Positions 1 through 62,722 of a stretch of DNA of 62,722 nt are shown piece by piece. The stretch covers positions 1-62,722 of the forward strand of contig JAFGSB010000025.1 in the NCBI GenBank assembly GCA_016934825.1, given 5' to 3'. Position 1 is the first letter of the stretch; each line of letters starts with the position of its first letter. Below the pieces are notes generated by a model. It had not been told where the DNA came from. It saw only the letters and a program-made list of their open reading frames with translations, and searched no databases. This stretch comes from Candidatus Zhuqueibacterota bacterium (lineage in GTDB: Bacteria; Zhuqueibacterota; Zhuqueibacteria; Residuimicrobiales; Krinioviventaceae). The translations under genes were made by a program, and so were the position numbers.

Positions 1-51
1 AGGTTACTATACAAAAAACGCATGATGTATAAAAAAGTTCATATAAAAACT

Positions 52-1311
52 TTAATCATAATGTAAATATTTGTCACGAATTAACCTGTACTGTTGTAGT
101 TGCGTTGTGAAAGAATCATAAATATCATTCGGCTGTTTCCCCTGTTTAATGGCATTCCTGACCTTATCGGTCCCCATAGCTTTATCAAACATATTTGTGC
201 GATTGATATTAAAAATATCCTGGTCCGGATAGAGTTTATAAATAGCGGCGATGATATGCAGTTGAGTGAGCATTGGCCGGTATACTTTATTGTCGTTTAT
301 ATATATTTGTACACCCTGAAGTTGCTTGCCCTGCAGGGCGAAATAATACGGTTTATAATATACCGGACGGAATAGAACTCCGGGCAGTTTTTTGTTGTTC
401 AACTCATCCGCTAATATCCGGGAATCGATCCATTCGGCGCCAATAAGCTCAAACGGCAATGTATAACCGACTCCTTCGTTTATTGTCTGTAATTCGCCAA
501 TACAACCGGTTGTCGCAATAAAAAAAGGCGTATCGACATGGGGAACGTGGGGAGATGTGGGAACCCAGGGTAAACCGGTATCCGCGTAATTCATATTCCT
601 TTTCCATCCTTGCATCGGCACGACGATAAGATTGACCTTAATATTGAACTCTTTGTTAAAATACCGGGCCAGTTCGCCAATAGTCATTCCGTATATATAC
701 GGAATTTCATATAAACCGATAAAAGATTTAAATTCCGGTTCGAGTACAGGCCCCTCGATCAGTTCGCCGCCCAGTGGATTTGGGCGGTCCAGCACCATAA
801 AAGATATATTATTTTCCGCGGCGGCCTGCATGGCGTATGCCATGGTATATATATAAGTATAGGCACGCGAACCGACATCCTGAATATCGAATAACAATAT
901 ATCTATGTCTTTCAACATATCCGGGGTTGGTTTCTTTGTAGAACCGTACAGACTGAACACCGGCAGGCCGGTTTTCTCATCGGTACTGCTTTGAATTTGT
1001 TGACCTGCAGTGACATCGCCGCGTACTCCATGTTCGGGGCCAAACAGGGCAACAAGTTTTATATCCGGGTGTTCGTACAAAACGTCTATGGTGGTTTTGA
1101 GTTGAGACGTCACACCGGTTGGATTCGTGATCAGGCCAACCCTCCGGCCCGATAAAAGGTCAGTCTTTTCCTGTAACAGGACCTCGATTCCGGGTTTAAC
1201 TTTATTAGGACCTGTTTGCGCAAAAATGGTTACCGGCAATAAAAATATTATAATAATAGTCTTGTCTGTTAATAAAAAAAATCTCTTTAATATTTTTTTG
1301 TCTTTTCTCAT
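52..1311 (-). CDS. NamZ-like exo-beta-N-acetylmuramidase (DUF1343)
   Basis: The 419-residue protein matches the DUF1343 family, whose characterised member NamZ releases terminal N-acetylmuramic acid from peptidoglycan fragments. Family hallmarks seen include VGLITNPTGV, LFGPEHGVRGD, LFDIQDVGSRAYTYI and VLDRPNPLGG. The N-terminus has a basic stretch followed by a hydrophobic segment ending in FAQ, so it is probably exported by Sec. The ATG overlaps the stop of the upstream AmpG-like permease gene by 4 nt (ATGA) and is preceded by AGAGGAG, so the two are translationally coupled. This fits a muropeptide salvage unit: the enzyme trims sugars outside and the permease takes up the product. The family is clear; the substrate is inferred. 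Confidence 0.85.
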   Translation of the reverse strand: MRKDKKILKRFFLLTDKTIIIIFLLPVTIFAQTGPNKVKPGIEVLLQEKTDLLSGRRVGLITNPTGVTSQLKTTIDVLYEHPDIKLVALFGPEHGVRGDVTAGQQIQSSTDEKTGLPVFSLYGSTKKPTPDMLKDIDILLFDIQDVGSRAYTYIYTMAYAMQAAAENNISFMVLDRPNPLGGELIEGPVLEPEFKSFIGLYEIPYIYGMTIGELARYFNKEFNIKVNLIVVPMQGWKRNMNYADTGLPWVPTSPHVPHVDTPFFIATTGCIGELQTINEGVGYTLPFELIGAEWIDSRILADELNNKKLPGVLFRPVYYKPYYFALQGKQLQGVQIYINDNKVYRPMLTQLHIIAAIYKLYPDQDIFNINRTNMFDKAMGTDKVRNAIKQGKQPNDIYDSFTTQLQQYRLIRDKYLHYD

Positions 1312-2588
1312 TGTACTCCTCTTTCATCAGGATTATCAAGAGGTATAAAAAAAAGTGTAATCAGGCCGGGAATGGTTAAAAATAACACCATAATAAAAAA
1401 TTTTGTATAGCCCAATGCGGTCTGTAAATAACCGCTCAGCATACCCGGTATCATCATGCCCAGCGCCATAATACCTGTCGATATGGCATAGTGTGAGGTT
1501 TTGTATCTTCCTCTGGCGATGTACATTAAAAATACCATAAAAGCAGTAAAACCTATACCGTATCCGAATTGTTCAAAGGCCACAAGTATATAAATAACGA
1601 ACAGTCCGGGTTTTTGTATTGACATATACACATAGACAATATCGGGTAGTTTGAGCATTAATGCCATAGGCCAGATACATTTTTTCAGTCCGAATTTTGA
1701 GATCAACCAGCCGCCTAACAAACCGCCGACGGTCAGGCTGATCACTCCCACCGTGCCTTTAACCAGCCCGAATGTTTCCGTGGCTAATCCGAGCCCGCCC
1801 GCTTCGGGTTTATCCAGCATAAACGCAGGAGACATTTTTTCAAGCACCGCTTCTCCAAGCCGGTAAACCAGAATGAATATAATGATTGGAACAATTTTTT
1901 TCTGCTTTAAATAGGAAACAAAAATTTCAACAAAAGATTCCCGCTGCACCAACGATTTTCCGGGTATATCGGTACCGGGATAAGGTAAATAGAACCGGTG
2001 AAATAAAAAGGCGATAATAAAGAGAAAACCGGCAAAAGCCAAAACGATCTGCCAGCTCAGAACCATATTATTCAGATTTTTTTGCAAATTGCCGGCCAGA
2101 ACTACCAGTAATCCCGAACCGAATATGACCGATATACGGTAAAATGTAGACCTTACACCGACGTAAAATGCCTGTTGTTTTTTATTCAGCGCCAGCATAT
2201 AAAAACCATCAATAGCAATATCATGGGTTGCTGAAAAAAAGGCAATGAGTACAAAAATAATCAGACTGATTAAGAGAAATGCGGACAACTGTAAAACCCC
2301 GGCAAGCATTATCAAACCAGCACCTAGGCAGACCTGCATAAAAATGATCCAGTTCCGCTTTGTCGAATGTGTGTCAATAAAAGGCGCCCATAACATTTTT
2401 ATGACCCACGGCCACATCAGGATGGATGTCAGACCGATCACTTTGTTTGAGACACCGAAATTTTTATACAATACAACCGACACGGCATTGACAATAATAT
2501 ACGGTAAACCCTCGGCAAAATACAGTGTTGGGATAAACAGCCATGGATGTCGTTCCGGTGCGCCGGTGAAATTTGATTGTCTGTTCAT
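1308..2588 (-). CDS. AmpG-like MFS permease
   Basis: A 426-residue polytopic membrane protein of the major facilitator superfamily with about 12 hydrophobic segments. The opening motif (PTLYFAEGLPY, then a segment with MWPWVIKMLWAPFID) is characteristic of the AmpG/acetyl-CoA transporter branch, which imports anhydro-muropeptides for cell-wall recycling in Gram-negatives. It directly precedes and overlaps the NamZ-like muramidase gene, which supports a peptidoglycan-salvage role. No strong ribosome-binding site is visible before the ATG. Another AmpG-branch substrate cannot be excluded. Confidence 0.8.
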   Translation of the reverse strand: MNRQSNFTGAPERHPWLFIPTLYFAEGLPYIIVNAVSVVLYKNFGVSNKVIGLTSILMWPWVIKMLWAPFIDTHSTKRNWIIFMQVCLGAGLIMLAGVLQLSAFLLISLIIFVLIAFFSATHDIAIDGFYMLALNKKQQAFYVGVRSTFYRISVIFGSGLLVVLAGNLQKNLNNMVLSWQIVLAFAGFLFIIAFLFHRFYLPYPGTDIPGKSLVQRESFVEIFVSYLKQKKIVPIIIFILVYRLGEAVLEKMSPAFMLDKPEAGGLGLATETFGLVKGTVGVISLTVGGLLGGWLISKFGLKKCIWPMALMLKLPDIVYVYMSIQKPGLFVIYILVAFEQFGYGIGFTAFMVFLMYIARGRYKTSHYAISTGIMALGMMIPGMLSGYLQTALGYTKFFIMVLFLTIPGLITLFFIPLDNPDERGVQ

Positions 2589-2613
2589 ATATTGTGTTCT
2601 ATAAAAGAGATAT

Positions 2614-2645
2614 AAAAAAAGCCTCCGCAGAGGCTTTTTTAAAAG
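2614..2645 (-). terminator. Intrinsic terminator after the bifunctional nuclease gene
   Basis: A short GC stem (GCCTC/GAGGC with a small loop) is flanked by A-runs and T-runs on both sides, so it can terminate in either direction. It lies just downstream of the nuclease gene on the minus strand and separates it from the AmpG/NamZ pair. Confidence 0.75.
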
Positions 2646-2662
2646 ATTATTTTATCAGGAAA

Positions 2663-3235
2663 TTATGAGAAATTTCTCATTTCATTTTTTATTTTTTTGA
2701 TTTCATCGCGAATTTTCGCAGCATCCTCATAACGCTCATCCTGAACGGCGTTTCTTAAATCCACATTAAGCTGTTCAAGTTTATCGCCGGGCGCCATTTC
2801 CTGGTCATGATCGTCATCGTTCATTCTGGTTTCCTTTTCGGAAATAGCGGCTTTGGACATAACTTCTTCTTCCACGTAGATGTCGGCATTCATCCTTAAC
2901 GCTAACGCAATCGCATCACTTGGCCGGGCATCAATACTTTTGGTTTCACCATCTAATTCTAATCCGAGCAAAGCGAAATAGGTATTTTCACGCAGATCAT
3001 TAACCACAATACGGGATATTTCAACGTCAATCGAATCAAGCAAATTTTTGATCAAATCATGAGTCAACGGACGAGGCGGGGCTATATTTTCTAACTGCAA
3101 AGCAATAGCCTGAGCTTCTGTAGATCCAACAACAATTGGAAGCCATCGATTCATTTTTTCATCTTTAAGGATGACTACGAAACGACTGGTCGCTGTATCT
3201 AATGTAACTCTTTCAACTTTGACGCGAACCAGCAT
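2663..3235 (-). CDS. Bifunctional nuclease family protein (DUF151) with UVR motif
   Basis: 190 residues. Residues 1-130 form a BFN/DUF151 domain (LPIVVGSTEAQAIA, then DARPSDAIALALR), a family with reported nuclease activity in plants. Residues about 150-187 form a UvrB/UvrC-type helical hairpin (LRNAVQDERYEDAAKIRDEI). This two-domain layout is common in Bacteroidota, Chlorobi and relatives. GGAGG sits 7 nt before the ATG. It is monocistronic, with a terminator behind it. The biological role in bacteria is poorly defined. Confidence 0.85.
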   Translation of the reverse strand: MLVRVKVERVTLDTATSRFVVILKDEKMNRWLPIVVGSTEAQAIALQLENIAPPRPLTHDLIKNLLDSIDVEISRIVVNDLRENTYFALLGLELDGETKSIDARPSDAIALALRMNADIYVEEEVMSKAAISEKETRMNDDDHDQEMAPGDKLEQLNVDLRNAVQDERYEDAAKIRDEIKKIKNEMRNFS

Positions 3236-3366
3236 TAATTTTCCTCCGTGTTCTCTTAAAACTCTTTGTAAATAATAACTTTGCTATATTAATAAATTTT
3301 CAATCCAGTGTCAAGACATATTTTTTCAAACAATTTGTCATATCTGGTAATATCACACCTTTTCCA

Positions 3367-3720
3367 TTACAAAACACATGCCAGAAAATTTCTGTGTTTC
3401 GCGACAAACGAATACACAATTGGCGAAATATACCTGACCGGTTTCAACCGCAAACACTTTTCCAGCCACCTCCACCCTTTTAAACCTGTTAAAATTTCAG
3501 GAATTGCATCGGCGCCGCTCAAAATTCTTCTATCCGCTAAAATGAGCTGTAAAGCGCTTAAACACTCCCCGGTAGTGATCTCGGGAAAACGTGTTTTCCT
3601 TTCGGCTGACTGACATGCTATAAATTCGAACTGACCCGGTAATGCCCGATCTTTTATCCATGTAATACTTCCCTGGCACAGTCCGCATTGCCCGTCGTAT
3701 ATAATTGTCATTTTATTCAT
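3367..3720 (-). CDS. DCC-family thiol-disulfide oxidoreductase-like protein
   Basis: 117 residues from the chosen ATG. The N-terminus carries the family signature DGQCGLCQ after a beta strand (MTIIYD), the DxxCxxC motif of the DUF393/DCC (YuxK-like) family, predicted to have a thioredoxin-like fold. A longer reading frame opens 96 nt upstream, but the family begins at the MTIIYDG strand, so the start at 3720 (MNKMTI) is preferred. The substrate is unknown. It lies between two unrelated genes with no operon partner. Confidence 0.75.
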   Translation of the reverse strand: MNKMTIIYDGQCGLCQGSITWIKDRALPGQFEFIACQSAERKTRFPEITTGECLSALQLILADRRILSGADAIPEILTGLKGWRWLEKCLRLKPVRYISPIVYSFVAKHRNFLACVL

Positions 3721-3918
3721 TTTCTTTTCAATACAATTACTGCTGCTGCCGCGATTGTTTATCGAATAACCGGAACCACTATTATTATAACAATGAAACT
3801 TAATAATATCTTGCATTCAAAATGATAATTTCGTATGTTCGTCTTGAATGACAAATCCGATACTGTATATTTAACTCACTGAATTGTATTTTAGTTCTAA
3901 TTTAATAACGGAGAATAA

Positions 3919-4371
3919 ATGCTGACTCTGGAAAAAGCGATAATAAAAAAATACTGGCCGGCTGAAGATAAAGTTGATGAAGAAATAGTACGACAACTGG
4001 TTATCCAGGCGGAAGCCGAACTGGATAATTCCATGCAGGTTGGAGAAATATATAATCATATGGTGAGAGGATTAATCAAAGTCTCCCTGTTGGACAGTCT
4101 GACCGGCGAAGAATATGTCCTTCCTCCGGCGACGATCAAACCTTTTAACGTAAAACAAAAAAAAGTTAAAACAGGTAAAGGTATGGATGCCGAAATCGTA
4201 AAAACAGAATTTGCCGCACTTACCCTGGTATGCCGCCTGAAAGAAAACAAGGCAAGTCAAATCCTTGCAGACTTGTACAATTTTTTCAACATTCAAATCC
4301 AGCTCACCATGGCGGAATTACAATTGCAGGAGACCGTTGATATTAATCCTGTTTCGGATGAAGAAGAATAG
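3919..4371 (+). CDS. Hypothetical protein, 150 aa
   Basis: Not recognised. The gene has a good ribosome-binding site (CGGAG before the ATG) and a strong intrinsic terminator directly after its stop, so it is very likely real and monocistronic. The product is soluble and mixed alpha/beta, with a Lys-rich stretch near residues 78-86 and a strongly acidic C-terminus ending SDEEE. No signal peptide, membrane segment or metal-binding motif is visible. Confidence 0.7.
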   Translation: MLTLEKAIIKKYWPAEDKVDEEIVRQLVIQAEAELDNSMQVGEIYNHMVRGLIKVSLLDSLTGEEYVLPPATIKPFNVKQKKVKTGKGMDAEIVKTEFAALTLVCRLKENKASQILADLYNFFNIQIQLTMAELQLQETVDINPVSDEEE

Positions 4372-4387
4372 AGTATGTCCTAAAAAA

Positions 4388-4428
4388 CAAAAAGGCTTTC
4401 CGGTTTTTACCCGAAAGCCTTTTTTTGT
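4388..4428. terminator. Bidirectional intrinsic terminator
   Basis: The stem AGGCTTTC/GAAAGCCT encloses a short loop and is flanked by A5 on the left and T7 on the right. It lies between two convergent genes (hypothetical protein, plus strand; thiol peroxidase, minus strand) and can serve both. Confidence 0.85.
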
Positions 4429-4447
4429 GTTATAAGATAATCATCAA

Positions 4448-4966
4448 TTACAATAGAGCTTTAACAGCGGACAATGCTTTATCATAATCGGGGTGGCTCG
4501 CCACTTCTTTTACATATTCGACATACCGAACGGTATCAGATTTGTCCACAATAAAAATCGAACGGCTTAACAAACGCAGTTCTTTGATCGCAACACCAAA
4601 AGCAAGGCCAAAGGACAGCTCCCGGTGATCGGACAAAACTTTGACTTTATCGACTCCGGCAGCGCCGCACCAGCGTTTTTGCGCGGTCGGAAGATCCACA
4701 CTGATCGTCAAAATTTCAACATCATCTCCCAAAACGGCCGCCTCTTCATTAAATCTTTTGGTTTGCAGATCGCATATTGACGTATCGAGTGATGTAACCA
4801 CATTATAGATCCTGATTTTTCCGGCCGCCTGCTTTGAACTGAACACGGTTGACTGGTTATCCAGTACTTCAAAGTCCGGCGCTTTGTCGCCGACCTTTAT
4901 TTCCGGCCCTAAAAGAGTAACGGGATTGCCTTTGGAAGTGACGACATTTTTTCTTTCAAGCGGCAT
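4448..4966 (-). CDS. tpx: Thiol peroxidase
   Basis: 172 residues, the usual length of atypical 2-Cys peroxiredoxins of the Tpx family, which reduce hydroperoxides with thioredoxin. The peroxidatic Cys is C65 in TSICDLQTKRF and the resolving Cys is C100 in KRWCGAAG, matching the C61/C95 pair of E. coli Tpx. GGAG precedes the ATG. Transcribed alone, ending at a shared bidirectional terminator. Confidence 0.95.
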   Translation of the reverse strand: MPLERKNVVTSKGNPVTLLGPEIKVGDKAPDFEVLDNQSTVFSSKQAAGKIRIYNVVTSLDTSICDLQTKRFNEEAAVLGDDVEILTISVDLPTAQKRWCGAAGVDKVKVLSDHRELSFGLAFGVAIKELRLLSRSIFIVDKSDTVRYVEYVKEVASHPDYDKALSAVKALL

Positions 4967-5059
4967 TTTTTAACTCCAAATTTAAATCATTTTATTTTTC
5001 AGGTTACAACGATATAAAATAAATATATATTCCCCGGAGATACCGGCAAAACGTTTTTA

Positions 5060-6283
5060 TCAGCCCAAATAATCTGTCCGCTGGTTTATTTCATTATCGG
5101 TCAATTGTTCACAACCGGGTATGAACAACCGTACAAGTCGTTTGGTATCTGATGGGTCCACCAGACCTAAGCGAATGGCATGTTTTAACGGCAGGAAATA
5201 ATCTTCCGGCAGCACCCTGTAGCGCGGATCACATTGCGGATGCGGTAAGGGATGAGTGATCAAACCGGTCATGGCAAGAAATATTCCCAGGTAATGCCTG
5301 TAAATACCGACATTACCGGGTGTCCAGAAATCCTTGGCGGCCGCCTGCAGATCCTGCTCGATTGCCAGTGAACAGGGTTTGCCAGCCTGTACAAAATCAC
5401 GCCAGAGCTTGAACAAAGCGGGACTCATTTGCGAAGCGCCCAACAAATAACCGTGTTTTTTTAAATTTTTTCCGTAACGGGCGAGCGCGATAAACCAGTC
5501 GTTACCGGTTGAAAACTGCACCCTGTCGGGGGCGACATTTTCAACTATTTTTAACCGGACCAGATCATCACCAAAATCATAACGGCAGGTAAAATCGGCT
5601 TTGCGGCTGATCAATGCGCTTTTATATTCCTGTATTTGGGGGGTTTCCGCCAATATAGCTTCAATTTCAGCGGGTGAAAAATTGGAACCAAATCCGGGGA
5701 TGCCGATATCCAGTTCAAAAAATACAAAACCATATCCGGTAAATTCCGATACGACCCGGCCAATTTCACGATATACCCGGATTTTCTGTTCTGAAGCGGC
5801 ATCATATAACCTTTTATCGGGAACCGGCATATAGCGTACCCGGTCCGATATACCCCGTTCGCGTAGCCCCTTGTCAATTTCCGCAAGCAACATGCGTACT
5901 TTACCGGCTATATCATTTACGGAAAGATCTTCATATATATTCGTATTGATTCCGGCAACCATCAGCGGCCGGTCATCCGTAAGAAAGGACGAATAATTAT
6001 GCGCCGTTTCGGCCGTCCGCCAGATCAATCGTTTGGTTAAATCCCAATCGTTATAAATGGCCCAGGTTGTATCCACATTTGTGGCGGGCACGTGGCCGGT
6101 TTTTAAAGCGGTAATGACCAAATTATCGTAACTTGGCCAATCAAATTCCCCATCTGGGGTCCACGGCCCGTAAAGAGCCGTGGTTCCCAGTATTTGCTTA
6201 TTACACTGACGATCATAAATGTCCCGAATCGTGATCTCTTTAGCTGAATATTTCTTCCCGTTGTGTGAAGAAATACCGGTCAT
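5060..6283 (-). CDS. DUF993-like TIM-barrel protein
   Basis: 407 residues. Composition and motifs (TTALYGPWTPDGEFDWPSYDNL near the N-terminus and a C-terminal PHPQCDPRYRVLPEDYFLPLK) resemble the DUF993 family, distantly related to the dihydrodipicolinate synthase/aldolase TIM barrels. Its ATG overlaps the stop of the Gfo/Idh/MocA oxidoreductase gene by 4 nt (ATGA), so they are translationally coupled and probably act in one pathway, plausibly oxidation and then cleavage of a sugar-like substrate. That pathway is inference; no catalytic lysine was confidently assigned. Confidence 0.6.
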   Translation of the reverse strand: MTGISSHNGKKYSAKEITIRDIYDRQCNKQILGTTALYGPWTPDGEFDWPSYDNLVITALKTGHVPATNVDTTWAIYNDWDLTKRLIWRTAETAHNYSSFLTDDRPLMVAGINTNIYEDLSVNDIAGKVRMLLAEIDKGLRERGISDRVRYMPVPDKRLYDAASEQKIRVYREIGRVVSEFTGYGFVFFELDIGIPGFGSNFSPAEIEAILAETPQIQEYKSALISRKADFTCRYDFGDDLVRLKIVENVAPDRVQFSTGNDWFIALARYGKNLKKHGYLLGASQMSPALFKLWRDFVQAGKPCSLAIEQDLQAAAKDFWTPGNVGIYRHYLGIFLAMTGLITHPLPHPQCDPRYRVLPEDYFLPLKHAIRLGLVDPSDTKRLVRLFIPGCEQLTDNEINQRTDYLG

Positions 6284-7530
6284 GGCATAACAACCCTTAA
6301 ATTGTTATTCTGCAATCGTTCCGGTTTCCAGCCGTCCGGAACCGGTTTGGGATATTTAAAAAAATCGGTATTTTCCACGGGCGCGCCATGGTGCGCGGCG
6401 CTCTCATAAAGAGCTTCCACTTCACCAAGAATATTCAGGGCCTGTATCGCGTCTTTGCTGTACTTTTCTTTATTCACAACACAATTCAAAAATTCGGACA
6501 ATTCGTAAGCGAACGGGTCATGATATTTTAAATCAAAATATTGCCAGTGATCGCGCCATTCGATTTTTTGCCCGGTTACGGATTTTTCCCACCTGTTGGC
6601 GGGAGCGGTTTCTTTCCACTGCACTTTTAAGCCGTACAGGCCGAAAACCATCGATCCGCCTTCCCCGTCCACGGTAATTTCCAACGGGCCGAATTCGGAA
6701 TTGACGCGCCGGTACCAGGACCAGACTGACGTATTTACCACACCGTTTTTATGTTCACGGCGCAGGGCGGTGTAATCCTCAACGTCACAATCAATAATGG
6801 TTTTGCCGTCGGTGCTTAACCGTTTGGGGACAATTAACCGCGCCGATGCGCTTAACCGCTCCGTTTCACCGAACAACGCTTTGGATAAATAGCCCTCATG
6901 ACACATATCCAGTATAATTCCGCCGCCCGCTTCGGCAAATATCCAGTTAAAATCAGGGCGCTGACCGGAAAATTCCTCATTTCCGCCCAGGCCGGAACCC
7001 ACTTCATAGCCGAATATCATTTGCGCGCTTAACGGTTTTATCTTGGGCATTAACTCAACCGCCTTCAATAAGCCGGGAGTTGCAAGCATATGATGAACAA
7101 CGCCATGTTTAAATTCATTCTTCTCCAAGGCATCGACAATCGCAAATCCGTCATCATAATTCGGGGCGAGTGGTTTTTCGGTGTATACAAAAGTTGTCGC
7201 CGGATCCATTAAAGGCAATGACTGTAAAACGACTTTACGGCGAATGCCGGTGGAAATGGTACAGTGATATACCTGGTAAGCCGGATTAAGTTTCCGGGCA
7301 AATTCATAGGCTTCCGATAAATCGGAAAAATAATATTTCAATCCCTTTGTTTTGGCGATTTTCTTTACTTTATCCAGATCACGGCTCACTCCAATGGGAA
7401 CGGGTACGATAACATCATTCCCGGCTGCAGACATTTTTTCGCGGGCGATTTGCTGTAGTGCGGACAATGCGATCTGACCCATTCGTCCTGTCACGCCGTG
7501 AATAATCACGGGTAATTCAAGATTAGCCAT
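6280..7530 (-). CDS. Gfo/Idh/MocA-family NAD(P)-dependent oxidoreductase
   Basis: 416 residues. The N-terminal Rossmann fold has the motif HGVTGRMGQIA, followed by an EKPLAPNY segment equivalent to the EKP motif of this family, and a C-terminal alpha/beta substrate domain with a GGGIILDMCHE stretch. Members oxidise or reduce sugars and cyclitols. GGAGG lies upstream of the ATG. It is the first gene of a two-gene operon with the DUF993-like protein. The substrate cannot be read from the sequence. Confidence 0.8.
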   Translation of the reverse strand: MANLELPVIIHGVTGRMGQIALSALQQIAREKMSAAGNDVIVPVPIGVSRDLDKVKKIAKTKGLKYYFSDLSEAYEFARKLNPAYQVYHCTISTGIRRKVVLQSLPLMDPATTFVYTEKPLAPNYDDGFAIVDALEKNEFKHGVVHHMLATPGLLKAVELMPKIKPLSAQMIFGYEVGSGLGGNEEFSGQRPDFNWIFAEAGGGIILDMCHEGYLSKALFGETERLSASARLIVPKRLSTDGKTIIDCDVEDYTALRREHKNGVVNTSVWSWYRRVNSEFGPLEITVDGEGGSMVFGLYGLKVQWKETAPANRWEKSVTGQKIEWRDHWQYFDLKYHDPFAYELSEFLNCVVNKEKYSKDAIQALNILGEVEALYESAAHHGAPVENTDFFKYPKPVPDGWKPERLQNNNLRVVMP

Positions 7531-7551
7531 CAGTCCTCCAAATTCTTAAGT

Positions 7552-7601
7552 GTTATATCATTACAGGAGTCCGGTTAACGGACACCCGCGTTATATCATT
7601 A
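7552..7601. repeat. Dispersed palindrome copy R1 with flanking 12-nt direct repeats
   Basis: A TCCGGTTAACGGAC core sits at about 7569-7583. Identical 12-nt copies of GTTATATCATTA occur at 7552-7563 and 7590-7601. The right copy overlaps the stop codon of the asd gene. The core belongs to a palindrome family found in other spacers of this window. Confidence 0.7.
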
Positions 7602-8657
7602 AAACATATTTTTTCTAAAAGCCAATTCCGCGTTTAAAACAGAGCCGCCGGCGGCGCCGCGAACCAGGTTATTCGAAAGTGTGATAAAACGGACAATCTT
7701 TTTATCCACTTCAAGACGGCCGATAGCTACAGCCATCCCCTTTGCCCGTTTCGGGGTTCCGATATTCACATCGTATCTGGGCTGCGGCCGGTCAACATCA
7801 TCAATATAAATAACAGGTTGATCCGGCGTTGTCGGCAATCCGGCAACAGCTTCAGGAGTTTTATAATTTTTTATATTTTCTAAAACCGTATTATAATGAG
7901 TTTCGTTTTCCAGTTCAATATGTACGGATATCAGATGCCCAACAATGGTCGGGACGCGGATACAATGGGCATGTACTTCCCAGTCAGCCGGTTTGATCTG
8001 ACCATTTTCAAAGATGCCGCAGATTTTTTTACATTCTGCAAGCAGTTTTGGTTCTTCATTTTTAATATAAGGGATAACATTACCGTTTATATCCATTGCG
8101 GACAGACCCGGATAACCGGCGCCGGATATTGCCTGGTAACTCGCGACGACCATTTTTTTAATACCCATCGGTATAATCGGCAGTAACGCCATTGCCAGGC
8201 CTGTTGTCGTACAATTTGCATTGGTAATAATGTAACCCTTTGATTCTTTTTTCTGGTTATTGATTAAATCAATATGGGGGAAATTTACTTCAGGTATCAA
8301 AATCGGTACATTTTCATCCATACGGTATGAACTCGCGTTCGAGAACACTTTAAGCCCTTTCCGGGCGGCTTCTTTTTCAATATCCACCGCAACGTCCGCC
8401 GGAAGTGCGGAGAAAACGATTTGCACGTTCTTTTTGACCAGGATATCCACATCAATCGGGTCAAATGACATATCGGCAAATTCAGCCGGTATTCCCCCTT
8501 TGACATGCTCTTTCATTTCTGCAAGTTTTTTCCCGGTACGGGCGTCACTCGCGCAAATAGCGGCAAGCTCAAAATAAGGATGACCTTTTAATAATTTTAA
8601 AAAATGTTGACCGACTACTCCTGTTGCACCCAAAACGGCGCATTTCACTTTTTGCAT
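7599..8657 (-). CDS. asd: Aspartate-semialdehyde dehydrogenase
   Basis: 352 residues. Converts aspartyl phosphate to aspartate semialdehyde for lysine, threonine and methionine synthesis. The N-terminal NADP-binding motif is LGATGVVGQHF. The catalytic Cys is C149 in TNANCTTTG, and the later GAGYPGLSAMD segment fits the archaeal/fungal-like branch. GAGGG precedes the ATG. A terminator-type hairpin lies about 45 nt upstream inside the probable leader, suggesting attenuation. Confidence 0.92.
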   Translation of the reverse strand: MQKVKCAVLGATGVVGQHFLKLLKGHPYFELAAICASDARTGKKLAEMKEHVKGGIPAEFADMSFDPIDVDILVKKNVQIVFSALPADVAVDIEKEAARKGLKVFSNASSYRMDENVPILIPEVNFPHIDLINNQKKESKGYIITNANCTTTGLAMALLPIIPMGIKKMVVASYQAISGAGYPGLSAMDINGNVIPYIKNEEPKLLAECKKICGIFENGQIKPADWEVHAHCIRVPTIVGHLISVHIELENETHYNTVLENIKNYKTPEAVAGLPTTPDQPVIYIDDVDRPQPRYDVNIGTPKRAKGMAVAIGRLEVDKKIVRFITLSNNLVRGAAGGSVLNAELAFRKNMF

Positions 8658-8699
8658 AATTCCCTCAATATTTAATTCGAATTTATGTAATCTACATAC

Positions 8700-8740
8700 T
8701 AAAAAAGCCCACAGCTAATTTAAACCTGCGGGCTTTATTA
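8700..8740 (-). terminator. Terminator/attenuator-like hairpin in the asd leader
   Basis: On the minus strand AAAGCCCGCAG pairs with CTGTGGGCTTT (one mismatch) and is followed by a T-run, the form of an intrinsic terminator. It lies about 45 nt before the asd ATG and no minus-strand gene precedes it, so it would act within the asd transcript. Attenuation is inferred. Confidence 0.6.
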
Positions 8741-8910
8741 TTCTGAAAATTTGTATATTAAGATAAAAAAATATAAAGCCCTGAATTATTTCCGGTTTTT
8801 TTTATATATGTTGTCTGTTTATATTTCATCAAATTTATCATAATTAAATTCTTATATTATATTCTTTATAAATTAAACAATTCCATGCGAAATGTCAAGA
8901 ATGATTTTTT

Positions 8911-8943
8911 ATCACAGGTGTCCGGTTAACGGACACTGGTGAT
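8911..8943. repeat. Dispersed palindrome copy R2
   Basis: The best-preserved copy: ATCACAGGTGTCCGGTTAAC faces GTTAACGGACACTGGTGAT across a shared GTTAAC centre, a near-perfect inverted repeat of about 33 nt between divergent genes. Confidence 0.75.
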
Positions 8944-9019
8944 TTTTATTTTAAATTAAAACTTGCATTTATGCGGGAATAAAATTATCTTATATTATAC
9001 GGATATATAAAATTACAAG

Positions 9020-9445
9020 ATGCGGTTAAAAATTCGTCATACAACATTTTCAGATTTAAAATTGGGCTTTATTTATTTATTGATCGGCACAGTTGGATTT
9101 ATCTTTACTCGCTTTAATCCTAATTTATTTGAGACAATACCTCCCTGCCTGTTTCGCCAGATCACCGGCATACCCTGCCCCGCCTGTGGTGCAACCCATA
9201 GTGGGTACTATTTAAGTCATTTTCAAATAATTCCCGCATTTTTAACAAATCCTTTTTTCTTTATCCTTTTTGTCGGACTAATCGTCTGGGGCTGTAACAC
9301 GGCGGCGGGATTAATTTTTAAAAAAAAATTACAACTCATTTTAACCGTTCAGGAATCTAAAATTATTCGGTTTATTATAATCACATCGTTTCCTTTAAAC
9401 TGGCTTTATTTAATCATCGTAAATTATTTTATCGGAAGAAAATAA
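9020..9445 (+). CDS. DUF2752 membrane protein
   Basis: 141 residues with about three transmembrane helices. The signature GIPCPACGATHS after the first helix and a following NP in the second membrane region (LTNPFFFI) are typical of DUF2752, a small membrane family of unknown function common in Bacteroidota relatives. The two Cys of CPAC could bind metal or form a disulfide, but this is untested. Confidence 0.75.
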   Translation: MRLKIRHTTFSDLKLGFIYLLIGTVGFIFTRFNPNLFETIPPCLFRQITGIPCPACGATHSGYYLSHFQIIPAFLTNPFFFILFVGLIVWGCNTAAGLIFKKKLQLILTVQESKIIRFIIITSFPLNWLYLIIVNYFIGRK

Positions 9446-9522
9446 CATATATTTTGTTACAATAAATAAATACCAGGTTATACAATTTTACCCGTCAGAC
9501 AGTATTATGGATAATTTCAAAC

Positions 9523-10359
9523 ATGCAGAATCGTTCCGCAGTCATAGGTGTTACATTAGATCATTTTGACGGCTTTACTCCGTCAACATTATTAGGTGGA
9601 TTAAAAATTTTGGGGATAGAATTTGTCGAAATTTCATATTCCATATTTAACGAGGTGGATGATTTCTCCAAAAAACTTGGCGGCATCAGAACCGGATTTC
9701 ATCTGCCGATCATGCACGAAACCGGATGGGATATGTCATGCACAGAGTTCGAAAACGACATAAACGATTTAATAGCCAAAATAAACCGGCACAAAGAAAA
9801 ATTACAAATTCAACATGTTATATGTCATCCACCTGAAAAGAATAAAGTGAAAAATTCAAACGCCGTGTCTGAAAAATTTTTATTCGATAATCTTGGTCGT
9901 CTTGACGTTCCCGTCTATCTGGAAAACACGCCCCATTATCCTCCGGAAGAATTCATTCAATTTTATATGACCGCCAAAAAAGAATTACAGACGAAAATTG
10001 CGGGAATATGTTATGATGCGCCGCATTATTTTATAAGCGGGTATGATCCTGTTGAACAATATCAAAAGATAACCGATAAAATCGGTTGTATCCATCTTTC
10101 GGATTGTGAAAGAAACAGGGATGTTCATCTTCCCTTCAACAGCGGCATCTTGCCGGTGAATCAGATCCTAAAAACAATCAGACACACAAAATTTAAGGGT
10201 TTTGTAACCCTGGAAATATTACCTCATTCGTTACAAGATCTCGACGGCTACATTAACAGTTACCTGAAAACTTTGCGGTTTTTGAATTTTAAAAAATATC
10301 TTTCTACAAAGATACGTTTGTTTTTTTTAAGCCCCTTGATAAAAAAATTTATTAATTAA
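9523..10359 (+). CDS. Sugar phosphate isomerase/epimerase-like TIM barrel
   Basis: 278 residues, AP-endonuclease-2/xylose-isomerase-like TIM barrel. Visible beta-strand ends carry likely metal ligands: GFHLPI near residue 65, HVICHPP near 105, VYLENTPH near 137, a CYDAPHY segment, and late LSDCE and TLEILP. No signal peptide, so cytoplasmic. The substrate is not predictable. Spaced 77 bp after the DUF2752 gene; co-transcription is possible. Confidence 0.7.
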   Translation: MQNRSAVIGVTLDHFDGFTPSTLLGGLKILGIEFVEISYSIFNEVDDFSKKLGGIRTGFHLPIMHETGWDMSCTEFENDINDLIAKINRHKEKLQIQHVICHPPEKNKVKNSNAVSEKFLFDNLGRLDVPVYLENTPHYPPEEFIQFYMTAKKELQTKIAGICYDAPHYFISGYDPVEQYQKITDKIGCIHLSDCERNRDVHLPFNSGILPVNQILKTIRHTKFKGFVTLEILPHSLQDLDGYINSYLKTLRFLNFKKYLSTKIRLFFLSPLIKKFIN

Positions 10360-10942
10360 TTTTACCCTTATCCGATTGAACCCGGAAACTGACCGGTAAA
10401 TTGTGATGAATTTTAAACATATTTTGAAATCAAAAAACATGGTAAAATGATATGTTATAAATCTTTATCAAGAAAAAGCTGTAACTATAAACTGATTAAT
10501 TATAAAAATTTCTTGCATTTATTGTACAGGTAAATTATAATAATAATGAAAGTAATTTAAAATTCAGGGGCTGTTTGATTTTAAATTATTTAATAAATGG
10601 TTTTCTTGAAATCATGCTCACCGTTTTTTTATGGCTGCTGTCAAATAAGATGACGAAATTTAAATCCTTCTCATATTCATTTCCAAACAAAAATTTTCTG
10701 CATAATACATATTTGTATTTATTATTTAATAAAGTCTCTATATCATATATTAAAAAAAAGATGCAACTCGGTGGTTTCCAATCTCAGGGGGTAGGAATTA
10801 ATTTAATTCATTTTAAAAATACTTGTAAAGAATTGCGGGTTTTCTTTGTTTAAAAAATATAAATTTTCATATCTTTTAAAACTGTGGTTTTATTCATTAT
10901 TCAAAATTATAATTTAATGATTCCAAAAATAAGAGGTTAAAA
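10360..10942. other. AT-rich spacer without a supported gene
   Basis: 583 bp with strongly AT-biased sequence. A TCCG-centre-CGGA inverted repeat at about 10371-10385 is a very degenerate relative of the dispersed palindromes. An open frame at 10575-10853 has poor coding character. The 3' end holds the AAGAGG ribosome-binding site of the next gene. Confidence 0.55.
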
Positions 10943-12097
10943 ATGTCAGAAAATTATCAGTCGCTAATACCTGAAATTGAAAAAAGGTTAAAACAAGATT
11001 TTTGGCAGGAAAACAATTCCGACACAAATGAACTTTTAGGCCTGCCTTACCCATATACCGTTTCCGGGAAAGATTCCCGACAGGCATTATTTTATTGGGA
11101 TACTTTTTTTATAAATCAGGCATTATTACATTTTAAAATGATTGATGAAGCCAGACATAATGTGGAAAATCTGATATTCCTTTTTCGGAAATTAAATTTT
11201 ATCCCCACGTCGAATCATAAAAAATTACCAAATTATGTACAACCTCCGTTACTACCCTGGATGATCAGGGATATATACCGGGCGACCGGCGACAAGGAAT
11301 GGCTGCGCCGTGTATTACCCGAAGCAATCAAAGAATTTAACATTTGGACAACAAAACCGCATACGTCACCAACGGGTTTATACCGTTATTCGAAGAAATA
11401 CATACCTGCCGATACGGAGCAGGATCAGGGGATAAGTAAACAATATAGTTTAATCTGTTCACAGCGATTCAAGAATGTTGAAACGATTAATCCCGTCGAT
11501 TTGAATGCCATTTTATATCGTAATGCCAAACTTTTATACGATCTGCAAATTGAAATAAACGGACACGGAGAAGATATTCTTTTACAAAAGAGTGACCACA
11601 TAAAAAAAATTATGGATATGTTTTGGGATGAAAAAGAAAATTTTTATTTTGATAATGATCTGGAAAATAAACAACTGATTAAAGTGAAAACTTTATCCGG
11701 TTTTATGCCCCTGTTTGTTGAAATGATAGACAAATCTAGGGCAACAGCATTAACGGGGCAAATAAAACACTTTGTGGGCCCGGGGGGTCTGTCTTATACG
11801 GATAAAGATTACAGTTCAAAAATACCCACGTTAAAATATCCCTTAATCACCGCGCCGTGTATTTATTTTATCATTAAAGGATTGTGCGATTATGAATTTA
11901 TGGAAGATGCCGCGGATATTGGTACGAGCTGGCTTGATATGGTATATGAAATATATCAGTCAACCGGCGAAATGTGGGAATGGTATAACATTCAGGATAA
12001 ATCTGTAAAATCATCCAACGGCTTCCCCAATACACCCATTGGGGGTTGGACTGCCGGTACGTTCATTGCTTTGATTGATGCGCTGGGATTAAGGTAA
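10943..12097 (+). CDS. Trehalase-family (GH37-like) glycoside hydrolase
   Basis: 384 residues. An (alpha/alpha)6-barrel glycosidase related to trehalases: LFYWDTFFINQALL near residue 50 matches the trehalase YWDSYF signature, PPLLPWMIRDIY follows, and the C-terminal part has GEMWEWYN and GGWTAGTFIALI like the acid/base region and C-terminal trehalase signature. It is shorter than typical periplasmic trehalases and lacks a signal peptide, so it is cytoplasmic. The exact sugar is uncertain. AAGAGG lies before the ATG. Confidence 0.7.
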   Translation: MSENYQSLIPEIEKRLKQDFWQENNSDTNELLGLPYPYTVSGKDSRQALFYWDTFFINQALLHFKMIDEARHNVENLIFLFRKLNFIPTSNHKKLPNYVQPPLLPWMIRDIYRATGDKEWLRRVLPEAIKEFNIWTTKPHTSPTGLYRYSKKYIPADTEQDQGISKQYSLICSQRFKNVETINPVDLNAILYRNAKLLYDLQIEINGHGEDILLQKSDHIKKIMDMFWDEKENFYFDNDLENKQLIKVKTLSGFMPLFVEMIDKSRATALTGQIKHFVGPGGLSYTDKDYSSKIPTLKYPLITAPCIYFIIKGLCDYEFMEDAADIGTSWLDMVYEIYQSTGEMWEWYNIQDKSVKSSNGFPNTPIGGWTAGTFIALIDALGLR

Positions 12098-12156
12098 TTG
12101 ATTATACAAAAAAATAATTAAAGGTGCATCTTTTTCATTAAAATTGTCCTAAAAAT

Positions 12157-14061
12157 ATGAAATATACAATCATCGGTACTGCCGGGCATATTGATCACGG
12201 AAAATCCGCTCTTGTAAAAGCATTGACAGGTACAGACCCGGACCGACTTGCCGAGGAACATGAACGCGGTATGACCATTGATATCGGCTTTGCTTTTCTG
12301 AATGATTATATCGCGATCATAGACGTTCCCGGACACGAACGTTTTATAAAAAATATGGTAGCCGGGGTAAGCACCATTGATATGGTTGTCCTCGTCATCG
12401 CCGCCGATGACGGAATTATGCCGCAAACCAGGGAACATCTGGATATTTTGACGCTGCTGCAGCTCAAACACGGTATTATTGCTATAACCAAAAAGGATCT
12501 TGTCGATGATGAATGGCTTGAAATCGTCAAAGAGGAAACGGCAAATCTCGTAAAGGGCACATTTTTACAACATGCCCCGGTGAAAACCGTATCTTCTGTG
12601 ACAGGTGAAGGGATAAATGATTTAAGTGAACTCATAAAACAGACGGCGAACAAAATCGAATCACGAAAAGATCGCGGACTGTTCTGGATGCCGGTCGATC
12701 GTTCTTTTTCCATTAAAGGGTTTGGCACAGTCGTTACGGGTTCCGTTCTTTCGGGACAGGTTTCACCGGGGGATACGGTTGAATTACTGCCCAGGCAAAA
12801 AAAAATAAAGATCAGGGGAATTCAAACCCACGGCAAGGCCGCTGAAAATGTTCGGATCGGCGAAAGAGGGGCGTTGAACCTGGCAAACATATCAAAAGAT
12901 GATATTCAACGCGGTGATGTCCTGGCAAGTATAAACCAATTCACCCCGTCCAATATTATTGACGTTCAGGTCAACCTGTTAAAAAATGCCAAAAAAGCAC
13001 TCAACAACCGGAGCAGGGTAAGGGTGCACATCGGAACGCGGGAGATAATCGCCAGAATCAAACTGCTGGATAAAGATAAACTGGAACCGGGAACCGGCGG
13101 TTTTGCACAACTGCAATTAGAGGATTATATCGTCTCCATGCGCCGCGATCCTATTGTCATCAGGCAATATTCGCCGCTTATAACAATCGGCGGCGGTATC
13201 ATTCTGGACACAAATCCCAAACCTCACCGCCGGTTTCACCAGGAAACTCTTGATCATTTAAAAAGCCTTGAAAAACAGGATCCCGTTGATGTGATATTGA
13301 CCGTTTTACTTTCCCAAAAAACGTCCGGCTTACGAATTCCCGAACTTGAAAAATTGACCGGCTATGATCCAAATAATCTGCAAAACATATTGACACAACC
13401 CTCTTTACAAAAGCAGATATTAAAATTGGGACCGGACAAAAATCCGGTTTATTGTCATAGAATTATTTTTGAAAAATTAAAAGAAAATATAATAAATACC
13501 ATTACCGCATTTCACAAAAGGGAACCTTTTCGTCCGGGTATGAATAAAGCCGAACTTAAAATCAAAAGCACAAACAATTCATCCCCGTTGTTTGAAAATG
13601 TTTTGACAGAACTGGTAAACGAAGGCACAGTGATTGAAGATTCCAATCTGGTAAAACTCTCTACTTACCGAATCACCCTGTCGGAAAAGGATAAAACTAT
13701 TTCAGCGGCCGTCAGGGATACATTAATTTCCGCAAATTTTAGTCCGCCGTCGGTATCCGAACTGGCGCAAAAAATGAACATCTCTGTGGAAGATACGCAG
13801 AGGATCCTCGGCGCCATGTACGGAATGGGTGATATTATCTGGCTGGACAATGAAATATTTTTTCATAAACAAATTCTTGAAAAAGCTAAAAAATTACTGA
13901 TAAGCTATTTACTTAAAAATTCAGAAATTACGATTAGTCAGTACCGGGACCAGCTAAATACGACAAGAAAATTTGCTCTGGCGCTTTTGTTATACTTTGA
14001 TTCAAGGGGGTTGACCACACGGGTCGAGGATGTCAGAATTATCAATGACGATAAAATCTAA
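12157..14061 (+). CDS. selB: Selenocysteine-specific translation elongation factor
   Basis: 634 residues. SelB delivers Sec-tRNA to UGA codons marked by a SECIS hairpin. The G1 motif GHIDHGKS (residues 10-17), DVPGHE (G3) and TKKD (G4) are intact, followed by EF-Tu-like domains 2/3 (FSIKGFGTVVTGSV) and C-terminal winged-helix repeats that bind SECIS RNA. Full length for the family. selA, selC and selD are not in the window, and no tRNA-Sec was found in the spacer behind it. Confidence 0.92.
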   Translation: MKYTIIGTAGHIDHGKSALVKALTGTDPDRLAEEHERGMTIDIGFAFLNDYIAIIDVPGHERFIKNMVAGVSTIDMVVLVIAADDGIMPQTREHLDILTLLQLKHGIIAITKKDLVDDEWLEIVKEETANLVKGTFLQHAPVKTVSSVTGEGINDLSELIKQTANKIESRKDRGLFWMPVDRSFSIKGFGTVVTGSVLSGQVSPGDTVELLPRQKKIKIRGIQTHGKAAENVRIGERGALNLANISKDDIQRGDVLASINQFTPSNIIDVQVNLLKNAKKALNNRSRVRVHIGTREIIARIKLLDKDKLEPGTGGFAQLQLEDYIVSMRRDPIVIRQYSPLITIGGGIILDTNPKPHRRFHQETLDHLKSLEKQDPVDVILTVLLSQKTSGLRIPELEKLTGYDPNNLQNILTQPSLQKQILKLGPDKNPVYCHRIIFEKLKENIINTITAFHKREPFRPGMNKAELKIKSTNNSSPLFENVLTELVNEGTVIEDSNLVKLSTYRITLSEKDKTISAAVRDTLISANFSPPSVSELAQKMNISVEDTQRILGAMYGMGDIIWLDNEIFFHKQILEKAKKLLISYLLKNSEITISQYRDQLNTTRKFALALLLYFDSRGLTTRVEDVRIINDDKI

Positions 14062-14419
14062 CATCGATTGTTTTTACTCATTTCAACATTCCCTATCCAG
14101 TCCGATGCTCCACAATATTTACCTTCGAAACCCGGAGTATCAGGATAACACAATTCGGCTAAAATTAAATCCGAACTAAAACCCCGAATATAAAATAAAT
14201 CAGGGGTGTCCGTTTAAATCCGGATACCTGTGCACATAAATATAAAATTTATAACTTTTCATTTTGTGGATTATGACAAGATGTTTCATGCATTCTATCA
14301 ACGTAGAATTTCAATATTTAGTAAACAAAAGAATTTGAATGTAACAACTTTTTTAATATATTATAAAATATACTGATAAGCGCGGACAGCAGTATCATAA
14401 AAAGTATAACTATTTCATT
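14062..14419. other. Spacer between selB and the YigZ gene
   Basis: 358 bp. Holds palindrome copy R3 (14201-14234) and otherwise AT-rich sequence. It was scanned for a long tRNA-Sec-like cloverleaf because of the neighbouring selB; none was seen. Confidence 0.5.
14201..14234. repeat. Dispersed palindrome copy R3
   Basis: GGTGTCCG-TTTAAAT-CCGGATACC forms an imperfect inverted repeat of the same family as R2, with a slightly longer centre. Confidence 0.6.
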
Positions 14420-15034
14420 ATGTTACATGATTCATATAAAACAATAAAAACAACTGTCGAGGCGGAAATAAAGGAAAAAGGTTCCAGATTTATCTGCCGG
14501 GCAAAGCCGGTATCAACCCGTGAGGATGCGGAAAACTATATTACCTCCATAAGCCAAAAGTATTACGATGCGACCCATCATTGTTACGCATATAATATCG
14601 GATGCGGGGAAAATAATATAATACGTTTCAACGACGACGGAGAGCCGTCCGGTACGGCGGGTAAACCAATCCTGCAGGCAATTGAATCACGTCAATTAAC
14701 GGATATTGTTGTCGTTGTAACCCGGTATTTTGGCGGCACAAAATTGGGAACCGGGGGGCTTGTCAGGGCTTACGGCGGCGCTGTAATGCTCGCGCTGGAT
14801 CAAGCTGAAATTAAAATTGAATATCTAAAAACACACGTGGATATACTTTATAACTATCAATTTTCAAATCTTGTCAGAACTCTAATTAATAAATTCAAGG
14901 CCGATATCGAAGCAACCGATTACGGTGAACTTGTATCTCAAAAGATCTGGATCAGGAACAGTCAAACAAATAATTTTGTAAATCAGTTAACCGATTTATC
15001 ATCCGGCAATGTTCAGATTAACATAAATAATTGA
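14420..15034 (+). CDS. YigZ/IMPACT family protein
   Basis: 204 residues, normal length. The N-terminal UPF0029/IMPACT domain shows EKGSRFICRA, DATHHCYAY, FNDDGEPSGTAGKPIL and VTRYFGGTKLGTGGLVRAYG, all hallmark segments; a DUF1949-like C-terminal domain follows. Eukaryotic IMPACT relates to translation stress signalling; the bacterial function is unclear. The CorC-like gene begins at its stop codon. Confidence 0.88.
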   Translation: MLHDSYKTIKTTVEAEIKEKGSRFICRAKPVSTREDAENYITSISQKYYDATHHCYAYNIGCGENNIIRFNDDGEPSGTAGKPILQAIESRQLTDIVVVVTRYFGGTKLGTGGLVRAYGGAVMLALDQAEIKIEYLKTHVDILYNYQFSNLVRTLINKFKADIEATDYGELVSQKIWIRNSQTNNFVNQLTDLSSGNVQININN

Positions 15035-15039
15035 TTTAT

Positions 15040-16245
15040 ATGGAAATTTATTTACTCATTGTCACTCTTATATTAAGCGCATTTTTCTCCGCCTCGGAAA
15101 CTGCGTATGTGTCCTCAAACAGGATGCGGTTTCAACTAAAAGCCATGGAAAAAAAGAAAACACATCCGTTTATCTCCCTGTTATCCAATGCACAAAAATT
15201 TCTGACCGTAACGCTGGTAGGGAATAATATCGTTATGGTATCCTGCTCAACCCTTGCCATTATGATTTTTTCCGCCTATGCGGCGGAAACACTGGTTGTA
15301 ATTTTTACCACAATCGGGTTGCTTGTTATCGGTGAAATTTTCCCGAAATCCATAGCCCAGCAAATACCAAACCTTTATATCCGGCTGACATCCCCTGTAA
15401 TGTTTTTCTTTTTTATTCTTTTTTACCCTCTGATAAAACTGGCCGAATTGATTTCCCAGTTTATCATAAGTTTGTTTAAAGGTGAAGATTCGGCGGTCAA
15501 CAACTTTTTCAGGAAAAAAGACATTCCAATTTTAATACGGGAATATTTCAGCACAAAAACTGTTGGTGACCAGGACAGGCAAATGATATCCCGGGCGGTT
15601 AAAATAAATGATATACAAATTTCGGAGATTATGATCCACAGGACATATATCAACGGTATAGAGTCCAAAACTTCAAAGCGGGAAATTTATAAAATATTTA
15701 CTCAAACGGGGTTTTCCAGATTACCGGTGTATATTCATGATCTGGACCGAATTATTGGATTTATATATTTTAATGACCTTCTCGGTGATATCAAAAGTAT
15801 TAAAAAAATAATCCGGCCGGCGCTAATTCTGCCTAAAACAGTTTCCGCAATTAAAGCCTTGAATGCCTTTAAAAAAGAAGGTAAAAGTATTGCTGTAGTT
15901 ATTGACGAATATGGCGGTACCGCGGGATTAATTACCGTTGAAGATATCATAGAGGAGATTTTCGGCAATATAGATGATGAATATGATTATAAAACGACTA
16001 CCATAAAAAGATTTAATGACAAAACTATTCTGGCCGGGGGCTGGACGGAAATTAAAGAACTCAATGAAAAATATAAATTAAACATCCCAAAGGGTGAATA
16101 TGTTACCATAAGCGGTTTTATTGAAAACCAATTGGGACATATTCCGCAACCGGGTGAGGAAATCAATTTGCCGACCTGCAAAATAATCGTTACCAAAACA
16201 ACACAAACACGTATCCGGGAAGTTTTTATCAAAAAAAATTATTAA
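15040..16245 (+). CDS. CNNM/CorC (HlyC) family membrane protein with CBS domains
   Basis: About 401 residues. N-terminal DUF21 membrane domain (ASETAYVSSNRMR, GNNIVMV) of three to four helices, then a CBS pair (residues about 200-320; EIMIHRTYI, FSRLPVY, VVIDEYGGTAGLITVEDIIEEIFG) and a C-terminal CorC_HlyC transporter-associated domain. Such proteins are linked to Mg/Co or Na-coupled Mg transport. An in-frame TTG at 15031 overlaps the upstream stop (TTGA); ATG at 15040 is preferred. Coupled to the YigZ gene. Confidence 0.88.
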   Translation: MEIYLLIVTLILSAFFSASETAYVSSNRMRFQLKAMEKKKTHPFISLLSNAQKFLTVTLVGNNIVMVSCSTLAIMIFSAYAAETLVVIFTTIGLLVIGEIFPKSIAQQIPNLYIRLTSPVMFFFFILFYPLIKLAELISQFIISLFKGEDSAVNNFFRKKDIPILIREYFSTKTVGDQDRQMISRAVKINDIQISEIMIHRTYINGIESKTSKREIYKIFTQTGFSRLPVYIHDLDRIIGFIYFNDLLGDIKSIKKIIRPALILPKTVSAIKALNAFKKEGKSIAVVIDEYGGTAGLITVEDIIEEIFGNIDDEYDYKTTTIKRFNDKTILAGGWTEIKELNEKYKLNIPKGEYVTISGFIENQLGHIPQPGEEINLPTCKIIVTKTTQTRIREVFIKKNY

Positions 16246-16294
16246 CAAATAATAAAACCAATAAAACATGATTATCTAAAATTTATGGTGAAAA

Positions 16295-19200
16295 ATGAAA
16301 AACTTGAAAGTTAATATTTTAACAGCTTTTTTCACATTGATTTTCCTGTTTTATGCAATTCTGTTATCCGCGGCAAACGACAACTCGACTGAATTACCAC
16401 GAATACTTGAACAAACCCCTTATCATGGAACACCAGCAAATGTTCCCGGATTGATAGAAGCCCAGGATTTCGATAACGGCGGCGAAGGTGAAGCCTATCA
16501 TGATTCGGATACCGGCAACAACGGTAACGCATATCGATTTAACACCGATGTTGATATCGAAGCCAGTTCCGAACATGATTTCAATATCGGCTGGACCCAG
16601 CCGGACGAATGGGTAGAATATACAGTCAATGTGGAATCGGACGGCATCTATCAACTCGAAGCCCATGTGGCCGCCCAGAATATGGATGGATATTTCCATT
16701 TTGAATTTAACGGCCAAAATGTTACCGGGAAAATGACAGCCCCGCAAACCAACGGCTGGCAGACTTGGACTACCGTGACCTCACCTCAATTTACTCTGTC
16801 CGCCGGTGTGCAAATTTTGAAATTTGTTGCGGAAAGCGATGAATTCAATATTAATTATATGGATATTAAACGAATCATTGATACCATACCACCAAAAGTC
16901 AGTATTACGGCCCCCGAAGACGGGGACAAATTCAGGGAAAATGAAAATATTACCATTACGGCGGACGCATCTGACGAAGACGGGCAAATTGTCAATGTGG
17001 AATTTTTTGCCGATGAAAATAAGATTGGAGAAAAAAACACCTCTCCTTACACCATCAGTTGGGATAACGTGCAAAGAGGTTCTTACAAATTAACCGCTGT
17101 GGCTAAAGACAATGACGGCGCCAAAACGATATCCGATTCGGTTGGAATAAAAGTCACCTGGCCGGATCTTGCCGACGGGCCTGTTTTCTCTCATGAAAGA
17201 GGATTCTATAATGAAAGCTTTAACCTGAGCGTTTCCACCGATATTTCAAATTCACAAATAAAGTATACGCTGGACGGTTCGGACCCCCTTACCTCCCCGA
17301 CAGCGACGGCCGGTACAAGTCCGGTGACGATAAAAATTGATCCCAATTCAACTGCCGGCCGGGCCAGAACTCCGGCTGTAATGGTACGGGCGGTGGTTAC
17401 TCAGAACGGCGTACAGGCGACAGAGGTTGTCTCGCACACTTTTATATTTTTAAATAATGTTCTGACCCAAACCTGGCCGGGTGGTGACTGGCCAAACGGC
17501 AACGTGAACGACCAGGAGTTTTATTACGATATGAGTTCCAATGTCGTTAATGATTCGCGTTATAAAAATGACATGATAAACGCTTTAAAGTCTCTTCCCT
17601 CCTTTTCCCTGGTAACGGATAATAAAAACTTGTTTGACCGGGATACCGGAATTTACGTCAACGCGTTATACCACGGCGTTGACTGGGAAAGGCCGGTATC
17701 GGTCGAATTGATCACCCCGGACAGCGACAGCGGTTTTCAGATCAACGCGGGTCTTCGGATCCGCGGCGGCTGGAGCCGGCATGGGATCAACCCGAAACAC
17801 GCGTTCCGGTTGTTCTTCCGGGAAGAGGAATACGGCCAGGCCAAACTCAAATATCCACTGTTTGGTAATGAAGGCGTCGATGAATTCGATAAAATGGACC
17901 TGCGCACCAGCCAGAATTATTCCTGGAGTTATCAGGGATATGATTATGGTCACCTGAACACCATGACCAGGGATGTTTTTTCAAGGGATGTACAAAGGGA
18001 AATGGGCCACCCATACACCCGCAGCCGTTACTACCATTTATACCTGAACGGTATGTACTGGGGTCTGTTCCAGACCCAGGAACGTCCGGAGGCAGCTTTT
18101 GCCGCCTCATATATGGGCGGTAACCGGGAAGATTATGATGTTGTTAAAATTAACATTACTGATGATTTCGGGCCCGGTTCTTATGAAGTCGAGGCCACTG
18201 ACGGCAACCTGGAAGCCTGGGAAGATATTTATAATATGTGCAATACCGGTTTTTCATCCAATTCACAATACTTCCAGATACAGGGTCGTAAAGCGGACGG
18301 CACAAAGGATCCCGCCAGCAGAGTGCTGGTCGATATTGATAACCTGATCGATTATATGCTGATCATTTTTTATACCGGCAATTTTGACGCGCCGTGTTCA
18401 AAATTCAGAAGTAATAAAGAACCAAACAACTTTTACACGATTTATGACCGGAATGGTACAGACGGATTTAAATTTTTTGCCCATGATGCTGAACATACAT
18501 TAATACATGAAAATATTTGGCCCAGTGATGGCATAGATGAAAACCGGGTCAATATCGCGGAACTGGAATGGAATATGAGAATGAACGTAGACCGGTTTGA
18601 ACACTTTCATCCGCAGTGGCTGCATTACAAACTCAGTTCCAACGCCGAGTACCGCATGGCTTTTGCCGATCATACCTATAAACAGTTTTTTAATGACGGC
18701 GTCCTGACGCCGGATAATACAGTCAAACTGTTCGATAAACGGATCAAAGAAATCGACATGGCCATCATCGGCGAATCGGCGCGCTGGGGCGAGGCGAAAA
18801 TTAGCCCGCCAAGAACAAAACATGATGACTGGCTGCCCCTTATTAATACCTTAAGAAATGATTATTTCCCGGAGAGAACGGATATTGTTCTTGACCAGCT
18901 CATTGATGCCGGCTTGTTCCCGGACATAAATCCACCTGAAGTTTATCATCAGTCAACCGAAATCAAACAATCCGCTCTGAATATCAGTCCCGGTTATGTT
19001 TTAACTTTGAAAAATCCCAATAATAGTACGGGTACTATATTATACACACTCAACGGCAATGATCCGCGGCAGTTGAACGGCGTTGTTTTGAATGAAGCCA
19101 TTGACGGCGGCGACCAGGTCGACATAACCATAAACTCATCTTCTGTGCTCAAAACCCGTGTCAAATACGGCTCGAAATGGAGCGCTTTGCATGAGATCAC

Positions 19201-19996
19201 TTTCCTAACGGATGAGAACCTGCACGCTGTAAAAATGACCGAACTTCATTATCACCCGCTGGATGAAGGTCAAATCAGCGGCAGGGAATATGAATTTTTA
19301 GAATTAAAAAACACGGGTTCCGTTTCGGTTAATTTGACAAATGCCGGTTTTATCAACGGTATCGATTATACCTTTCCCGGCGGCTCTACGCTGGCAGCGG
19401 GTGATTTTTTCGTTATTGCCTCGAATGAAACTGAATTTGAAAAAAGGTATAAATTTAAACCCGACGGAGAATTTACCGGACAACTTGATAACGGCGGCGA
19501 ACGAATCGTACTTGTAAATGCCACCGGCGATACCATCATAAACATGCGGTATAACGATAGAACTCCCTGGCCGGTCCTGCCTGACAGCCTGGGGTATTCG
19601 CTGGTGTCTGTGGAAGAAAATCCGACTGGTGACCCCGGTAACCCTTCATACTGGCGTTCTTCATATAAGGTTCACGGTTCACCCGGCAAGAACGACATAC
19701 AAACCGGTATTCCGGATCGGGATAAACTCGCGATAAAGTTTGAGTTATATCCTAATTATCCCAATCCATTTAATCCCGAAACCAGTATCGGATTTTCCAT
19801 TGCCGGAGACGGGTACGTTACACTTGAAATTTTTGATGTTTTAGGACGTAAAGTGGAAACAATTGTTAATAACCACTATACAGCCGGTTATTACCGGATA
19901 ACATGGAAGCCAAAACACCTGGCCGGAGGGGTATACTTTTACCGGCTTAAGGCAAACGGCAACACACAAATCCGTAAACTTTTACTGTTAAAATAA
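16295..19996 (+). CDS. Secreted CotH-kinase/LTD multidomain protein with type IX sorting tail
   Basis: 1233 residues. In order: signal peptide (1-27), a CBM6-like carbohydrate-binding module (about 45-195), a bacterial Ig-like domain (PPKVSITAPEDG..., about 200-290), a chitobiase-type C-terminal module (about 300-385), a CotH-kinase-like domain (about 420-880; LRIRGGWSRHG, LYLNGMYWGLFQTQERPE), another chitobiase-type module, a lamin-tail (LTD) domain (about 980-1110), and a C-terminal sorting domain starting LYPNYPNPFNPETS and ending KLLLLK. CotH-type kinases phosphorylate secreted proteins; here the protein is probably cell-surface and bound to glycans. Confidence 0.88.
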   Translation: MKNLKVNILTAFFTLIFLFYAILLSAANDNSTELPRILEQTPYHGTPANVPGLIEAQDFDNGGEGEAYHDSDTGNNGNAYRFNTDVDIEASSEHDFNIGWTQPDEWVEYTVNVESDGIYQLEAHVAAQNMDGYFHFEFNGQNVTGKMTAPQTNGWQTWTTVTSPQFTLSAGVQILKFVAESDEFNINYMDIKRIIDTIPPKVSITAPEDGDKFRENENITITADASDEDGQIVNVEFFADENKIGEKNTSPYTISWDNVQRGSYKLTAVAKDNDGAKTISDSVGIKVTWPDLADGPVFSHERGFYNESFNLSVSTDISNSQIKYTLDGSDPLTSPTATAGTSPVTIKIDPNSTAGRARTPAVMVRAVVTQNGVQATEVVSHTFIFLNNVLTQTWPGGDWPNGNVNDQEFYYDMSSNVVNDSRYKNDMINALKSLPSFSLVTDNKNLFDRDTGIYVNALYHGVDWERPVSVELITPDSDSGFQINAGLRIRGGWSRHGINPKHAFRLFFREEEYGQAKLKYPLFGNEGVDEFDKMDLRTSQNYSWSYQGYDYGHLNTMTRDVFSRDVQREMGHPYTRSRYYHLYLNGMYWGLFQTQERPEAAFAASYMGGNREDYDVVKINITDDFGPGSYEVEATDGNLEAWEDIYNMCNTGFSSNSQYFQIQGRKADGTKDPASRVLVDIDNLIDYMLIIFYTGNFDAPCSKFRSNKEPNNFYTIYDRNGTDGFKFFAHDAEHTLIHENIWPSDGIDENRVNIAELEWNMRMNVDRFEHFHPQWLHYKLSSNAEYRMAFADHTYKQFFNDGVLTPDNTVKLFDKRIKEIDMAIIGESARWGEAKISPPRTKHDDWLPLINTLRNDYFPERTDIVLDQLIDAGLFPDINPPEVYHQSTEIKQSALNISPGYVLTLKNPNNSTGTILYTLNGNDPRQLNGVVLNEAIDGGDQVDITINSSSVLKTRVKYGSKWSALHEITFLTDENLHAVKMTELHYHPLDEGQISGREYEFLELKNTGSVSVNLTNAGFINGIDYTFPGGSTLAAGDFFVIASNETEFEKRYKFKPDGEFTGQLDNGGERIVLVNATGDTIINMRYNDRTPWPVLPDSLGYSLVSVEENPTGDPGNPSYWRSSYKVHGSPGKNDIQTGIPDRDKLAIKFELYPNYPNPFNPETSIGFSIAGDGYVTLEIFDVLGRKVETIVNNHYTAGYYRITWKPKHLAGGVYFYRLKANGNTQIRKLLLLK

Positions 19997-20160
19997 AATG
20001 TGGTTGACAACAATATGACTGACGGTTCAAATATTTTGAGTAGTGTTTTTAATGTAAAAGCTGAACAATGACAAAGTAAAATTTTTAGCTTCATTTACAA
20101 GCAATGAATTCGTTTTATATTATTGAACTATTGTAAATATTCATTTATTCTAAAATCAAA

Positions 20161-20706
20161 ATGAATCATAAAATAGTCAAAACCAGTAAATATCTGAGTT
20201 ATATTCTGCGCCACAGGCCGGAAAAGATCAACCTTGTTCTGGATGAAAACGGCTGGGCGGATATTGATGAGCTGATTCTGAGGGCAAACCGGGCCGGCGT
20301 GGAGCTCGACAAGGAACTTTTATTTCAGGTTGTTGAAAAAAACGATAAACAGCGTTTTGCCCTCAGTGAGGACCGCCGAAGGATCAGGGCCAGCCAGGGA
20401 CATTCAATCCGGGTAAATCTGAACCTTGAACCGCGCACCCCGCCGGAATTTTTATATCATGGTACGGCGTCCCGATTTTTACAGTCAATCAAAACTCATG
20501 GTCTGCTGCCCGGAAACCGGACCCATGTCCATCTTTCCCCGGACAAATTAACCGCAACACATGTCGGAAACCGTCACGGTGTGCCGGTTGTCTTGACTGT
20601 ACAGGCGGAACACATGCATAAAAACGGCCATAGTTTCTATCTTTCCGATAACGGCATATGGCTGACGGAAAAGGTGCCGGTGGAATATATATTCTTCCCT
20701 GGTTAA
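20161..20706 (+). CDS. kptA: RNA 2'-phosphotransferase
   Basis: 181 residues, full length. Tpt1/KptA transfers an RNA 2'-phosphate to NAD, giving ADP-ribose 1'',2''-cyclic phosphate. Conserved segments: SKYLSYILRHRPE (N-terminal winged-helix lobe), YHGTASRFLQSIKTHGLLPGNRTHVHLSPD and GVPVVLTV in the ADP-ribosyltransferase-like lobe. Many bacteria carry it without a known tRNA-splicing substrate. No operon partner is obvious. Confidence 0.93.
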   Translation: MNHKIVKTSKYLSYILRHRPEKINLVLDENGWADIDELILRANRAGVELDKELLFQVVEKNDKQRFALSEDRRRIRASQGHSIRVNLNLEPRTPPEFLYHGTASRFLQSIKTHGLLPGNRTHVHLSPDKLTATHVGNRHGVPVVLTVQAEHMHKNGHSFYLSDNGIWLTEKVPVEYIFFPG

Positions 20707-20820
20707 CATACATTTTGTTTTGCTCTCAAGTTTGTTTCCAGGTTGTACAAATTCAAGTTGCGATTAAACATATTATTTAATAAACTTTAAAAACCTTACA
20801 ATTATATACGGGAAAAAACC

Positions 20821-21996
20821 ATGCAAAATTTGTATTTACGACGACGCAGCTTTTTTAAGATGTTCAGCTTGTCCATGTTCTGTGCATTCAATACCGGATT
20901 CCCGCTGGCCGGTAAAGAGTCAGCAAAAGAATTAACTGTTTATATCGGTACATATACAAACGGCGGCAGTGAAGGGATCTATATTTACAGTCTTGATCTG
21001 TCCAGCGGCAATTTAAAATATATCAGTGCCGCAAAATCTGCCGACCCGTCCTATCTCACATTGCATCCGAACAAAAAATTTCTATATGCCGTAAATGAAC
21101 TAAAGGAATATAACGGTAAACCCGGCGGCGCGGTGAGCGCGTTTTCAATCAACCCGAAAACCGGCGGACTGACCCTGATCAACCAGCAGCCTTCGTGTGG
21201 AGTTTACCCCTGTTATCTGGGCCTTGATAAATCGGGGAAATATGTTTACGTTGCGAATTACGGCAGCGGAAATTTAGCCGTATTGCCGGTTCTAAAGGAC
21301 GGCAGCCTTGGTGAGCCTTCGGATACAATACAGCACTTTGGAAAAGGGATCAATTCAGAAAATCAGGAAGGACCGCACGCCCATTGCATCGACTCGGACC
21401 CGGACGGTAACTTTATACTGGCCGCAGACCTGGGGATCGACAAATTGATGATCTACAAACCGGACTATAAAACGGACGGACTGGTGTCAAATCAAACTCC
21501 CTGGATTAAAATCCGCGACGGCGCCGGGCCAAGGCATTTTTGCTTTCATCCGAACGGAAAATTCCTGTTCCTCATCAATGAACTAAATAGTACGATGGTT
21601 TCATTTGCCTACGACGCACAAAACGGGGTCTTAAAAGAGATACAAACCGTTTCCACACTGCCGGGAGATTATAGCGGACACAACTCCTGCGCCGATATAC
21701 ATGTGTCACCGGACGGCAGGTTTGTTTACGGCTCCAACCGCGGGCACGACAGTATCGTGATCTTTGCAATCGATAATAAAACAGGCAAACTCGATTTAAT
21801 TGGTTTCGAACCGACAATGGGCCGCACCCCGCGTAACTTTGCCATTGATCCGACCGGTTCTTATTTACTGGCAGCTAATCAGAACAGCAATAATATTGTT
21901 GTATTCAAAATCGACAACAGTTCCGGCAAGCCTGAACCGACCGGAGTGTCAGTAAATATTCCGAATCCAGTTTGTGTGAAATTTTATGCAAAATGA
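20821..21996 (+). CDS. Lactonase-family seven-bladed beta-propeller (6-phosphogluconolactonase-like)
   Basis: 391 residues of the Pgl-type lactonase family. A twin-arginine signal (RRRSFFKMF) opens the protein, so it is probably exported folded. Repeated blade motifs such as PSYLTLHPNKKFLYAVNE, GPRHFCFHPNGKFLFLINE and HVSPDGRFVYGSNRGHDSI, plus GPHAHCID, are typical. An exported location argues against a pentose-phosphate role and for a periplasmic sugar-lactone or similar substrate. CGGGA precedes the ATG. Confidence 0.82.
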   Translation: MQNLYLRRRSFFKMFSLSMFCAFNTGFPLAGKESAKELTVYIGTYTNGGSEGIYIYSLDLSSGNLKYISAAKSADPSYLTLHPNKKFLYAVNELKEYNGKPGGAVSAFSINPKTGGLTLINQQPSCGVYPCYLGLDKSGKYVYVANYGSGNLAVLPVLKDGSLGEPSDTIQHFGKGINSENQEGPHAHCIDSDPDGNFILAADLGIDKLMIYKPDYKTDGLVSNQTPWIKIRDGAGPRHFCFHPNGKFLFLINELNSTMVSFAYDAQNGVLKEIQTVSTLPGDYSGHNSCADIHVSPDGRFVYGSNRGHDSIVIFAIDNKTGKLDLIGFEPTMGRTPRNFAIDPTGSYLLAANQNSNNIVVFKIDNSSGKPEPTGVSVNIPNPVCVKFYAK

Positions 21997-22037
21997 AATA
22001 AACGGACAATCAAATAGAATTATTAACCGGAGTTGTT

Positions 22038-23876
22038 GTGAAAAAAATAATTAATGTCTATTCATGCCGCTTGACCAGTATTATAATTATTATATCTTTA
22101 TATTTCCTTAACACGGTTGTATCTGCTGAAAGCCTTTTATCCGGAACCCTGCAGTCCGATACGACCCTGACCGCCGAAGCTGGTCCGTGGCGTATTACGG
22201 GCGATGTTATTGTACCGGATGGTGTTACGTTAACCATTGAGGACGGTACGACCGTATATTTTGATAACCAGACGGAACTGACTATCGGACTAAACGGCAG
22301 GTTGCTGGCAAACGGCTCCGAATCCGGACGTATCCTGTTTACCCGTACGCCTGAAAGCGACGGCCAATGGGACGGCATCCGGTTTAACAACACACTCCAG
22401 GACAACCGGCTCTGTTTTGTGGACATGAAATACGGCGACCGGTTTGGAGAGATGATTAATATCCAGCATTCCAGGCTGTTGATTGACAATATGACCTGGA
22501 ATACCAGCAATAAAACAGTTTTGGAGGTCAACCATCCGCGCCTGCACGTTCGGAATTCGGTTTTTCCCAACGTCGAAAGTGTCGAGGTTATCCACGGTCA
22601 AAGCCTTGCCGGCGATGAATATTTCATTTTAGACGGCAATACCTTTGGGTCCACAACCGGTTATAATGACGTGATCGACTTTTCCGACTGCAAGCGTCCC
22701 GGGCCGATTTTACAGGCGTATAACAACACATTTCTCGGCGGCGGCGACGACGGACTCGATCTGGACGGCTGCGATGCCCACATTGAAGGAAATATCTTTA
22801 CAAATTTTCACAGGGCGGACAGTAATCCCGGTACATCCAGCGCGGTTGCTACGGGCTACAGGTTCGATAGAACCTCGGATATAACAGTCGTCCGGAATAT
22901 CTTTTACAATAACGATCATTCGGTTTTGCTGAAGGAAGACTGTTACATGCTTGCCGAGAATAATGTATTTGTAAACAACAATATTGCCGTAATCAATTAC
23001 AGCGAATGGCCGCTTCGTAATGTTTCGCCCGGTAAGGGCGCCGATCTGAACGGTAATATTTTCTTTAACAATGCTCTCACTTTTGAGAACCAGCTTGCAC
23101 AACCTGGTTTCTCAAACCCGGTTATTAGCGTGAACCGGTGTATTATCCCGGGTGATTTACACGGCCTGGGTTCCGGAAATATAGATGCCGACCCTCAGTT
23201 TATCGATCCGGATGGAGACTTTCATTTGCGGCCCGGTTCCCCGGCAATCGGCGCGGGGCCGAACGGTCTCGACATGGGACGCTATGTTCCGGCGGGTGCG
23301 TCAATATCCGGCGAGCCGGACTCCGTGACCACGGATACAACGGTCACTCTAACAATCGGTGGACCAGGGATTATCCGATATAAATATGTCATAAACGATA
23401 CATCAGGCGCTTGGAGCGACGAATTTACAATAACGGACAATCCCGTTATACAATTAAACGGACTGGAAAACGGGAAATCATACACCGTATATGTTAAAGG
23501 CAGAAACTCGGCGGGAACCTGGCAGAGTCAACCGGAATATGCCTCGTCGAAAACCTGGACGGTTGAACTGGATAACACCGGAATCCGGCAAAAGAATTCA
23601 TTCCAGTCCCCTGCGCAATTCCGGCTTTATCAAAACAGTCCGAATCCCTTCAACCCGTCGACGAATATAAAATTTGATCTGCCGGAACCGGGTTTCATTA
23701 CCCTGATGGTATATAATCTCAAGGGCAAAAAAGTCACGACGTTGATTTCCGGTAAGTATAACCAGGGATCATATACAATTAATTGGAACGCGGCCGGACT
23801 TTCCAGCGGACTTTATTATGTTGTTTTACAGGCAGGGAATCTAACCGAACGAAAAAAAATGATCCTCCTGAAATAA
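22038..23876 (+). CDS. Secreted right-handed beta-helix protein with type IX sorting tail
   Basis: 612 residues from a GTG start, preceded by CCGGAG. Signal peptide (1-28), then a parallel beta-helix (about 40-400) with repeated turns such as NNTFLGGGDDGLDLDGCDAHIEGNIF, a small fibronectin-like domain (about 420-510) and a C-terminal sorting domain (LYQNSPNPFNPSTN to KKMILLK). Beta-helices of this kind often bind or cleave polysaccharides; no catalytic set was assigned. It follows the lactonase gene by 41 bp. Confidence 0.8.
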   Translation: MKKIINVYSCRLTSIIIIISLYFLNTVVSAESLLSGTLQSDTTLTAEAGPWRITGDVIVPDGVTLTIEDGTTVYFDNQTELTIGLNGRLLANGSESGRILFTRTPESDGQWDGIRFNNTLQDNRLCFVDMKYGDRFGEMINIQHSRLLIDNMTWNTSNKTVLEVNHPRLHVRNSVFPNVESVEVIHGQSLAGDEYFILDGNTFGSTTGYNDVIDFSDCKRPGPILQAYNNTFLGGGDDGLDLDGCDAHIEGNIFTNFHRADSNPGTSSAVATGYRFDRTSDITVVRNIFYNNDHSVLLKEDCYMLAENNVFVNNNIAVINYSEWPLRNVSPGKGADLNGNIFFNNALTFENQLAQPGFSNPVISVNRCIIPGDLHGLGSGNIDADPQFIDPDGDFHLRPGSPAIGAGPNGLDMGRYVPAGASISGEPDSVTTDTTVTLTIGGPGIIRYKYVINDTSGAWSDEFTITDNPVIQLNGLENGKSYTVYVKGRNSAGTWQSQPEYASSKTWTVELDNTGIRQKNSFQSPAQFRLYQNSPNPFNPSTNIKFDLPEPGFITLMVYNLKGKKVTTLISGKYNQGSYTINWNAAGLSSGLYYVVLQAGNLTERKKMILLK

Positions 23877-23950
23877 ATAATTATTTTAAATAAAATCATG
23901 AACAATTAAAACCTTAATAATAATGTTTAAAACTAAATTCGGAGAGAGAC

Positions 23951-24823
23951 ATGAAACCTGTAAACGAAAGTAAAATGTCACGGCGGCATTTTATCAATCA
24001 AACAACGGGAGCGGCGGTGTCCTTGGGAGTATTATCCTCGAATTTATTATGCAGCAAAGCAACGAAAACCAAAGCGGAAATTCCCGTTGGGTTACAACTT
24101 TATTCGGTGCGGACAGAGTGTGAAAAAGACTTAGCCGCCACAATCGCGGCCGTCGCGAAAATGGGCTACCAGGGTGTGGAATTTGCCGGTTATTACGATC
24201 ACAGCGCCGAACAGGTCCGTAAAATGCTCGATGACAACGGTATAAAATGTTGCGGCACACACACCGCGCTCGATACGGTTTTGGGTGATAATCTGGCCAA
24301 AACCATTGAATTCAACCAGGTCATCGGCAATAAATATCTGATTATACCCTGGCTGGATGAAGATATGCGCAATTCACAGGAGGCATGGCTTAAAACAGCA
24401 GCGCTGTTCAATGAGATCAATGAAAAAATAAAACCGCACGGTATGAAACTGGGTTACCACAACCACGGTTTCGAATTTGAAATGATAGACGGTCAAATCC
24501 CGTGGGACCTCTTTTTCGGCAATGTTTCGGAAGATATTATTATGCAGGTGGACATTGGCAACGCCATGTCCGGGGGCGGCGATCCGATTGCCGCGCTGAA
24601 AAAATTTCCGGGCCGCGCCACGACGATCCACCTGAAAGAATTTTCAACTACCGACCCGAAAGCAATCATCGGCGAAGGCGACGTTCCCTGGGCCGAAGTA
24701 TTTTCCATTTGCGAAAGTACCGGCGGAACGGAATGGTACATCATTGAAGAGGAAAAGGACGTTTATCCGCCTCTCGAATGCGTCGATCTGTGCTTAAAGA
24801 ATTATAAAAAACTGCGGGCCTGA
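23951..24823 (+). CDS. Exported sugar phosphate isomerase/epimerase-like protein
   Basis: 290 residues. N-terminal twin-arginine motif (SRRHFINQ) followed by a hydrophobic stretch ending LSSNLLCS, a lipobox, so it is probably a Tat-exported lipoprotein. The mature part is a xylose-isomerase-like TIM barrel (VGLQLYSVR, GYQGVEFAG, LGYHNHGFEFE, QVDIGNAMSGG, IHLKEFS). Such Tat-linked isomerases often act in sugar breakdown with Gfo/Idh/MocA enzymes. GGAGAGAG ribosome-binding site; strong terminator downstream. Confidence 0.82.
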   Translation: MKPVNESKMSRRHFINQTTGAAVSLGVLSSNLLCSKATKTKAEIPVGLQLYSVRTECEKDLAATIAAVAKMGYQGVEFAGYYDHSAEQVRKMLDDNGIKCCGTHTALDTVLGDNLAKTIEFNQVIGNKYLIIPWLDEDMRNSQEAWLKTAALFNEINEKIKPHGMKLGYHNHGFEFEMIDGQIPWDLFFGNVSEDIIMQVDIGNAMSGGGDPIAALKKFPGRATTIHLKEFSTTDPKAIIGEGDVPWAEVFSICESTGGTEWYIIEEEKDVYPPLECVDLCLKNYKKLRA

Positions 24824-24830
24824 CAGGATT

Positions 24831-24872
24831 ATCCATAAAGCGGGATTAAATCCCGCTTTATGGATTTCTTTA
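24831..24872 (+). terminator. Strong intrinsic terminator
   Basis: A perfect 16-bp stem (ATCCATAAAGCGGGAT and its complement) with a TAA loop, followed by TTCTTT, begins 8 nt after the isomerase stop codon and closes the plus-strand block that starts with the lactonase gene. Confidence 0.9.
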
Positions 24873-25390
24873 TATCAAACTTTATTCTTATCCGATTTGA
24901 ACAAATTTATCACATAAAAACATAGGGGATTATATTTCTTCACATCACCGGATCCGGGTTTAAGCGGACACATGTGTCATATCATTAAAATTTTATGAGT
25001 TCTCTCTTCCGATATATCCGGAAGTTAGAATTATGTATTTTCCCCAATAATTCAAGATAAATAAATAATTTAAATAAAGCCGTAAATGTACGGAGTGAGC
25101 GGGTATTACAACTTTATTGGGACAAATTAACCGGTTGTATACATGTGGGTATTTTCAAGTGCACAATATTGATTCTATACGGCGGACGCCTAATTCTTCT
25201 CTGCATACCTGGTTTCAATAACTATCTTGATAATTTTTCAAAACTTTTAAAAAAATTTCATTTGTAAATTAAATTTTTCTTTTCTAATATTACCGGTTTT
25301 TTTTATTACCGGATATTATCAGAGTTTTTTTAAAATTCCGGTTAATGGTAATTTCAATATTTACTGATTTACAGAGGATATAGTTTTGAA
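24873..25390. other. Spacer without a gene before DUF486
   Basis: 518 bp. Contains palindrome R4 (24943-24985) and otherwise AT-rich sequence with several degenerate TTACCGG stretches near 25290-25345. No reading frame with coding character was found. Confidence 0.5.
24943..24985. repeat. Dispersed palindrome copy R4
   Basis: ATCCGGGTTTAAGCGGACACATG followed by TGTCATATCATTA; the right flank repeats the TATCATTA segment seen beside R1. Confidence 0.6.
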
Positions 25391-25741
25391 ATGAAACAGG
25401 TAATCACGTTGGTAATTATGCTCACCATCTCGAATGTATTCATGACATTTGCGTGGTACGGACATTTAAAAAAATTGACCGCAAGTCCCTGGTTTATTGC
25501 CGCAGTGATTAGCTGGGGTATTGCGTTTTTTGAATATATGCTCCAGGTGCCGGGCAACCGTATCGGGCATAAAGTTCTGGATTTAAGCCAGCTCAAAATC
25601 ATTCAGGAAGTGATCACTCTTGCGGTTTTTGTACCGTTTTCCATTTATTTCATGAAGGAAAAAATGAGAATGGACTTTCTCTACGCCGCACTTTGTCTTG
25701 TGGGAGCGGTATATTTTGTTTTCAGACATAAATTGAACTAA
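25391..25741 (+). CDS. DUF486 (DMT-like) membrane protein
   Basis: 116 residues, four transmembrane helices, full length for DUF486. Characteristic segments: TISNVFMTFAWYGHL and ISWGIAFFEYMLQVPGNRIG. Members resemble half-size drug/metabolite transporters; the substrate is unknown. Confidence 0.88.
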   Translation: MKQVITLVIMLTISNVFMTFAWYGHLKKLTASPWFIAAVISWGIAFFEYMLQVPGNRIGHKVLDLSQLKIIQEVITLAVFVPFSIYFMKEKMRMDFLYAALCLVGAVYFVFRHKLN

Positions 25742-25795
25742 CCAAAACAAACCGGGAATAACGAATTTGATAAAAACAAATTACCTGAAACACAT

Positions 25796-26446
25796 TTAAA
25801 TATATACGTCATGCTGAGCGTAAATATTTCCGTCGGCAGGCTTTTTTTCGTCATTTTTTCTCACATAAACAAGCCGTTGAATGACTGTAAAGTGAGTCAT
25901 AAAAGCCATAAAAAGTAAAATGGTTTTTAAAATCCAGCCCTGAAATATAACGCCGATGGCCAATAACGCCAACCGCTCGGACCGCTGCAGTATCCCAACC
26001 GGACAGTCCATTAATGCGCCTTCGGCCCGGGCTTTAACATAACTTACCAAAATTGATCCGGTCAAAACGATAGCAATAATTAATGACCAGACCGGTTGTT
26101 CGGTCAGATAATAGTGTACTCCCAGACCAATAAATAAAAATGATTCATTGTAGCGGTCAACGGTGGAGTCCAGTATACCGCCGTAACGGCTTGTTTGATG
26201 CGTGGAAATGGCGAGTTGGCCGTCCAATATGTCAAATATTCCCATTAAAAAGCCAAATAACAAGGCAAGCGCCATATGCCCGAACGTTAAAAACAATCCC
26301 GCCAAAAATCCGAATCCAAGACTGAATAAAGTAATATGGTTTGGCGTTAGTCCGGTCCGTGACAATTTCAGGGTAAAGAATTCCAATGTCCTGCAAAACC
26401 AAACCTCAAAACGTTGTGGTATCATACCATTTGGTGTCTCAGACAT
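25796..26446 (-). CDS. CDP-alcohol phosphatidyltransferase family protein
   Basis: 216 residues with about six transmembrane helices. The family motif DxxDGxxAR(x8)GxxxDxxxD appears as DILDGQLAI, then eight residues, then GGILDSTVD: all acidic and Gly positions fit, but the conserved Arg after Ala is Ile. These integral enzymes make phospholipids by displacing CMP from CDP-activated lipids or alcohols. GAGGGG precedes the ATG. The head-group substrate is unknown. Confidence 0.85.
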   Translation of the reverse strand: MSETPNGMIPQRFEVWFCRTLEFFTLKLSRTGLTPNHITLFSLGFGFLAGLFLTFGHMALALLFGFLMGIFDILDGQLAISTHQTSRYGGILDSTVDRYNESFLFIGLGVHYYLTEQPVWSLIIAIVLTGSILVSYVKARAEGALMDCPVGILQRSERLALLAIGVIFQGWILKTILLFMAFMTHFTVIQRLVYVRKNDEKKPADGNIYAQHDVYI

Positions 26447-26690
26447 TTTATTCCCCTCAAATTAATAATTGAAATGACTATTAATAACACGATTTACAGG
26501 TCTTAAGTTAATACGAAATATCTTACAAATAATTACAAAAAATTTTATAATATCATTACTTGTAACTAATATATTGCAAACAAAAAATCACTTTCAAATA
26601 TTCAATATTCGGCAACTTTTAATCGGGGACGTTCAACGAATATTTAACCAAAATAACCATAAGCTTTATTCAAATCATAAGAATCAAGGA

Positions 26691-28781
26691 TCATTCTAAT
26701 CCTCGTCTTTTCAACAAAGGCGTTATATCCGGTTCCGAACCGCGGAATCGCTGGTACAGGGCCATAGGCTCTTCTGTGCCGCCTTTTTCCAAAATATTTC
26801 TCCTGAAGGACGCCGCTGTATTCGTATTAAACAAACCGGTCTCCCTGAAAGCCTGAAACGCATCCGCCTCAAGAACTTCAGCCCAGATATAACTGTAATA
26901 TCCTGATGAATATCCACCGGAAAAAATATGCTGGAAATAATAACTATTGTAACGTGTGTTAATTTCAGGTATTAACCCGATTTGTTGCAATGACATAGAT
27001 TCAAAGTCAATAACATCCGTTTCGAGCGGTTCGGTCAATGTATGCCAATCCATATCCAGGAACGATGCGGCTAATAATTCAACTGTTTTGAAACCCTGGT
27101 TAAAAAGATCCATTTTTTTTATTTTTTCGATCAATTCATCCGGTATGGGTTCACCGGTCCGGTAATGTCTGGCATAAGATTTAATGACAACCGGTTCATT
27201 AGCCCAGTTTTCCATGATCTGTGACGGCAGCTCGACAAAATCCCGCGAAACTGCGGTTCCCGACAGTTTAGGATATGTACAATCGGATAACAAACCGTGT
27301 AAAGCATGGCCAAATTCGTGAAACAGGGTTTCGACTTCATCAAAACTGAGAAGAGAGGGTTTATCCTCAGTTGGCCGGGTAAAATTGCACACATTATAAA
27401 TGACCGGCGTTATTTTTTCTTCCAGGTTCGACTGTTTTCGAATACTGCTCATCCACGCGCCGCCGCGTTTGCTGGCGCGGGGAAAATAGTCCGTATAAAG
27501 CAAACCGATATGGGGCCCGTCGGCTTCCCTGACCTCAAATACTTTAACATCGGGATGATATTTGGGAATATCCTGAACTTCTTCGAACGTAATGCCATAA
27601 AGTTTGTTCGCAACCGCAAAAGCCCCGTCCCTTACATTTTCAAGTTTAAAGTATGGTCGTAATATTTCATCATCCAGATCATATTTAGCTTTTTTTAACT
27701 TTTCGGTGTAATACCACCAGTCCCAGGCCTCAAGCTTGAAATTATTACCTTCTTTATAAATCATGGATTGCAGGTCCTTTGCTTCATTCTTTGCCCGCGC
27801 CAGCGCCGGTTTCCACAATTTATTGAGAAATTCATATACGTTCTGTGGATTTTGGGCCATATTCATTTCCAGAATAAAATCGGCATGAGTCTGGTATCCT
27901 AATAGATCTGCTCGTTGTAAACGCAGTGCGGCAATTTTGCCCAGAATATCTTTATTATCATTTTCATCGTTATGATTTCCCCTGTTTATATACGCTTTAA
28001 ACATCTCTTCCCGAAGCGCTCGTTTCTCAGAATATTGCAGAAAGGGGATCAGGCTCGGCTTGTGCAGTGTAAATATCCACTTTCCATCCTCGCCCTGTTC
28101 CCTTGCGGTTTCGGCGGCAGCTTTGATCACATTGTCGGGTAAACCGACAAGGTCTTGTTTATTATTTATAACAAGTTTAAAGGTATTATTCTCCTTTAAA
28201 ACATTATCACCGAATTTCAGCGATAAAACAGAAAGTTCCTGGTTGATTTTTAACAGTTCTTCTTTTTGTTCTGCACTCAGATTCGCGCCGCCCCTGACAA
28301 AATCTTTGTAATATTTTTCCAAAAGCATGTTTTGTTCAGGATTGAGAGACAAATTGTCCTTTTGTTCATAAACGGACTCTATGCGTGCGAACAATTTTTT
28401 ATTTAACAGGATATCGTCATAATGTTTCGATAAAAGGGGTGAAACCTGTCTGGCAATATTTTGCAGCTTATCATTGGTCAGTGCGGATCTGTAAATATCA
28501 AAAACATAATCTACCCTAATGAGCAATTTGCCGGTTTTTTCCATTGCTTCGATGGTATTTTCAAACGTAGGCGCATCGGGATTATCGGCGATGTTCTGAA
28601 TTTCCTGTTGTTCCTGCTTCATGCCTTCCGTATAGGCCGGCATGAAATGTTGTTCCTTAATCAGATCAAACGGCGGAACACCAAAAGGAGTATCCCATTC
28701 ACCAAAAAACGGATTGACCGGTCCGGTACATGACAAGAAAATAGGGCCCAGCAAAGCGGTTAAAAGTAATAGATTTTTCAT
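26691..28781 (-). CDS. M3-family metallopeptidase, Dcp-like lipoprotein
   Basis: 696 residues, the normal size of peptidyl-dipeptidase Dcp/oligopeptidase A. The zinc motif HEFGH lies at H488-H492, followed by the downstream ELPSQIMENW segment with the third ligand. The N-terminal signal ends in a lipobox (FLSC), so the enzyme is probably anchored in the periplasm and trims short peptides there. Ribosome-binding site GGAAAG. Transcribed alone. Confidence 0.92.
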   Translation of the reverse strand: MKNLLLLTALLGPIFLSCTGPVNPFFGEWDTPFGVPPFDLIKEQHFMPAYTEGMKQEQQEIQNIADNPDAPTFENTIEAMEKTGKLLIRVDYVFDIYRSALTNDKLQNIARQVSPLLSKHYDDILLNKKLFARIESVYEQKDNLSLNPEQNMLLEKYYKDFVRGGANLSAEQKEELLKINQELSVLSLKFGDNVLKENNTFKLVINNKQDLVGLPDNVIKAAAETAREQGEDGKWIFTLHKPSLIPFLQYSEKRALREEMFKAYINRGNHNDENDNKDILGKIAALRLQRADLLGYQTHADFILEMNMAQNPQNVYEFLNKLWKPALARAKNEAKDLQSMIYKEGNNFKLEAWDWWYYTEKLKKAKYDLDDEILRPYFKLENVRDGAFAVANKLYGITFEEVQDIPKYHPDVKVFEVREADGPHIGLLYTDYFPRASKRGGAWMSSIRKQSNLEEKITPVIYNVCNFTRPTEDKPSLLSFDEVETLFHEFGHALHGLLSDCTYPKLSGTAVSRDFVELPSQIMENWANEPVVIKSYARHYRTGEPIPDELIEKIKKMDLFNQGFKTVELLAASFLDMDWHTLTEPLETDVIDFESMSLQQIGLIPEINTRYNSYYFQHIFSGGYSSGYYSYIWAEVLEADAFQAFRETGLFNTNTAASFRRNILEKGGTEEPMALYQRFRGSEPDITPLLKRRGLE

Positions 28782-29170
28782 CTTTCCATCCCAGTTTTGA
28801 AATTGTAGTTTGTATATAATTGTAAAAATGTCTAAAAAAAATATGGAAATTCCAAACTCTTTTTCTATGAAAGATTTAATTTACCCGGAAATGTAAAAAA
28901 AACAATCGGTTAGAATCATGAAAAATTCAAAAATCTGTCACGCTGATCTACGGATTACAAACACCAGCGACAGAATTGGTTTATATGTTCGGCAATTACA
29001 TATGGGGAAACGAATCAAACAAGGATTTCCTTTAAAAAGTATTATTTGATGTGTATTTAAAAATTGAATTTTTATTATTATAAAGTTTGATTTTATTGAA
29101 CTTGTAAACCGGATCAGGCACCGGTCTCCGTTTACCTGACGGCAGGATTCGTGGTTAAAAAATCAAATAT

Positions 29171-29199
29171 ATCACTGGTGTCCGGTTTACGGACACTGC
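29171..29199. repeat. Dispersed palindrome copy R5
   Basis: ATCACTGGTGTCCGGTTTAC followed by GGACACTG: same core as R2 with GTTTAC at the centre. A more degenerate relative (GGTCTCCGTTTACCTGACGG) lies about 45 nt to the left. Confidence 0.65.
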
Positions 29200-29323
29200 C
29201 CCCTGACCAAATTTCAAGTTAAATAAAATCAGGGTAAATAATTATAAAAATTTATTTCTCCCAAATATGTTAATTAATGATGTATTATCTGAAAACGTTA
29301 ATAATAAATTATGTTACGAGTGT

Positions 29324-29352
29324 TGTGTTCGGGTTTAACCGGACACAGGTGC
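29324..29352. repeat. Dispersed palindrome copy R6
   Basis: TGTGTTCGGGTTTAACCGGACACAGGTGC: a palindrome of the same family, with the GGTG arm retained on the right. Confidence 0.65.
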
Positions 29353-29466
29353 AAATATATATATAATTTTGAAAAAAAATTTAAATTTCTTAATATTCTT
29401 GCAAATAAGCACTGATATTATTAACTTAAAAAAAATCTATCATAATTACTTTTCAAACAATTAAAT

Positions 29467-31695
29467 ATGAAAAAGATTATGCAAGATACCCTCTTTTCCA
29501 TACGATCAAAAAAACACCATAAGAATAACTTTATTAGTTATTATTCTCGATTAGGGATATCCCGTTATTTAAACTTTAGTTATGGTTGTTTCCTCCTCAT
29601 TTTCTTTTTGAAAATATTCATGCCTGATAATTCCGGGATTGCCGCTGATAATAACAAGAAAAAAGTACTCATATTAAATTCATATCACCAGGGTTATAAA
29701 TGGTCGGATGATATTGTATCATCAATTCAAAACAAAATGAACTCTTATCATATATCCTTTGAATTTTATATTGAATATATGGATACCAAAAGAGTTCATG
29801 TGGACGGCTATCTTGAACAACTCTACAAGATATACAAAATCAAATACCGGCAGCAGAAATTTGATATTATTATTTGCTCCGACAATAACGCCTATGATTT
29901 TTTGATCAAATATCATAACGAACTTTTTCCAAAGACACCGATTGTTTTTTGCGGCATAACTTTAACCGAAGAAACGGCGAATAAACACGATGAGCTGTTC
30001 ACCGGCGTAATCGAAAAACTCGATGTATTACCCACAATAGAATTAATCAAAAAATTTCATCCCCATACTCGTTTTATCTATATTGTTACAGATAACACCA
30101 CCTCCGGGGTTGCGCAACGAAAAGAAGTGGAGCTTCAGGTAAAAAATATCAGAGATCTCGAATTCATTTACCTGGACGGACGGTATTTGACAACAGAAGA
30201 AATGCTGGAACAAATTAAAAATTTACCGGACAATGCCGTCCTGATACCGATCACTTGGTTACGGGACAGGACAGGAGAGTCTTTGGAATATAAAGAATAT
30301 TATCCTCTTATTTGTAAAACCAGTCCGGTACCGGTATATGGTTTCGGTGATATATTTTTGGGCATGGGGATCATAGGAGGCAAATTGAGCAGCGGCGCCC
30401 AACAGGGTAAACTGGCGGCAAAAATTGCAGGTCAAATTCTAAATGGCAAAAAACCGTCCGCTCTGCCGATTATCACCGATAATCAGAATCGGCACATGTT
30501 CGATTATTATCAAATGCGGCGTTATAATATCTCACTGTCAGATATTCCCGCTAATAGTATTATCATCAACAAATCCTTTTCTTTTTTCAGCAGGCATAAA
30601 GGAGTTATTTGGTTATCGATTACAATCATTTTAATGCTTGCACTGATTATCGCTGTTTTATCCGTGAATATTATTTCACGACAAAAAACGGAAAGAGCAT
30701 TACGGGAAAGCCAGGAAAGATATAAAACATTGGTTGAGACAGCTCCCGAATCCGTAATTTTAATGGACCTTGAAAACATAATACTTTTTGCATCTCAACA
30801 TACGAGTGAATTACATGGTTTTAAAACTTCCGAGGAGATGGTCAATAACAACTTTTTAAAGTATATACAGACGGACGATCGAAAAGATGCCAGACAAAAA
30901 TTATATGAAATTAAAAATACGGGTACAGTCCGGAATTTGGAATACAGATTTATACGTAAAAATGGTTCTTTATTTGATGGTGAGTTAAACGCCAGTACGG
31001 TCTATAACGCTGATAATCATCCAATTGCAATTATCGCAATTGTCCGGGATATTACAGAACGAAAACACACTGAAGAACAAATCAAGGCTTCATTGCAGGA
31101 AAAAGTGGTGCTGTTAAAAGAGATTCATCATCGGGTTAAGAACAATATGCAGATTATTTGCAGTCTCCTCAGTCTTCAGGAAAAACATATTCCGGATAAA
31201 AAATCCCTGAAGGTTTTCCAGGAGACTAAAAGTCGTGTTCTGGCAATGGCGCTGATTCATGAAAAACTATACCAGTCGCAAAATTTAGCAAAAATTAATT
31301 TCTATGATTATACCAAAAGCCTGACCAACGATATGCACCGGAGCTACCTGGGCAAACCGAACATGATTCTCTTTACAATTGAAGGGCAAGACTTATATCT
31401 GGATATTAATAAAGCCATCCCCTGCGGCCTGATCATCAACGAACTTGTTACCAATTCGATCAAGTACGGATTCCCGGATAGTGACCAGGGGGAGGTTATT
31501 ATTAGATTGTCTTCGAAGAATGGTGAAAATTGTATTTGTGTCCAGGATTCGGGTATCGGATTGCCCGAGGACCTGAATTTTAAAACATCCGGTACCTTTG
31601 GGTTCCAAATGGTAAATGCACTGGTAGCTCAACTGGATGGAAAAATAAACATAGAATCCGGTCAGGGAACAAAAATCAGTATCTTTTTTCCATAA
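29467..31695 (+). CDS. Sensor histidine kinase with ABC-substrate-binding-like sensor and PAS domain
   Basis: 742 residues. Membrane segment near 35-55; periplasmic ABC_sub_bind-like domain (about 60-345; KVLILNSYHQGYKWSDD, PIVFCGITL, FGDIFLGMGIIGGKLS); second membrane helix (about 378-400); PAS domain (about 415-535); HisKA_2 dimerisation helix with HHRVKNN at about 554-560; HATPase with NELVTNSIKYG and GIGLP. It probably senses a small extracellular ligand and phosphorylates a partner regulator. No response regulator is adjacent; an FCP1-like phosphatase gene starts 6 nt downstream. Confidence 0.88.
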   Translation: MKKIMQDTLFSIRSKKHHKNNFISYYSRLGISRYLNFSYGCFLLIFFLKIFMPDNSGIAADNNKKKVLILNSYHQGYKWSDDIVSSIQNKMNSYHISFEFYIEYMDTKRVHVDGYLEQLYKIYKIKYRQQKFDIIICSDNNAYDFLIKYHNELFPKTPIVFCGITLTEETANKHDELFTGVIEKLDVLPTIELIKKFHPHTRFIYIVTDNTTSGVAQRKEVELQVKNIRDLEFIYLDGRYLTTEEMLEQIKNLPDNAVLIPITWLRDRTGESLEYKEYYPLICKTSPVPVYGFGDIFLGMGIIGGKLSSGAQQGKLAAKIAGQILNGKKPSALPIITDNQNRHMFDYYQMRRYNISLSDIPANSIIINKSFSFFSRHKGVIWLSITIILMLALIIAVLSVNIISRQKTERALRESQERYKTLVETAPESVILMDLENIILFASQHTSELHGFKTSEEMVNNNFLKYIQTDDRKDARQKLYEIKNTGTVRNLEYRFIRKNGSLFDGELNASTVYNADNHPIAIIAIVRDITERKHTEEQIKASLQEKVVLLKEIHHRVKNNMQIICSLLSLQEKHIPDKKSLKVFQETKSRVLAMALIHEKLYQSQNLAKINFYDYTKSLTNDMHRSYLGKPNMILFTIEGQDLYLDINKAIPCGLIINELVTNSIKYGFPDSDQGEVIIRLSSKNGENCICVQDSGIGLPEDLNFKTSGTFGFQMVNALVAQLDGKINIESGQGTKISIFFP

Positions 31696-31701
31696 TCAAA
31701 A

Positions 31702-32262
31702 ATGCTGCAAACTAAAAAACCGCTGTTAATCCTGGATCTGGATGAAACGTTAATCTTTTCATCATTGGAGATATTGCCGGATACGGAAAAGCTAAAACAT
31801 ATTGTTTGGAATAAATATTTTATCCATCAAAGACCCTTTTTACAAAAATTTTTGACAGAAATTGTCGATAAGTACAAACCGGCCGTCTGGACATCCGCCG
31901 GTGATGAATATGCAAAAAGGATTATCGAATTTATCGGCGGAAAAAATCTGCCGCTTGAGTTTCTCTGGACAAGGGAAAAATGCACTTATAAACGCGACCC
32001 GGGGACCGGCAACGAATATTTCCTGAAAAATTTAAAAAAAGTGTTCAAACTGGGTTATCCAAAAGAAAAAGTGCTCATTGTCGACGACACACCCGAAAAT
32101 TTGAACCAGCAATACGGGAATTATATACGGGTCCAGCCGTTCCGGGGTGACAAAAATGATCGTGAATTGTTAAGACTATTAAAATATCTGCAAAGTATCG
32201 TCAACATAGAAAATTTCCGGAGCATAGAAAAAAGAGGCTGGTCTCATAGTATAACGGAGTAA
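31702..32262 (+). CDS. FCP1/NIF-like HAD phosphatase
   Basis: 186 residues. The catalytic motif LDLDETLIFS at the N-terminus is the DxDxT/V signature of FCP1/SCP (NLI-interacting factor) phosphatases; a WTSAG segment (motif II) and VLIVDDTPEN (motif III) follow. In eukaryotes this subfamily dephosphorylates proteins; bacterial members are poorly known. The gene starts 6 nt after the sensor kinase stop, so they are co-transcribed, and it ends convergently with the Ubl operon. Confidence 0.8.
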   Translation: MLQTKKPLLILDLDETLIFSSLEILPDTEKLKHIVWNKYFIHQRPFLQKFLTEIVDKYKPAVWTSAGDEYAKRIIEFIGGKNLPLEFLWTREKCTYKRDPGTGNEYFLKNLKKVFKLGYPKEKVLIVDDTPENLNQQYGNYIRVQPFRGDKNDRELLRLLKYLQSIVNIENFRSIEKRGWSHSITE

Positions 32263-32329
32263 ATCTCAACTCATAGAACAACTAATTTACTTTCCGCGGG
32301 ACAACTGTTTGAAAGTAAATCTTAATTCG

Positions 32330-32430
32330 GTCGACTTGCGTTCATCAAGGCGGTCGTTGACGCGGAGACCATAGCAGACATCCACATCGAACGAACGCGC
32401 CTGACGGCCAGCGCCGCTTCTACAACACTT
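32330..32430. other. GC-rich block of unusual composition
   Basis: About 100 bp rich in CG dinucleotides (GACGCGG, GAACGAACGCGC, GGCCAGCGCC) inside an otherwise AT-rich convergent spacer. No initiation site or terminator structure is evident. It could be a fragment of a foreign or decayed gene; the origin is unknown. Confidence 0.4.
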
Positions 32431-32480
32431 TTAATACAACATATTATTCTTTCCAAAAATATTACCGGTAACAAATCATT

Positions 32481-33683
32481 TCAATTTACATCCTGATCCC
32501 TCAAAATAAAATCTTTTTTCAGAAAGGTAGAGGTCGAAACAATATCATCGGCTGATAAAAACGGACTGCCGTTATAAATCGCCCGCGAGCAGGCGAGGTC
32601 CATCAGGTGTATTTGCCGGGAGGGCGATTTAAAGGGTAAGTGAGATGACCGGTGCAGACATAATTCAAAACAACTTTCATCAATTTTCAGATCATATTTT
32701 TTTTCAAACCAGGGTTTCAGCATTGTTAAAATTTTAATTACCTCGTTATCATCCGGTTCAGCAAGAGTTATAATTCCGAAACGGCGTTCCATTTCTTTAT
32801 ATTCAATCAGGTTGATATGTTCCGGCAACACGGTCCCGATCAATTTTACACTGCTGTCAAGCGCCGCTTTGAATAAATCCACGGAGCGTTTACAATTTTT
32901 AAAAATGATCTGAATATCTTCGAGAAAAAGAATATTGTTTTTTCCCTCAATGGATATATTGAATATTTTTTTTAATACCTCGTCCGTTTCGGACGGAAAA
33001 TTGAGCCCGGAAAAAAGATCGGCCGTATTTAACTGCATTATTTGCAATTCCGGTTTAAAAGAAGACAATTTTTCCGTCACACCGTATATCAAATTTGATT
33101 TCCCGATCCCGGATTCACCGGTAATAATCGGTGTTTTGGGGTGGTCATATTTCAGTACGGTAGCGATGATGAATTCAATCTCCCGTTCGCGTCCGATTGT
33201 GGGCATACATGATCCGCTTTTGACTAATTCGGTGAGATTGGTCATATAACTTTCTATGCCGGCATCTTTTGTATCCTTTTGTTCTACCTGCGGCTCCTCA
33301 ATATAACTGTTATCTGTTATCACCGGATGGGGCTTGTTTCCCCATAACAGCGCCATAATTTCCTGAATGACCTCGGCTGGCGATTTGCCCCCCAAAGTGT
33401 AAATATTCAAAAACCGCCAGCCGTTTCGGGATGTCACGTATTTAAATACATTCATCAATCGAATATCAGGCCCGGTGTACTTTAAATTTTCATCGACAAA
33501 TACCATAAACCGGCCCATCTTTTTTTCATGGCGTATCAGCAAATTTGTTTTTTCTTTATTAAATTCGGCCGTATTTACCGGAACGGCTTTGAGGATCAGG
33601 GTGTCTTTATCCGAATCGGTTTGTTCAATATCGATGCCGTGATTGAGCAACTGCCGCGACAATTTTGAATTTAATGGTTCCAT
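32481..33683 (-). CDS. Clp-type AAA+ ATPase (Ubl module 2)
   Basis: 400 residues. An N-terminal alpha/beta region (1-140) of unknown fold is followed by a single ClpA/B-D1-like AAA+ module: IGREREIEFII (about 163-173), Walker A GESGIGKS (about 189-196), Walker B ILFLEDIQII, and an arginine-finger-like EMERRFGIITL. A degradation or disaggregation role on Ubl-tagged proteins is inferred from position as the last gene of the operon. The second AAA+ ring and the ClpP-docking loop seen in ClpA are absent, so it is not a standard Clp unfoldase. Confidence 0.75.
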   Translation of the reverse strand: MEPLNSKLSRQLLNHGIDIEQTDSDKDTLILKAVPVNTAEFNKEKTNLLIRHEKKMGRFMVFVDENLKYTGPDIRLMNVFKYVTSRNGWRFLNIYTLGGKSPAEVIQEIMALLWGNKPHPVITDNSYIEEPQVEQKDTKDAGIESYMTNLTELVKSGSCMPTIGREREIEFIIATVLKYDHPKTPIITGESGIGKSNLIYGVTEKLSSFKPELQIMQLNTADLFSGLNFPSETDEVLKKIFNISIEGKNNILFLEDIQIIFKNCKRSVDLFKAALDSSVKLIGTVLPEHINLIEYKEMERRFGIITLAEPDDNEVIKILTMLKPWFEKKYDLKIDESCFELCLHRSSHLPFKSPSRQIHLMDLACSRAIYNGSPFLSADDIVSTSTFLKKDFILRDQDVN

Positions 33684-33725
33684 TTTTTATCAAAACTCTT
33701 TGTTAACAAACTCCGTTAAATTGAT

Positions 33726-34445
33726 TTATTTGACAACAGCACGCGAGATCGCATTCATTTTGAATTCCTTAACATCCAGATACACCTCTTCAAATTTTAA
33801 TTGTCCGATCATAAAACTGCTGAACAGGTTCAACATGGCGCTTGCCACCGCCAGGTTCGTAAAAGCCAATTGCGGGACCGAGTTGATGAGTGCGGAACAA
33901 CTCACCTCCCTGTTATCGCCCGGATTTATATCATCAGCGTCTAAAATTTCAGGATGAAATGCCGTTAAATTATTGGTTTTGTCCACCCCCCTTTTGCGCC
34001 AGTACATTTGTACATTTCCAAAGGTTCCCGGTTTTTCTTTTTCGACGCCGTCATTGCCCCCGGAAATAAGCACGATATCCCGCATCCTTTTGCAATATTC
34101 ATTGACCAGCTTTCTTGTTTTATGATTGTCCACGGCCAGAAACACCAGGTCTTTTTCCCGGATGATTTCATGAATATTGTCCCTGTTGACGTATAACGGT
34201 AAAGCGCGGATGTTCACACGGTCCCCGTAAAGTCTTGTCAGTTCCATTTCCTTGACAAGGGCTTTTTCGCCGAACTTGAAAAAAGCCATCCGCTCCTTGT
34301 TCGAGCTCTCATATTTGTCGCCGTCGACCAGTACGAGGTTTGTGTCCGTATTTTTACCATACAGGTACATACCCATATATTTGGCTACCGGATCTCCGAT
34401 ACCCCCGAGACCGATTATTTTAATATCAGTTAAAGTTATTTTCAT
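33726..34445 (-). CDS. E1-like ThiF-family adenylating enzyme, short (Ubl module 2)
   Basis: 239 residues. Rossmann nucleotide-binding motif IIGLGGIGDPVAKYM (G12-G17), D41 after the second strand, N/ERM segment (about 49-53) and VFLAVDN (D106) fit the E1/MoeB/ThiF superfamily, which adenylates the Ubl C-terminus. C183 in VSCSALINSVPQL sits where the catalytic Cys is expected and resembles the SC segment of PRTRC-type ThiF proteins. Its start overlaps the upstream JAMM gene by 20 nt. No zinc-binding Cys pairs, a minimal E1. Confidence 0.82.
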   Translation of the reverse strand: MKITLTDIKIIGLGGIGDPVAKYMGMYLYGKNTDTNLVLVDGDKYESSNKERMAFFKFGEKALVKEMELTRLYGDRVNIRALPLYVNRDNIHEIIREKDLVFLAVDNHKTRKLVNEYCKRMRDIVLISGGNDGVEKEKPGTFGNVQMYWRKRGVDKTNNLTAFHPEILDADDINPGDNREVSCSALINSVPQLAFTNLAVASAMLNLFSSFMIGQLKFEEVYLDVKEFKMNAISRAVVK

Positions 34446-35163
34446 AGGGCACCTGCATAAAATCTTTTCTCACCAGATGGATTTGATTAAACCATTTTTT
34501 AGGTACGGGGAAATACGGCTTTCGATAATTTTGTATAATTTCACTTTCATCGAGGGTTATCTTTTCCCCGTTCAACATCATACACGCATAAAAGGACGGC
34601 TTTTGTTTTTGCAGATTCCTGTCCAGGTTACCGATCACGATGTTTAGCGAATCATCGAACCTCGAATCAAGAAAATCCGTATGACTGTAATGTGCGATTT
34701 GCTCGGCATGGGAATGGATATTACCGATTCTCACATATCCGGCGGGCGACGGCACGTTTTTGTATTCCACTCCCAGCGGCGTAAAATACCGGCCGTTTCC
34801 CCAAAAAGCTTCAATATACTGAGGGGGCACAATGATTTTGAACAGTTTTTCCTGCTTGCTGTAATAGATGTGAACAATCGCCTCGGACTGATAATGCTGG
34901 TACACGACCTTGAAAAATCCGACGACTCTCTCGATTAACAAAGTCGGCAATTTCGGTATATTTAAAGTAATGGAATTACCTACCTCATGTTTTGCGAGCC
35001 ATGCCGGACCGTTTTCAACCTGAATGCAGGCCCGGTACAGGTCCATATTTTTGATTAAAAACAATCCGGATGCCGTATACAGGTAATAACAACCAAGGCC
35101 TTTGACCTGCTTTTCATCAAAATTTTCATCCTTGATAAATACAGGCGGAATATGTGATTTCAT
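34426..35163 (-). CDS. JAMM/MPN metalloprotease, canonical motif (Ubl module 2)
   Basis: 245 residues. The JAMM motif is HSH at 150-152, exactly seven residues, then S160-x-x-D163, with E94 as candidate catalytic glutamate: the spacing of active deubiquitinating and Ubl-processing isopeptidases. The N-terminal 90 residues resemble PRTRC-A-like proteins. Expected to mature the module-2 Ubl, which has two residues beyond its Gly, and/or to remove it from targets. AAGGAG precedes the ATG. Overlaps the E1 gene downstream. Confidence 0.82.
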   Translation of the reverse strand: MKSHIPPVFIKDENFDEKQVKGLGCYYLYTASGLFLIKNMDLYRACIQVENGPAWLAKHEVGNSITLNIPKLPTLLIERVVGFFKVVYQHYQSEAIVHIYYSKQEKLFKIIVPPQYIEAFWGNGRYFTPLGVEYKNVPSPAGYVRIGNIHSHAEQIAHYSHTDFLDSRFDDSLNIVIGNLDRNLQKQKPSFYACMMLNGEKITLDESEIIQNYRKPYFPVPKKWFNQIHLVRKDFMQVPYENNFN

Positions 35164-35209
35164 ACATTTCTCCTTAAAATACCATAATCAGAAACAGATG
35201 TGATTTGAT

Positions 35210-36037
35210 TTAAAAGATATTAAAATCACTAAAGGCCTTTTTATTGACCTCCATTTTGACCAGGTTTATCAATGTTTTACAGTCGGTAATCTCGGTCTTT
35301 TTAATGACATAGCCGAATAATTTTTCAATCGCCTGCCTCAATGTCATTCCCGTAGAGTTCCAGTTTACTTTTAACATAAAATAGGGCTCTTTGCGCGTTT
35401 CCCGCTCCCAGGTTATAAAATCTTTGATCCTGGCATCCAGATTTTTACAATGATTGAACATGCTGAGCCCCTCATGATGGTCGGAAGACCAGTTAAAACC
35501 GGAACCCCACAAATGCCTGGGCACTTCGTTGATCTTGTCGAACCAGGGAAAATGTGTACAATCTCTCAGATATTGCGTACAAAACCAGTATGGAAGTCCG
35601 CTCGGCCCTTTGTATGATACATTGGGTAAATTGCATTCATATAATATATCATTCAGACTTTTGAGCGGTTGATTGCGATAAAACAATTGAACAAAATTGG
35701 TCAGGGTATTCCCGGCAAAACAACCCAGAATAATGATATACGGGAATGAAAGGTAGCGCTGATTATATGTCGTCCCTTTCCCATACGCTTTCGGACTATT
35801 TTCAGCAATAACGTTCACCGATCTGGCCGCGGCGATTTGCTCAACAGCAAAAACAGAAAATTCACCTCTCTGATGAAAAAATTTTACACCATCCGGCATA
35901 ACATCCGGAAGGTGTAATTCCCGAAGACCCGACATGGCCCTGGTAAAATCGGAAAGAGCGTATTTTCGTATCAGGCTGCCGTTCATATAATGAGCAACCT
36001 GCGATTCGATGATTTCCAAACGATCCTGAAATGACAT
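35210..36037 (-). CDS. Possible divergent E2-like protein (Ubl module 2)
   Basis: 275 residues, no confident family. A central segment (YIIILGCFAGNTLTNFVQLFYRNQPLKS, then LYECNLPNV and YWFC) recalls prokaryotic E2 family D/PRTRC protein B: an LPN (137-139) followed by C153, parallel to HPN plus active Cys of true E2s. Its place between the Ubl and the JAMM/E1 pair is where an E2 would be expected. GAGGTC precedes the ATG. The E2 assignment is an inference. Confidence 0.45.
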   Translation of the reverse strand: MSFQDRLEIIESQVAHYMNGSLIRKYALSDFTRAMSGLRELHLPDVMPDGVKFFHQRGEFSVFAVEQIAAARSVNVIAENSPKAYGKGTTYNQRYLSFPYIIILGCFAGNTLTNFVQLFYRNQPLKSLNDILYECNLPNVSYKGPSGLPYWFCTQYLRDCTHFPWFDKINEVPRHLWGSGFNWSSDHHEGLSMFNHCKNLDARIKDFITWERETRKEPYFMLKVNWNSTGMTLRQAIEKLFGYVIKKTEITDCKTLINLVKMEVNKKAFSDFNIF

Positions 36038-36058
36038 ATTGACCTCATGAATAAAGTT

Positions 36059-36394
36059 TTAATCACGTCCTTTTTCACCGGCCCTTTTTACAAACTCCAG
36101 CCGGTCGGAAATTTTCAAAATATAGTCACTCTTAACCTCTTTACCGTTGACGAGAGCCACAGCGTCGGGTTCGATATTGAGAACCGGCGTCAGCAGGTTT
36201 CTGGTAGAATTGATATCCTGCCCGGCAACCTGAAAAGAGGCGCTGCTGATCCCGCAGCTGACCTGTATACCCAGGTCCGAATCGAGTATCGGATCGGCAT
36301 CATTACTCTTTTTCTTTTTGGGCTTGCCGATCGGCCAGTAATGCTGTTTCTTTTGTTGTTCAATATGTTCCTGAGGGTCCTGAAAAGTTTCCAT
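36059..36394 (-). CDS. ThiS/MoaD-like ubiquitin-like protein (Ubl module 2)
   Basis: 111 residues from the ATG at 36394, chosen because AGGAGG lies 6 nt before it; a longer frame upstream overlaps the ATPase gene and lacks a site. A Lys-rich N-terminal tail (KPKKKKS) is followed by a beta-grasp domain (about 55-108): VALVNGKEV, DYILKISDRLEFVKRAGEKG. The protein ends GEKG-RD, so the Gly at 109 would be exposed only after removal of two residues. A PRTRC-C-like/ThiS-like relation is probable. Confidence 0.72.
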   Translation of the reverse strand: METFQDPQEHIEQQKKQHYWPIGKPKKKKSNDADPILDSDLGIQVSCGISSASFQVAGQDINSTRNLLTPVLNIEPDAVALVNGKEVKSDYILKISDRLEFVKRAGEKGRD

Positions 36395-36420
36395 AACGAC
36401 CTCCTTAAAATGAATAAAAA

Positions 36421-38091
36421 TTAATCGAGAATTGCATCGCAATATGCTCTGGACTCCAGTGCATTTTCTATCAAATCAACTTTAACTACATCCTTGTTCA
36501 TATCCAGTAAATCCATCATCTCCCTGATCTTATACGGCGATTTTAATTTGGTTGCAACGGTATCGAGCTCGGAATTAATGGATTCGATCACATCTCTTTT
36601 ACGGATCCCTTCACCCTGGTTCTTAATTTCCCGCAAACAGGCGTTGAATTTGGCCTTACGGGCGATATTTTCAATCATGGCACCGGTGACAAAGTCTTTT
36701 GCTTCAACCGGTTGTTTTGTTCCGTCACGAAATGTCATATTGGCCAATATATATCTGGGACTGTTTTCTCCGTATAAATAAGATGTCGCCGCCTGAATAA
36801 TATCAGTTGCGCGTTTTTCATTATTCATAGCATGACCATTTTTGTAATAAGGCAAATCAGCCGACAAATATTTACCAAAAATATCCATAGCCGCTTTTTT
36901 GTCCGGGGACGGGATCATATAAATCATATCGCCGAACCTGTCCGGCCTCTGGATCGCTTCATCAATCAGGTCGAGACGGTTGGTTGCCCCAATGAAAAAC
37001 ATATTTTTGTTCTCATTAAAACCGCTCAATTCCGCCAGCAAAGTACCCATAACGCGGTTGTCAATCTCCGAACCGATACCGCCCGATCTCGTACCGAAAT
37101 TGTCCAGTTCATCCATAAAAATGATAACCAGTGCGTTTCCATTCTGACGGGAAATCTTTCTGGCAAATTCAAAAATATTTCTCAGGTTCTGTTCCGTGCT
37201 GCCGTATAAGGAACTGCGATGACTGCCGGGCGGAATATTAAGGAACAGCACTTTTCCGGCATAGATCGATTGAATATAATTACAAAATCCCTTGGCCAGC
37301 ATACTTTTCCCGCAACCCGGTTTCGAGACCAATATCACACCGCTTAACATTCTTACACCATATTTACCCATCAAATCTTTATGAACAATACTAATATCAA
37401 TATGTTCTTTAAGGGACTGGATCACACTGCCCATCCCGCCGATCTGGTCCAGGGTGACATCAGGCGGTTCCTGTACCAGGTAATCGGCTTTTTCTTCCTT
37501 TTGCAGTTTTTTAATGGCGAGATTCGCGGAACGGTCGATCAAAACCGGATCGCCGCTGTTAAACTCGGAATCCTTCAGCTCTTCACAAATTTCCACATAG
37601 TACTCACTCTGCCCGTAGCTTTCGACAATCATGCCGTCGTCAAGTCTGTACTTATAAGTCGCGCTAATAATATCACCGCCAACCGGCAACCTGTTCATGA
37701 TTGAAATGATCAGGTTGCCATCCTGGTTCAGCAGTACCGGTTGCCCCTTCTTTAGAATCACGGGATCGATGGACTCGTCAACGGAAACAACGGCCTGGTG
37801 GTTGCCTGAAGCGACAAACGCTTCAACCTGCTTGCCGTTATTGATCCTGAATTCGATAAAACGGGCCGGTATGTAAGGGAGCTGTTTGATCTCTTCGAGT
37901 TTGTCCTGCAGTTTGGTTTTGTCAGCCTTTTCTTTGTGATACTTTTCACAGTAAATAAGACTAAAATCTTTAGCCATTTCCGGATTAGCGGTCACGATCT
38001 GTTGCAGAGTACTCTTTTCTTCCTTGGGATCGAGGTTGCCGTCCGATTTGAGTAATTTACTGGTCATAGCCGCCAAATTATTGTTATACAT
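36421..38091 (-). CDS. Proteasomal-ATPase-like (Mpa/ARC-type) AAA+ protein (Ubl module 1)
   Basis: 556 residues. Order: N-terminal helix likely coiled coil (about 20-75), two small OB-type beta domains (about 80-195), then EPPDVTLDQIGGM (208-220), matching the EVPDVxYxDIGGL linker of Mpa/ARC, and one AAA+ module: Walker A SKPGCGKS (256-263), Walker B IIFMDELD (323-330), sensor-1 GATN (368-371), RPDRFG (382-387). It lacks the C-terminal GQYL motif that docks Mpa on the 20S core, ending AILD. It probably unfolds Ubl-tagged proteins. It starts 3 nt after the JAMM gene. Confidence 0.82.
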   Translation of the reverse strand: MYNNNLAAMTSKLLKSDGNLDPKEEKSTLQQIVTANPEMAKDFSLIYCEKYHKEKADKTKLQDKLEEIKQLPYIPARFIEFRINNGKQVEAFVASGNHQAVVSVDESIDPVILKKGQPVLLNQDGNLIISIMNRLPVGGDIISATYKYRLDDGMIVESYGQSEYYVEICEELKDSEFNSGDPVLIDRSANLAIKKLQKEEKADYLVQEPPDVTLDQIGGMGSVIQSLKEHIDISIVHKDLMGKYGVRMLSGVILVSKPGCGKSMLAKGFCNYIQSIYAGKVLFLNIPPGSHRSSLYGSTEQNLRNIFEFARKISRQNGNALVIIFMDELDNFGTRSGGIGSEIDNRVMGTLLAELSGFNENKNMFFIGATNRLDLIDEAIQRPDRFGDMIYMIPSPDKKAAMDIFGKYLSADLPYYKNGHAMNNEKRATDIIQAATSYLYGENSPRYILANMTFRDGTKQPVEAKDFVTGAMIENIARKAKFNACLREIKNQGEGIRKRDVIESINSELDTVATKLKSPYKIREMMDLLDMNKDVVKVDLIENALESRAYCDAILD

Positions 38092-38094
38092 AAC

Positions 38095-39123
38095 TCACTC
38101 CATACTGTTTGTTTCAAGATTCACAAGGTTATATAAAATATGTTCGACCTTGCCGTCGCGCCAGCCGTACATTTTGGTTCCGGGGTTTGTATTGTGTCCG
38201 TGATTTTTACCGATAACGATCCCGACATGATAAGGCGCTGAAAAAGCCGATTCATGTACCTGCAGATCGTCCTGTGAGAAGAACAGACTGGTTTGCTCCT
38301 GCCCCGGCTTTTCTTCCGTGTTAAAATACCAGGGGTGACTGTGATACCACCCGACGATGATCTTATTATTGTTCCGTTTTGAAAGAATCCGCGATGCTTT
38401 AATAAAGCATTCGGGATTAAACTGAAAATGCGTTATAGAGCTGTTTTCCGTTAAATCCTTATCGTTATCGATTTCACGCATGGATATGTGTCCCGAACAA
38501 ATTAAAAACAAATATTTCGTAACGGTATCCCGGTATAGTTGTCCGGTCAGGAATCCGGCCCTTTCTCTTGATGTATCCTGCATGACATAGTCGATCATTG
38601 ATTTTTCGGTTTTCTGATCCATAAAAACGGCCAAATGGTCCCCTGAAAGATCATATTGACCGTTATACCCTTTGATCATCGAACGCGGCGATTTTTCCGT
38701 TGTCGTCAATTCCAGGCCGGAAAACAAGATCAGTTGATGGTCTTCGGCGTTGTTTTCACATGCGTTTTCATTGACCGATAACCCGTAAGATAAATCCGTC
38801 AGATCTTTGATATATTCGTTGGCCAGCAACTGCCGGGCTAACCGGAAAACAAGCGGTTGAAATACGTCCAAACCGTATTCTTTGGTAAAACCATCACAAT
38901 TCAGTATAAATCCTTTACATAACATGTCCGAATCATTTCTCATAACCGGTTTTAAAACAATTTTTTTATTTATGAGCTTTTTTTTGTTTTCAAGCAAAAG
39001 GCTGAATTTGATATCCCTGGTACAGGACGACAGCATCCAGGGTTCAACAGCAATTTGATAATACTTGTCAGCTTTGCTATCAAAAATGCACAAAGCCAAA
39101 TAATTATTTTTATCTGATGGCAT
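38095..39123 (-). CDS. JAMM/MPN isopeptidase with enlarged loop (Ubl module 1)
   Basis: 342 residues from the ATG at 39123 (AAAGG seven nt ahead); a GTG 48 nt upstream is less likely. The first 175 residues are an unassigned domain. The C-terminal JAMM domain has catalytic E187 (RERAGFLTG), HSHP at 261-264 and S283-x-x-D286. The loop between the second His and the Ser is 19 residues instead of the canonical seven. Expected to process the module-1 Ubl or remove it from targets, zinc-dependent. Cotranscribed with the Ubl, 82 nt downstream of it. Confidence 0.82.
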   Translation of the reverse strand: MPSDKNNYLALCIFDSKADKYYQIAVEPWMLSSCTRDIKFSLLLENKKKLINKKIVLKPVMRNDSDMLCKGFILNCDGFTKEYGLDVFQPLVFRLARQLLANEYIKDLTDLSYGLSVNENACENNAEDHQLILFSGLELTTTEKSPRSMIKGYNGQYDLSGDHLAVFMDQKTEKSMIDYVMQDTSRERAGFLTGQLYRDTVTKYLFLICSGHISMREIDNDKDLTENSSITHFQFNPECFIKASRILSKRNNNKIIVGWYHSHPWYFNTEEKPGQEQTSLFFSQDDLQVHESAFSAPYHVGIVIGKNHGHNTNPGTKMYGWRDGKVEHILYNLVNLETNSME

Positions 39124-39205
39124 AATAAACCTTTGCGTTAAAACAATGTTCTGAATGAGAAGGGAAGACACCCCCGGTTATCTTCCCCCCTCTCCTGCAG
39201 CCTGA

Positions 39206-39493
39206 TCAACCGGCGGATACTTCGGGAGCTATCATAAGATTACTGTCGTTTTCCAGTTTCGCCTGTTGAATCGTATCGGTTTGATTCAGTTTTTCATCAT
39301 CGCGGCCGTCGGGCGCATGGCGAAATAATGAATATGGTGTATTTTGCGGTAAATCCAGAGCCTCCACCGCTTTTCGCGTTATTTCCGATAAACGGGTTGT
39401 GTTCGGCTCCATATCACCGCTGATCTCAGCCCTTTTCTGACCGGTCCAGTCGGTCACCGATAAGCGCGAAACGGATGTTTGTTTTTCACTCAT
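39206..39493 (-). CDS. Ubiquitin-like modifier ending in Gly (Ubl module 1)
   Basis: 95 residues from the ATG at 39493, preceded by GGAGG; the longer upstream frame overlaps the previous gene. The pattern is a beta-grasp: a strand with LSVTDWTGQKRAEISGD, a TTRLSEITRKAVEALDLP helix, YSLFRHAPDGR, then a C-terminal LENDSNLMIAP strand. It ends PEVSAG, with a single terminal Gly and no GG or tail, so it needs no maturation. Position between E2 and JAMM genes supports a conjugated modifier. EsaB/YukD-like folds are an alternative relation. Confidence 0.72.
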   Translation of the reverse strand: MSEKQTSVSRLSVTDWTGQKRAEISGDMEPNTTRLSEITRKAVEALDLPQNTPYSLFRHAPDGRDDEKLNQTDTIQQAKLENDSNLMIAPEVSAG

Positions 39494-39548
39494 AATTAAC
39501 CTCCAGTTTTTATTATGGGTTTTTATATTTATACAGACCTGTTTTCCA

Positions 39549-40427
39549 TCACATATCCCGGACAACTGATAAATATTCTTTGGCGGCATCCTTGTTTGTC
39601 AGTATTTTAACCGGATGTTTTGTGACATACAAAACGGTGAACAGTTTTCTGACGGCCATTTCCACAGTGAAGGTGGATCTCAGAAAAAACGGCACCACAA
39701 TCTGCAGCTCAAGTTTCATATTTTCCCGATCCTGCACAAACACCGGTTTTACGAACTGAAAGTCCCGCAGTGTATGTAACAGGTAGAAAATAACCGCAAG
39801 ACCGGTTTCGGATTCAAAATCGTCTTTTGATAAACTCAGCAAAAATGCCCGGTAAATAAAACAATCGGTACTGTTGTCCAAAAAGATATTAACCTTTTCA
39901 TAAAAACGGGGCGTTTCAATATAAACCAGATATCGATCCTCTTCAATTTTATCAATGGAAAAATCTTGAATTCCGTTATCCGTTATCTCCGCTTCCAGTT
40001 CACTTTTGAGTACCGCTTTGTTGGATACTTTAAACTGTTTCGGGATTACATATTTTGCATGATTCAGCTCTCCGGCCGCCTGAACAAGTGCGGTCTTTAA
40101 GTATTTATAACCTTGAACAAGATCCTGCTCATTATTGACGGGCAACTCACATAAAAGGCGAACACGGTTTTTATCATATAGCACAGGCTTAACCGGGCTT
40201 TTAATAAGATTGGTCATCAAACCGCACAGATATTCCGGGTTTAGACAGTATTGACCGGCATCCCCGTTATTCAATTGCATGGAAAGAAATCCGGACGGTT
40301 TATATCGAACATCCATTTGCACATCCCGGAAATTCGTTGTCGCCTCAGTCTCATTCCTGAGACTGAGAGCGTCGATCGAGCTTAAAATATTCAAATCAAA
40401 ATTTTGCTTCATTTTGACATAATCCAT
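39549..40427 (-). CDS. Unknown protein of the Ubl operon, 292 aa
   Basis: Not recognised. From the ATG at 40427, one nt after the E2 stop codon; a longer frame overlapping E2 is disfavoured. Two similar halves can be argued, each with strands and an ELP or TPRF segment (VRLLCELPV, YLVYIETPRFYEKVNIF), reminiscent of YbjN/CesT-like chaperone folds, but this is a weak impression. No metal site, membrane segment or catalytic motif. Its place between E2 and Ubl in a tight operon implies a part in the same process, for example an adaptor. Confidence 0.6.
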   Translation of the reverse strand: MDYVKMKQNFDLNILSSIDALSLRNETEATTNFRDVQMDVRYKPSGFLSMQLNNGDAGQYCLNPEYLCGLMTNLIKSPVKPVLYDKNRVRLLCELPVNNEQDLVQGYKYLKTALVQAAGELNHAKYVIPKQFKVSNKAVLKSELEAEITDNGIQDFSIDKIEEDRYLVYIETPRFYEKVNIFLDNSTDCFIYRAFLLSLSKDDFESETGLAVIFYLLHTLRDFQFVKPVFVQDRENMKLELQIVVPFFLRSTFTVEMAVRKLFTVLYVTKHPVKILTNKDAAKEYLSVVRDM

Positions 40428-40428
40428 G

Positions 40429-40971
40429 TTAAGATTTAAGGTCAACAACTTTGACGGATACATTTAATTTTTTCCGCCGCAGCGGAATGACACTGATCTT
40501 TTTAATAATGTCGGTATGCTCTCTCAGGTAGACACAGGCATCAAAATTCATGGCATCCGCTTCCGATACATTCATGTTGCGATAGGTCAGTATATTGTAT
40601 AAATGACTTATGATCTCCGTTAACCCGGGTGAAGTCATCAGAAATTCGTGGCCAAGACACACAACGGGAAATTTGGCGTTCGGATGAAAAAAGTCCGGTC
40701 TCAGCAAATTGACTATTTTCAGGTACAGATTGGAATCCAGGCTGTGTAAATAATCTTCCGGGAAATTGATCACCACGCTCAACGGTGCGGTGATCAGGCG
40801 TACTCCCTGCTCATTACTTATGAGAAAACTCATCTCTTTAAATGTGACCAGATAACGAAAAGGCGGATTCCCGGCATCCGGAACGATAAGCACATTGTCA
40901 CTATTTTTTTGCAGTTCCCGTGCTTCGGCCTGCATATTCTTTAAAAATCTTTCAAATATTGTATCAGACAC
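40429..40971 (-). CDS. E2-like ubiquitin-conjugating enzyme (Ubl module 1)
   Basis: 180 residues from a GTG start with AAGGAGG seven nt ahead. Matches the E2 (UBC) fold: strand VVINFPEDYLHS (about 66-77), then HPN at 96-98 followed seven residues later by C105 in VVCLG, and a downstream helix (EIISHLYNILTY). In true E2s HPN stabilises the oxyanion and the Cys accepts the Ubl thioester, so catalytic competence is likely. It immediately follows E1. Shorter than some E2s but complete across the core. Confidence 0.82.
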   Translation of the reverse strand: MSDTIFERFLKNMQAEARELQKNSDNVLIVPDAGNPPFRYLVTFKEMSFLISNEQGVRLITAPLSVVINFPEDYLHSLDSNLYLKIVNLLRPDFFHPNAKFPVVCLGHEFLMTSPGLTEIISHLYNILTYRNMNVSEADAMNFDACVYLREHTDIIKKISVIPLRRKKLNVSVKVVDLKS

Positions 40972-40987
40972 TATTCATCCTCCTTTA

Positions 40988-42151
40988 TCATATGATATAA
41001 TGAATTTTTTCACGGCCGTTAGAAGCGGTAACGATATCATGTTTCGGTAAACCGGTCTGCGCCCAGGTTTTACCTTTAAAGGCTATAGCCTGACGCAGAT
41101 CAAAAGAATTAAAGGTGCCAAGCGGAGATGCGGCGAACTCGGCGCCACAGGCACATTTTTTTTGTGACTCCGGGAATGTTTCAAGTACCCGGAACACATC
41201 TTTTTGATTATGACCGTTCTCACAGCAAATATCTGAGACAAAATTTTTATCAAACAGACTGAGCGTAACATGTTTTGTTCCGAGGTCCGAAACCGCAATA
41301 TCAAAGAGCTGTTGTACGGTTGTTTTTCCCGGATTACCGATGGTTTTCACCGGCCAGGATTGATGCGGAAATACACACTCCTGACTCCGTACAATTGAAT
41401 AACTCTTTAAAATATTGTACTGTAAATCGATAATAATCTCCTGTGATGTTCCGGGTGTGGGTTGATTGTAAATCATGTCCAAACCTTTGGCAGCGGCAAC
41501 AGCGGCTACAAGAGAACCGTTAAAACCGGGTTGATTCGTAGAACCTGTCGTTATCTGTTTTGCACCCAATTCCAGCCTGTTTCTTTTACCGCATGACTCT
41601 TTTTGTTCATTTTCTTTTTGCCTGACCGTAATAACCCGGTTCCGGTCCCAACTGCAGAACAGGCAGGGACCGTTCTTTTGCCGCATATCCAATAGAGTCA
41701 CACGTCCGAAACCTGATCCGCCGTTGCTGATACCCGTATCGACAAGCGGGATATTCAATTGCCGGGTTATGGTATTGACCCGTGTTCGCGTATACCAGGA
41801 ATCGAGACATGTGAAAATCAGACGGCATTTGGCGAATAAACCCGCTCCGACTGCGGCGATATCGGCATGAACGGGCAGCACATGCGCGCCCGAATTGATC
41901 CTGCGCAATATATCAGTTCGGGCAGTTACCTTGGGTCTGCCTAAATCCTGTTCGAAAAAGAACTGGTTGCCCAGATTTTCCACATCCACATAGCCGTTAT
42001 CAATCAGGATCAGGTTAAAACCCAACGGGATTAACTGACGACAAAGCTCCCCGCCGATGTTGCCAACGCCGATCACGGCGATCCATTGACCCGGGGATCT
42101 GTACTTTTCAATACGTGAGTATCGCTTTGTGAAAGAATTTTTGTAAATCAT
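40988..42151 (-). CDS. E1-like ThiF-family activating enzyme (Ubl module 1)
   Basis: 387 residues. Rossmann motif IAVIGVGNIGGEL (G28-G34), D51 in LILIDNG, VENLGNQFFF (59-65), K74 in RPKV, and LDSW (D117) fit ThiF/MoeB/E1. C187 (ESCGKRN) followed by GSLVAAVAAAKGLDMI matches the catalytic Cys and following helix. C163/C166 and a C-terminal set (C309, C310, C333, C335) could bind zinc. The C-terminal 100 residues are an extra domain. It should adenylate the Ubl terminal Gly and pass it to E2. It follows the RING-like gene by 3 nt. Confidence 0.83.
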   Translation of the reverse strand: MIYKNSFTKRYSRIEKYRSPGQWIAVIGVGNIGGELCRQLIPLGFNLILIDNGYVDVENLGNQFFFEQDLGRPKVTARTDILRRINSGAHVLPVHADIAAVGAGLFAKCRLIFTCLDSWYTRTRVNTITRQLNIPLVDTGISNGGSGFGRVTLLDMRQKNGPCLFCSWDRNRVITVRQKENEQKESCGKRNRLELGAKQITTGSTNQPGFNGSLVAAVAAAKGLDMIYNQPTPGTSQEIIIDLQYNILKSYSIVRSQECVFPHQSWPVKTIGNPGKTTVQQLFDIAVSDLGTKHVTLSLFDKNFVSDICCENGHNQKDVFRVLETFPESQKKCACGAEFAASPLGTFNSFDLRQAIAFKGKTWAQTGLPKHDIVTASNGREKIHYII

Positions 42152-42154
42152 TTT

Positions 42155-42685
42155 TCACTTCCTTTTTGGTGCATCATTCGGATCGGGTTTCCAGGACAGT
42201 TCCATTTTTGTGGAATGTCCGCATGTACAGGTCGAATCGTAGGACCAGCATTTCCGGTCATCGGATTCGTGATAAATCAAACGGCATTTCGGATTCGGGC
42301 ATTGTACAACCAGGTCATCTTTATGTAATCGATCCTTACAGCGGGGACATTTTCTTTCTCCGCCGTTATAGTTCATCAAACTCGGAACATCTTCGCTGGT
42401 AAAGTACAGCCATTGATCACGGTACCGAAGTTCGTCCTTGTTTTGTAAAACGTGTAATGTAAAGGGGACAAGCCCGTTTATAACCCATCCCGCATCGGGC
42501 TTTGAAATGATAAACGGGACTATTTTACCGCCCGGTTCCTGTATGGACATTAAGCGGGCCAGTTTGGTTACGACCGATGAACCGAGAATAAGCTGCTGGT
42601 TTGAGTCAAGCCCAAACCAGCAGCCGTTCGTGACGTGCACGAACCCCCACCCTTCATCACCGAAATCATATTGAAAAAAATTCAT
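42155..42685 (-). CDS. FHA-like/RING-like zinc protein, E3 candidate (Ubl module 1)
   Basis: 176 residues. The N-terminal 100 residues have FHA-like features (GWVINGLVPFTLHVLQNKDELRYRD). The C-terminal part is a binuclear treble-clef/RING-like set: C113-x2-C116, C129, C134, H139, C146, C153-x-C155, H157, with the CPNPKCRLIYHE pattern seen in bacterial RING proteins. RING domains bring E2 to substrates; this would be a prokaryotic E3. The link to E1 and E2 genes (3 nt spacing) supports that. AGGTGAG precedes the ATG. Confidence 0.68.
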   Translation of the reverse strand: MNFFQYDFGDEGWGFVHVTNGCWFGLDSNQQLILGSSVVTKLARLMSIQEPGGKIVPFIISKPDAGWVINGLVPFTLHVLQNKDELRYRDQWLYFTSEDVPSLMNYNGGERKCPRCKDRLHKDDLVVQCPNPKCRLIYHESDDRKCWSYDSTCTCGHSTKMELSWKPDPNDAPKRK

Positions 42686-42744
42686 AACTCACCTGTTTTT
42701 AAAAAGTTTGAAATATCACCTGACAATACATCTCTTTTCGTATA

Positions 42745-42936
42745 TTAGCCTGTCCTTTTATTTTTAAAATAATGATGTCGAAAAGACGCTGCATTTTTTT
42801 GAATCCATTTTAAAGTAAAGCGATTTAAGGATACGGGGCGCCGGTTTGCCGGCAATTGTAAAACATAACCGATATAATCTTTTTTAATCGCTTTAACCTG
42901 AGATTGTTGAAACAGAACAAATTGTTTAGCAGTCAT
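42745..42936 (-). CDS. Small basic hypothetical protein opening the Ubl operon
   Basis: 63 residues from the ATG at 42936 (a longer frame starts at 42969). The C-terminal portion (RFTLKWIQKNAASFRHHYF) resembles a small bacterial family ending in a W..xxA..FR pattern, so it is probably real. No function can be assigned. It lies 59 bp before the RING-like gene on the same strand; the spacing suggests it belongs to the operon or its leader. Confidence 0.45.
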   Translation of the reverse strand: MTAKQFVLFQQSQVKAIKKDYIGYVLQLPANRRPVSLNRFTLKWIQKNAASFRHHYFKNKRTG

Positions 42937-42969
42937 ATTAACACACCCGATTAGAGTAATAAAATCCAC

Positions 42970-43510
42970 ACCTCACAATGACAAAAATTCAAAATATTTT
43001 TTTTTGAAAGAAATACATTTCATTATTTAAATAAAAAAATTTACCTTCTATAAACAATTTAAAAATTATGGAATGAAATTCCTTTCAAAAATATATTTAT
43101 TCCATATCTAATCAATTATAATACATTCATTTTAAAAAGTCAAGCTTTTTTTTCATTTTTTTGAATTTTTTTCACACAGAAAATTATTTTATGTTTTATA
43201 ACTAATTTTAATATTTTCATATAATAAGGCGTATGTAGACAAAAATGCAAAAAAAAATTTTTACAATTAATGCACCTCCCTCCTCTGTTTTTAATTTCGA
43301 AAAATTAAATTAAACAAATTTCTGATATTAATTTTAATGCGGTGTGTACAATATTTCCCCCGTCACGGATCGACTGTTATAATCCGAATGTGCAACTTGT
43401 ATGGATCAAACACCTGCAAAAAAGTTGGCAAAGACCAAGAATTTTAATAAACAAAATTAAAAGCGTTATCGGTAAATGAATCAGGGTGGTTTCAACTTTC
43501 CAAATTTTTG
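42970..43510. other. AT-rich spacer holding the Ubl operon promoter
   Basis: 541 bp between the Ubl operon (minus strand) and the end of the membrane/spermidine-synthase gene (also minus strand). Many A- and T-tracts, several spanning 7-9 nt (for instance near 43000 and 43147). The Ubl promoter must lie near 42950-43150; no clear sigma consensus was assigned. No gene or palindrome copy was found. Confidence 0.5.
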
Positions 43511-46500
43511 TTAATTTTGCCCCAAAATTTTATTCAACTCATTCAGATTCAACCGGGCTTCTTTATGTGCCGGATCAATTTGTATACATTTTAATAGAGA
43601 ATTTTTGCTGTTGAGCAGATCATCCTTTAAATAATATATTATCCCGAGTTGAAAATAGGTCTCCGGAATATTGGGCCAGCACTTTTCGATCGTTTTCAGT
43701 TCCTTCAGCGCCATGTCATATACGCCAGCGTTCCGGTAAATAGAGGCCAGCCGGAAATGCGGAATCGGCAATTGCGGATCAAGTTCAATTGCTTTTCGAA
43801 AAACAGTGACCGCGTCTTCATACCTTTCCAGTTCAAAATAAATCCGGCCAAGATGATCGTAATCATACGCCCGGTTGGATTGTACTTTTATTAAATATTC
43901 AAGTTCAGTCAAAGCCTCGGCATATCGGCTCGTTCTGTAATAAATCACCGAAAGGGCCTCATGGAAACGTGGATCATCAGGAACATAACCCGCGGCGTTT
44001 CGCAAATGTTCGATCATCCGGCCGGGATCATTATCAAAAAACTTGACAATGTTCGCGGCCATAAACTCTTTTTCAGCCATAACATATTTATCGAGTTGAT
44101 TTTTTACAGTTTTGATCTGTTCTGGGTCTTCTCCGATATTATACAGGATAAAATCCTTATCTTTTTTCAGGGTAATCAGATCATGAACAATAGACGGATT
44201 ACGCGCTTTATTAACGACTTTGCTGAATTCGGCCAGCGGTTTGTTATCTGTATTGGCGGGTGTGTCGGACAAATAAGAAATCAAATCCTCACCCCGACAG
44301 GTATATTGCGCCAGCAGGCTGAACGGCGAAACCACGCCGATACTCGATAAATCATCTTTTACATCCTCGTTTTGCAAACGTCGTATAAGATGCCGGTAAT
44401 CTATTTTAATCGGTTCGGGAGTGCCGATCAACAGGACGAATCCCGCATCAACCGTCCATATACTCGTATGCGGGAAAACATCCATAAATGCCCGGACAAG
44501 GGATTTGTATTCACGTTCGGACATCCAGTTGATGGATATCCACTGGCACATCACCCCGTCTTTTGTAAGCCTGTTTTGGCAGAGCCTGTAGAACTCTTTT
44601 GTGTACAATACACCGCTTAACCGGGAGTGCACCGAATTACAGGTAATAACATCATAATTATTTTTATTGACCAGTAAAAAATTACGGCCGTCATCAACCA
44701 CGACATGAAATAAAGGATGCTGTAAAACATCGCGATTCACAGTGGAAAAAAAACGACAGGCCTCGATAACGGTCGGATTGATCTCCACGCAGGTGACGGA
44801 TTCGGTGGTCGGCTGTATCAAAGAGCGGGACGCGACACCCATACCTAACCCGATAATCAGCGAATTTTGGGGCCGCGGATGCAATAACGATGGCAGGTAT
44901 CCCCGCATTTTATCAACCCTCAGGTCTCCTTCTCCGAACGCGGACAACGAACCGTTGATGTATAATTTTTTCTCCCCGTCCACCTCCTGGAAAACCGTAA
45001 CCGCCCCGGATATCCCCTCTTTGTAAAAAAGCAACCGGTCAGCCCGGTTTAACGAAACCAGTTTTTGAAAATACTGTCCCGACGGGATGGTCATAAAACC
45101 CGGGATGAGCAGGACCAAAACAAGACAAACCATACCAATTTTAAAATATAACCTGAGCCGGGGATTAAAAATTAATAAGATCATTCCGAGTATGATATTG
45201 ATAATGGCTATAAAAAAACCGGCCTTTATCATACCCACCAAAGGGACGAGCAGAAAACCCGCAACAAAAGAACCGGCGATTGATCCCGCGGTATCCAGAA
45301 ACCCGAGCAGACCCACTTTGCGGCCGATTTTTTTTATATTTAAAATAACAATTTTACCGGCTACAGGAAAAGTCATGCCCATTAAAGTTACGGGAACGAG
45401 CATAATCAGGAAATAGATCAAATACTCTTTGCCGAGATTCTGAAACCATCCGTCAATATATTCCGGTCTGATCCGCATGAGATAATGGTAAACATAAGCA
45501 AACGCCGGAAGGATCAAAATCGAAAATACCCCGATCAATATTTCCAGGCCGCCGAATATGTTCAACAGATTCTTTTTCAGATCAATCCATCTGGATACCA
45601 GAAAACTGCCCAAAAACAGGCCGAAGATAAAGGTAAACAACACAGTAGTATAAAAATAAATACTCTTGTCATACGAAATACTCAACAAAATCCGGGTCCA
45701 GATGACTTCATAAGCCAGCGCGCAAAAGCCTTCCAGGGCCAAAATCCATAATACCAATTTTACGGTTGCCCGGGAGTGGATATTGGGAGAATGTTCAGGA
45801 TTTGAACTATTGTCCGGGTTTTTTATTTCATTAGCCGGGGAAAAAGCATATACAAAGATCGGAATATTTCTGTTCACAATAAAAACAATCAGGGCGTTAA
45901 GCAGGTTCAGTCCGGCGGCGGCATAAATGGTATTAATATGACCGATTGACTGAACCAGTATAAATCCGGCCAAAAAGCAGCCGGTTAAAGCCCCAAAATT
46001 ATATAAAGCATAAAGACGGCCGACGACGAAACCCAGAGTATTCAGCCTGCGGATAAAAAATTTACTGACAACCGGAAATGTCCCCCCTATCAGTGTGGTT
46101 GGTATTAAAAGGAAAATAAATACCAGGACAAACCGTAAAATGGATTGAATGAAAAAACCGGCCGGCAGGAAACGGGACACGGCAAGAAAAATATGCTGAA
46201 TGAATTTGAGCGTAATAGGGAAAAATAAGGCAAATATGCCGACGCCCAGTTCAATCATTATAAATATGTTTAACGGATTTTTTACCCTGTCGGCGATTTT
46301 ACCAAAATACAAATTTCCAAACGCCAGACCGGCCATAAATGCCGACAGGACGGCACTGACGGATAGTATGGATACCCCGAAAACACCACTCAGCATCCGG
46401 GTCCACACAACCTGGTACACCAGAGCGCTGGTGCCGGAAAGAAAAAAGGCTAAATAAAGTAAAACTTTGAATTGAGAAACACCGGTTAGGTTATTTGTTA

Positions 46501-46534
46501 ATTCCGGTTTGTTGAGCCGATCTGTTTTTTTCAT
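43511..46534 (-). CDS. Membrane/spermidine-synthase-like fusion with TPR tail
   Basis: 1007 residues. N-terminal MFS-like membrane region (about 20-480, two six-helix halves), a spermidine-synthase-like Rossmann domain (about 550-720; LIIGLGMGVASR, VEINPTV, VVVDDGRNFLL), and C-terminal TPR repeats (about 850-1005; AYDYDHLGRIYFELERYEDAV). Such fusions are common in environmental bacteria; the motif GGGxG of true spermidine synthases is altered to GLGMG, so the transfer reaction is uncertain. It follows the paralogous 757-residue gene by 15 bp. Confidence 0.8.
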   Translation of the reverse strand: MKKTDRLNKPELTNNLTGVSQFKVLLYLAFFLSGTSALVYQVVWTRMLSGVFGVSILSVSAVLSAFMAGLAFGNLYFGKIADRVKNPLNIFIMIELGVGIFALFFPITLKFIQHIFLAVSRFLPAGFFIQSILRFVLVFIFLLIPTTLIGGTFPVVSKFFIRRLNTLGFVVGRLYALYNFGALTGCFLAGFILVQSIGHINTIYAAAGLNLLNALIVFIVNRNIPIFVYAFSPANEIKNPDNSSNPEHSPNIHSRATVKLVLWILALEGFCALAYEVIWTRILLSISYDKSIYFYTTVLFTFIFGLFLGSFLVSRWIDLKKNLLNIFGGLEILIGVFSILILPAFAYVYHYLMRIRPEYIDGWFQNLGKEYLIYFLIMLVPVTLMGMTFPVAGKIVILNIKKIGRKVGLLGFLDTAGSIAGSFVAGFLLVPLVGMIKAGFFIAIINIILGMILLIFNPRLRLYFKIGMVCLVLVLLIPGFMTIPSGQYFQKLVSLNRADRLLFYKEGISGAVTVFQEVDGEKKLYINGSLSAFGEGDLRVDKMRGYLPSLLHPRPQNSLIIGLGMGVASRSLIQPTTESVTCVEINPTVIEACRFFSTVNRDVLQHPLFHVVVDDGRNFLLVNKNNYDVITCNSVHSRLSGVLYTKEFYRLCQNRLTKDGVMCQWISINWMSEREYKSLVRAFMDVFPHTSIWTVDAGFVLLIGTPEPIKIDYRHLIRRLQNEDVKDDLSSIGVVSPFSLLAQYTCRGEDLISYLSDTPANTDNKPLAEFSKVVNKARNPSIVHDLITLKKDKDFILYNIGEDPEQIKTVKNQLDKYVMAEKEFMAANIVKFFDNDPGRMIEHLRNAAGYVPDDPRFHEALSVIYYRTSRYAEALTELEYLIKVQSNRAYDYDHLGRIYFELERYEDAVTVFRKAIELDPQLPIPHFRLASIYRNAGVYDMALKELKTIEKCWPNIPETYFQLGIIYYLKDDLLNSKNSLLKCIQIDPAHKEARLNLNELNKILGQN

Positions 46535-46549
46535 AAGTCTGATTTCGAT

Positions 46550-48823
46550 CTAATAGCTGGTTTCAAAGATATTAGGACGATTGGGATTAAAAGCATATTC
46601 CAGTATGGGTTTGTCGTCGGTGTTTAGCGGAAATTTTTTTATATCCATAACCTGGTCGAATTCGGAACTGACAAATATTCTTCTTTTCTCCAGATTATCA
46701 TATGATAGCAGGCCGGATCGGATCGTATCCTCGCGGAATTTTTTGTTACGGGTCAATCGCGCGTTAATTAAATCCTCATTCAGGTCAAAAGGGGTCTGCG
46801 AAGCGACAAAGAAAAGTGTCTGACTGTATGCCAGGTAGGCATCGACGTACCTGAACTCTTTTTTCAAGGATTTAATCAGAATGGGACCATAATCGCCGAA
46901 AAAATGAATACAAAAAAGACCGTCTTTTTTCAATTTTTGTTTGGCCAATTTAAAATAATCGACCGTATAACAGGATGCGCTGCCGGGCAGGTCGGATTCA
47001 CATACGTTGGAAGAGATAATATCATATTTTTTATCGGTATGTTTCAGATAGTACCGGCCGTCTCCCGAATAAATTTTGGAATTCGGCAGATTATCGACAT
47101 CGTTATTAAATTCCCTGAATAATGAAACCGCTCTGATAACTCCGGGAACGATCTCTACCGTTTCGACCATATTTATCGAATCATATTCCGCGAAAGCGCC
47201 GGTGGTGACCCCGTAACCGAGTCCGACAACCAAAACATCTTTCGGATTTTTGTGAACAAGCAGCGGTATTTGGGCCTGCAATCTCTGTACAGCCGACGCC
47301 GCGGTATTGCCGATCGGAAAAGTAACGATTGTATTATCAGTATATTGATAGTAACCCAGTTCACCGGTATAAACGGTCACCAGCGAACTTGAATCTTCGT
47401 AAAAATATATGAGATCCATTCCTTTTCGTTCCCACGGATATTTTTTAAAATGAACTGCACAAAATATCATGATAACAATCAAAGCCGCCGTTGTAAAAAC
47501 GGAAAAAAGTTTTCGGCGGGCTGTTGTCCTTTCCCAGTGAACCGCTAAAAACCGGTGTCCCAGGACAACGGATAAAACGGATATAAACAGCATGCTGTAA
47601 AACGTCCCCAGAGCCGGAATGAGTACAAACGCAGTCAACAGCGCCCCAGTTATACAACCCAGCGTATTCAATGCATAAGCCTTACCGATGCTGATGGATA
47701 TGGCCCTGATGTTTTTGTTCAGATATTTTATGACGGACGGAAATATGGCGCCGAATGAAAAGCTGGGGATAATCATGATTAAAAAGGCTTCTGAAAATCT
47801 GACAATAATATACTGCCAGTGGACATTTAATTTTAAAGAACTTTCAATAACAGGAATTAAAGAGACGAAATCATTAAAAAATAACAGGGTCAGAAAAGTC
47901 GTAATCCCGATTATAATCTGGAAAAGGGAAAAAACAAACGGTTCCCTGCCGGTTTTATCGATTATCCTGCCGATGACCAGACTGCCGAAAGCGATACCGA
48001 AAATAAATGCGGTTATCATAGTCGTCGAAGCAAAGACCCGGTTGCCGATAATAAACGCCAGCAGTCGCGCATAAATGATTTCATACGAAAAAGAGGTGAA
48101 TCCCGAAATAATAAAAGCAATGGTGAGAAAATAAGCCGTAGCGGGATAAAAATTTGACTGTTTGACCTGTATTGCAGAATTATTTTCAACGGGATGAACT
48201 CTTTTGCTCAAAAAGGCGAGCAACAATCCAAGCAGTCCGATCACCAGGGTTATCGTCACTGCGATAAAGGTTGTTTTACTGAGTCCGAATAACCGGATGA
48301 AGAAAAAACCGGTAACAAAACACCCGATACTTGAGCCTAATGTATTAATACCGTACAGGCCGCCGACCGTTAGTCCGGCTTTGGCTTCGCCGGTATAAAA
48401 ATGTTTGGTCAGCACCGGCAAAGTGCCGCCCATTAAAAATGTCGGCACCAGCAGGATAAAAAATGTGATTAAAAACCGCTGTAAAATCGGGATTATATTC
48501 TCATTGTTCAATACGCCGACCGGCGCCAGGTCCTTGATAACGTAATTGAATAAAAAATAAAGAACCAGGCATGTGATACCGATGCTAAGCTCGAGCAGTG
48601 CGTACAGCAACAATGGGTTGTCATTTTTTTTTGCGACTCTGCCGAACACATAACTGCCCAGGGCCAGACCCGCCAGGTAAGACGCAAAAACCACGGACAG
48701 GGTATAGGTTGTATTTCCCAAAATAAAGGAAAAATATTTTATCCAGAGGATTTCATAGACAAGGGCTGAAAAACCCGAAGCGATAAAAAGAAAAACCAGT
48801 ATACTATTGGTAAAGAATTTCAT
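46550..48823 (-). CDS. Membrane/spermidine-synthase-like fusion
   Basis: 757 residues. MFS-like membrane region in two halves (about 1-470; repeated SGFSALVYEILWIKYFS and ISGFTSFSYEIIYARLLAF openings) and a spermidine-synthase-like Rossmann domain (about 520-660; VLVVGLGYGVTTG, VEIVPGV, YSGDGRYYL). It lacks the TPR tail of its downstream paralogue. The tandem pair probably acts together; the substrate is unknown. Polyamine synthesis is a guess based on fold only. Confidence 0.8.
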   Translation of the reverse strand: MKFFTNSILVFLFIASGFSALVYEILWIKYFSFILGNTTYTLSVVFASYLAGLALGSYVFGRVAKKNDNPLLLYALLELSIGITCLVLYFLFNYVIKDLAPVGVLNNENIIPILQRFLITFFILLVPTFLMGGTLPVLTKHFYTGEAKAGLTVGGLYGINTLGSSIGCFVTGFFFIRLFGLSKTTFIAVTITLVIGLLGLLLAFLSKRVHPVENNSAIQVKQSNFYPATAYFLTIAFIISGFTSFSYEIIYARLLAFIIGNRVFASTTMITAFIFGIAFGSLVIGRIIDKTGREPFVFSLFQIIIGITTFLTLLFFNDFVSLIPVIESSLKLNVHWQYIIVRFSEAFLIMIIPSFSFGAIFPSVIKYLNKNIRAISISIGKAYALNTLGCITGALLTAFVLIPALGTFYSMLFISVLSVVLGHRFLAVHWERTTARRKLFSVFTTAALIVIMIFCAVHFKKYPWERKGMDLIYFYEDSSSLVTVYTGELGYYQYTDNTIVTFPIGNTAASAVQRLQAQIPLLVHKNPKDVLVVGLGYGVTTGAFAEYDSINMVETVEIVPGVIRAVSLFREFNNDVDNLPNSKIYSGDGRYYLKHTDKKYDIISSNVCESDLPGSASCYTVDYFKLAKQKLKKDGLFCIHFFGDYGPILIKSLKKEFRYVDAYLAYSQTLFFVASQTPFDLNEDLINARLTRNKKFREDTIRSGLLSYDNLEKRRIFVSSEFDQVMDIKKFPLNTDDKPILEYAFNPNRPNIFETSY

Positions 48824-49000
48824 ACCGCGACCTTGTTTTGTATAGCAAATTTTTAATGATTTACCACAAAAAAGTATCGACAGGTGATTCGTGATTTATC
48901 CGTTAAAAATAATGTAACACATAAACGTTCAAATATCAAAGATAAATTCAACTGCCATAGAGCGGTGAAATATTAAAACCGCACAGTCAAACAAATAAAT

Positions 49001-51250
49001 CTATTTTAACGGCTCGGGAACCAGATCATAATAAACGGTTTTATTATTTATGCCCACATTGATATACCGCCTGCTGATGACCGGACTTTTACCATCGACG
49101 CTGTACCCGGCCAGCAGTAAATAACCGCCGGGTTTTTCCGGCAGTTCCACCTTGGCGGGAAAATACGCTTTGCCGTACCCGGGTATTTTAACTGACAGTA
49201 ATTGCCTGCTCACCTCTTCCCCGTTGTTATTCAGCACTCTGAGTGTGACGACGCCGCCGGACTGTTTTCCAAAGTCGTTCACTCCCACCAGGTTGAGCAA
49301 AAGTTCCCCGCCGGGTGAGAAGGGTTTAATATTGTGAATGTACCGGTGATCCGGCAGATCGATATATACGGCTGCCGGGGCGAAACAATGCCGGAACCAT
49401 TCAAGGGTACGGCCGGGAATCAAATCTCTGATATTGCCGTAAAACCAGTCCCCGGTATGACCGTAGTTATTGGTCAAATAACAAAAAGCCAGCACGCCGG
49501 CAAAAGACCGTTCGGCGCGCAGCCATTCGGTTTCCAGTTGCAGCCAGTATGCCTGGAATTCGCGGTTTTGCTGCGAATGAGCATTTTCGCCGACAAAATA
49601 GTCATACTGGTTGTGGGTCAATTTGGCCGGTCGGCCGTCTCTCCACAACCATACCCAGCCGTATTCATTGACAAGCTGGGACGCGCTGCTGTTCAGGGTT
49701 TTATCATAACGCGCCGGCCAGTTATCGATATCGCCAAGGGGATATGGCGACCGGTCTTGATCATCGGCATATTGCCGCAGGGTTTGTCCCCATCCGGCAG
49801 CACGGTACGGGTGCGGCTCATCCATCTCGTCCTGGGCCATGTGCTCGGAAGTCATATAACCCGCGTCCCAGATACGCGTAGGATCCAGTTTTTTCAGTTC
49901 AGGTATCAATGCATTGCCGATAAACGGGTCCCAGTTTTCATTGATCGCGTCCCAGATGGCTATAGAAGGGTGATTTCCGTCGCTCCACACCCAGTCTGTG
50001 TATTCCCTGCGGATCTGTTCATCCCAGCCGTGATTCTGCCAGTACAGCCACTCATTCTGGAACAACATCCCGTATTCATCCGCAATATCATACCAGAAAG
50101 AAGGCGCGATTCCCACACAGATACGCATGGCGTTCCAGTTCAGTTTTTTGGGGATATCAATCAACAATTCTTTCACCCATTCGCGGTCCCAGGGTAGTTC
50201 CCGGCAACCAGGGTCCTCAAAAAAACGGTGCAGGGTTATATTTGTACCGCGTAAAATCATTTTTTCGCCGTTCAGGGTAAAATACTTGCCGTCGTGGCCG
50301 AATTCCCGCATGCCGAAGGTAATATTTTTAAAATCACTCGGTTTATCCTTTTCCAATAAAACGATTTCCGCCCGGTACAAAAAAGGATCATCGACGCTCC
50401 ATAAATGTGCGTTCTTTATCGGAATATCCTCCTCAACCCGGGTTAAATTATCCCGTTTGGTTAAAACCTTTGTCTTGAAAGGAACAGTAACCGGTTTATC
50501 GCTTTTATTTTCAAATATCGATATTTGAACCGTACAGGAATCCCGCATCACGTCGCCATAATCGATTTGCTGCATATAAAAATTTCTGATTAATAATTTA
50601 ACGGTCACCTTTTGTTTCTGTAAAAGGGGTAGTACAAGCGCCCGGTGCACCCGCATATTACCGGTAAAGGATAGATAAACATCATCCCAAATGCCGGGAA
50701 GGTAATTCATTTTTTCCTTATCCGTGCTGCCGGCGGCTTCGGCAGGCAGCCATGCGCGGTCCCCTACCCTGATTAAAATCTCGTTGTCAGCACCGAATCG
50801 TAGGGTGCGGGTAACGTTGAATTCAACCGGAGTATAACAGGCCATAGAAGTACCCATATCCATTACGTTCACCATTACCTGTGTCACGTACTTGCTTTTC
50901 AGAATGGTCAATACCGCATTCGAATTTTTGTATTCCGCGGGAATCTGTATTACCCGCCGATACCAGTTGTACCTCGGTTTATAAGTTGTTGCATAAGGGC
51001 TGCCCGAAGCGCCCTTGCTTTCGGTATCAATTACAAAAAGGTTTTCATATTGATCAATACTGGGATTGGCCATGTGAATCAGGCCGGGAACAGGAATTTT
51101 GCGGGTAAATTGTTGTGGAGGAATTGCGGTTTTTGTCTGCTCAAAATCCCAGGCGCCGTTCAGATTTACTGTTCGACGGCCCAGTGTTTGCGCGTTTAAA
51201 TGAATAAACACAAAAAATATTAAAAAAAACAGAGACAATACTTTTCGCAT
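49001..51250 (-). CDS. Exported glycoside hydrolase family 2 enzyme
   Basis: 749 residues. Signal peptide (1-20, ending NAQ). Then the GH2 order: jelly-roll sugar-binding domain (about 25-190), Ig-like domain (about 200-310), TIM-barrel catalytic domain (about 315-620). The acid/base is E438 in DAINENWDP; a likely nucleophile lies in the later VNEYGW. Members act on beta-galactosides, glucuronides or mannosides, so the substrate is open. GGAGG before the ATG. Probably periplasmic. Confidence 0.82.
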   Translation of the reverse strand: MRKVLSLFFLIFFVFIHLNAQTLGRRTVNLNGAWDFEQTKTAIPPQQFTRKIPVPGLIHMANPSIDQYENLFVIDTESKGASGSPYATTYKPRYNWYRRVIQIPAEYKNSNAVLTILKSKYVTQVMVNVMDMGTSMACYTPVEFNVTRTLRFGADNEILIRVGDRAWLPAEAAGSTDKEKMNYLPGIWDDVYLSFTGNMRVHRALVLPLLQKQKVTVKLLIRNFYMQQIDYGDVMRDSCTVQISIFENKSDKPVTVPFKTKVLTKRDNLTRVEEDIPIKNAHLWSVDDPFLYRAEIVLLEKDKPSDFKNITFGMREFGHDGKYFTLNGEKMILRGTNITLHRFFEDPGCRELPWDREWVKELLIDIPKKLNWNAMRICVGIAPSFWYDIADEYGMLFQNEWLYWQNHGWDEQIRREYTDWVWSDGNHPSIAIWDAINENWDPFIGNALIPELKKLDPTRIWDAGYMTSEHMAQDEMDEPHPYRAAGWGQTLRQYADDQDRSPYPLGDIDNWPARYDKTLNSSASQLVNEYGWVWLWRDGRPAKLTHNQYDYFVGENAHSQQNREFQAYWLQLETEWLRAERSFAGVLAFCYLTNNYGHTGDWFYGNIRDLIPGRTLEWFRHCFAPAAVYIDLPDHRYIHNIKPFSPGGELLLNLVGVNDFGKQSGGVVTLRVLNNNGEEVSRQLLSVKIPGYGKAYFPAKVELPEKPGGYLLLAGYSVDGKSPVISRRYINVGINNKTVYYDLVPEPLK

Positions 51251-51344
51251 AATATCCTCCCTGCAAATATATTTGTTTTTTAAATTTAGTTAAAATTGTA
51301 TCCATTATCAACCGAATTTAATGAATCATTTAAAATATTTCCCG

Positions 51345-51366
51345 GGTATCCGGTTTACCGGAATAA
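51345..51366. repeat. Dispersed palindrome copy R7
   Basis: GGTATCCGGTTTACCGGAATA: a shortened copy of the palindrome family upstream of the GH2 gene. Confidence 0.5.
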
Positions 51367-51430
51367 TACAACCACAAAAAAATTCTTTTTATAAAAGTAA
51401 TGTAAACCAGGGGGGATTTGTTGAGAGGTC

Positions 51431-51463
51431 AAAAACAGGGCGAATAGTTTTCCGCCCTGTTTT
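51431..51463 (-). terminator. Intrinsic terminator after msrBA
   Basis: AAAACAGGGCG pairs with CGCCCTGTTTT across a loop of about 10 nt and is followed by T's on the minus strand, 42 nt after the msrBA stop codon. It isolates that gene from the GH2 gene. Confidence 0.8.
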
Positions 51464-51504
51464 AAGTTACCCTGAAATTAACCTGAACATTTGAATCCGC
51501 AGAA

Positions 51505-52464
51505 TCAAAATCTCTTGGTATAAAAATGACAATAAGGCTGTTTACCGTTATGCTGATAGTAATCCTGATGATAGTCCTCGGCTTTCCAGAATTTGTCCGC
51601 TTTGATCAATCTGGTGTCGACTTTATAATCCTTGTCATGCAAAATCTTTAAAAGTTTTTCCGAAATTTGTTTCTGTTCGTCATTCGTATAAAAAATAACC
51701 GATAAATATTGTTCGCCAATATCGGGACCCTGACCGTTTTTCTGCGTGGGATCGTGAATCTCAAAAAACAATTTTGCCAATTCCTCGAATGACGTTTCAT
51801 TCGGATCGAATTCAACTTTGACGGTTTCCACATGCCCGGTGTTACCTTCACAGACTTCTTTATAAGTCGGATTTGCTTTACTACCGCCCATATATCCCAC
51901 CGTTGTTGATTTTACTCCTTTAGCTTTTTGCAGATAATATTCCGTACCCCAGAAACAACCACCTGCAAAATAGGCGTTCTGGATTTTCTCTTCCGCGACG
52001 GTGGGTACAAAATTCAATGAAATTGAATTTACACAATGCCGTACATTTTTAGGGGTAAAACCTTCACCGATGAAAACATGTCCCAGATGCGCACCGCAGT
52101 TATTACAAATAATTTCCGTACGCTGGCCGTCCGCGTCAACCTGACGTTTAACAGCATTCGGGATTTCATTATCAAAACTCGGCCAGCCGCAAAAAGAATC
52201 GAACTTGTCCGCGGAACGATACAAAGGGGCTCCGCAACGCTTGCACGTATAGGTCCCCTTTTCCGTAAAATTGTAATATTTGCCCGAAAAAGGTGCTTCC
52301 GTGCCCTTTTGGATGATAACCTGTTCCTCCTCCGGTGTTAGTTTGTTATACTTCATATCCTTGTCCTTTGCCATCATTGTAGAATGATATAATATTAAAT
52401 TATAGGCGATAAAAGCAAATAAAAAAATATTTAGCACTGAAACTATGGTCATTCTCTTTTTCAT
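51505..52464 (-). CDS. MsrB-MsrA fusion methionine sulfoxide reductase
   Basis: 319 residues. N-terminal membrane anchor or signal (about 8-27), MsrB domain (about 38-155) with zinc pairs C74/C77 and C120/C123 and catalytic C144 (VRHCVNS), then MsrA domain (about 160-315) with catalytic C170 (GGCFWG). Repairs both S and R methionine sulfoxides; the leader places it in the periplasm. The order B-then-A differs from the common A-then-B fusion. GGAGG before the ATG. No TGA-coded selenocysteine at either active site. Confidence 0.93.
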   Translation of the reverse strand: MKKRMTIVSVLNIFLFAFIAYNLILYHSTMMAKDKDMKYNKLTPEEEQVIIQKGTEAPFSGKYYNFTEKGTYTCKRCGAPLYRSADKFDSFCGWPSFDNEIPNAVKRQVDADGQRTEIICNNCGAHLGHVFIGEGFTPKNVRHCVNSISLNFVPTVAEEKIQNAYFAGGCFWGTEYYLQKAKGVKSTTVGYMGGSKANPTYKEVCEGNTGHVETVKVEFDPNETSFEELAKLFFEIHDPTQKNGQGPDIGEQYLSVIFYTNDEQKQISEKLLKILHDKDYKVDTRLIKADKFWKAEDYHQDYYQHNGKQPYCHFYTKRF

Positions 52465-52750
52465 GATGACCTCCTGATAAATACGTGTTACCCGAATTTA
52501 ATCATGCCAAAATGTTATCCATTTAAACAATTGAAATATCTATTTATTTCCTGTAATAACATTAAATGTAAAAATATTGTCAGGGTTTCAATAAAACATC
52601 CTGATATCCGAACGATATAGCAAAATAAAGCAACTTTGCCTGCAAATATATTTTTAATCATCTAATTCACAAAAGTGGATCATTAACAATATATTACTAT
52701 ATCAGGAAATGAGTAAAAACAGATTGATGATTTATGGAGATAAAAGAAAT

Positions 52751-55700
52751 CTATTCGGACCGGAAATAAATTTTGAAATGTGAACCTGCAGTTCGATCAA
52801 TTTCCAACCGGCCATTCAACTGCCGGGTTAAAATATTGATCAGGGTCAGGCCCAATGTTTGAGGATTATACGGATCGATCGCGCTTTGAATTCCTATACC
52901 GTTATCTGCAACATCCAATATAATTTCATGAGTTGTGATTTTACCCAGAAAAATTTTAATTTTCCCGTTCCTCCCGTTGGGGAAGGCATGTTTTAGCGCA
53001 TTGGTCACGAGTTCATTAATAATGAGTCCGCTGGGGATGGCGATATCCAGGCCCAACAGAATATTTTGTACGCTTAAATCCAGGGATATTTTACCGGTTA
53101 TTTCATAAGAATAAAACAACTCCTTTACCATGCTTTCAATATATTCTTTGAAATTTATGTTGACAAAATTTTCAGATTTGTACATTTTTTCATGCACCAG
53201 CGCCATTGAATTAATTCGTTTACTGATATCGTCAAAAGCCGCGAGCGCCGTTTGATCGTTAATCTGTTTCGATTGCAAATTGATCAAACTTCTGATGATT
53301 TGCAGATTATTTTTTACACGGTGATGAAGTTCCTTTAACAACACCTCCTTTTCACTTAATGAAACTTTGATCACGTCCTCGGCGCGTTTTCTTTCCTGAA
53401 CTTCGTTTTTAAGCTGGACATTGATTTCTTCAAGCTGAATATTCCGCTGGTTTATATTAAATGTACGAATTCTAATAATAACAAATATAATACAAATCAG
53501 AGTAATAAGACACATGATACGGAACAGGGTTGTCTGCCAGAATGGAGGACGAATTTTTATGTGTATAGCCGTTCCGGTTTTATTCCATATTCCGTCATTA
53601 TTTGATGCAATGACTTTGAAATTATAATCTCCGGGATTTAAATTGGTATATGTAGCTTCACGTTTTTTGCCGACATAAGACCAGGCCTTATCAAAACCCT
53701 CCATAATATACGCATATTGGTTTTTCTCCGGATGAATATAATTCAGGGCGACAAACTCAAAACTGATGACGTTCTCATCATGATCAAACACAATTGTATG
53801 AATTTTATTTGTATCTTGCCGGGAATATATATCGTTTTGATCCAGGTAACTATTTGGTATTGATTCGTTGAACAATCTAATATCGGTTATAAATACCGGC
53901 GGGATATAAGGATTATCTTTAATACTGTGAGGGTAAAATGCGGTTAAACCGTTCACTCCACCAAAAAACATTTCACCGCGTTTATTTTTGAAACAGGAAC
54001 GTGGTAAAAATTCATTAGCCTGCAGACCATCATAAATATCATAATTTCGGAATGTATTATTTTGAGGAGAAAATCTGGACAAACCTTCATTTGTGCTTAT
54101 CCAGAGATTTCCATGACCATCTTCGAGTATTCCATTGATCATATTATTCGGTAATCCGTCCTGCATATTATATCTGATAAAATGATTTTTTTTACGGTCA
54201 TACTTGTTCAAACCGTTATTTGTGCCCACCCACAAGTTTTTTTTAGAATCCTCAAATAACAAATTAACAATATCATCACTCAGGCTGTTTTCATTTTGCG
54301 GGTTATTTTGAAAATTATCAAACGTTCGGTAATCGTTATTTAACCTGCTTAATCCCATAGCGGTCGCGATCCAGATACAATTTTTATAATCCATCAGCAC
54401 CATAAACGGCCAATTATCTAACAGGGAATGAGCGGGATCCGAATAATCCGCTTGATACTGATAAAATCTCTCACTGCCGCGGTCAAATTTATTGATCCCT
54501 GCGCCATGGGTGACAATCCACAAATTATTCTGTTCATCTTCAACAATTGACCTGATATCGTCATTACTGATACTGAACTTGTTATCGGGATCGTTTCGGT
54601 ACGTTTTAAAAGTTTTATTTTTTTTGTTATATTTTTGCAGGCCCCCCCTATTGGTTCCGATCCATATTTCTCCTGTTTTGTCTTCAAAGATTGAAAAAAC
54701 CGTACCGAATCCAAGCCGGGAAGGATCATTCGGATCCGGCTCAATATATGTCTTGGTTCCGAGCTTTCTATTTATTATATCTATTCCATCATTAAAATAA
54801 CCAACCCATAAATTTTCAACCCTATCCTCCAGGACCGCTGAAACAAGGGATTTTGTGAGACCCGTATTTTCGACCGGATTATGATTATAATGGGTAAAGG
54901 CTTTATTGACGACCAGCAAATCGACTCCCCCTAATGCGCTGCCGAACCATAAATTCCCCTGAATGTCCTGAAAAATTTTAACGACCGAATCTCCCGTTAA
55001 ACTATTCGGATCAAGATCGTTATGTTTAAAAGTTAAAAATTTATTGCTTTCATTGTCCAACAGTTTTAACCCGCCTTTTGTCGCCACCCATATATTCCTG
55101 TTTTTATCTTTATATATAATATCAATTCCGTTTTCACTAAAATTTTTAAACTTTTTTTGAACCAATTTACCGGTTTTCCTGTTATAGATAAACAAACCGC
55201 CGACATTTGTTCCTATCCACATCTCCTCATTATTTTCAAAGATTGATTGAATCATAAATTGACTTGCCGGAATGCCGAACTGTTCCGGCGTTAATTGCCG
55301 GACGGACCTATTAATCCTGTTATAAAAAAACAATCCTTCATTACTGCCAATCCACAAATTGTTATCGCTGTCAATTATCATTGATTTGGTTATCCGGAAT
55401 TGAAACGTATCGATTTGGGAAAAAATATTATTAATTTTATCGTACTGGTAAATAAAACCCTCTTCACTGGGGGCCAGTACATTATTTTCTTTGTCCGCAA
55501 CAATAACATTCACCCGATTTGCGATATTACTATGCAAATCCCGGGGATTGAGGAGATAATTTTGAAATGAATCACTCTGGTAATTATAACGGCTTAGACC
55601 TCTTTGCGTGCCGATCCACAGATCCCCCGTAGAATCGACACACAATGCGTAAACTGTATTATGAACAAGGCTTGTGCTGTCGCCCCTTTGTTTTTTATAG

Positions 55701-55936
55701 ATTTTAACGGAATAACCGTCATACCGGTTTAATCCGTCTTGTGTGCCGATCCAGATGAAACCCTGTTTATCCTGGACTATATTCGTTATAGAACTGCTGG
55801 ATAATCCATTTTTCGTGTTAATATGCTGAAATTTCAAATCTATGGTTTGAGAAGCAATTACTTGTGAAAATGCTATGAATAGAAACAGAGGTAATATCTT
55901 GATATAAATTTGCAGATATTTGTTTTTTCTCATCAT
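52751..55936 (-). CDS. Two-component-propeller sensor histidine kinase
   Basis: About 1061 residues from the ATG at 55936 (a longer frame opens at 55993). Signal or anchor (about 8-28), then about 12-14 regulator-propeller repeats (GFIWIGTQDGLNRYDG and variants such as NLWIGTNEGL) forming two beta-propellers, a Y_Y_Y domain, one membrane helix, and a HisKA_2/HATPase kinase (HHRVKNN near 871-877, NELVTNALKHA, GIGI). Resembles Bacteroidota polysaccharide sensors but lacks a response-regulator domain. Sensing of glycans is an inference. Confidence 0.87.
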   Translation of the reverse strand: MMRKNKYLQIYIKILPLFLFIAFSQVIASQTIDLKFQHINTKNGLSSSSITNIVQDKQGFIWIGTQDGLNRYDGYSVKIYKKQRGDSTSLVHNTVYALCVDSTGDLWIGTQRGLSRYNYQSDSFQNYLLNPRDLHSNIANRVNVIVADKENNVLAPSEEGFIYQYDKINNIFSQIDTFQFRITKSMIIDSDNNLWIGSNEGLFFYNRINRSVRQLTPEQFGIPASQFMIQSIFENNEEMWIGTNVGGLFIYNRKTGKLVQKKFKNFSENGIDIIYKDKNRNIWVATKGGLKLLDNESNKFLTFKHNDLDPNSLTGDSVVKIFQDIQGNLWFGSALGGVDLLVVNKAFTHYNHNPVENTGLTKSLVSAVLEDRVENLWVGYFNDGIDIINRKLGTKTYIEPDPNDPSRLGFGTVFSIFEDKTGEIWIGTNRGGLQKYNKKNKTFKTYRNDPDNKFSISNDDIRSIVEDEQNNLWIVTHGAGINKFDRGSERFYQYQADYSDPAHSLLDNWPFMVLMDYKNCIWIATAMGLSRLNNDYRTFDNFQNNPQNENSLSDDIVNLLFEDSKKNLWVGTNNGLNKYDRKKNHFIRYNMQDGLPNNMINGILEDGHGNLWISTNEGLSRFSPQNNTFRNYDIYDGLQANEFLPRSCFKNKRGEMFFGGVNGLTAFYPHSIKDNPYIPPVFITDIRLFNESIPNSYLDQNDIYSRQDTNKIHTIVFDHDENVISFEFVALNYIHPEKNQYAYIMEGFDKAWSYVGKKREATYTNLNPGDYNFKVIASNNDGIWNKTGTAIHIKIRPPFWQTTLFRIMCLITLICIIFVIIRIRTFNINQRNIQLEEINVQLKNEVQERKRAEDVIKVSLSEKEVLLKELHHRVKNNLQIIRSLINLQSKQINDQTALAAFDDISKRINSMALVHEKMYKSENFVNINFKEYIESMVKELFYSYEITGKISLDLSVQNILLGLDIAIPSGLIINELVTNALKHAFPNGRNGKIKIFLGKITTHEIILDVADNGIGIQSAIDPYNPQTLGLTLINILTRQLNGRLEIDRTAGSHFKIYFRSE

Positions 55937-56143
55937 TAAGCCATTTTCAATAAAGTATTCAACCACAATCACAATAATCAAAAATAATTCCATTTAATGG
56001 CATTAATATCTTTTTTATTGGATATGGATCAGTATGGATAAAATTTCTAACTTTTGCTTACAGGAAAAAATATTTTTGGCCGGATAAAAATTCAAAGGTA
56101 ACAGGATAAAAATTAAGGTAAATTAATTTATTCCAGAGGGTGT

Positions 56144-56719
56144 TTAATCTTCATAACGCATCCAAAATCTCCTGTGAGCAACTTTATCATTTTGCATTGC
56201 ATATTCTATTCCAATTCTGGAGCCTGATAGTATATTTTTTGAGGGAATACATAAATATTCCTCAATCCACAAGTCTTTACCTGATGTCAGGTCACATTCG
56301 TTCAAGCTTTGATTTATGTTCATAGTCCGGCAAAGCCTCCCCGGGCCATTGGTAAGATTTCCGGTTGATGAATCCCTGTTTAAACGCATTTGTTTAATCC
56401 CCTTAACGGGTAATATACCCCTGATTAATACGGCATGAGGTATATTTTCCCTTTCTGTGACGATATTGAACATGTAATGTTTACCGTAAATAAGGTATAT
56501 ATATGCTTTACCCGGTGGACCAAACATAACAGAGTTCCGGGTTGTTTTTCCCCTGAAAGCGTGACTTGCGCTGTCCATTTCACCCAGGTACGCTTCGGTT
56601 TCACAAATCATACCGCTGAGTAGAGAACCGTTTAAATCACGAACCAAAAGTTTTCCCAATAACTCTCGCGCAACTAAAACCGCGTCGCGCTGATAAAATT
56701 CCCGTGTTATGATATGCAA
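56144..56719 (-). CDS. DNA-3-methyladenine glycosylase (AAG/MPG family)
   Basis: 191 residues, usual length for the mammalian-type 3-methyladenine glycosylases found in many bacteria. Removes alkylated bases from DNA. Segments include ARELLGKLLV, CETEAYLGEMDSASHAFRGKTTRNSVMFGPPGKAYIYLIYG and ILIRGILP-like, with NGPGRLCRTM. The start is TTG. It lies between the sensor kinase and glycerophosphodiesterase genes on the same strand but with no tight spacing. Confidence 0.9.
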   Translation of the reverse strand: MHIITREFYQRDAVLVARELLGKLLVRDLNGSLLSGMICETEAYLGEMDSASHAFRGKTTRNSVMFGPPGKAYIYLIYGKHYMFNIVTERENIPHAVLIRGILPVKGIKQMRLNRDSSTGNLTNGPGRLCRTMNINQSLNECDLTSGKDLWIEEYLCIPSKNILSGSRIGIEYAMQNDKVAHRRFWMRYED

Positions 56720-56745
56720 CCGGAATGACTTTCAATAAATATAAT

Positions 56746-57777
56746 TTATTTATGCAGCCCTTTTGCTCTGAGTAAGGGCACTAAAATATCAAGATTATCG
56801 GATTGCAGATAATCAGGCATGGCATTGATCATAAGTTGAATGCCGAATTCATTATCATGTTGCATGACATTGAGAAATGATTTTTTACCGGCAATATGTG
56901 TTTCCCGAACCAGTTTTTCGGAAAATTCTTCCCAATTGATGTTAATAATTGGTGAATCTAATTCATTTATTAATATTGGTAAACCATAATATCCATTCGG
57001 TACGGTTGGCCGGAGGAAAAACCCGTTGGAAAGTTTTATGGTATCGTTTAACAAATCCCAATTATCGCTATAAAGTGTAACTTTACCTAACAGCCCCTCT
57101 TCTTTTAATATTTTTATCAATTTGTCAGGCGAACCCGCTTTAAAATCAATATCCGGCAGAGTCTTTCCTTTAATGGCCTGCAACACTTCCTTAAAGGTCG
57201 GTACTTGCACACCTTTGAATTCAGGACCGAACCAGGAACCGGCATCCAGATTTTTTATTTCAGCCAGGGTCATGTCAGCGACCTTACCGGTGCCGTTTGT
57301 TGTACGGTCGACCGACTCGTCATGCATAATTACCAATACACCATCTTTGGTCTCACGTATATCCAATTCTACCAGATCTGCGCCAAGTCGAAAAGCGGTT
57401 TCGAATGCGGGTATTGTATTTTCCGGGGCAAATTTGACATTTCCCCGGTGCCCGACGACTTTAATGCCCGGCCATTGATAGAACGGCTCACCATTTTTTA
57501 AAATTACCATTACCCGGGCAACCCGGGCATCAACAGTCGCCCGGTAGTTATTTTTATCGGATTTTGCCTCCACAATATAAGCCGGGTTATCCCGATAGGT
57601 GGAAGTTGTAACATTTTGCGTTTTAAATTCAATTCCGGGACTCTCGTTTATCAATACATATTCAACCAGGTGGATCGCTTCGACAGGTGAAATATCCCCG
57701 GTTTGCTGCGCTGAACAAGGAATACTTAAAACAATACCAAACAAAAACAAGAAAAAGTACTGATTAATTTTACGCAT
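56746..57777 (-). CDS. Exported glycerophosphodiester phosphodiesterase
   Basis: 343 residues from the ATG at 57777, since AGGAG lies 6 nt before it; an ATG two codons upstream abuts the site. Signal peptide (1-23), a PepSY-like N-terminal region (about 30-115) and a GDPD TIM barrel (about 120-340): VVGHRGNVKFAPENT, ADLVELDIRETKDGVLVIMHDESVDRTTNG. Releases glycerol-3-phosphate from glycerophosphodiesters in the periplasm. Likely shares a transcript with the neighbouring DUF1579-like gene (37 bp apart). Confidence 0.85.
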   Translation of the reverse strand: MRKINQYFFLFLFGIVLSIPCSAQQTGDISPVEAIHLVEYVLINESPGIEFKTQNVTTSTYRDNPAYIVEAKSDKNNYRATVDARVARVMVILKNGEPFYQWPGIKVVGHRGNVKFAPENTIPAFETAFRLGADLVELDIRETKDGVLVIMHDESVDRTTNGTGKVADMTLAEIKNLDAGSWFGPEFKGVQVPTFKEVLQAIKGKTLPDIDFKAGSPDKLIKILKEEGLLGKVTLYSDNWDLLNDTIKLSNGFFLRPTVPNGYYGLPILINELDSPIININWEEFSEKLVRETHIAGKKSFLNVMQHDNEFGIQLMINAMPDYLQSDNLDILVPLLRAKGLHK

Positions 57778-57814
57778 TATCATCTCCTGTAATTATCGGT
57801 TAGGAAATTAAAAC

Positions 57815-58345
57815 TTATTTTCTTCTTTTCCAGAAATTCTCCAGGAATAAAACAAAATCCTTGCCGGGCATGGCAAGCTCAAATGTTTCCCTGAACTCAT
57901 CCTGATCCTGTATATAATAACTTAATCGCGCCCTCAAGCCCGGCGGCGCGTTCTCACTGCTTTCCGAAGTAAAAATGAATGTATTGTTCCTGTTAACAAG
58001 GCTGTCCAGGACAAACCGGTTTATAAATCCCTCAATATTAAACTGACGTATGATGAACTTTTGTCTCGCTTCATCAAAACTGAATATCGTCCAGTCTTCG
58101 TGAGTTTCACCATCGGGATTTTTCTCCTGCGGTTCGAACCGGGAAATGTTTTTCATAAAAAGAAAATGACCGTCCATAATAAATTGATAACTCCTGTCCC
58201 CTTTACCAATCCCTGCCCGACCGGTCTCATGTCCGTCCCAGTTACCGACAAAGTAGTCAAAAGGTTCCCATACACTCACCAGTGAATTGCCCTGTGAGAA
58301 TAACGACAGAGGTAATAATAATAGTGCGAATAATATTTTTTTCAT
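57815..58345 (-). CDS. DUF1579-like secreted protein
   Basis: 176 residues from the ATG at 58345, chosen because GGAGG lies 6 nt before it. Signal peptide (about 1-19). The mature part is a beta-barrel-like protein related to DUF1579 (PFDYFVGNWDGHETG, MDGHFLFMKNISRFE, EDWTIFSFDEARQKFIIRQF). The function of the family is unknown. Upstream of the glycerophosphodiesterase gene and probably co-transcribed. Confidence 0.7.
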   Translation of the reverse strand: MKKILFALLLLPLSLFSQGNSLVSVWEPFDYFVGNWDGHETGRAGIGKGDRSYQFIMDGHFLFMKNISRFEPQEKNPDGETHEDWTIFSFDEARQKFIIRQFNIEGFINRFVLDSLVNRNNTFIFTSESSENAPPGLRARLSYYIQDQDEFRETFELAMPGKDFVLFLENFWKRRK

Positions 58346-58386
58346 AAATGCCTCCATTCGTTTTGGTTTACCAGAGCACCCATGAT

Positions 58387-59220
58387 TCAGTGTTTCGCTT
58401 TTACGGAAAACATCAACGGAAAATGTCCGACATCGTCCTTAAATCGCCACCAGCCCCGGGAGTCACGAACCAAAATATCCTTATTGCTATAATAAAATAC
58501 ATTGTAAAAAGAGAACGGGAACTCGTGTAAAAAATCAATCTTTAATCCCGCATCGATTAATGAATTCACGATATCCCCCAGGCTATGGTCCCACTGATAG
58601 GTGACCTTGTTTTTCGTTGCCGCATCAGGATTTGCATAGGTTCCGGTTGATGATTCGATTTTTTCCGGATTGCCGGATGTAAAATACGGGTAAACAAATT
58701 TGGGCTTATCGGAATTTTTATCCATATCCAACATGTTAACAAAGGGGTGACCATCGGCAATATAGAAAAATCCGCCGGGTTTAAGAAAATGAGCGATCAC
58801 TTTTGCCCAGGCCGGTAAATCCGGAAGCCATACCACGGTACCGTAATAGGTAAGCACGATATCGTACTGTTTTTCAAGTATTTCCGGTAACCGATATATA
58901 TCGGACCGGATGAATTCCGCGTTTTTCCCCACCTCACGATTCAAAGCCCTGGCGTGGCTTACGGCCTTTTCGGAAAAATCCACGCCCGTAATGTGCGCCC
59001 CCTGTCCCGCCCACATGATCGTATCCATACCAAAATGACACTGCAAATGCAGAATGGATTTACCGGCTACCGGGCCAATATCGTCCGGTATATTTGGGCT
59101 CCATCCCTGTTTTCCTGCTTTGAATTGTTCCACCGGATAGAATAATGAGCCTTTGATATGAATATCGGCCCATTCGTCCCATGCCTTTTGGTTTTCCGAA
59201 ATATAATCTTTATTATCCAT
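58387..59220 (-). CDS. Class I SAM-dependent methyltransferase
   Basis: 277 residues from the ATG at 59220 (AGGG 9 nt ahead); a longer frame upstream lacks a site. Rossmann fold with motif I ILHLQCHFGMDTIMWAGQGAHITGVDFSEKAV, then RSDIYRLPE and YDIVLTYYGTVVWLPD. The motif resembles enzymes acting on small molecules or lipids; the substrate cannot be deduced. Spaced 41 bp before the DUF1579-like gene; co-transcription is possible. Confidence 0.82.
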   Translation of the reverse strand: MDNKDYISENQKAWDEWADIHIKGSLFYPVEQFKAGKQGWSPNIPDDIGPVAGKSILHLQCHFGMDTIMWAGQGAHITGVDFSEKAVSHARALNREVGKNAEFIRSDIYRLPEILEKQYDIVLTYYGTVVWLPDLPAWAKVIAHFLKPGGFFYIADGHPFVNMLDMDKNSDKPKFVYPYFTSGNPEKIESSTGTYANPDAATKNKVTYQWDHSLGDIVNSLIDAGLKIDFLHEFPFSFYNVFYYSNKDILVRDSRGWWRFKDDVGHFPLMFSVKAKH

Positions 59221-59284
59221 ACAAAATACCCTGCAGATTTTATGTGTAACCGTTTCAACAAACAAGAAAATTCAGATTCATTCG

Positions 59285-59314
59285 CCGGACACTCAAAACA
59301 TCAGGATTGTCCGG
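59285..59314. repeat. Dispersed inverted repeat copy R8 (outward arms)
   Basis: CCGGACA at 59285-59291 and TGTCCGG at 59308-59314 face outward relative to the other copies, with a 16-nt loop. It lies between the methyltransferase start and the nicotinamidase stop, and its right end abuts the nicotinamidase stop codon. Confidence 0.45.
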
Positions 59315-59908
59315 TTACAAAGACAGCCGGTCAAAAGTGATATCAACAGCCCCCAACGATTTCATTTCGTTTATCGCGTTGCGCTCATCGTAAATTTGAA
59401 CATTAATGGCCATACTGCCGTCCAGTAAAACAAATACATTATATTCCAGTTTCAGGGCATCTTTTACGGTATTCACAACACAATAATCGGTTGCAAGCCC
59501 GCCGATAAATAATCGTTTTATGTGTAACTGTTTCAATTTCAGGTCGAGACCGGTATTGTCCAGCGCGGAATAAGCCTCCGTATCGATTTGAGTAGCCTTT
59601 GATATGATGTCGGTGCCGGCCGGCAGCCTTAGCCTGGCATCGAATTCCGCACCCGGCGTACCCGCAACGCAATGCGGCGGCCATGGTCCCCCCTGTTCCC
59701 TGAATGAAGAATGATTCGGCGGATGCCAGTCCCGCGAGGCGAATACCGGCAAATCCGTTTTCTGAAATATCTTGATATATTTATTAAGTATCGGTATGAC
59801 TTTATCACCATCCGGAACGCCGAGACTGCCGCCCGGTAAAAAATCATACTGAATATCGACGACCAACAAAGCGTCGCCTTTTTGCAGTTTTATATTTTGT
59901 GTTTTCAA
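59315..59908 (-). CDS. pncA: Nicotinamidase/pyrazinamidase
   Basis: 197 residues. Deamidates nicotinamide to nicotinate for NAD salvage. Catalytic triad visible: D18 (VVDIQYDF), K104 (ISKATQ), C143 (ATDYCV); metal ligands D60, H62 (SRDWHPPNH) and H79. The start is TTG with TGAGGT nine nt ahead. Full length. Confidence 0.92.
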   Translation of the reverse strand: MKTQNIKLQKGDALLVVDIQYDFLPGGSLGVPDGDKVIPILNKYIKIFQKTDLPVFASRDWHPPNHSSFREQGGPWPPHCVAGTPGAEFDARLRLPAGTDIISKATQIDTEAYSALDNTGLDLKLKQLHIKRLFIGGLATDYCVVNTVKDALKLEYNVFVLLDGSMAINVQIYDERNAINEMKSLGAVDITFDRLSL

Positions 59909-60092
59909 TTATACAGACCTCATACGGTTTTACTTATTTTCACCCGTTAGTCCGGCGGTATACATTGAACCCGGATGAATTATATATCTTTATATCTGAT
60001 TTTACATTGGTAAATCAATAAAGAGAATCATGAAAACTCTTCTCCGTATAAACAGGGACACTATAGATAATTTAACAATCATTACTCATGAA

Positions 60093-61013
60093 TTATTTAT
60101 CTTTTTTCCCGGCCCAGATCGGCACAAGAAGGGAGGCGCTAAAAATACAAATGAAAACAAAAATGACCGCGGGCAGGGCGGTTTTTTCATTAAAATGTTT
60201 AAGCGCAAGCACGCTTCCCAAACCGGCATTCTGCATGCCAATTTCAATTGACAACGCGCGCTTTTTCAACAGGTCAAATCCGAATCCTTTGCCGGTCATA
60301 TATCCCATAAACAAACCAAACAGGTTCAGCGTAATGGCGGCGGCAAAAATAATTAAATTGAGCTGCAGTAAAAAACTTTTATTCAGAGCAATGACCAGCG
60401 CGCATATAAAAACAATAAATGTCGTGGAAATGGCGGGGAATATTTTGTAAACCGTTTCCAGTTTCTTCTGAAATAACTTTTTTAACCCGATACCCAGTAA
60501 AAGCGGTATCAAAACCATACGAAAAACACTAAAAAACATACTCCAGAACGGTACTTCAAGATATGTTTTGGCAAGGAATAACGTCAATAAAGGCGTCATT
60601 ACCGGCGACAGGAAAGTAGAAACGGTGGTTAAAGAAACCGAATACGCCACATCCGCACCGGCAAGGAAACTCAATACATTACTCGCCATGGCGCCGGGCG
60701 CGGAACCGGCAAGTATCAAACCGAGCGAGAATTCATCAGACAAGCCCATCAGTTTAGATACAAAATACGCTCCGAAAGGCATAATGGTAAACTGTGATAC
60801 CACCCCGATTATGACAACTTTATAATTTTTGAAAATGTTGACAAAATCGGCCGGATTTAATACCATGCCCACACCCAGCATTGTAAGCGCGAAAAACAAC
60901 TCCATATACTTTTTTAACGGAATGAAAAAATGGGGGAAAAAATAGGCGGCTAATCCTCCCAAAACAACCCATAAAACAAAAAGTTTATTATAGACGTTCA
61001 ATACCTTGTTCAC
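60093..61013 (-). CDS. Bile acid:sodium symporter (BASS/SBF) family transporter
   Basis: 306 residues with about nine or ten transmembrane helices. Family segments: FFALTMLGVGMVLNPADF, LAGSAPGAMASNVLSFLAGADVAYSVSLTTVSTFLSP, and IEIGMQNAGLGSVLA near the C-terminus. Bacterial members import organic anions with sodium; the real substrate is probably not bile acid. GTG start with GGAGG four nt ahead. Confidence 0.88.
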   Translation of the reverse strand: MNKVLNVYNKLFVLWVVLGGLAAYFFPHFFIPLKKYMELFFALTMLGVGMVLNPADFVNIFKNYKVVIIGVVSQFTIMPFGAYFVSKLMGLSDEFSLGLILAGSAPGAMASNVLSFLAGADVAYSVSLTTVSTFLSPVMTPLLTLFLAKTYLEVPFWSMFFSVFRMVLIPLLLGIGLKKLFQKKLETVYKIFPAISTTFIVFICALVIALNKSFLLQLNLIIFAAAITLNLFGLFMGYMTGKGFGFDLLKKRALSIEIGMQNAGLGSVLALKHFNEKTALPAVIFVFICIFSASLLVPIWAGKKDK

Positions 61014-61035
61014 GCTACCTCCTTATTTTTCAGCT

Positions 61036-61209
61036 TCAGGTCGTTATCAGATCATTTTTGTTCCCTGTGAGAACGGCGGACAAATACTCACCGGAACTGG
61101 TACCCACCATAATATCGAATTCACCCGGTTCGACAATACGTTCCATATGAATATCATAAAAAGCAAGTTTATCCGGGGTAATTGTAAAAGGAAATTTAAT
61201 ACTTTTAAA
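61036..61209 (-). pseudogene. Relic of a GH3 beta-glucosidase C-terminus
   Basis: A 57-codon stop-to-stop frame with no start codon or ribosome-binding site of its own. Its translation reads like the fibronectin-III-like end of family-3 glycosidases: PFTITPDKLAFYD, then ERIVEPGEFDIMVGTSSG. The rest of the enzyme is missing: upstream sequence is non-coding up to the cytochrome terminator. It is the decayed tail of a lost gene, stranded before the symporter gene. Confidence 0.7.
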
Positions 61210-61261
61210 TTAAATAACAATAAGAAGATATACGAAAAAACAATATCCCCACACGATTTTT

Positions 61262-61295
61262 AAGTCCCCTGTCTTTTGTGAACAGGGGACTTTTT
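61262..61295 (-). terminator. Terminator of the octaheme cytochrome gene
   Basis: AAGTCCCCTGT pairs with ACAGGGGACTT across a nine-nt loop, directly against the cytochrome stop codon. The T-run is stronger on the plus strand, so it may also act against antisense transcription. Confidence 0.75.
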
Positions 61296-62540
61296 CTATT
61301 TTTTTCCGTCTCTCATCTGAGCGGCAAGCTCTTTGATTTCAACCAGATCTTTTTTCATCTTTGCGAAACCATACCAAAAAGAATAATCCGCGTTCATATG
61401 GAATGCTCCCTGGAACATTTTCATCCGGTGGTCCATGAACATTTCGTAAAGTATCTGTTCAATTTTTGTATTGACGTTATAAAAATTCAAAAGATCGGGA
61501 TAAACCGGGGAATCGGCGTGCCGTTCAATAATGTTGTCTTTGTATAATCCGGCAACAATTCCAATAGCCCCGGCAAGGATTTTGTCGGCCTCTTTTACCA
61601 TTTGATCGGCATTATAAATATTTTGTTTGACAAAGTTGGGTGAATGGCAGTCTTTACATACATCAGTGAACCGTTTACGTTCGGCATCAAAATCTTCTTT
61701 TGTTAACCGCGCTATTTTTCCGGCTTTGACAAGTTCAAGACGGTTGGTGGGATTACCCGCCGGATCGAGTATGCCAAACCCTTTTAAAATGGTCGTCCTG
61801 TATCCCATCCACTCTTCATCGTCCTCGGGTAAACGAACAGCCAGGAATCCCCACGCGGAAAATACGCGATGATTACCATTCGGCATATGACAGGTCTGGC
61901 ATTTCGGGGTTCTGTCCCGGTTTTCCGAATTAATGTCCCGGTTCATCAGGTAGGTTACACCATGTTTTGAGCCTGACCACATTTCCCACTGGGCATGGTC
62001 AAATCCCATATGACAGGTCTGACAGGCTTCCGGCTCAAGAGCCTCCGCTTTGGAAAAAATATGACGGGTATGGCAGATTTGGCAGTCCATGCCATAAGGA
62101 TAGTACTGCCGTTCCTCCGACTCGCGGACCGACTGGTCGGTTACGCCCAGGGCATGACAGGCGCCGCAGCCCTTTTGACCTTCAATGAGAACAGACGGCT
62201 GCATATGGGTATACGGCATGGCATTCATGGCAACAGCGGCAAGCGCGTGTTTGCCGGATAGGTGCTGCTCGGCCTTTTCTTCGTGACATTGCCCGCATGT
62301 TTCAATGGTCGGCAATTGGGCGTAGGCAAAATCATCCGAACCCGAGTGATCTTCACCATGACAGTCCGCGCAGGTCATGCTTTCAGACATTTTACCGCTA
62401 TTGAAATCTTTGACCTGCATGGGTGAAATTTTGATATGACAATTTTCACACCCGGAGGGTACCGCAAACAGATTTTGAGTGATAAAAAAGCTGGTTATTA
62501 ACAACATTAGCAATTGCAGATATAATATTCTTTTAAACAT
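61296..62540 (-). CDS. Octaheme hydroxylamine-oxidoreductase-like cytochrome c
   Basis: 414 residues from the ATG at 62540 (GGAGG five nt ahead). Signal peptide (about 1-27) and eight CxxCH heme sites (CENCH, CADCH, CGQCH, CGACH, CQICH, CQTCH twice, CKDCH), the count of the HAO family. The C-terminal segment with GAFHMNADYSFWYGF resembles the helix that follows the heme core in HAO. HAO members oxidise hydroxylamine or, in anaerobes, reduce nitrite or hydroxylamine. Whether the crosslinking Tyr is present is uncertain. Confidence 0.8.
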   Translation of the reverse strand: MFKRILYLQLLMLLITSFFITQNLFAVPSGCENCHIKISPMQVKDFNSGKMSESMTCADCHGEDHSGSDDFAYAQLPTIETCGQCHEEKAEQHLSGKHALAAVAMNAMPYTHMQPSVLIEGQKGCGACHALGVTDQSVRESEERQYYPYGMDCQICHTRHIFSKAEALEPEACQTCHMGFDHAQWEMWSGSKHGVTYLMNRDINSENRDRTPKCQTCHMPNGNHRVFSAWGFLAVRLPEDDEEWMGYRTTILKGFGILDPAGNPTNRLELVKAGKIARLTKEDFDAERKRFTDVCKDCHSPNFVKQNIYNADQMVKEADKILAGAIGIVAGLYKDNIIERHADSPVYPDLLNFYNVNTKIEQILYEMFMDHRMKMFQGAFHMNADYSFWYGFAKMKKDLVEIKELAAQMRDGKK

Positions 62541-62722
62541 GTTCACCTCCCGAAAAATATGTTTAAAAATTGATAATCCGTTATATTATAATATAGCCGC
62601 CACGGGAAAAAAATCAACTGATTTTATAAAAATATTATGGTTCAACTAAGAATTAGTTGGTAACAAAAATAACTTAAAATAAAAATGGACATCTATCAAC
62701 TCATTGGTTATATTAAATTTCG

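Follow-up and report, generated by a model that had tools for sequence, protein, structure and literature searches.

The DNA analysed here, a stretch of 62,722 nucleotides from a Candidatus Zhuqueibacterota bacterium (assembly GCA_016934825.1, contig JAFGSB010000025.1) and hereafter called the window, carries on its minus strand, from 42685 to 38095, six intact open reading frames separated by gaps of 1-82 bases, in the order RING, E1, E2, 292-aa protein, Ubl and JAMM (Table 1). This is the arrangement given in the original prediction, and the gene lengths agree with it once the starts are set. The locus had been taken to end at the JAMM gene; the run in fact continues to 32481 with six further genes, forming a near-gapless operon of twelve, and the earlier reading had missed a proteasome-type AAA ATPase, a second Ubl module and the Pup genes of relatives. 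At 0.43, the operon's GC content lies near the 0.41 of the remaining window, and there is therefore no sign of a recent foreign origin. The flank was not syntenic with a same-genus genome (G037), and the insertion site could not be defined from this comparison.

Table 1 Features of the twelve-gene operon, listed from its 5' end
Feature	Length (aa)	Position	Strand	Remarks
Promoter-like TTGACT-17-TATAAT		43115..43143	-	5' of operon; 11/12 consensus matches, best in region by consensus scan; such sites overall not enriched relative to shuffles
RING-like protein, E3 candidate	176	42155..42685	-	C-terminal C4HC3 zinc motif; Prok-RING_1 and window-free profile
E1, ThiF-type	387	40988..42151	-	Candidate catalytic Cys C187; C-terminal zinc-ribbon-like Cys pairs
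E2	180	40429..40971	-	HPN 96-98, C105; window-free profiles
292-aa protein	292	39549..40427	-	Start 40427; positional counterpart of ~290-aa proteins in relatives
Ubl1	95	39206..39493	-	Start 39493; C-terminus ..EVSAG; single domain
JAMM1 isopeptidase	342	38095..39123	-	Start 39123; alternative GTG 39171 gives 358 aa
Mpa/ARC-like proteasomal-type AAA ATPase	556	36421..38091	-	OB domains then AAA; C-terminal GQYL absent
Small protein, Ubl2 candidate	111	36059..36394	-	Assigned from its place between AAA and JAMM/ThiF genes
275-aa protein	275	35210..36037	-	No meaningful match in family searches
JAMM2	245	34426..35163	-	HSHAEQIAHYSHTD motif read off the sequence; PRTRC_A 1.2e-5
ThiF/E1-like protein	239	33726..34445	-	ThiF 5.6e-19; PRTRC_ThiF 3.3e-9
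ClpA-D1-like AAA ATPase	400	32481..33683	-	ClpA 4.9e-24

The identities of these genes were examined with window-free profiles, which were built from loci in other phyla without the window sequence and then run on the window. For the RING, E1, E2, Ubl, JAMM and AAA profiles the matching ORF was the sole significant match in the window, except that the E1 profile also found the second ThiF gene (5e-6); the matches are therefore not a matter of chance. These non-circular tests agree with the RING, E1, E2, Ubl and JAMM assignments made earlier, and the catalytic residues expected of the E1, E2 and JAMM are present and invariant in the alignments. The RING-like protein is matched by its window-free profile at 2e-20 and by Prok-RING_1 at 9.5e-6, just under the Pfam cut-off, and its top PDB profile matches are RING E3s, at a weak 0.03. 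Seven of its eight ligands (C113, C116, C129, C134, H139, C146 and C155) are conserved, with C153 offset by one here. The E1 matches ThiF (1.5e-25), its window-free profile (8e-39) and, as top PDB match, UBA7 (5e-23); G28xG30xxG33, D51, K74, D117, C187 and the Cys pairs are all invariant. JAMM1 exceeds the JAB PF01398 cut-off (25.3 against 22.5 bits) and is found by its window-free profile at 5e-29, with E187, H261, H263, S283 and D286, the metal ligands among them, invariant. Ubl1 is recovered at 4e-9, and its C-terminal Gly lines up with the Gly of homologues, which occur with or without short tails. A Ubl domain homologous to Ubl1, fused to an E2 at locus L042, passes the Pfam cut-off for YukD.

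Whether the 180-residue protein has the E2 fold had been named beforehand as a test. Two window-free profiles place it among E2s (3e-32 and 7e-14) as the sole match in the window, and the second of these, profile A14 of other bacterial E2s, also matches UBE2A/Rad6 in the PDB (1.6e-14). Among the aligned bacterial E2s, H96-P-N98 and C105 are invariant, the exception being L073, which has no HPN. By these profiles, the protein is an E2 of the UBC fold with an active-site Cys; an AF2 model from three sequences was unusable (pLDDT 35). The 292-aa protein is the counterpart of the ~290-aa proteins of relatives by position, and its homology to them by sequence is weak (window-free profile 0.044; hhalign 0.16, colinear). 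Its AF2 model is poor (pLDDT 47); VIA-align gives a Z of 9.4 to a YbjN-type protein and Foldseek returned no match below 0.001 for the model, so that a YbjN- or type III secretion chaperone-like fold of the C-terminal half is possible, as a hint. A dead E2 domain at the end of this protein, prompted by NKDAAKEYLSVV, was considered and rejected (hhalign probability 0.1).

Directly 3' of JAMM1, the AAA ATPase has TIGR03689 pup_AAA as its best match (1e-81), with a score of 275 bits that lies below the equivalog cut-off of 504.75. Its OB_C domain scores 35.6 bits against a cut-off of 23, its window-free profile finds it at 5e-105, and the AAA profile aligns to Mpa structures over one stretch. The protein ends in AYCDAILD and not in the proteasome-docking GQYL, which ends actinobacterial ARCs and is absent also from the ARCs of genomes G772 and G836. 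In trees, the window AAA is a long branch (grouping support 74/78), as is the window E1, which does not join the Pup-linked clade. The genes that follow differ between the window and L073. Family searches with the Ubl2 candidate gave no match. JAMM2 scores 25.0 bits with PRTRC_A (curated cut-off 101.8) and the second ThiF protein 36.4 bits with PRTRC_ThiF (curated cut-off 144.75); relatives of the latter adjoin JAB genes on plasmids L006 and L007. The N-terminus of the ClpA-like AAA gave a non-significant Prok-E2_E match (0.056) and is possibly E2-like.

The co-occurrence check proposed earlier found the six-gene order again: seven further genomes, from three phyla, show the order RING-E1-E2-~290 aa-Ubl-JAMM-AAA completely or partially. 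It is complete at L072, L074, L101 and L103, partial at L102 and L104 (contig ends or part unread), and diverged at L073, from the window's own phylum. At all six loci found in the two other phyla, a Dop-like gene lies directly 3' of the AAA gene; five of the six genomes also have a PafA-like gene and, between Dop and PafA, a Pup-like ORF ending in G[EQ]. PafA/Dop profiles had matches in six genomes and none in genomes G000 and G015. Judged by homology, genes of tag-directed unfolding thus travel with the seven-gene cassette. No Pup genes and no PafA were found in the window genome or in that of L073, where the AAA still adjoins JAMM1. The lone PF00227 match in the window genome is HslV, beside HslU, and no 20S particle was seen in several cassette-bearing genomes; since the window genome is a draft, 95% complete, its absences are provisional. 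In the literature searched, which did not cover Burroughs 2011, no account of a ubiquitin-like/Pup hybrid was found. RING/E1/E2/Ubl/JAMM relatives were also seen in Chloroflexota and on a cyanobacterial plasmid. That a RING partner is rarer, as had been thought, finds no support: RING partners were common among the relatives examined here, with Prok-RING_1 above the Pfam cut-off at L041 and L042 and zinc-finger ORFs or RING-profile matches at many other E1/E2/Ubl/JAB loci. The E1 scan of genome contigs gave one locus, L003, and no relative turned up among viral contigs scanned with the E1, the AAA and an E2 from L003.

Together, these data suggest that a ubiquitin-like conjugation system and a proteasome-type unfoldase of its own are probably encoded together in this bacterial operon. 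From the gene content we infer the following chemistry. The ..AG end of Ubl1 would already be exposed, the JAMM trimming a tail of 1-6 residues in several relatives; the E1 would adenylate the terminal Gly and take Ubl1 onto C187, from where it would move to C105 of the E2, and the RING protein would promote its attachment to lysines on target proteins. Proteins tagged with Ubl1 would then be recognised by the Mpa/ARC-like ring and be unfolded or extracted, and JAMM1 would take Ubl1 off the targets and recycle it. As no 20S proteasome was found in the genome, the ring would be non-proteolytic, or a different protease would receive its substrates. The second module holds the place of Dop, Pup and PafA in other phyla and may give the same ring a second modifier. 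On balance, we lean towards a new class of protein-quality locus, in which a complete RING-E1-E2-Ubl-JAMM set is wired to a proteasomal-type unfoldase shared with an exchangeable second tag system; this second system would be Pup/PafA/Dop in two phyla and another Ubl module in the phylum of the window.

Alternatively, the AAA may serve the downstream tag system, Pup elsewhere and the second Ubl module here, while Ubl1 would act in regulation, not in degradation, and would supply nothing to the ring. The nearness of the AAA to pup_AAA, the Dop-like gene directly after it in six genomes and the many E1/E2/Ubl/JAMM/RING operons without such an AAA all speak for this reading, which we nevertheless regard as somewhat unlikely, given that the AAA stays beside JAMM1 in the window and at L073, where Pup genes and PafA were not found. 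It is unlikely that the two modules are independent operons lying end to end by chance and that the Pup genes elsewhere are likewise chance neighbours: the module-two genes of the window and L073 do differ, but the twelve genes form a single run and the Dop-like gene follows the AAA in 6/6 loci of two other phyla. An anti-phage conjugation system like Bil or CBASS type II is quite improbable. Defence systems do occur among related E1/E2/JAB operons (PMC11354881; PMC10097602) and the E1 weakly matches the PADLOC E1-E2 models; however, it has no Bil-specific match in PADLOC, the E2 lacks the CEHH pattern of BilB, no other defence genes were found save weak mad2 matches, which fall in the methyltransferase-like portion of two neighbours, and the partnership with Pup, Dop and PafA suggests a role in proteostasis. 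Finally, a sulfur-carrier or cofactor pathway (ThiS or MoaD with ThiF or MoeB) is hardly credible, because the E1 does score with ThiF/MoeB models but far under their equivalog cut-offs (59.8 against 275 bits), and E2, RING and JAMM stand in one conserved order in an operon without thiamin or molybdopterin genes, in keeping with the conjugation role originally predicted.

The prevailing view is that tagging of the ubiquitin type and of the Pup type arose separately, and that each has come to feed a proteasomal ATPase. A conserved bacterial operon joining ubiquitin-type enzymes with a proteasome-type unfoldase, and with Pup enzymes in relatives, would open to direct study how tagging and unfolding came to be coupled and if two unrelated tags can be read by a single ATPase, and cassette genomes without a 20S particle would test the role of the ring without a proteasome.

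Bacterial operons of RING, E1, E2, a YukD-like Ubl and JAB were reportedly described by Burroughs, Iyer and Aravind in 2011. Among other known systems, the PRTRC plasmid cassettes resemble the second module in its PRTRC_A-like JAMM and PRTRC_ThiF-like protein, whose scores are far below the cut-offs, and no ParB-related gene was recognised among the operon's genes. Bil (BilABCD) shares E1, E2, Ubl and JAMM with the window; a pair of Ubl domains is present in BilA, and a CEHH motif characterises BilB (PMC11354881), whereas Ubl1 is a 95-aa single-domain protein without two beta-grasp domains, the E2 has HPN/C105 with L, T and T, not E, H and H, at +6, +8 and +13 from C105, and a RING and an AAA are present. 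The Caldiarchaeum-type archaeal ubiquitin operon comprises a Ub-like modifier, E1, E2, a small RING and an Rpn11-like JAMM (PMC5654768, PMC6043591). It shares these five parts with the window, but is archaeal and its genes are far more eukaryote-like. To our knowledge, it has no Mpa-type AAA and no Pup genes. With the Pup-proteasome system (Mpa/ARC, Pup, PafA, Dop, 20S), the window has a homologous AAA in common, and homologues of Dop, Pup and PafA directly follow the cassette in other phyla; in contrast, the tagging genes of the window are ubiquitin-type and no PafA or 20S was found in its genome. The sections of PMC2588565 consulted on Pup gene neighbourhoods do not name E1, E2 or JAB partners. 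The RING/E1/E2/Ubl/JAMM operon itself is of an already known bacterial kind, reportedly the one described in that 2011 paper (Mol BioSyst 7:2261, cited in PMC11354881), with the same five activities in one operon and the Prok-RING_1 and UQ_con families; beyond these, the window holds a second tag module, and its fixed gene order includes the ~290-aa protein and the proteasomal-type AAA.

The original prediction of a complete ubiquitin-like conjugation pathway encoded in one bacterial operon holds at the level of genes and residues: the run at window positions 42685-38095 (minus strand) encodes, in the proposed order, a RING-like protein, an E1, an E2, a 292-aa protein, a Ubl and a JAMM, all intact and nearly gapless. 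HPN (96-98) and C105 of the E2, C187 of the E1 and E187/H261/H263/S283/D286 of the JAMM were all found in the window sequence, and the 95-aa Ubl has a C-terminal Gly. Among 37 Ubls compared, a Gly near the C-terminus is kept in nearly all; many end in (E/T/D)AG, some with 1-6 residues beyond the Gly (RR, SR, RGAGG, R), and another group carries RGG with or without a tail. The conserved Gly and variable tail would fit a modifier trimmed, where tailed, by its operon's own JAMM. A 74-codon ORF (window 42745-42969, minus strand), with a very AT-rich leader around it (GC 0.27), lies between a promoter-like site and the RING gene, and upstream of the operon (window 43511-48823, minus strand) two large membrane proteins are encoded in tandem; both have spermidine-synthase-like domains and one also has TPRs.

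In a Pfam search of the window ORFs, the ThiF, JAB and AAA proteins exceeded the cut-offs, the RING fell slightly short, and the E2, Ubl and 292-aa protein had no match. Because of these gaps, profiles were built from loci in other phyla with the window left out. The expected ORF was the sole significant match in the window for RING (2.3e-20), E2 (3.1e-32), Ubl (4e-9), JAMM (5e-29) and AAA (5.3e-105); the E1 profile found its expected ORF at 8.3e-39 and also scored a second ThiF gene at 5e-6. The profile of the ~290-aa proteins scored the 292-aa protein at 0.044, so that its place in the operon is the ground for homology to its counterparts. A further E2 profile (A14), made from a different set of bacteria, matches both the window E2 (7e-14) and UBE2A/Rad6 structures (1.6e-14), which argues against a placement outside the E2 fold. 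Homologues exceed the Pfam cut-offs for UQ_con, YukD (a Ubl domain) and Prok-RING_1.

The operon is unbroken beyond the JAMM down to window position 32481, with a proteasomal-type AAA and then a second module comprising a 111-aa small protein, a 275-aa protein, JAMM2, ThiF2 and a ClpA-D1-like AAA. PRTRC-like scores of this module are well under the cut-offs, and ThiF2 is nearest to plasmid-borne ThiF genes adjoining JAB genes.

Features of the operon continuation and of related loci
Feature	Location	Strand	Remarks
Proteasomal-type AAA, 556 aa	window, after JAMM	minus	best family TIGR03689 (mycobacterial-type proteasomal ATPase), 1e-81; OB domains
Second tag-like module	window 36394-32481	minus	directly after the proteasomal-type AAA
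Dop-/Pup-/PafA-like genes	L072 850-4743		immediately downstream of ubiquitin-like cassette
Dop-/Pup-/PafA-like genes	L074 14115-17754		immediately downstream of ubiquitin-like cassette
Dop-/Pup-/PafA-like genes	L101 11317-14926		immediately downstream of ubiquitin-like cassette
Dop-/Pup-/PafA-like genes	L103 6892-10956		immediately downstream of ubiquitin-like cassette
Dop-/Pup-/PafA-like genes	L104 6054-9601		immediately downstream of ubiquitin-like cassette

Within a limited sample of phyla, 14 of 400 Chloroflexota genomes encode related E2s identified with an E2 profile, as do 48 of 291 from a single further phylum and 11 of 388 in a broad set (the window's own counted). Most neighbourhoods examined contain E1, Ubl and JAMM, and a RING-like protein is often present. 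Gene order is nearest that of the window in loci L072, L103, L102 and L104 of one phylum, L074 and L101 of another, and the diverged L073 of the window's phylum. The full RING-E1-E2-~290 aa-Ubl-JAMM-AAA order occurs in L072, L074, L101 and L103 (the Ubls of L101 and L103 identified by hand reading); L102 starts within E1, and L104 is covered from E2 onward only. L073 has shorter, uncertainly assigned versions of the zinc-finger protein and the ~290-aa counterpart. The E2 of L073/L123 (genome G015) lacks HPN and keeps the Cys, and after the AAA there come a double AAA resembling ClpA/ClpB, a further JAMM and a second ThiF protein. In Chloroflexota variants, a YukD-type Ubl is fused to the E2 N-terminus (L042 9542-10456) and a GntR-type DNA-binding domain to the E1 (L042 7027-8664). 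Dynamin-like GTPase, ADP-ribosylglycohydrolase-like and CAP-domain genes lie directly upstream of an E1/Ubl/E2/JAMM operon (L040 3396-7992), and genes of the same sizes recur in L041.

Downstream of the AAA, L072, L074, L101, L103 and L104, which come from two phyla other than the window's, carry a Dop-like gene, a small Pup-like ORF with G[EQ] at its C-terminus and a PafA-like gene; the L102 contig ends inside Dop. NCBIfam matches to Dop and PafA (1e-82 and 6e-63 in L072; 4e-74 and 1e-61 in L074) are all under the equivalog cut-offs. No family model matched the Pup-like ORFs, and their C-termini and location suggest that they may be Pup. PafA was found neither in the window genome (G000) nor in G015. 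Genomes G772 and G836 each contain, separately from the hybrid cassette, a true 20S locus that includes ARC, Dop and PafA genes of its own; these canonical ARC-Dop-PrcB-PrcA-PafA loci (L124 3111-9876 and L129) encode ARCs ending NII, not GQYL. The 20S search returned only HslV adjoining HslU in G000 and G579, one HslV-sized match in G015, none in G792, and one 20S-family match each, putatively HslV, in G1003 and G1010.

These data directly establish only gene content, residues, homology and gene order. The best reading from the named families is that the Ubl would be activated on the E1, passed to the E2 and ligated with the aid of the RING, and that the AAA ring would recognise Ubl-tagged proteins and the JAMM take the Ubl off. 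Coupling of the AAA to the Ubl is suggested by the conserved neighbourhood. Without a 20S particle, the ring might act as an unfoldase or hand substrates to another protease. The window E1 and AAA form long branches; the E1 tree does not resolve the window's placement, and support for the hybrid group in the AAA tree is only 74/78.

Motif and domain tests ruled out a Bil identity for the window operon. The RING/E1/E2/Ubl/JAB operon kind is already known, bacterial examples reportedly having been described from comparative genomics in Burroughs 2011. E1, E2 and JAB types in bacteria were likewise described by comparative genomics (Iyer 2006, PMC1779556), and the main sections of PMC2588565 name no E1/E2/JAB partners in Pup neighbourhoods. 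The literature search returned no account of these genes joined to a proteasomal ATPase or Pup genes, and Burroughs 2011, outside that search, may contain one; this joining would be the new feature.
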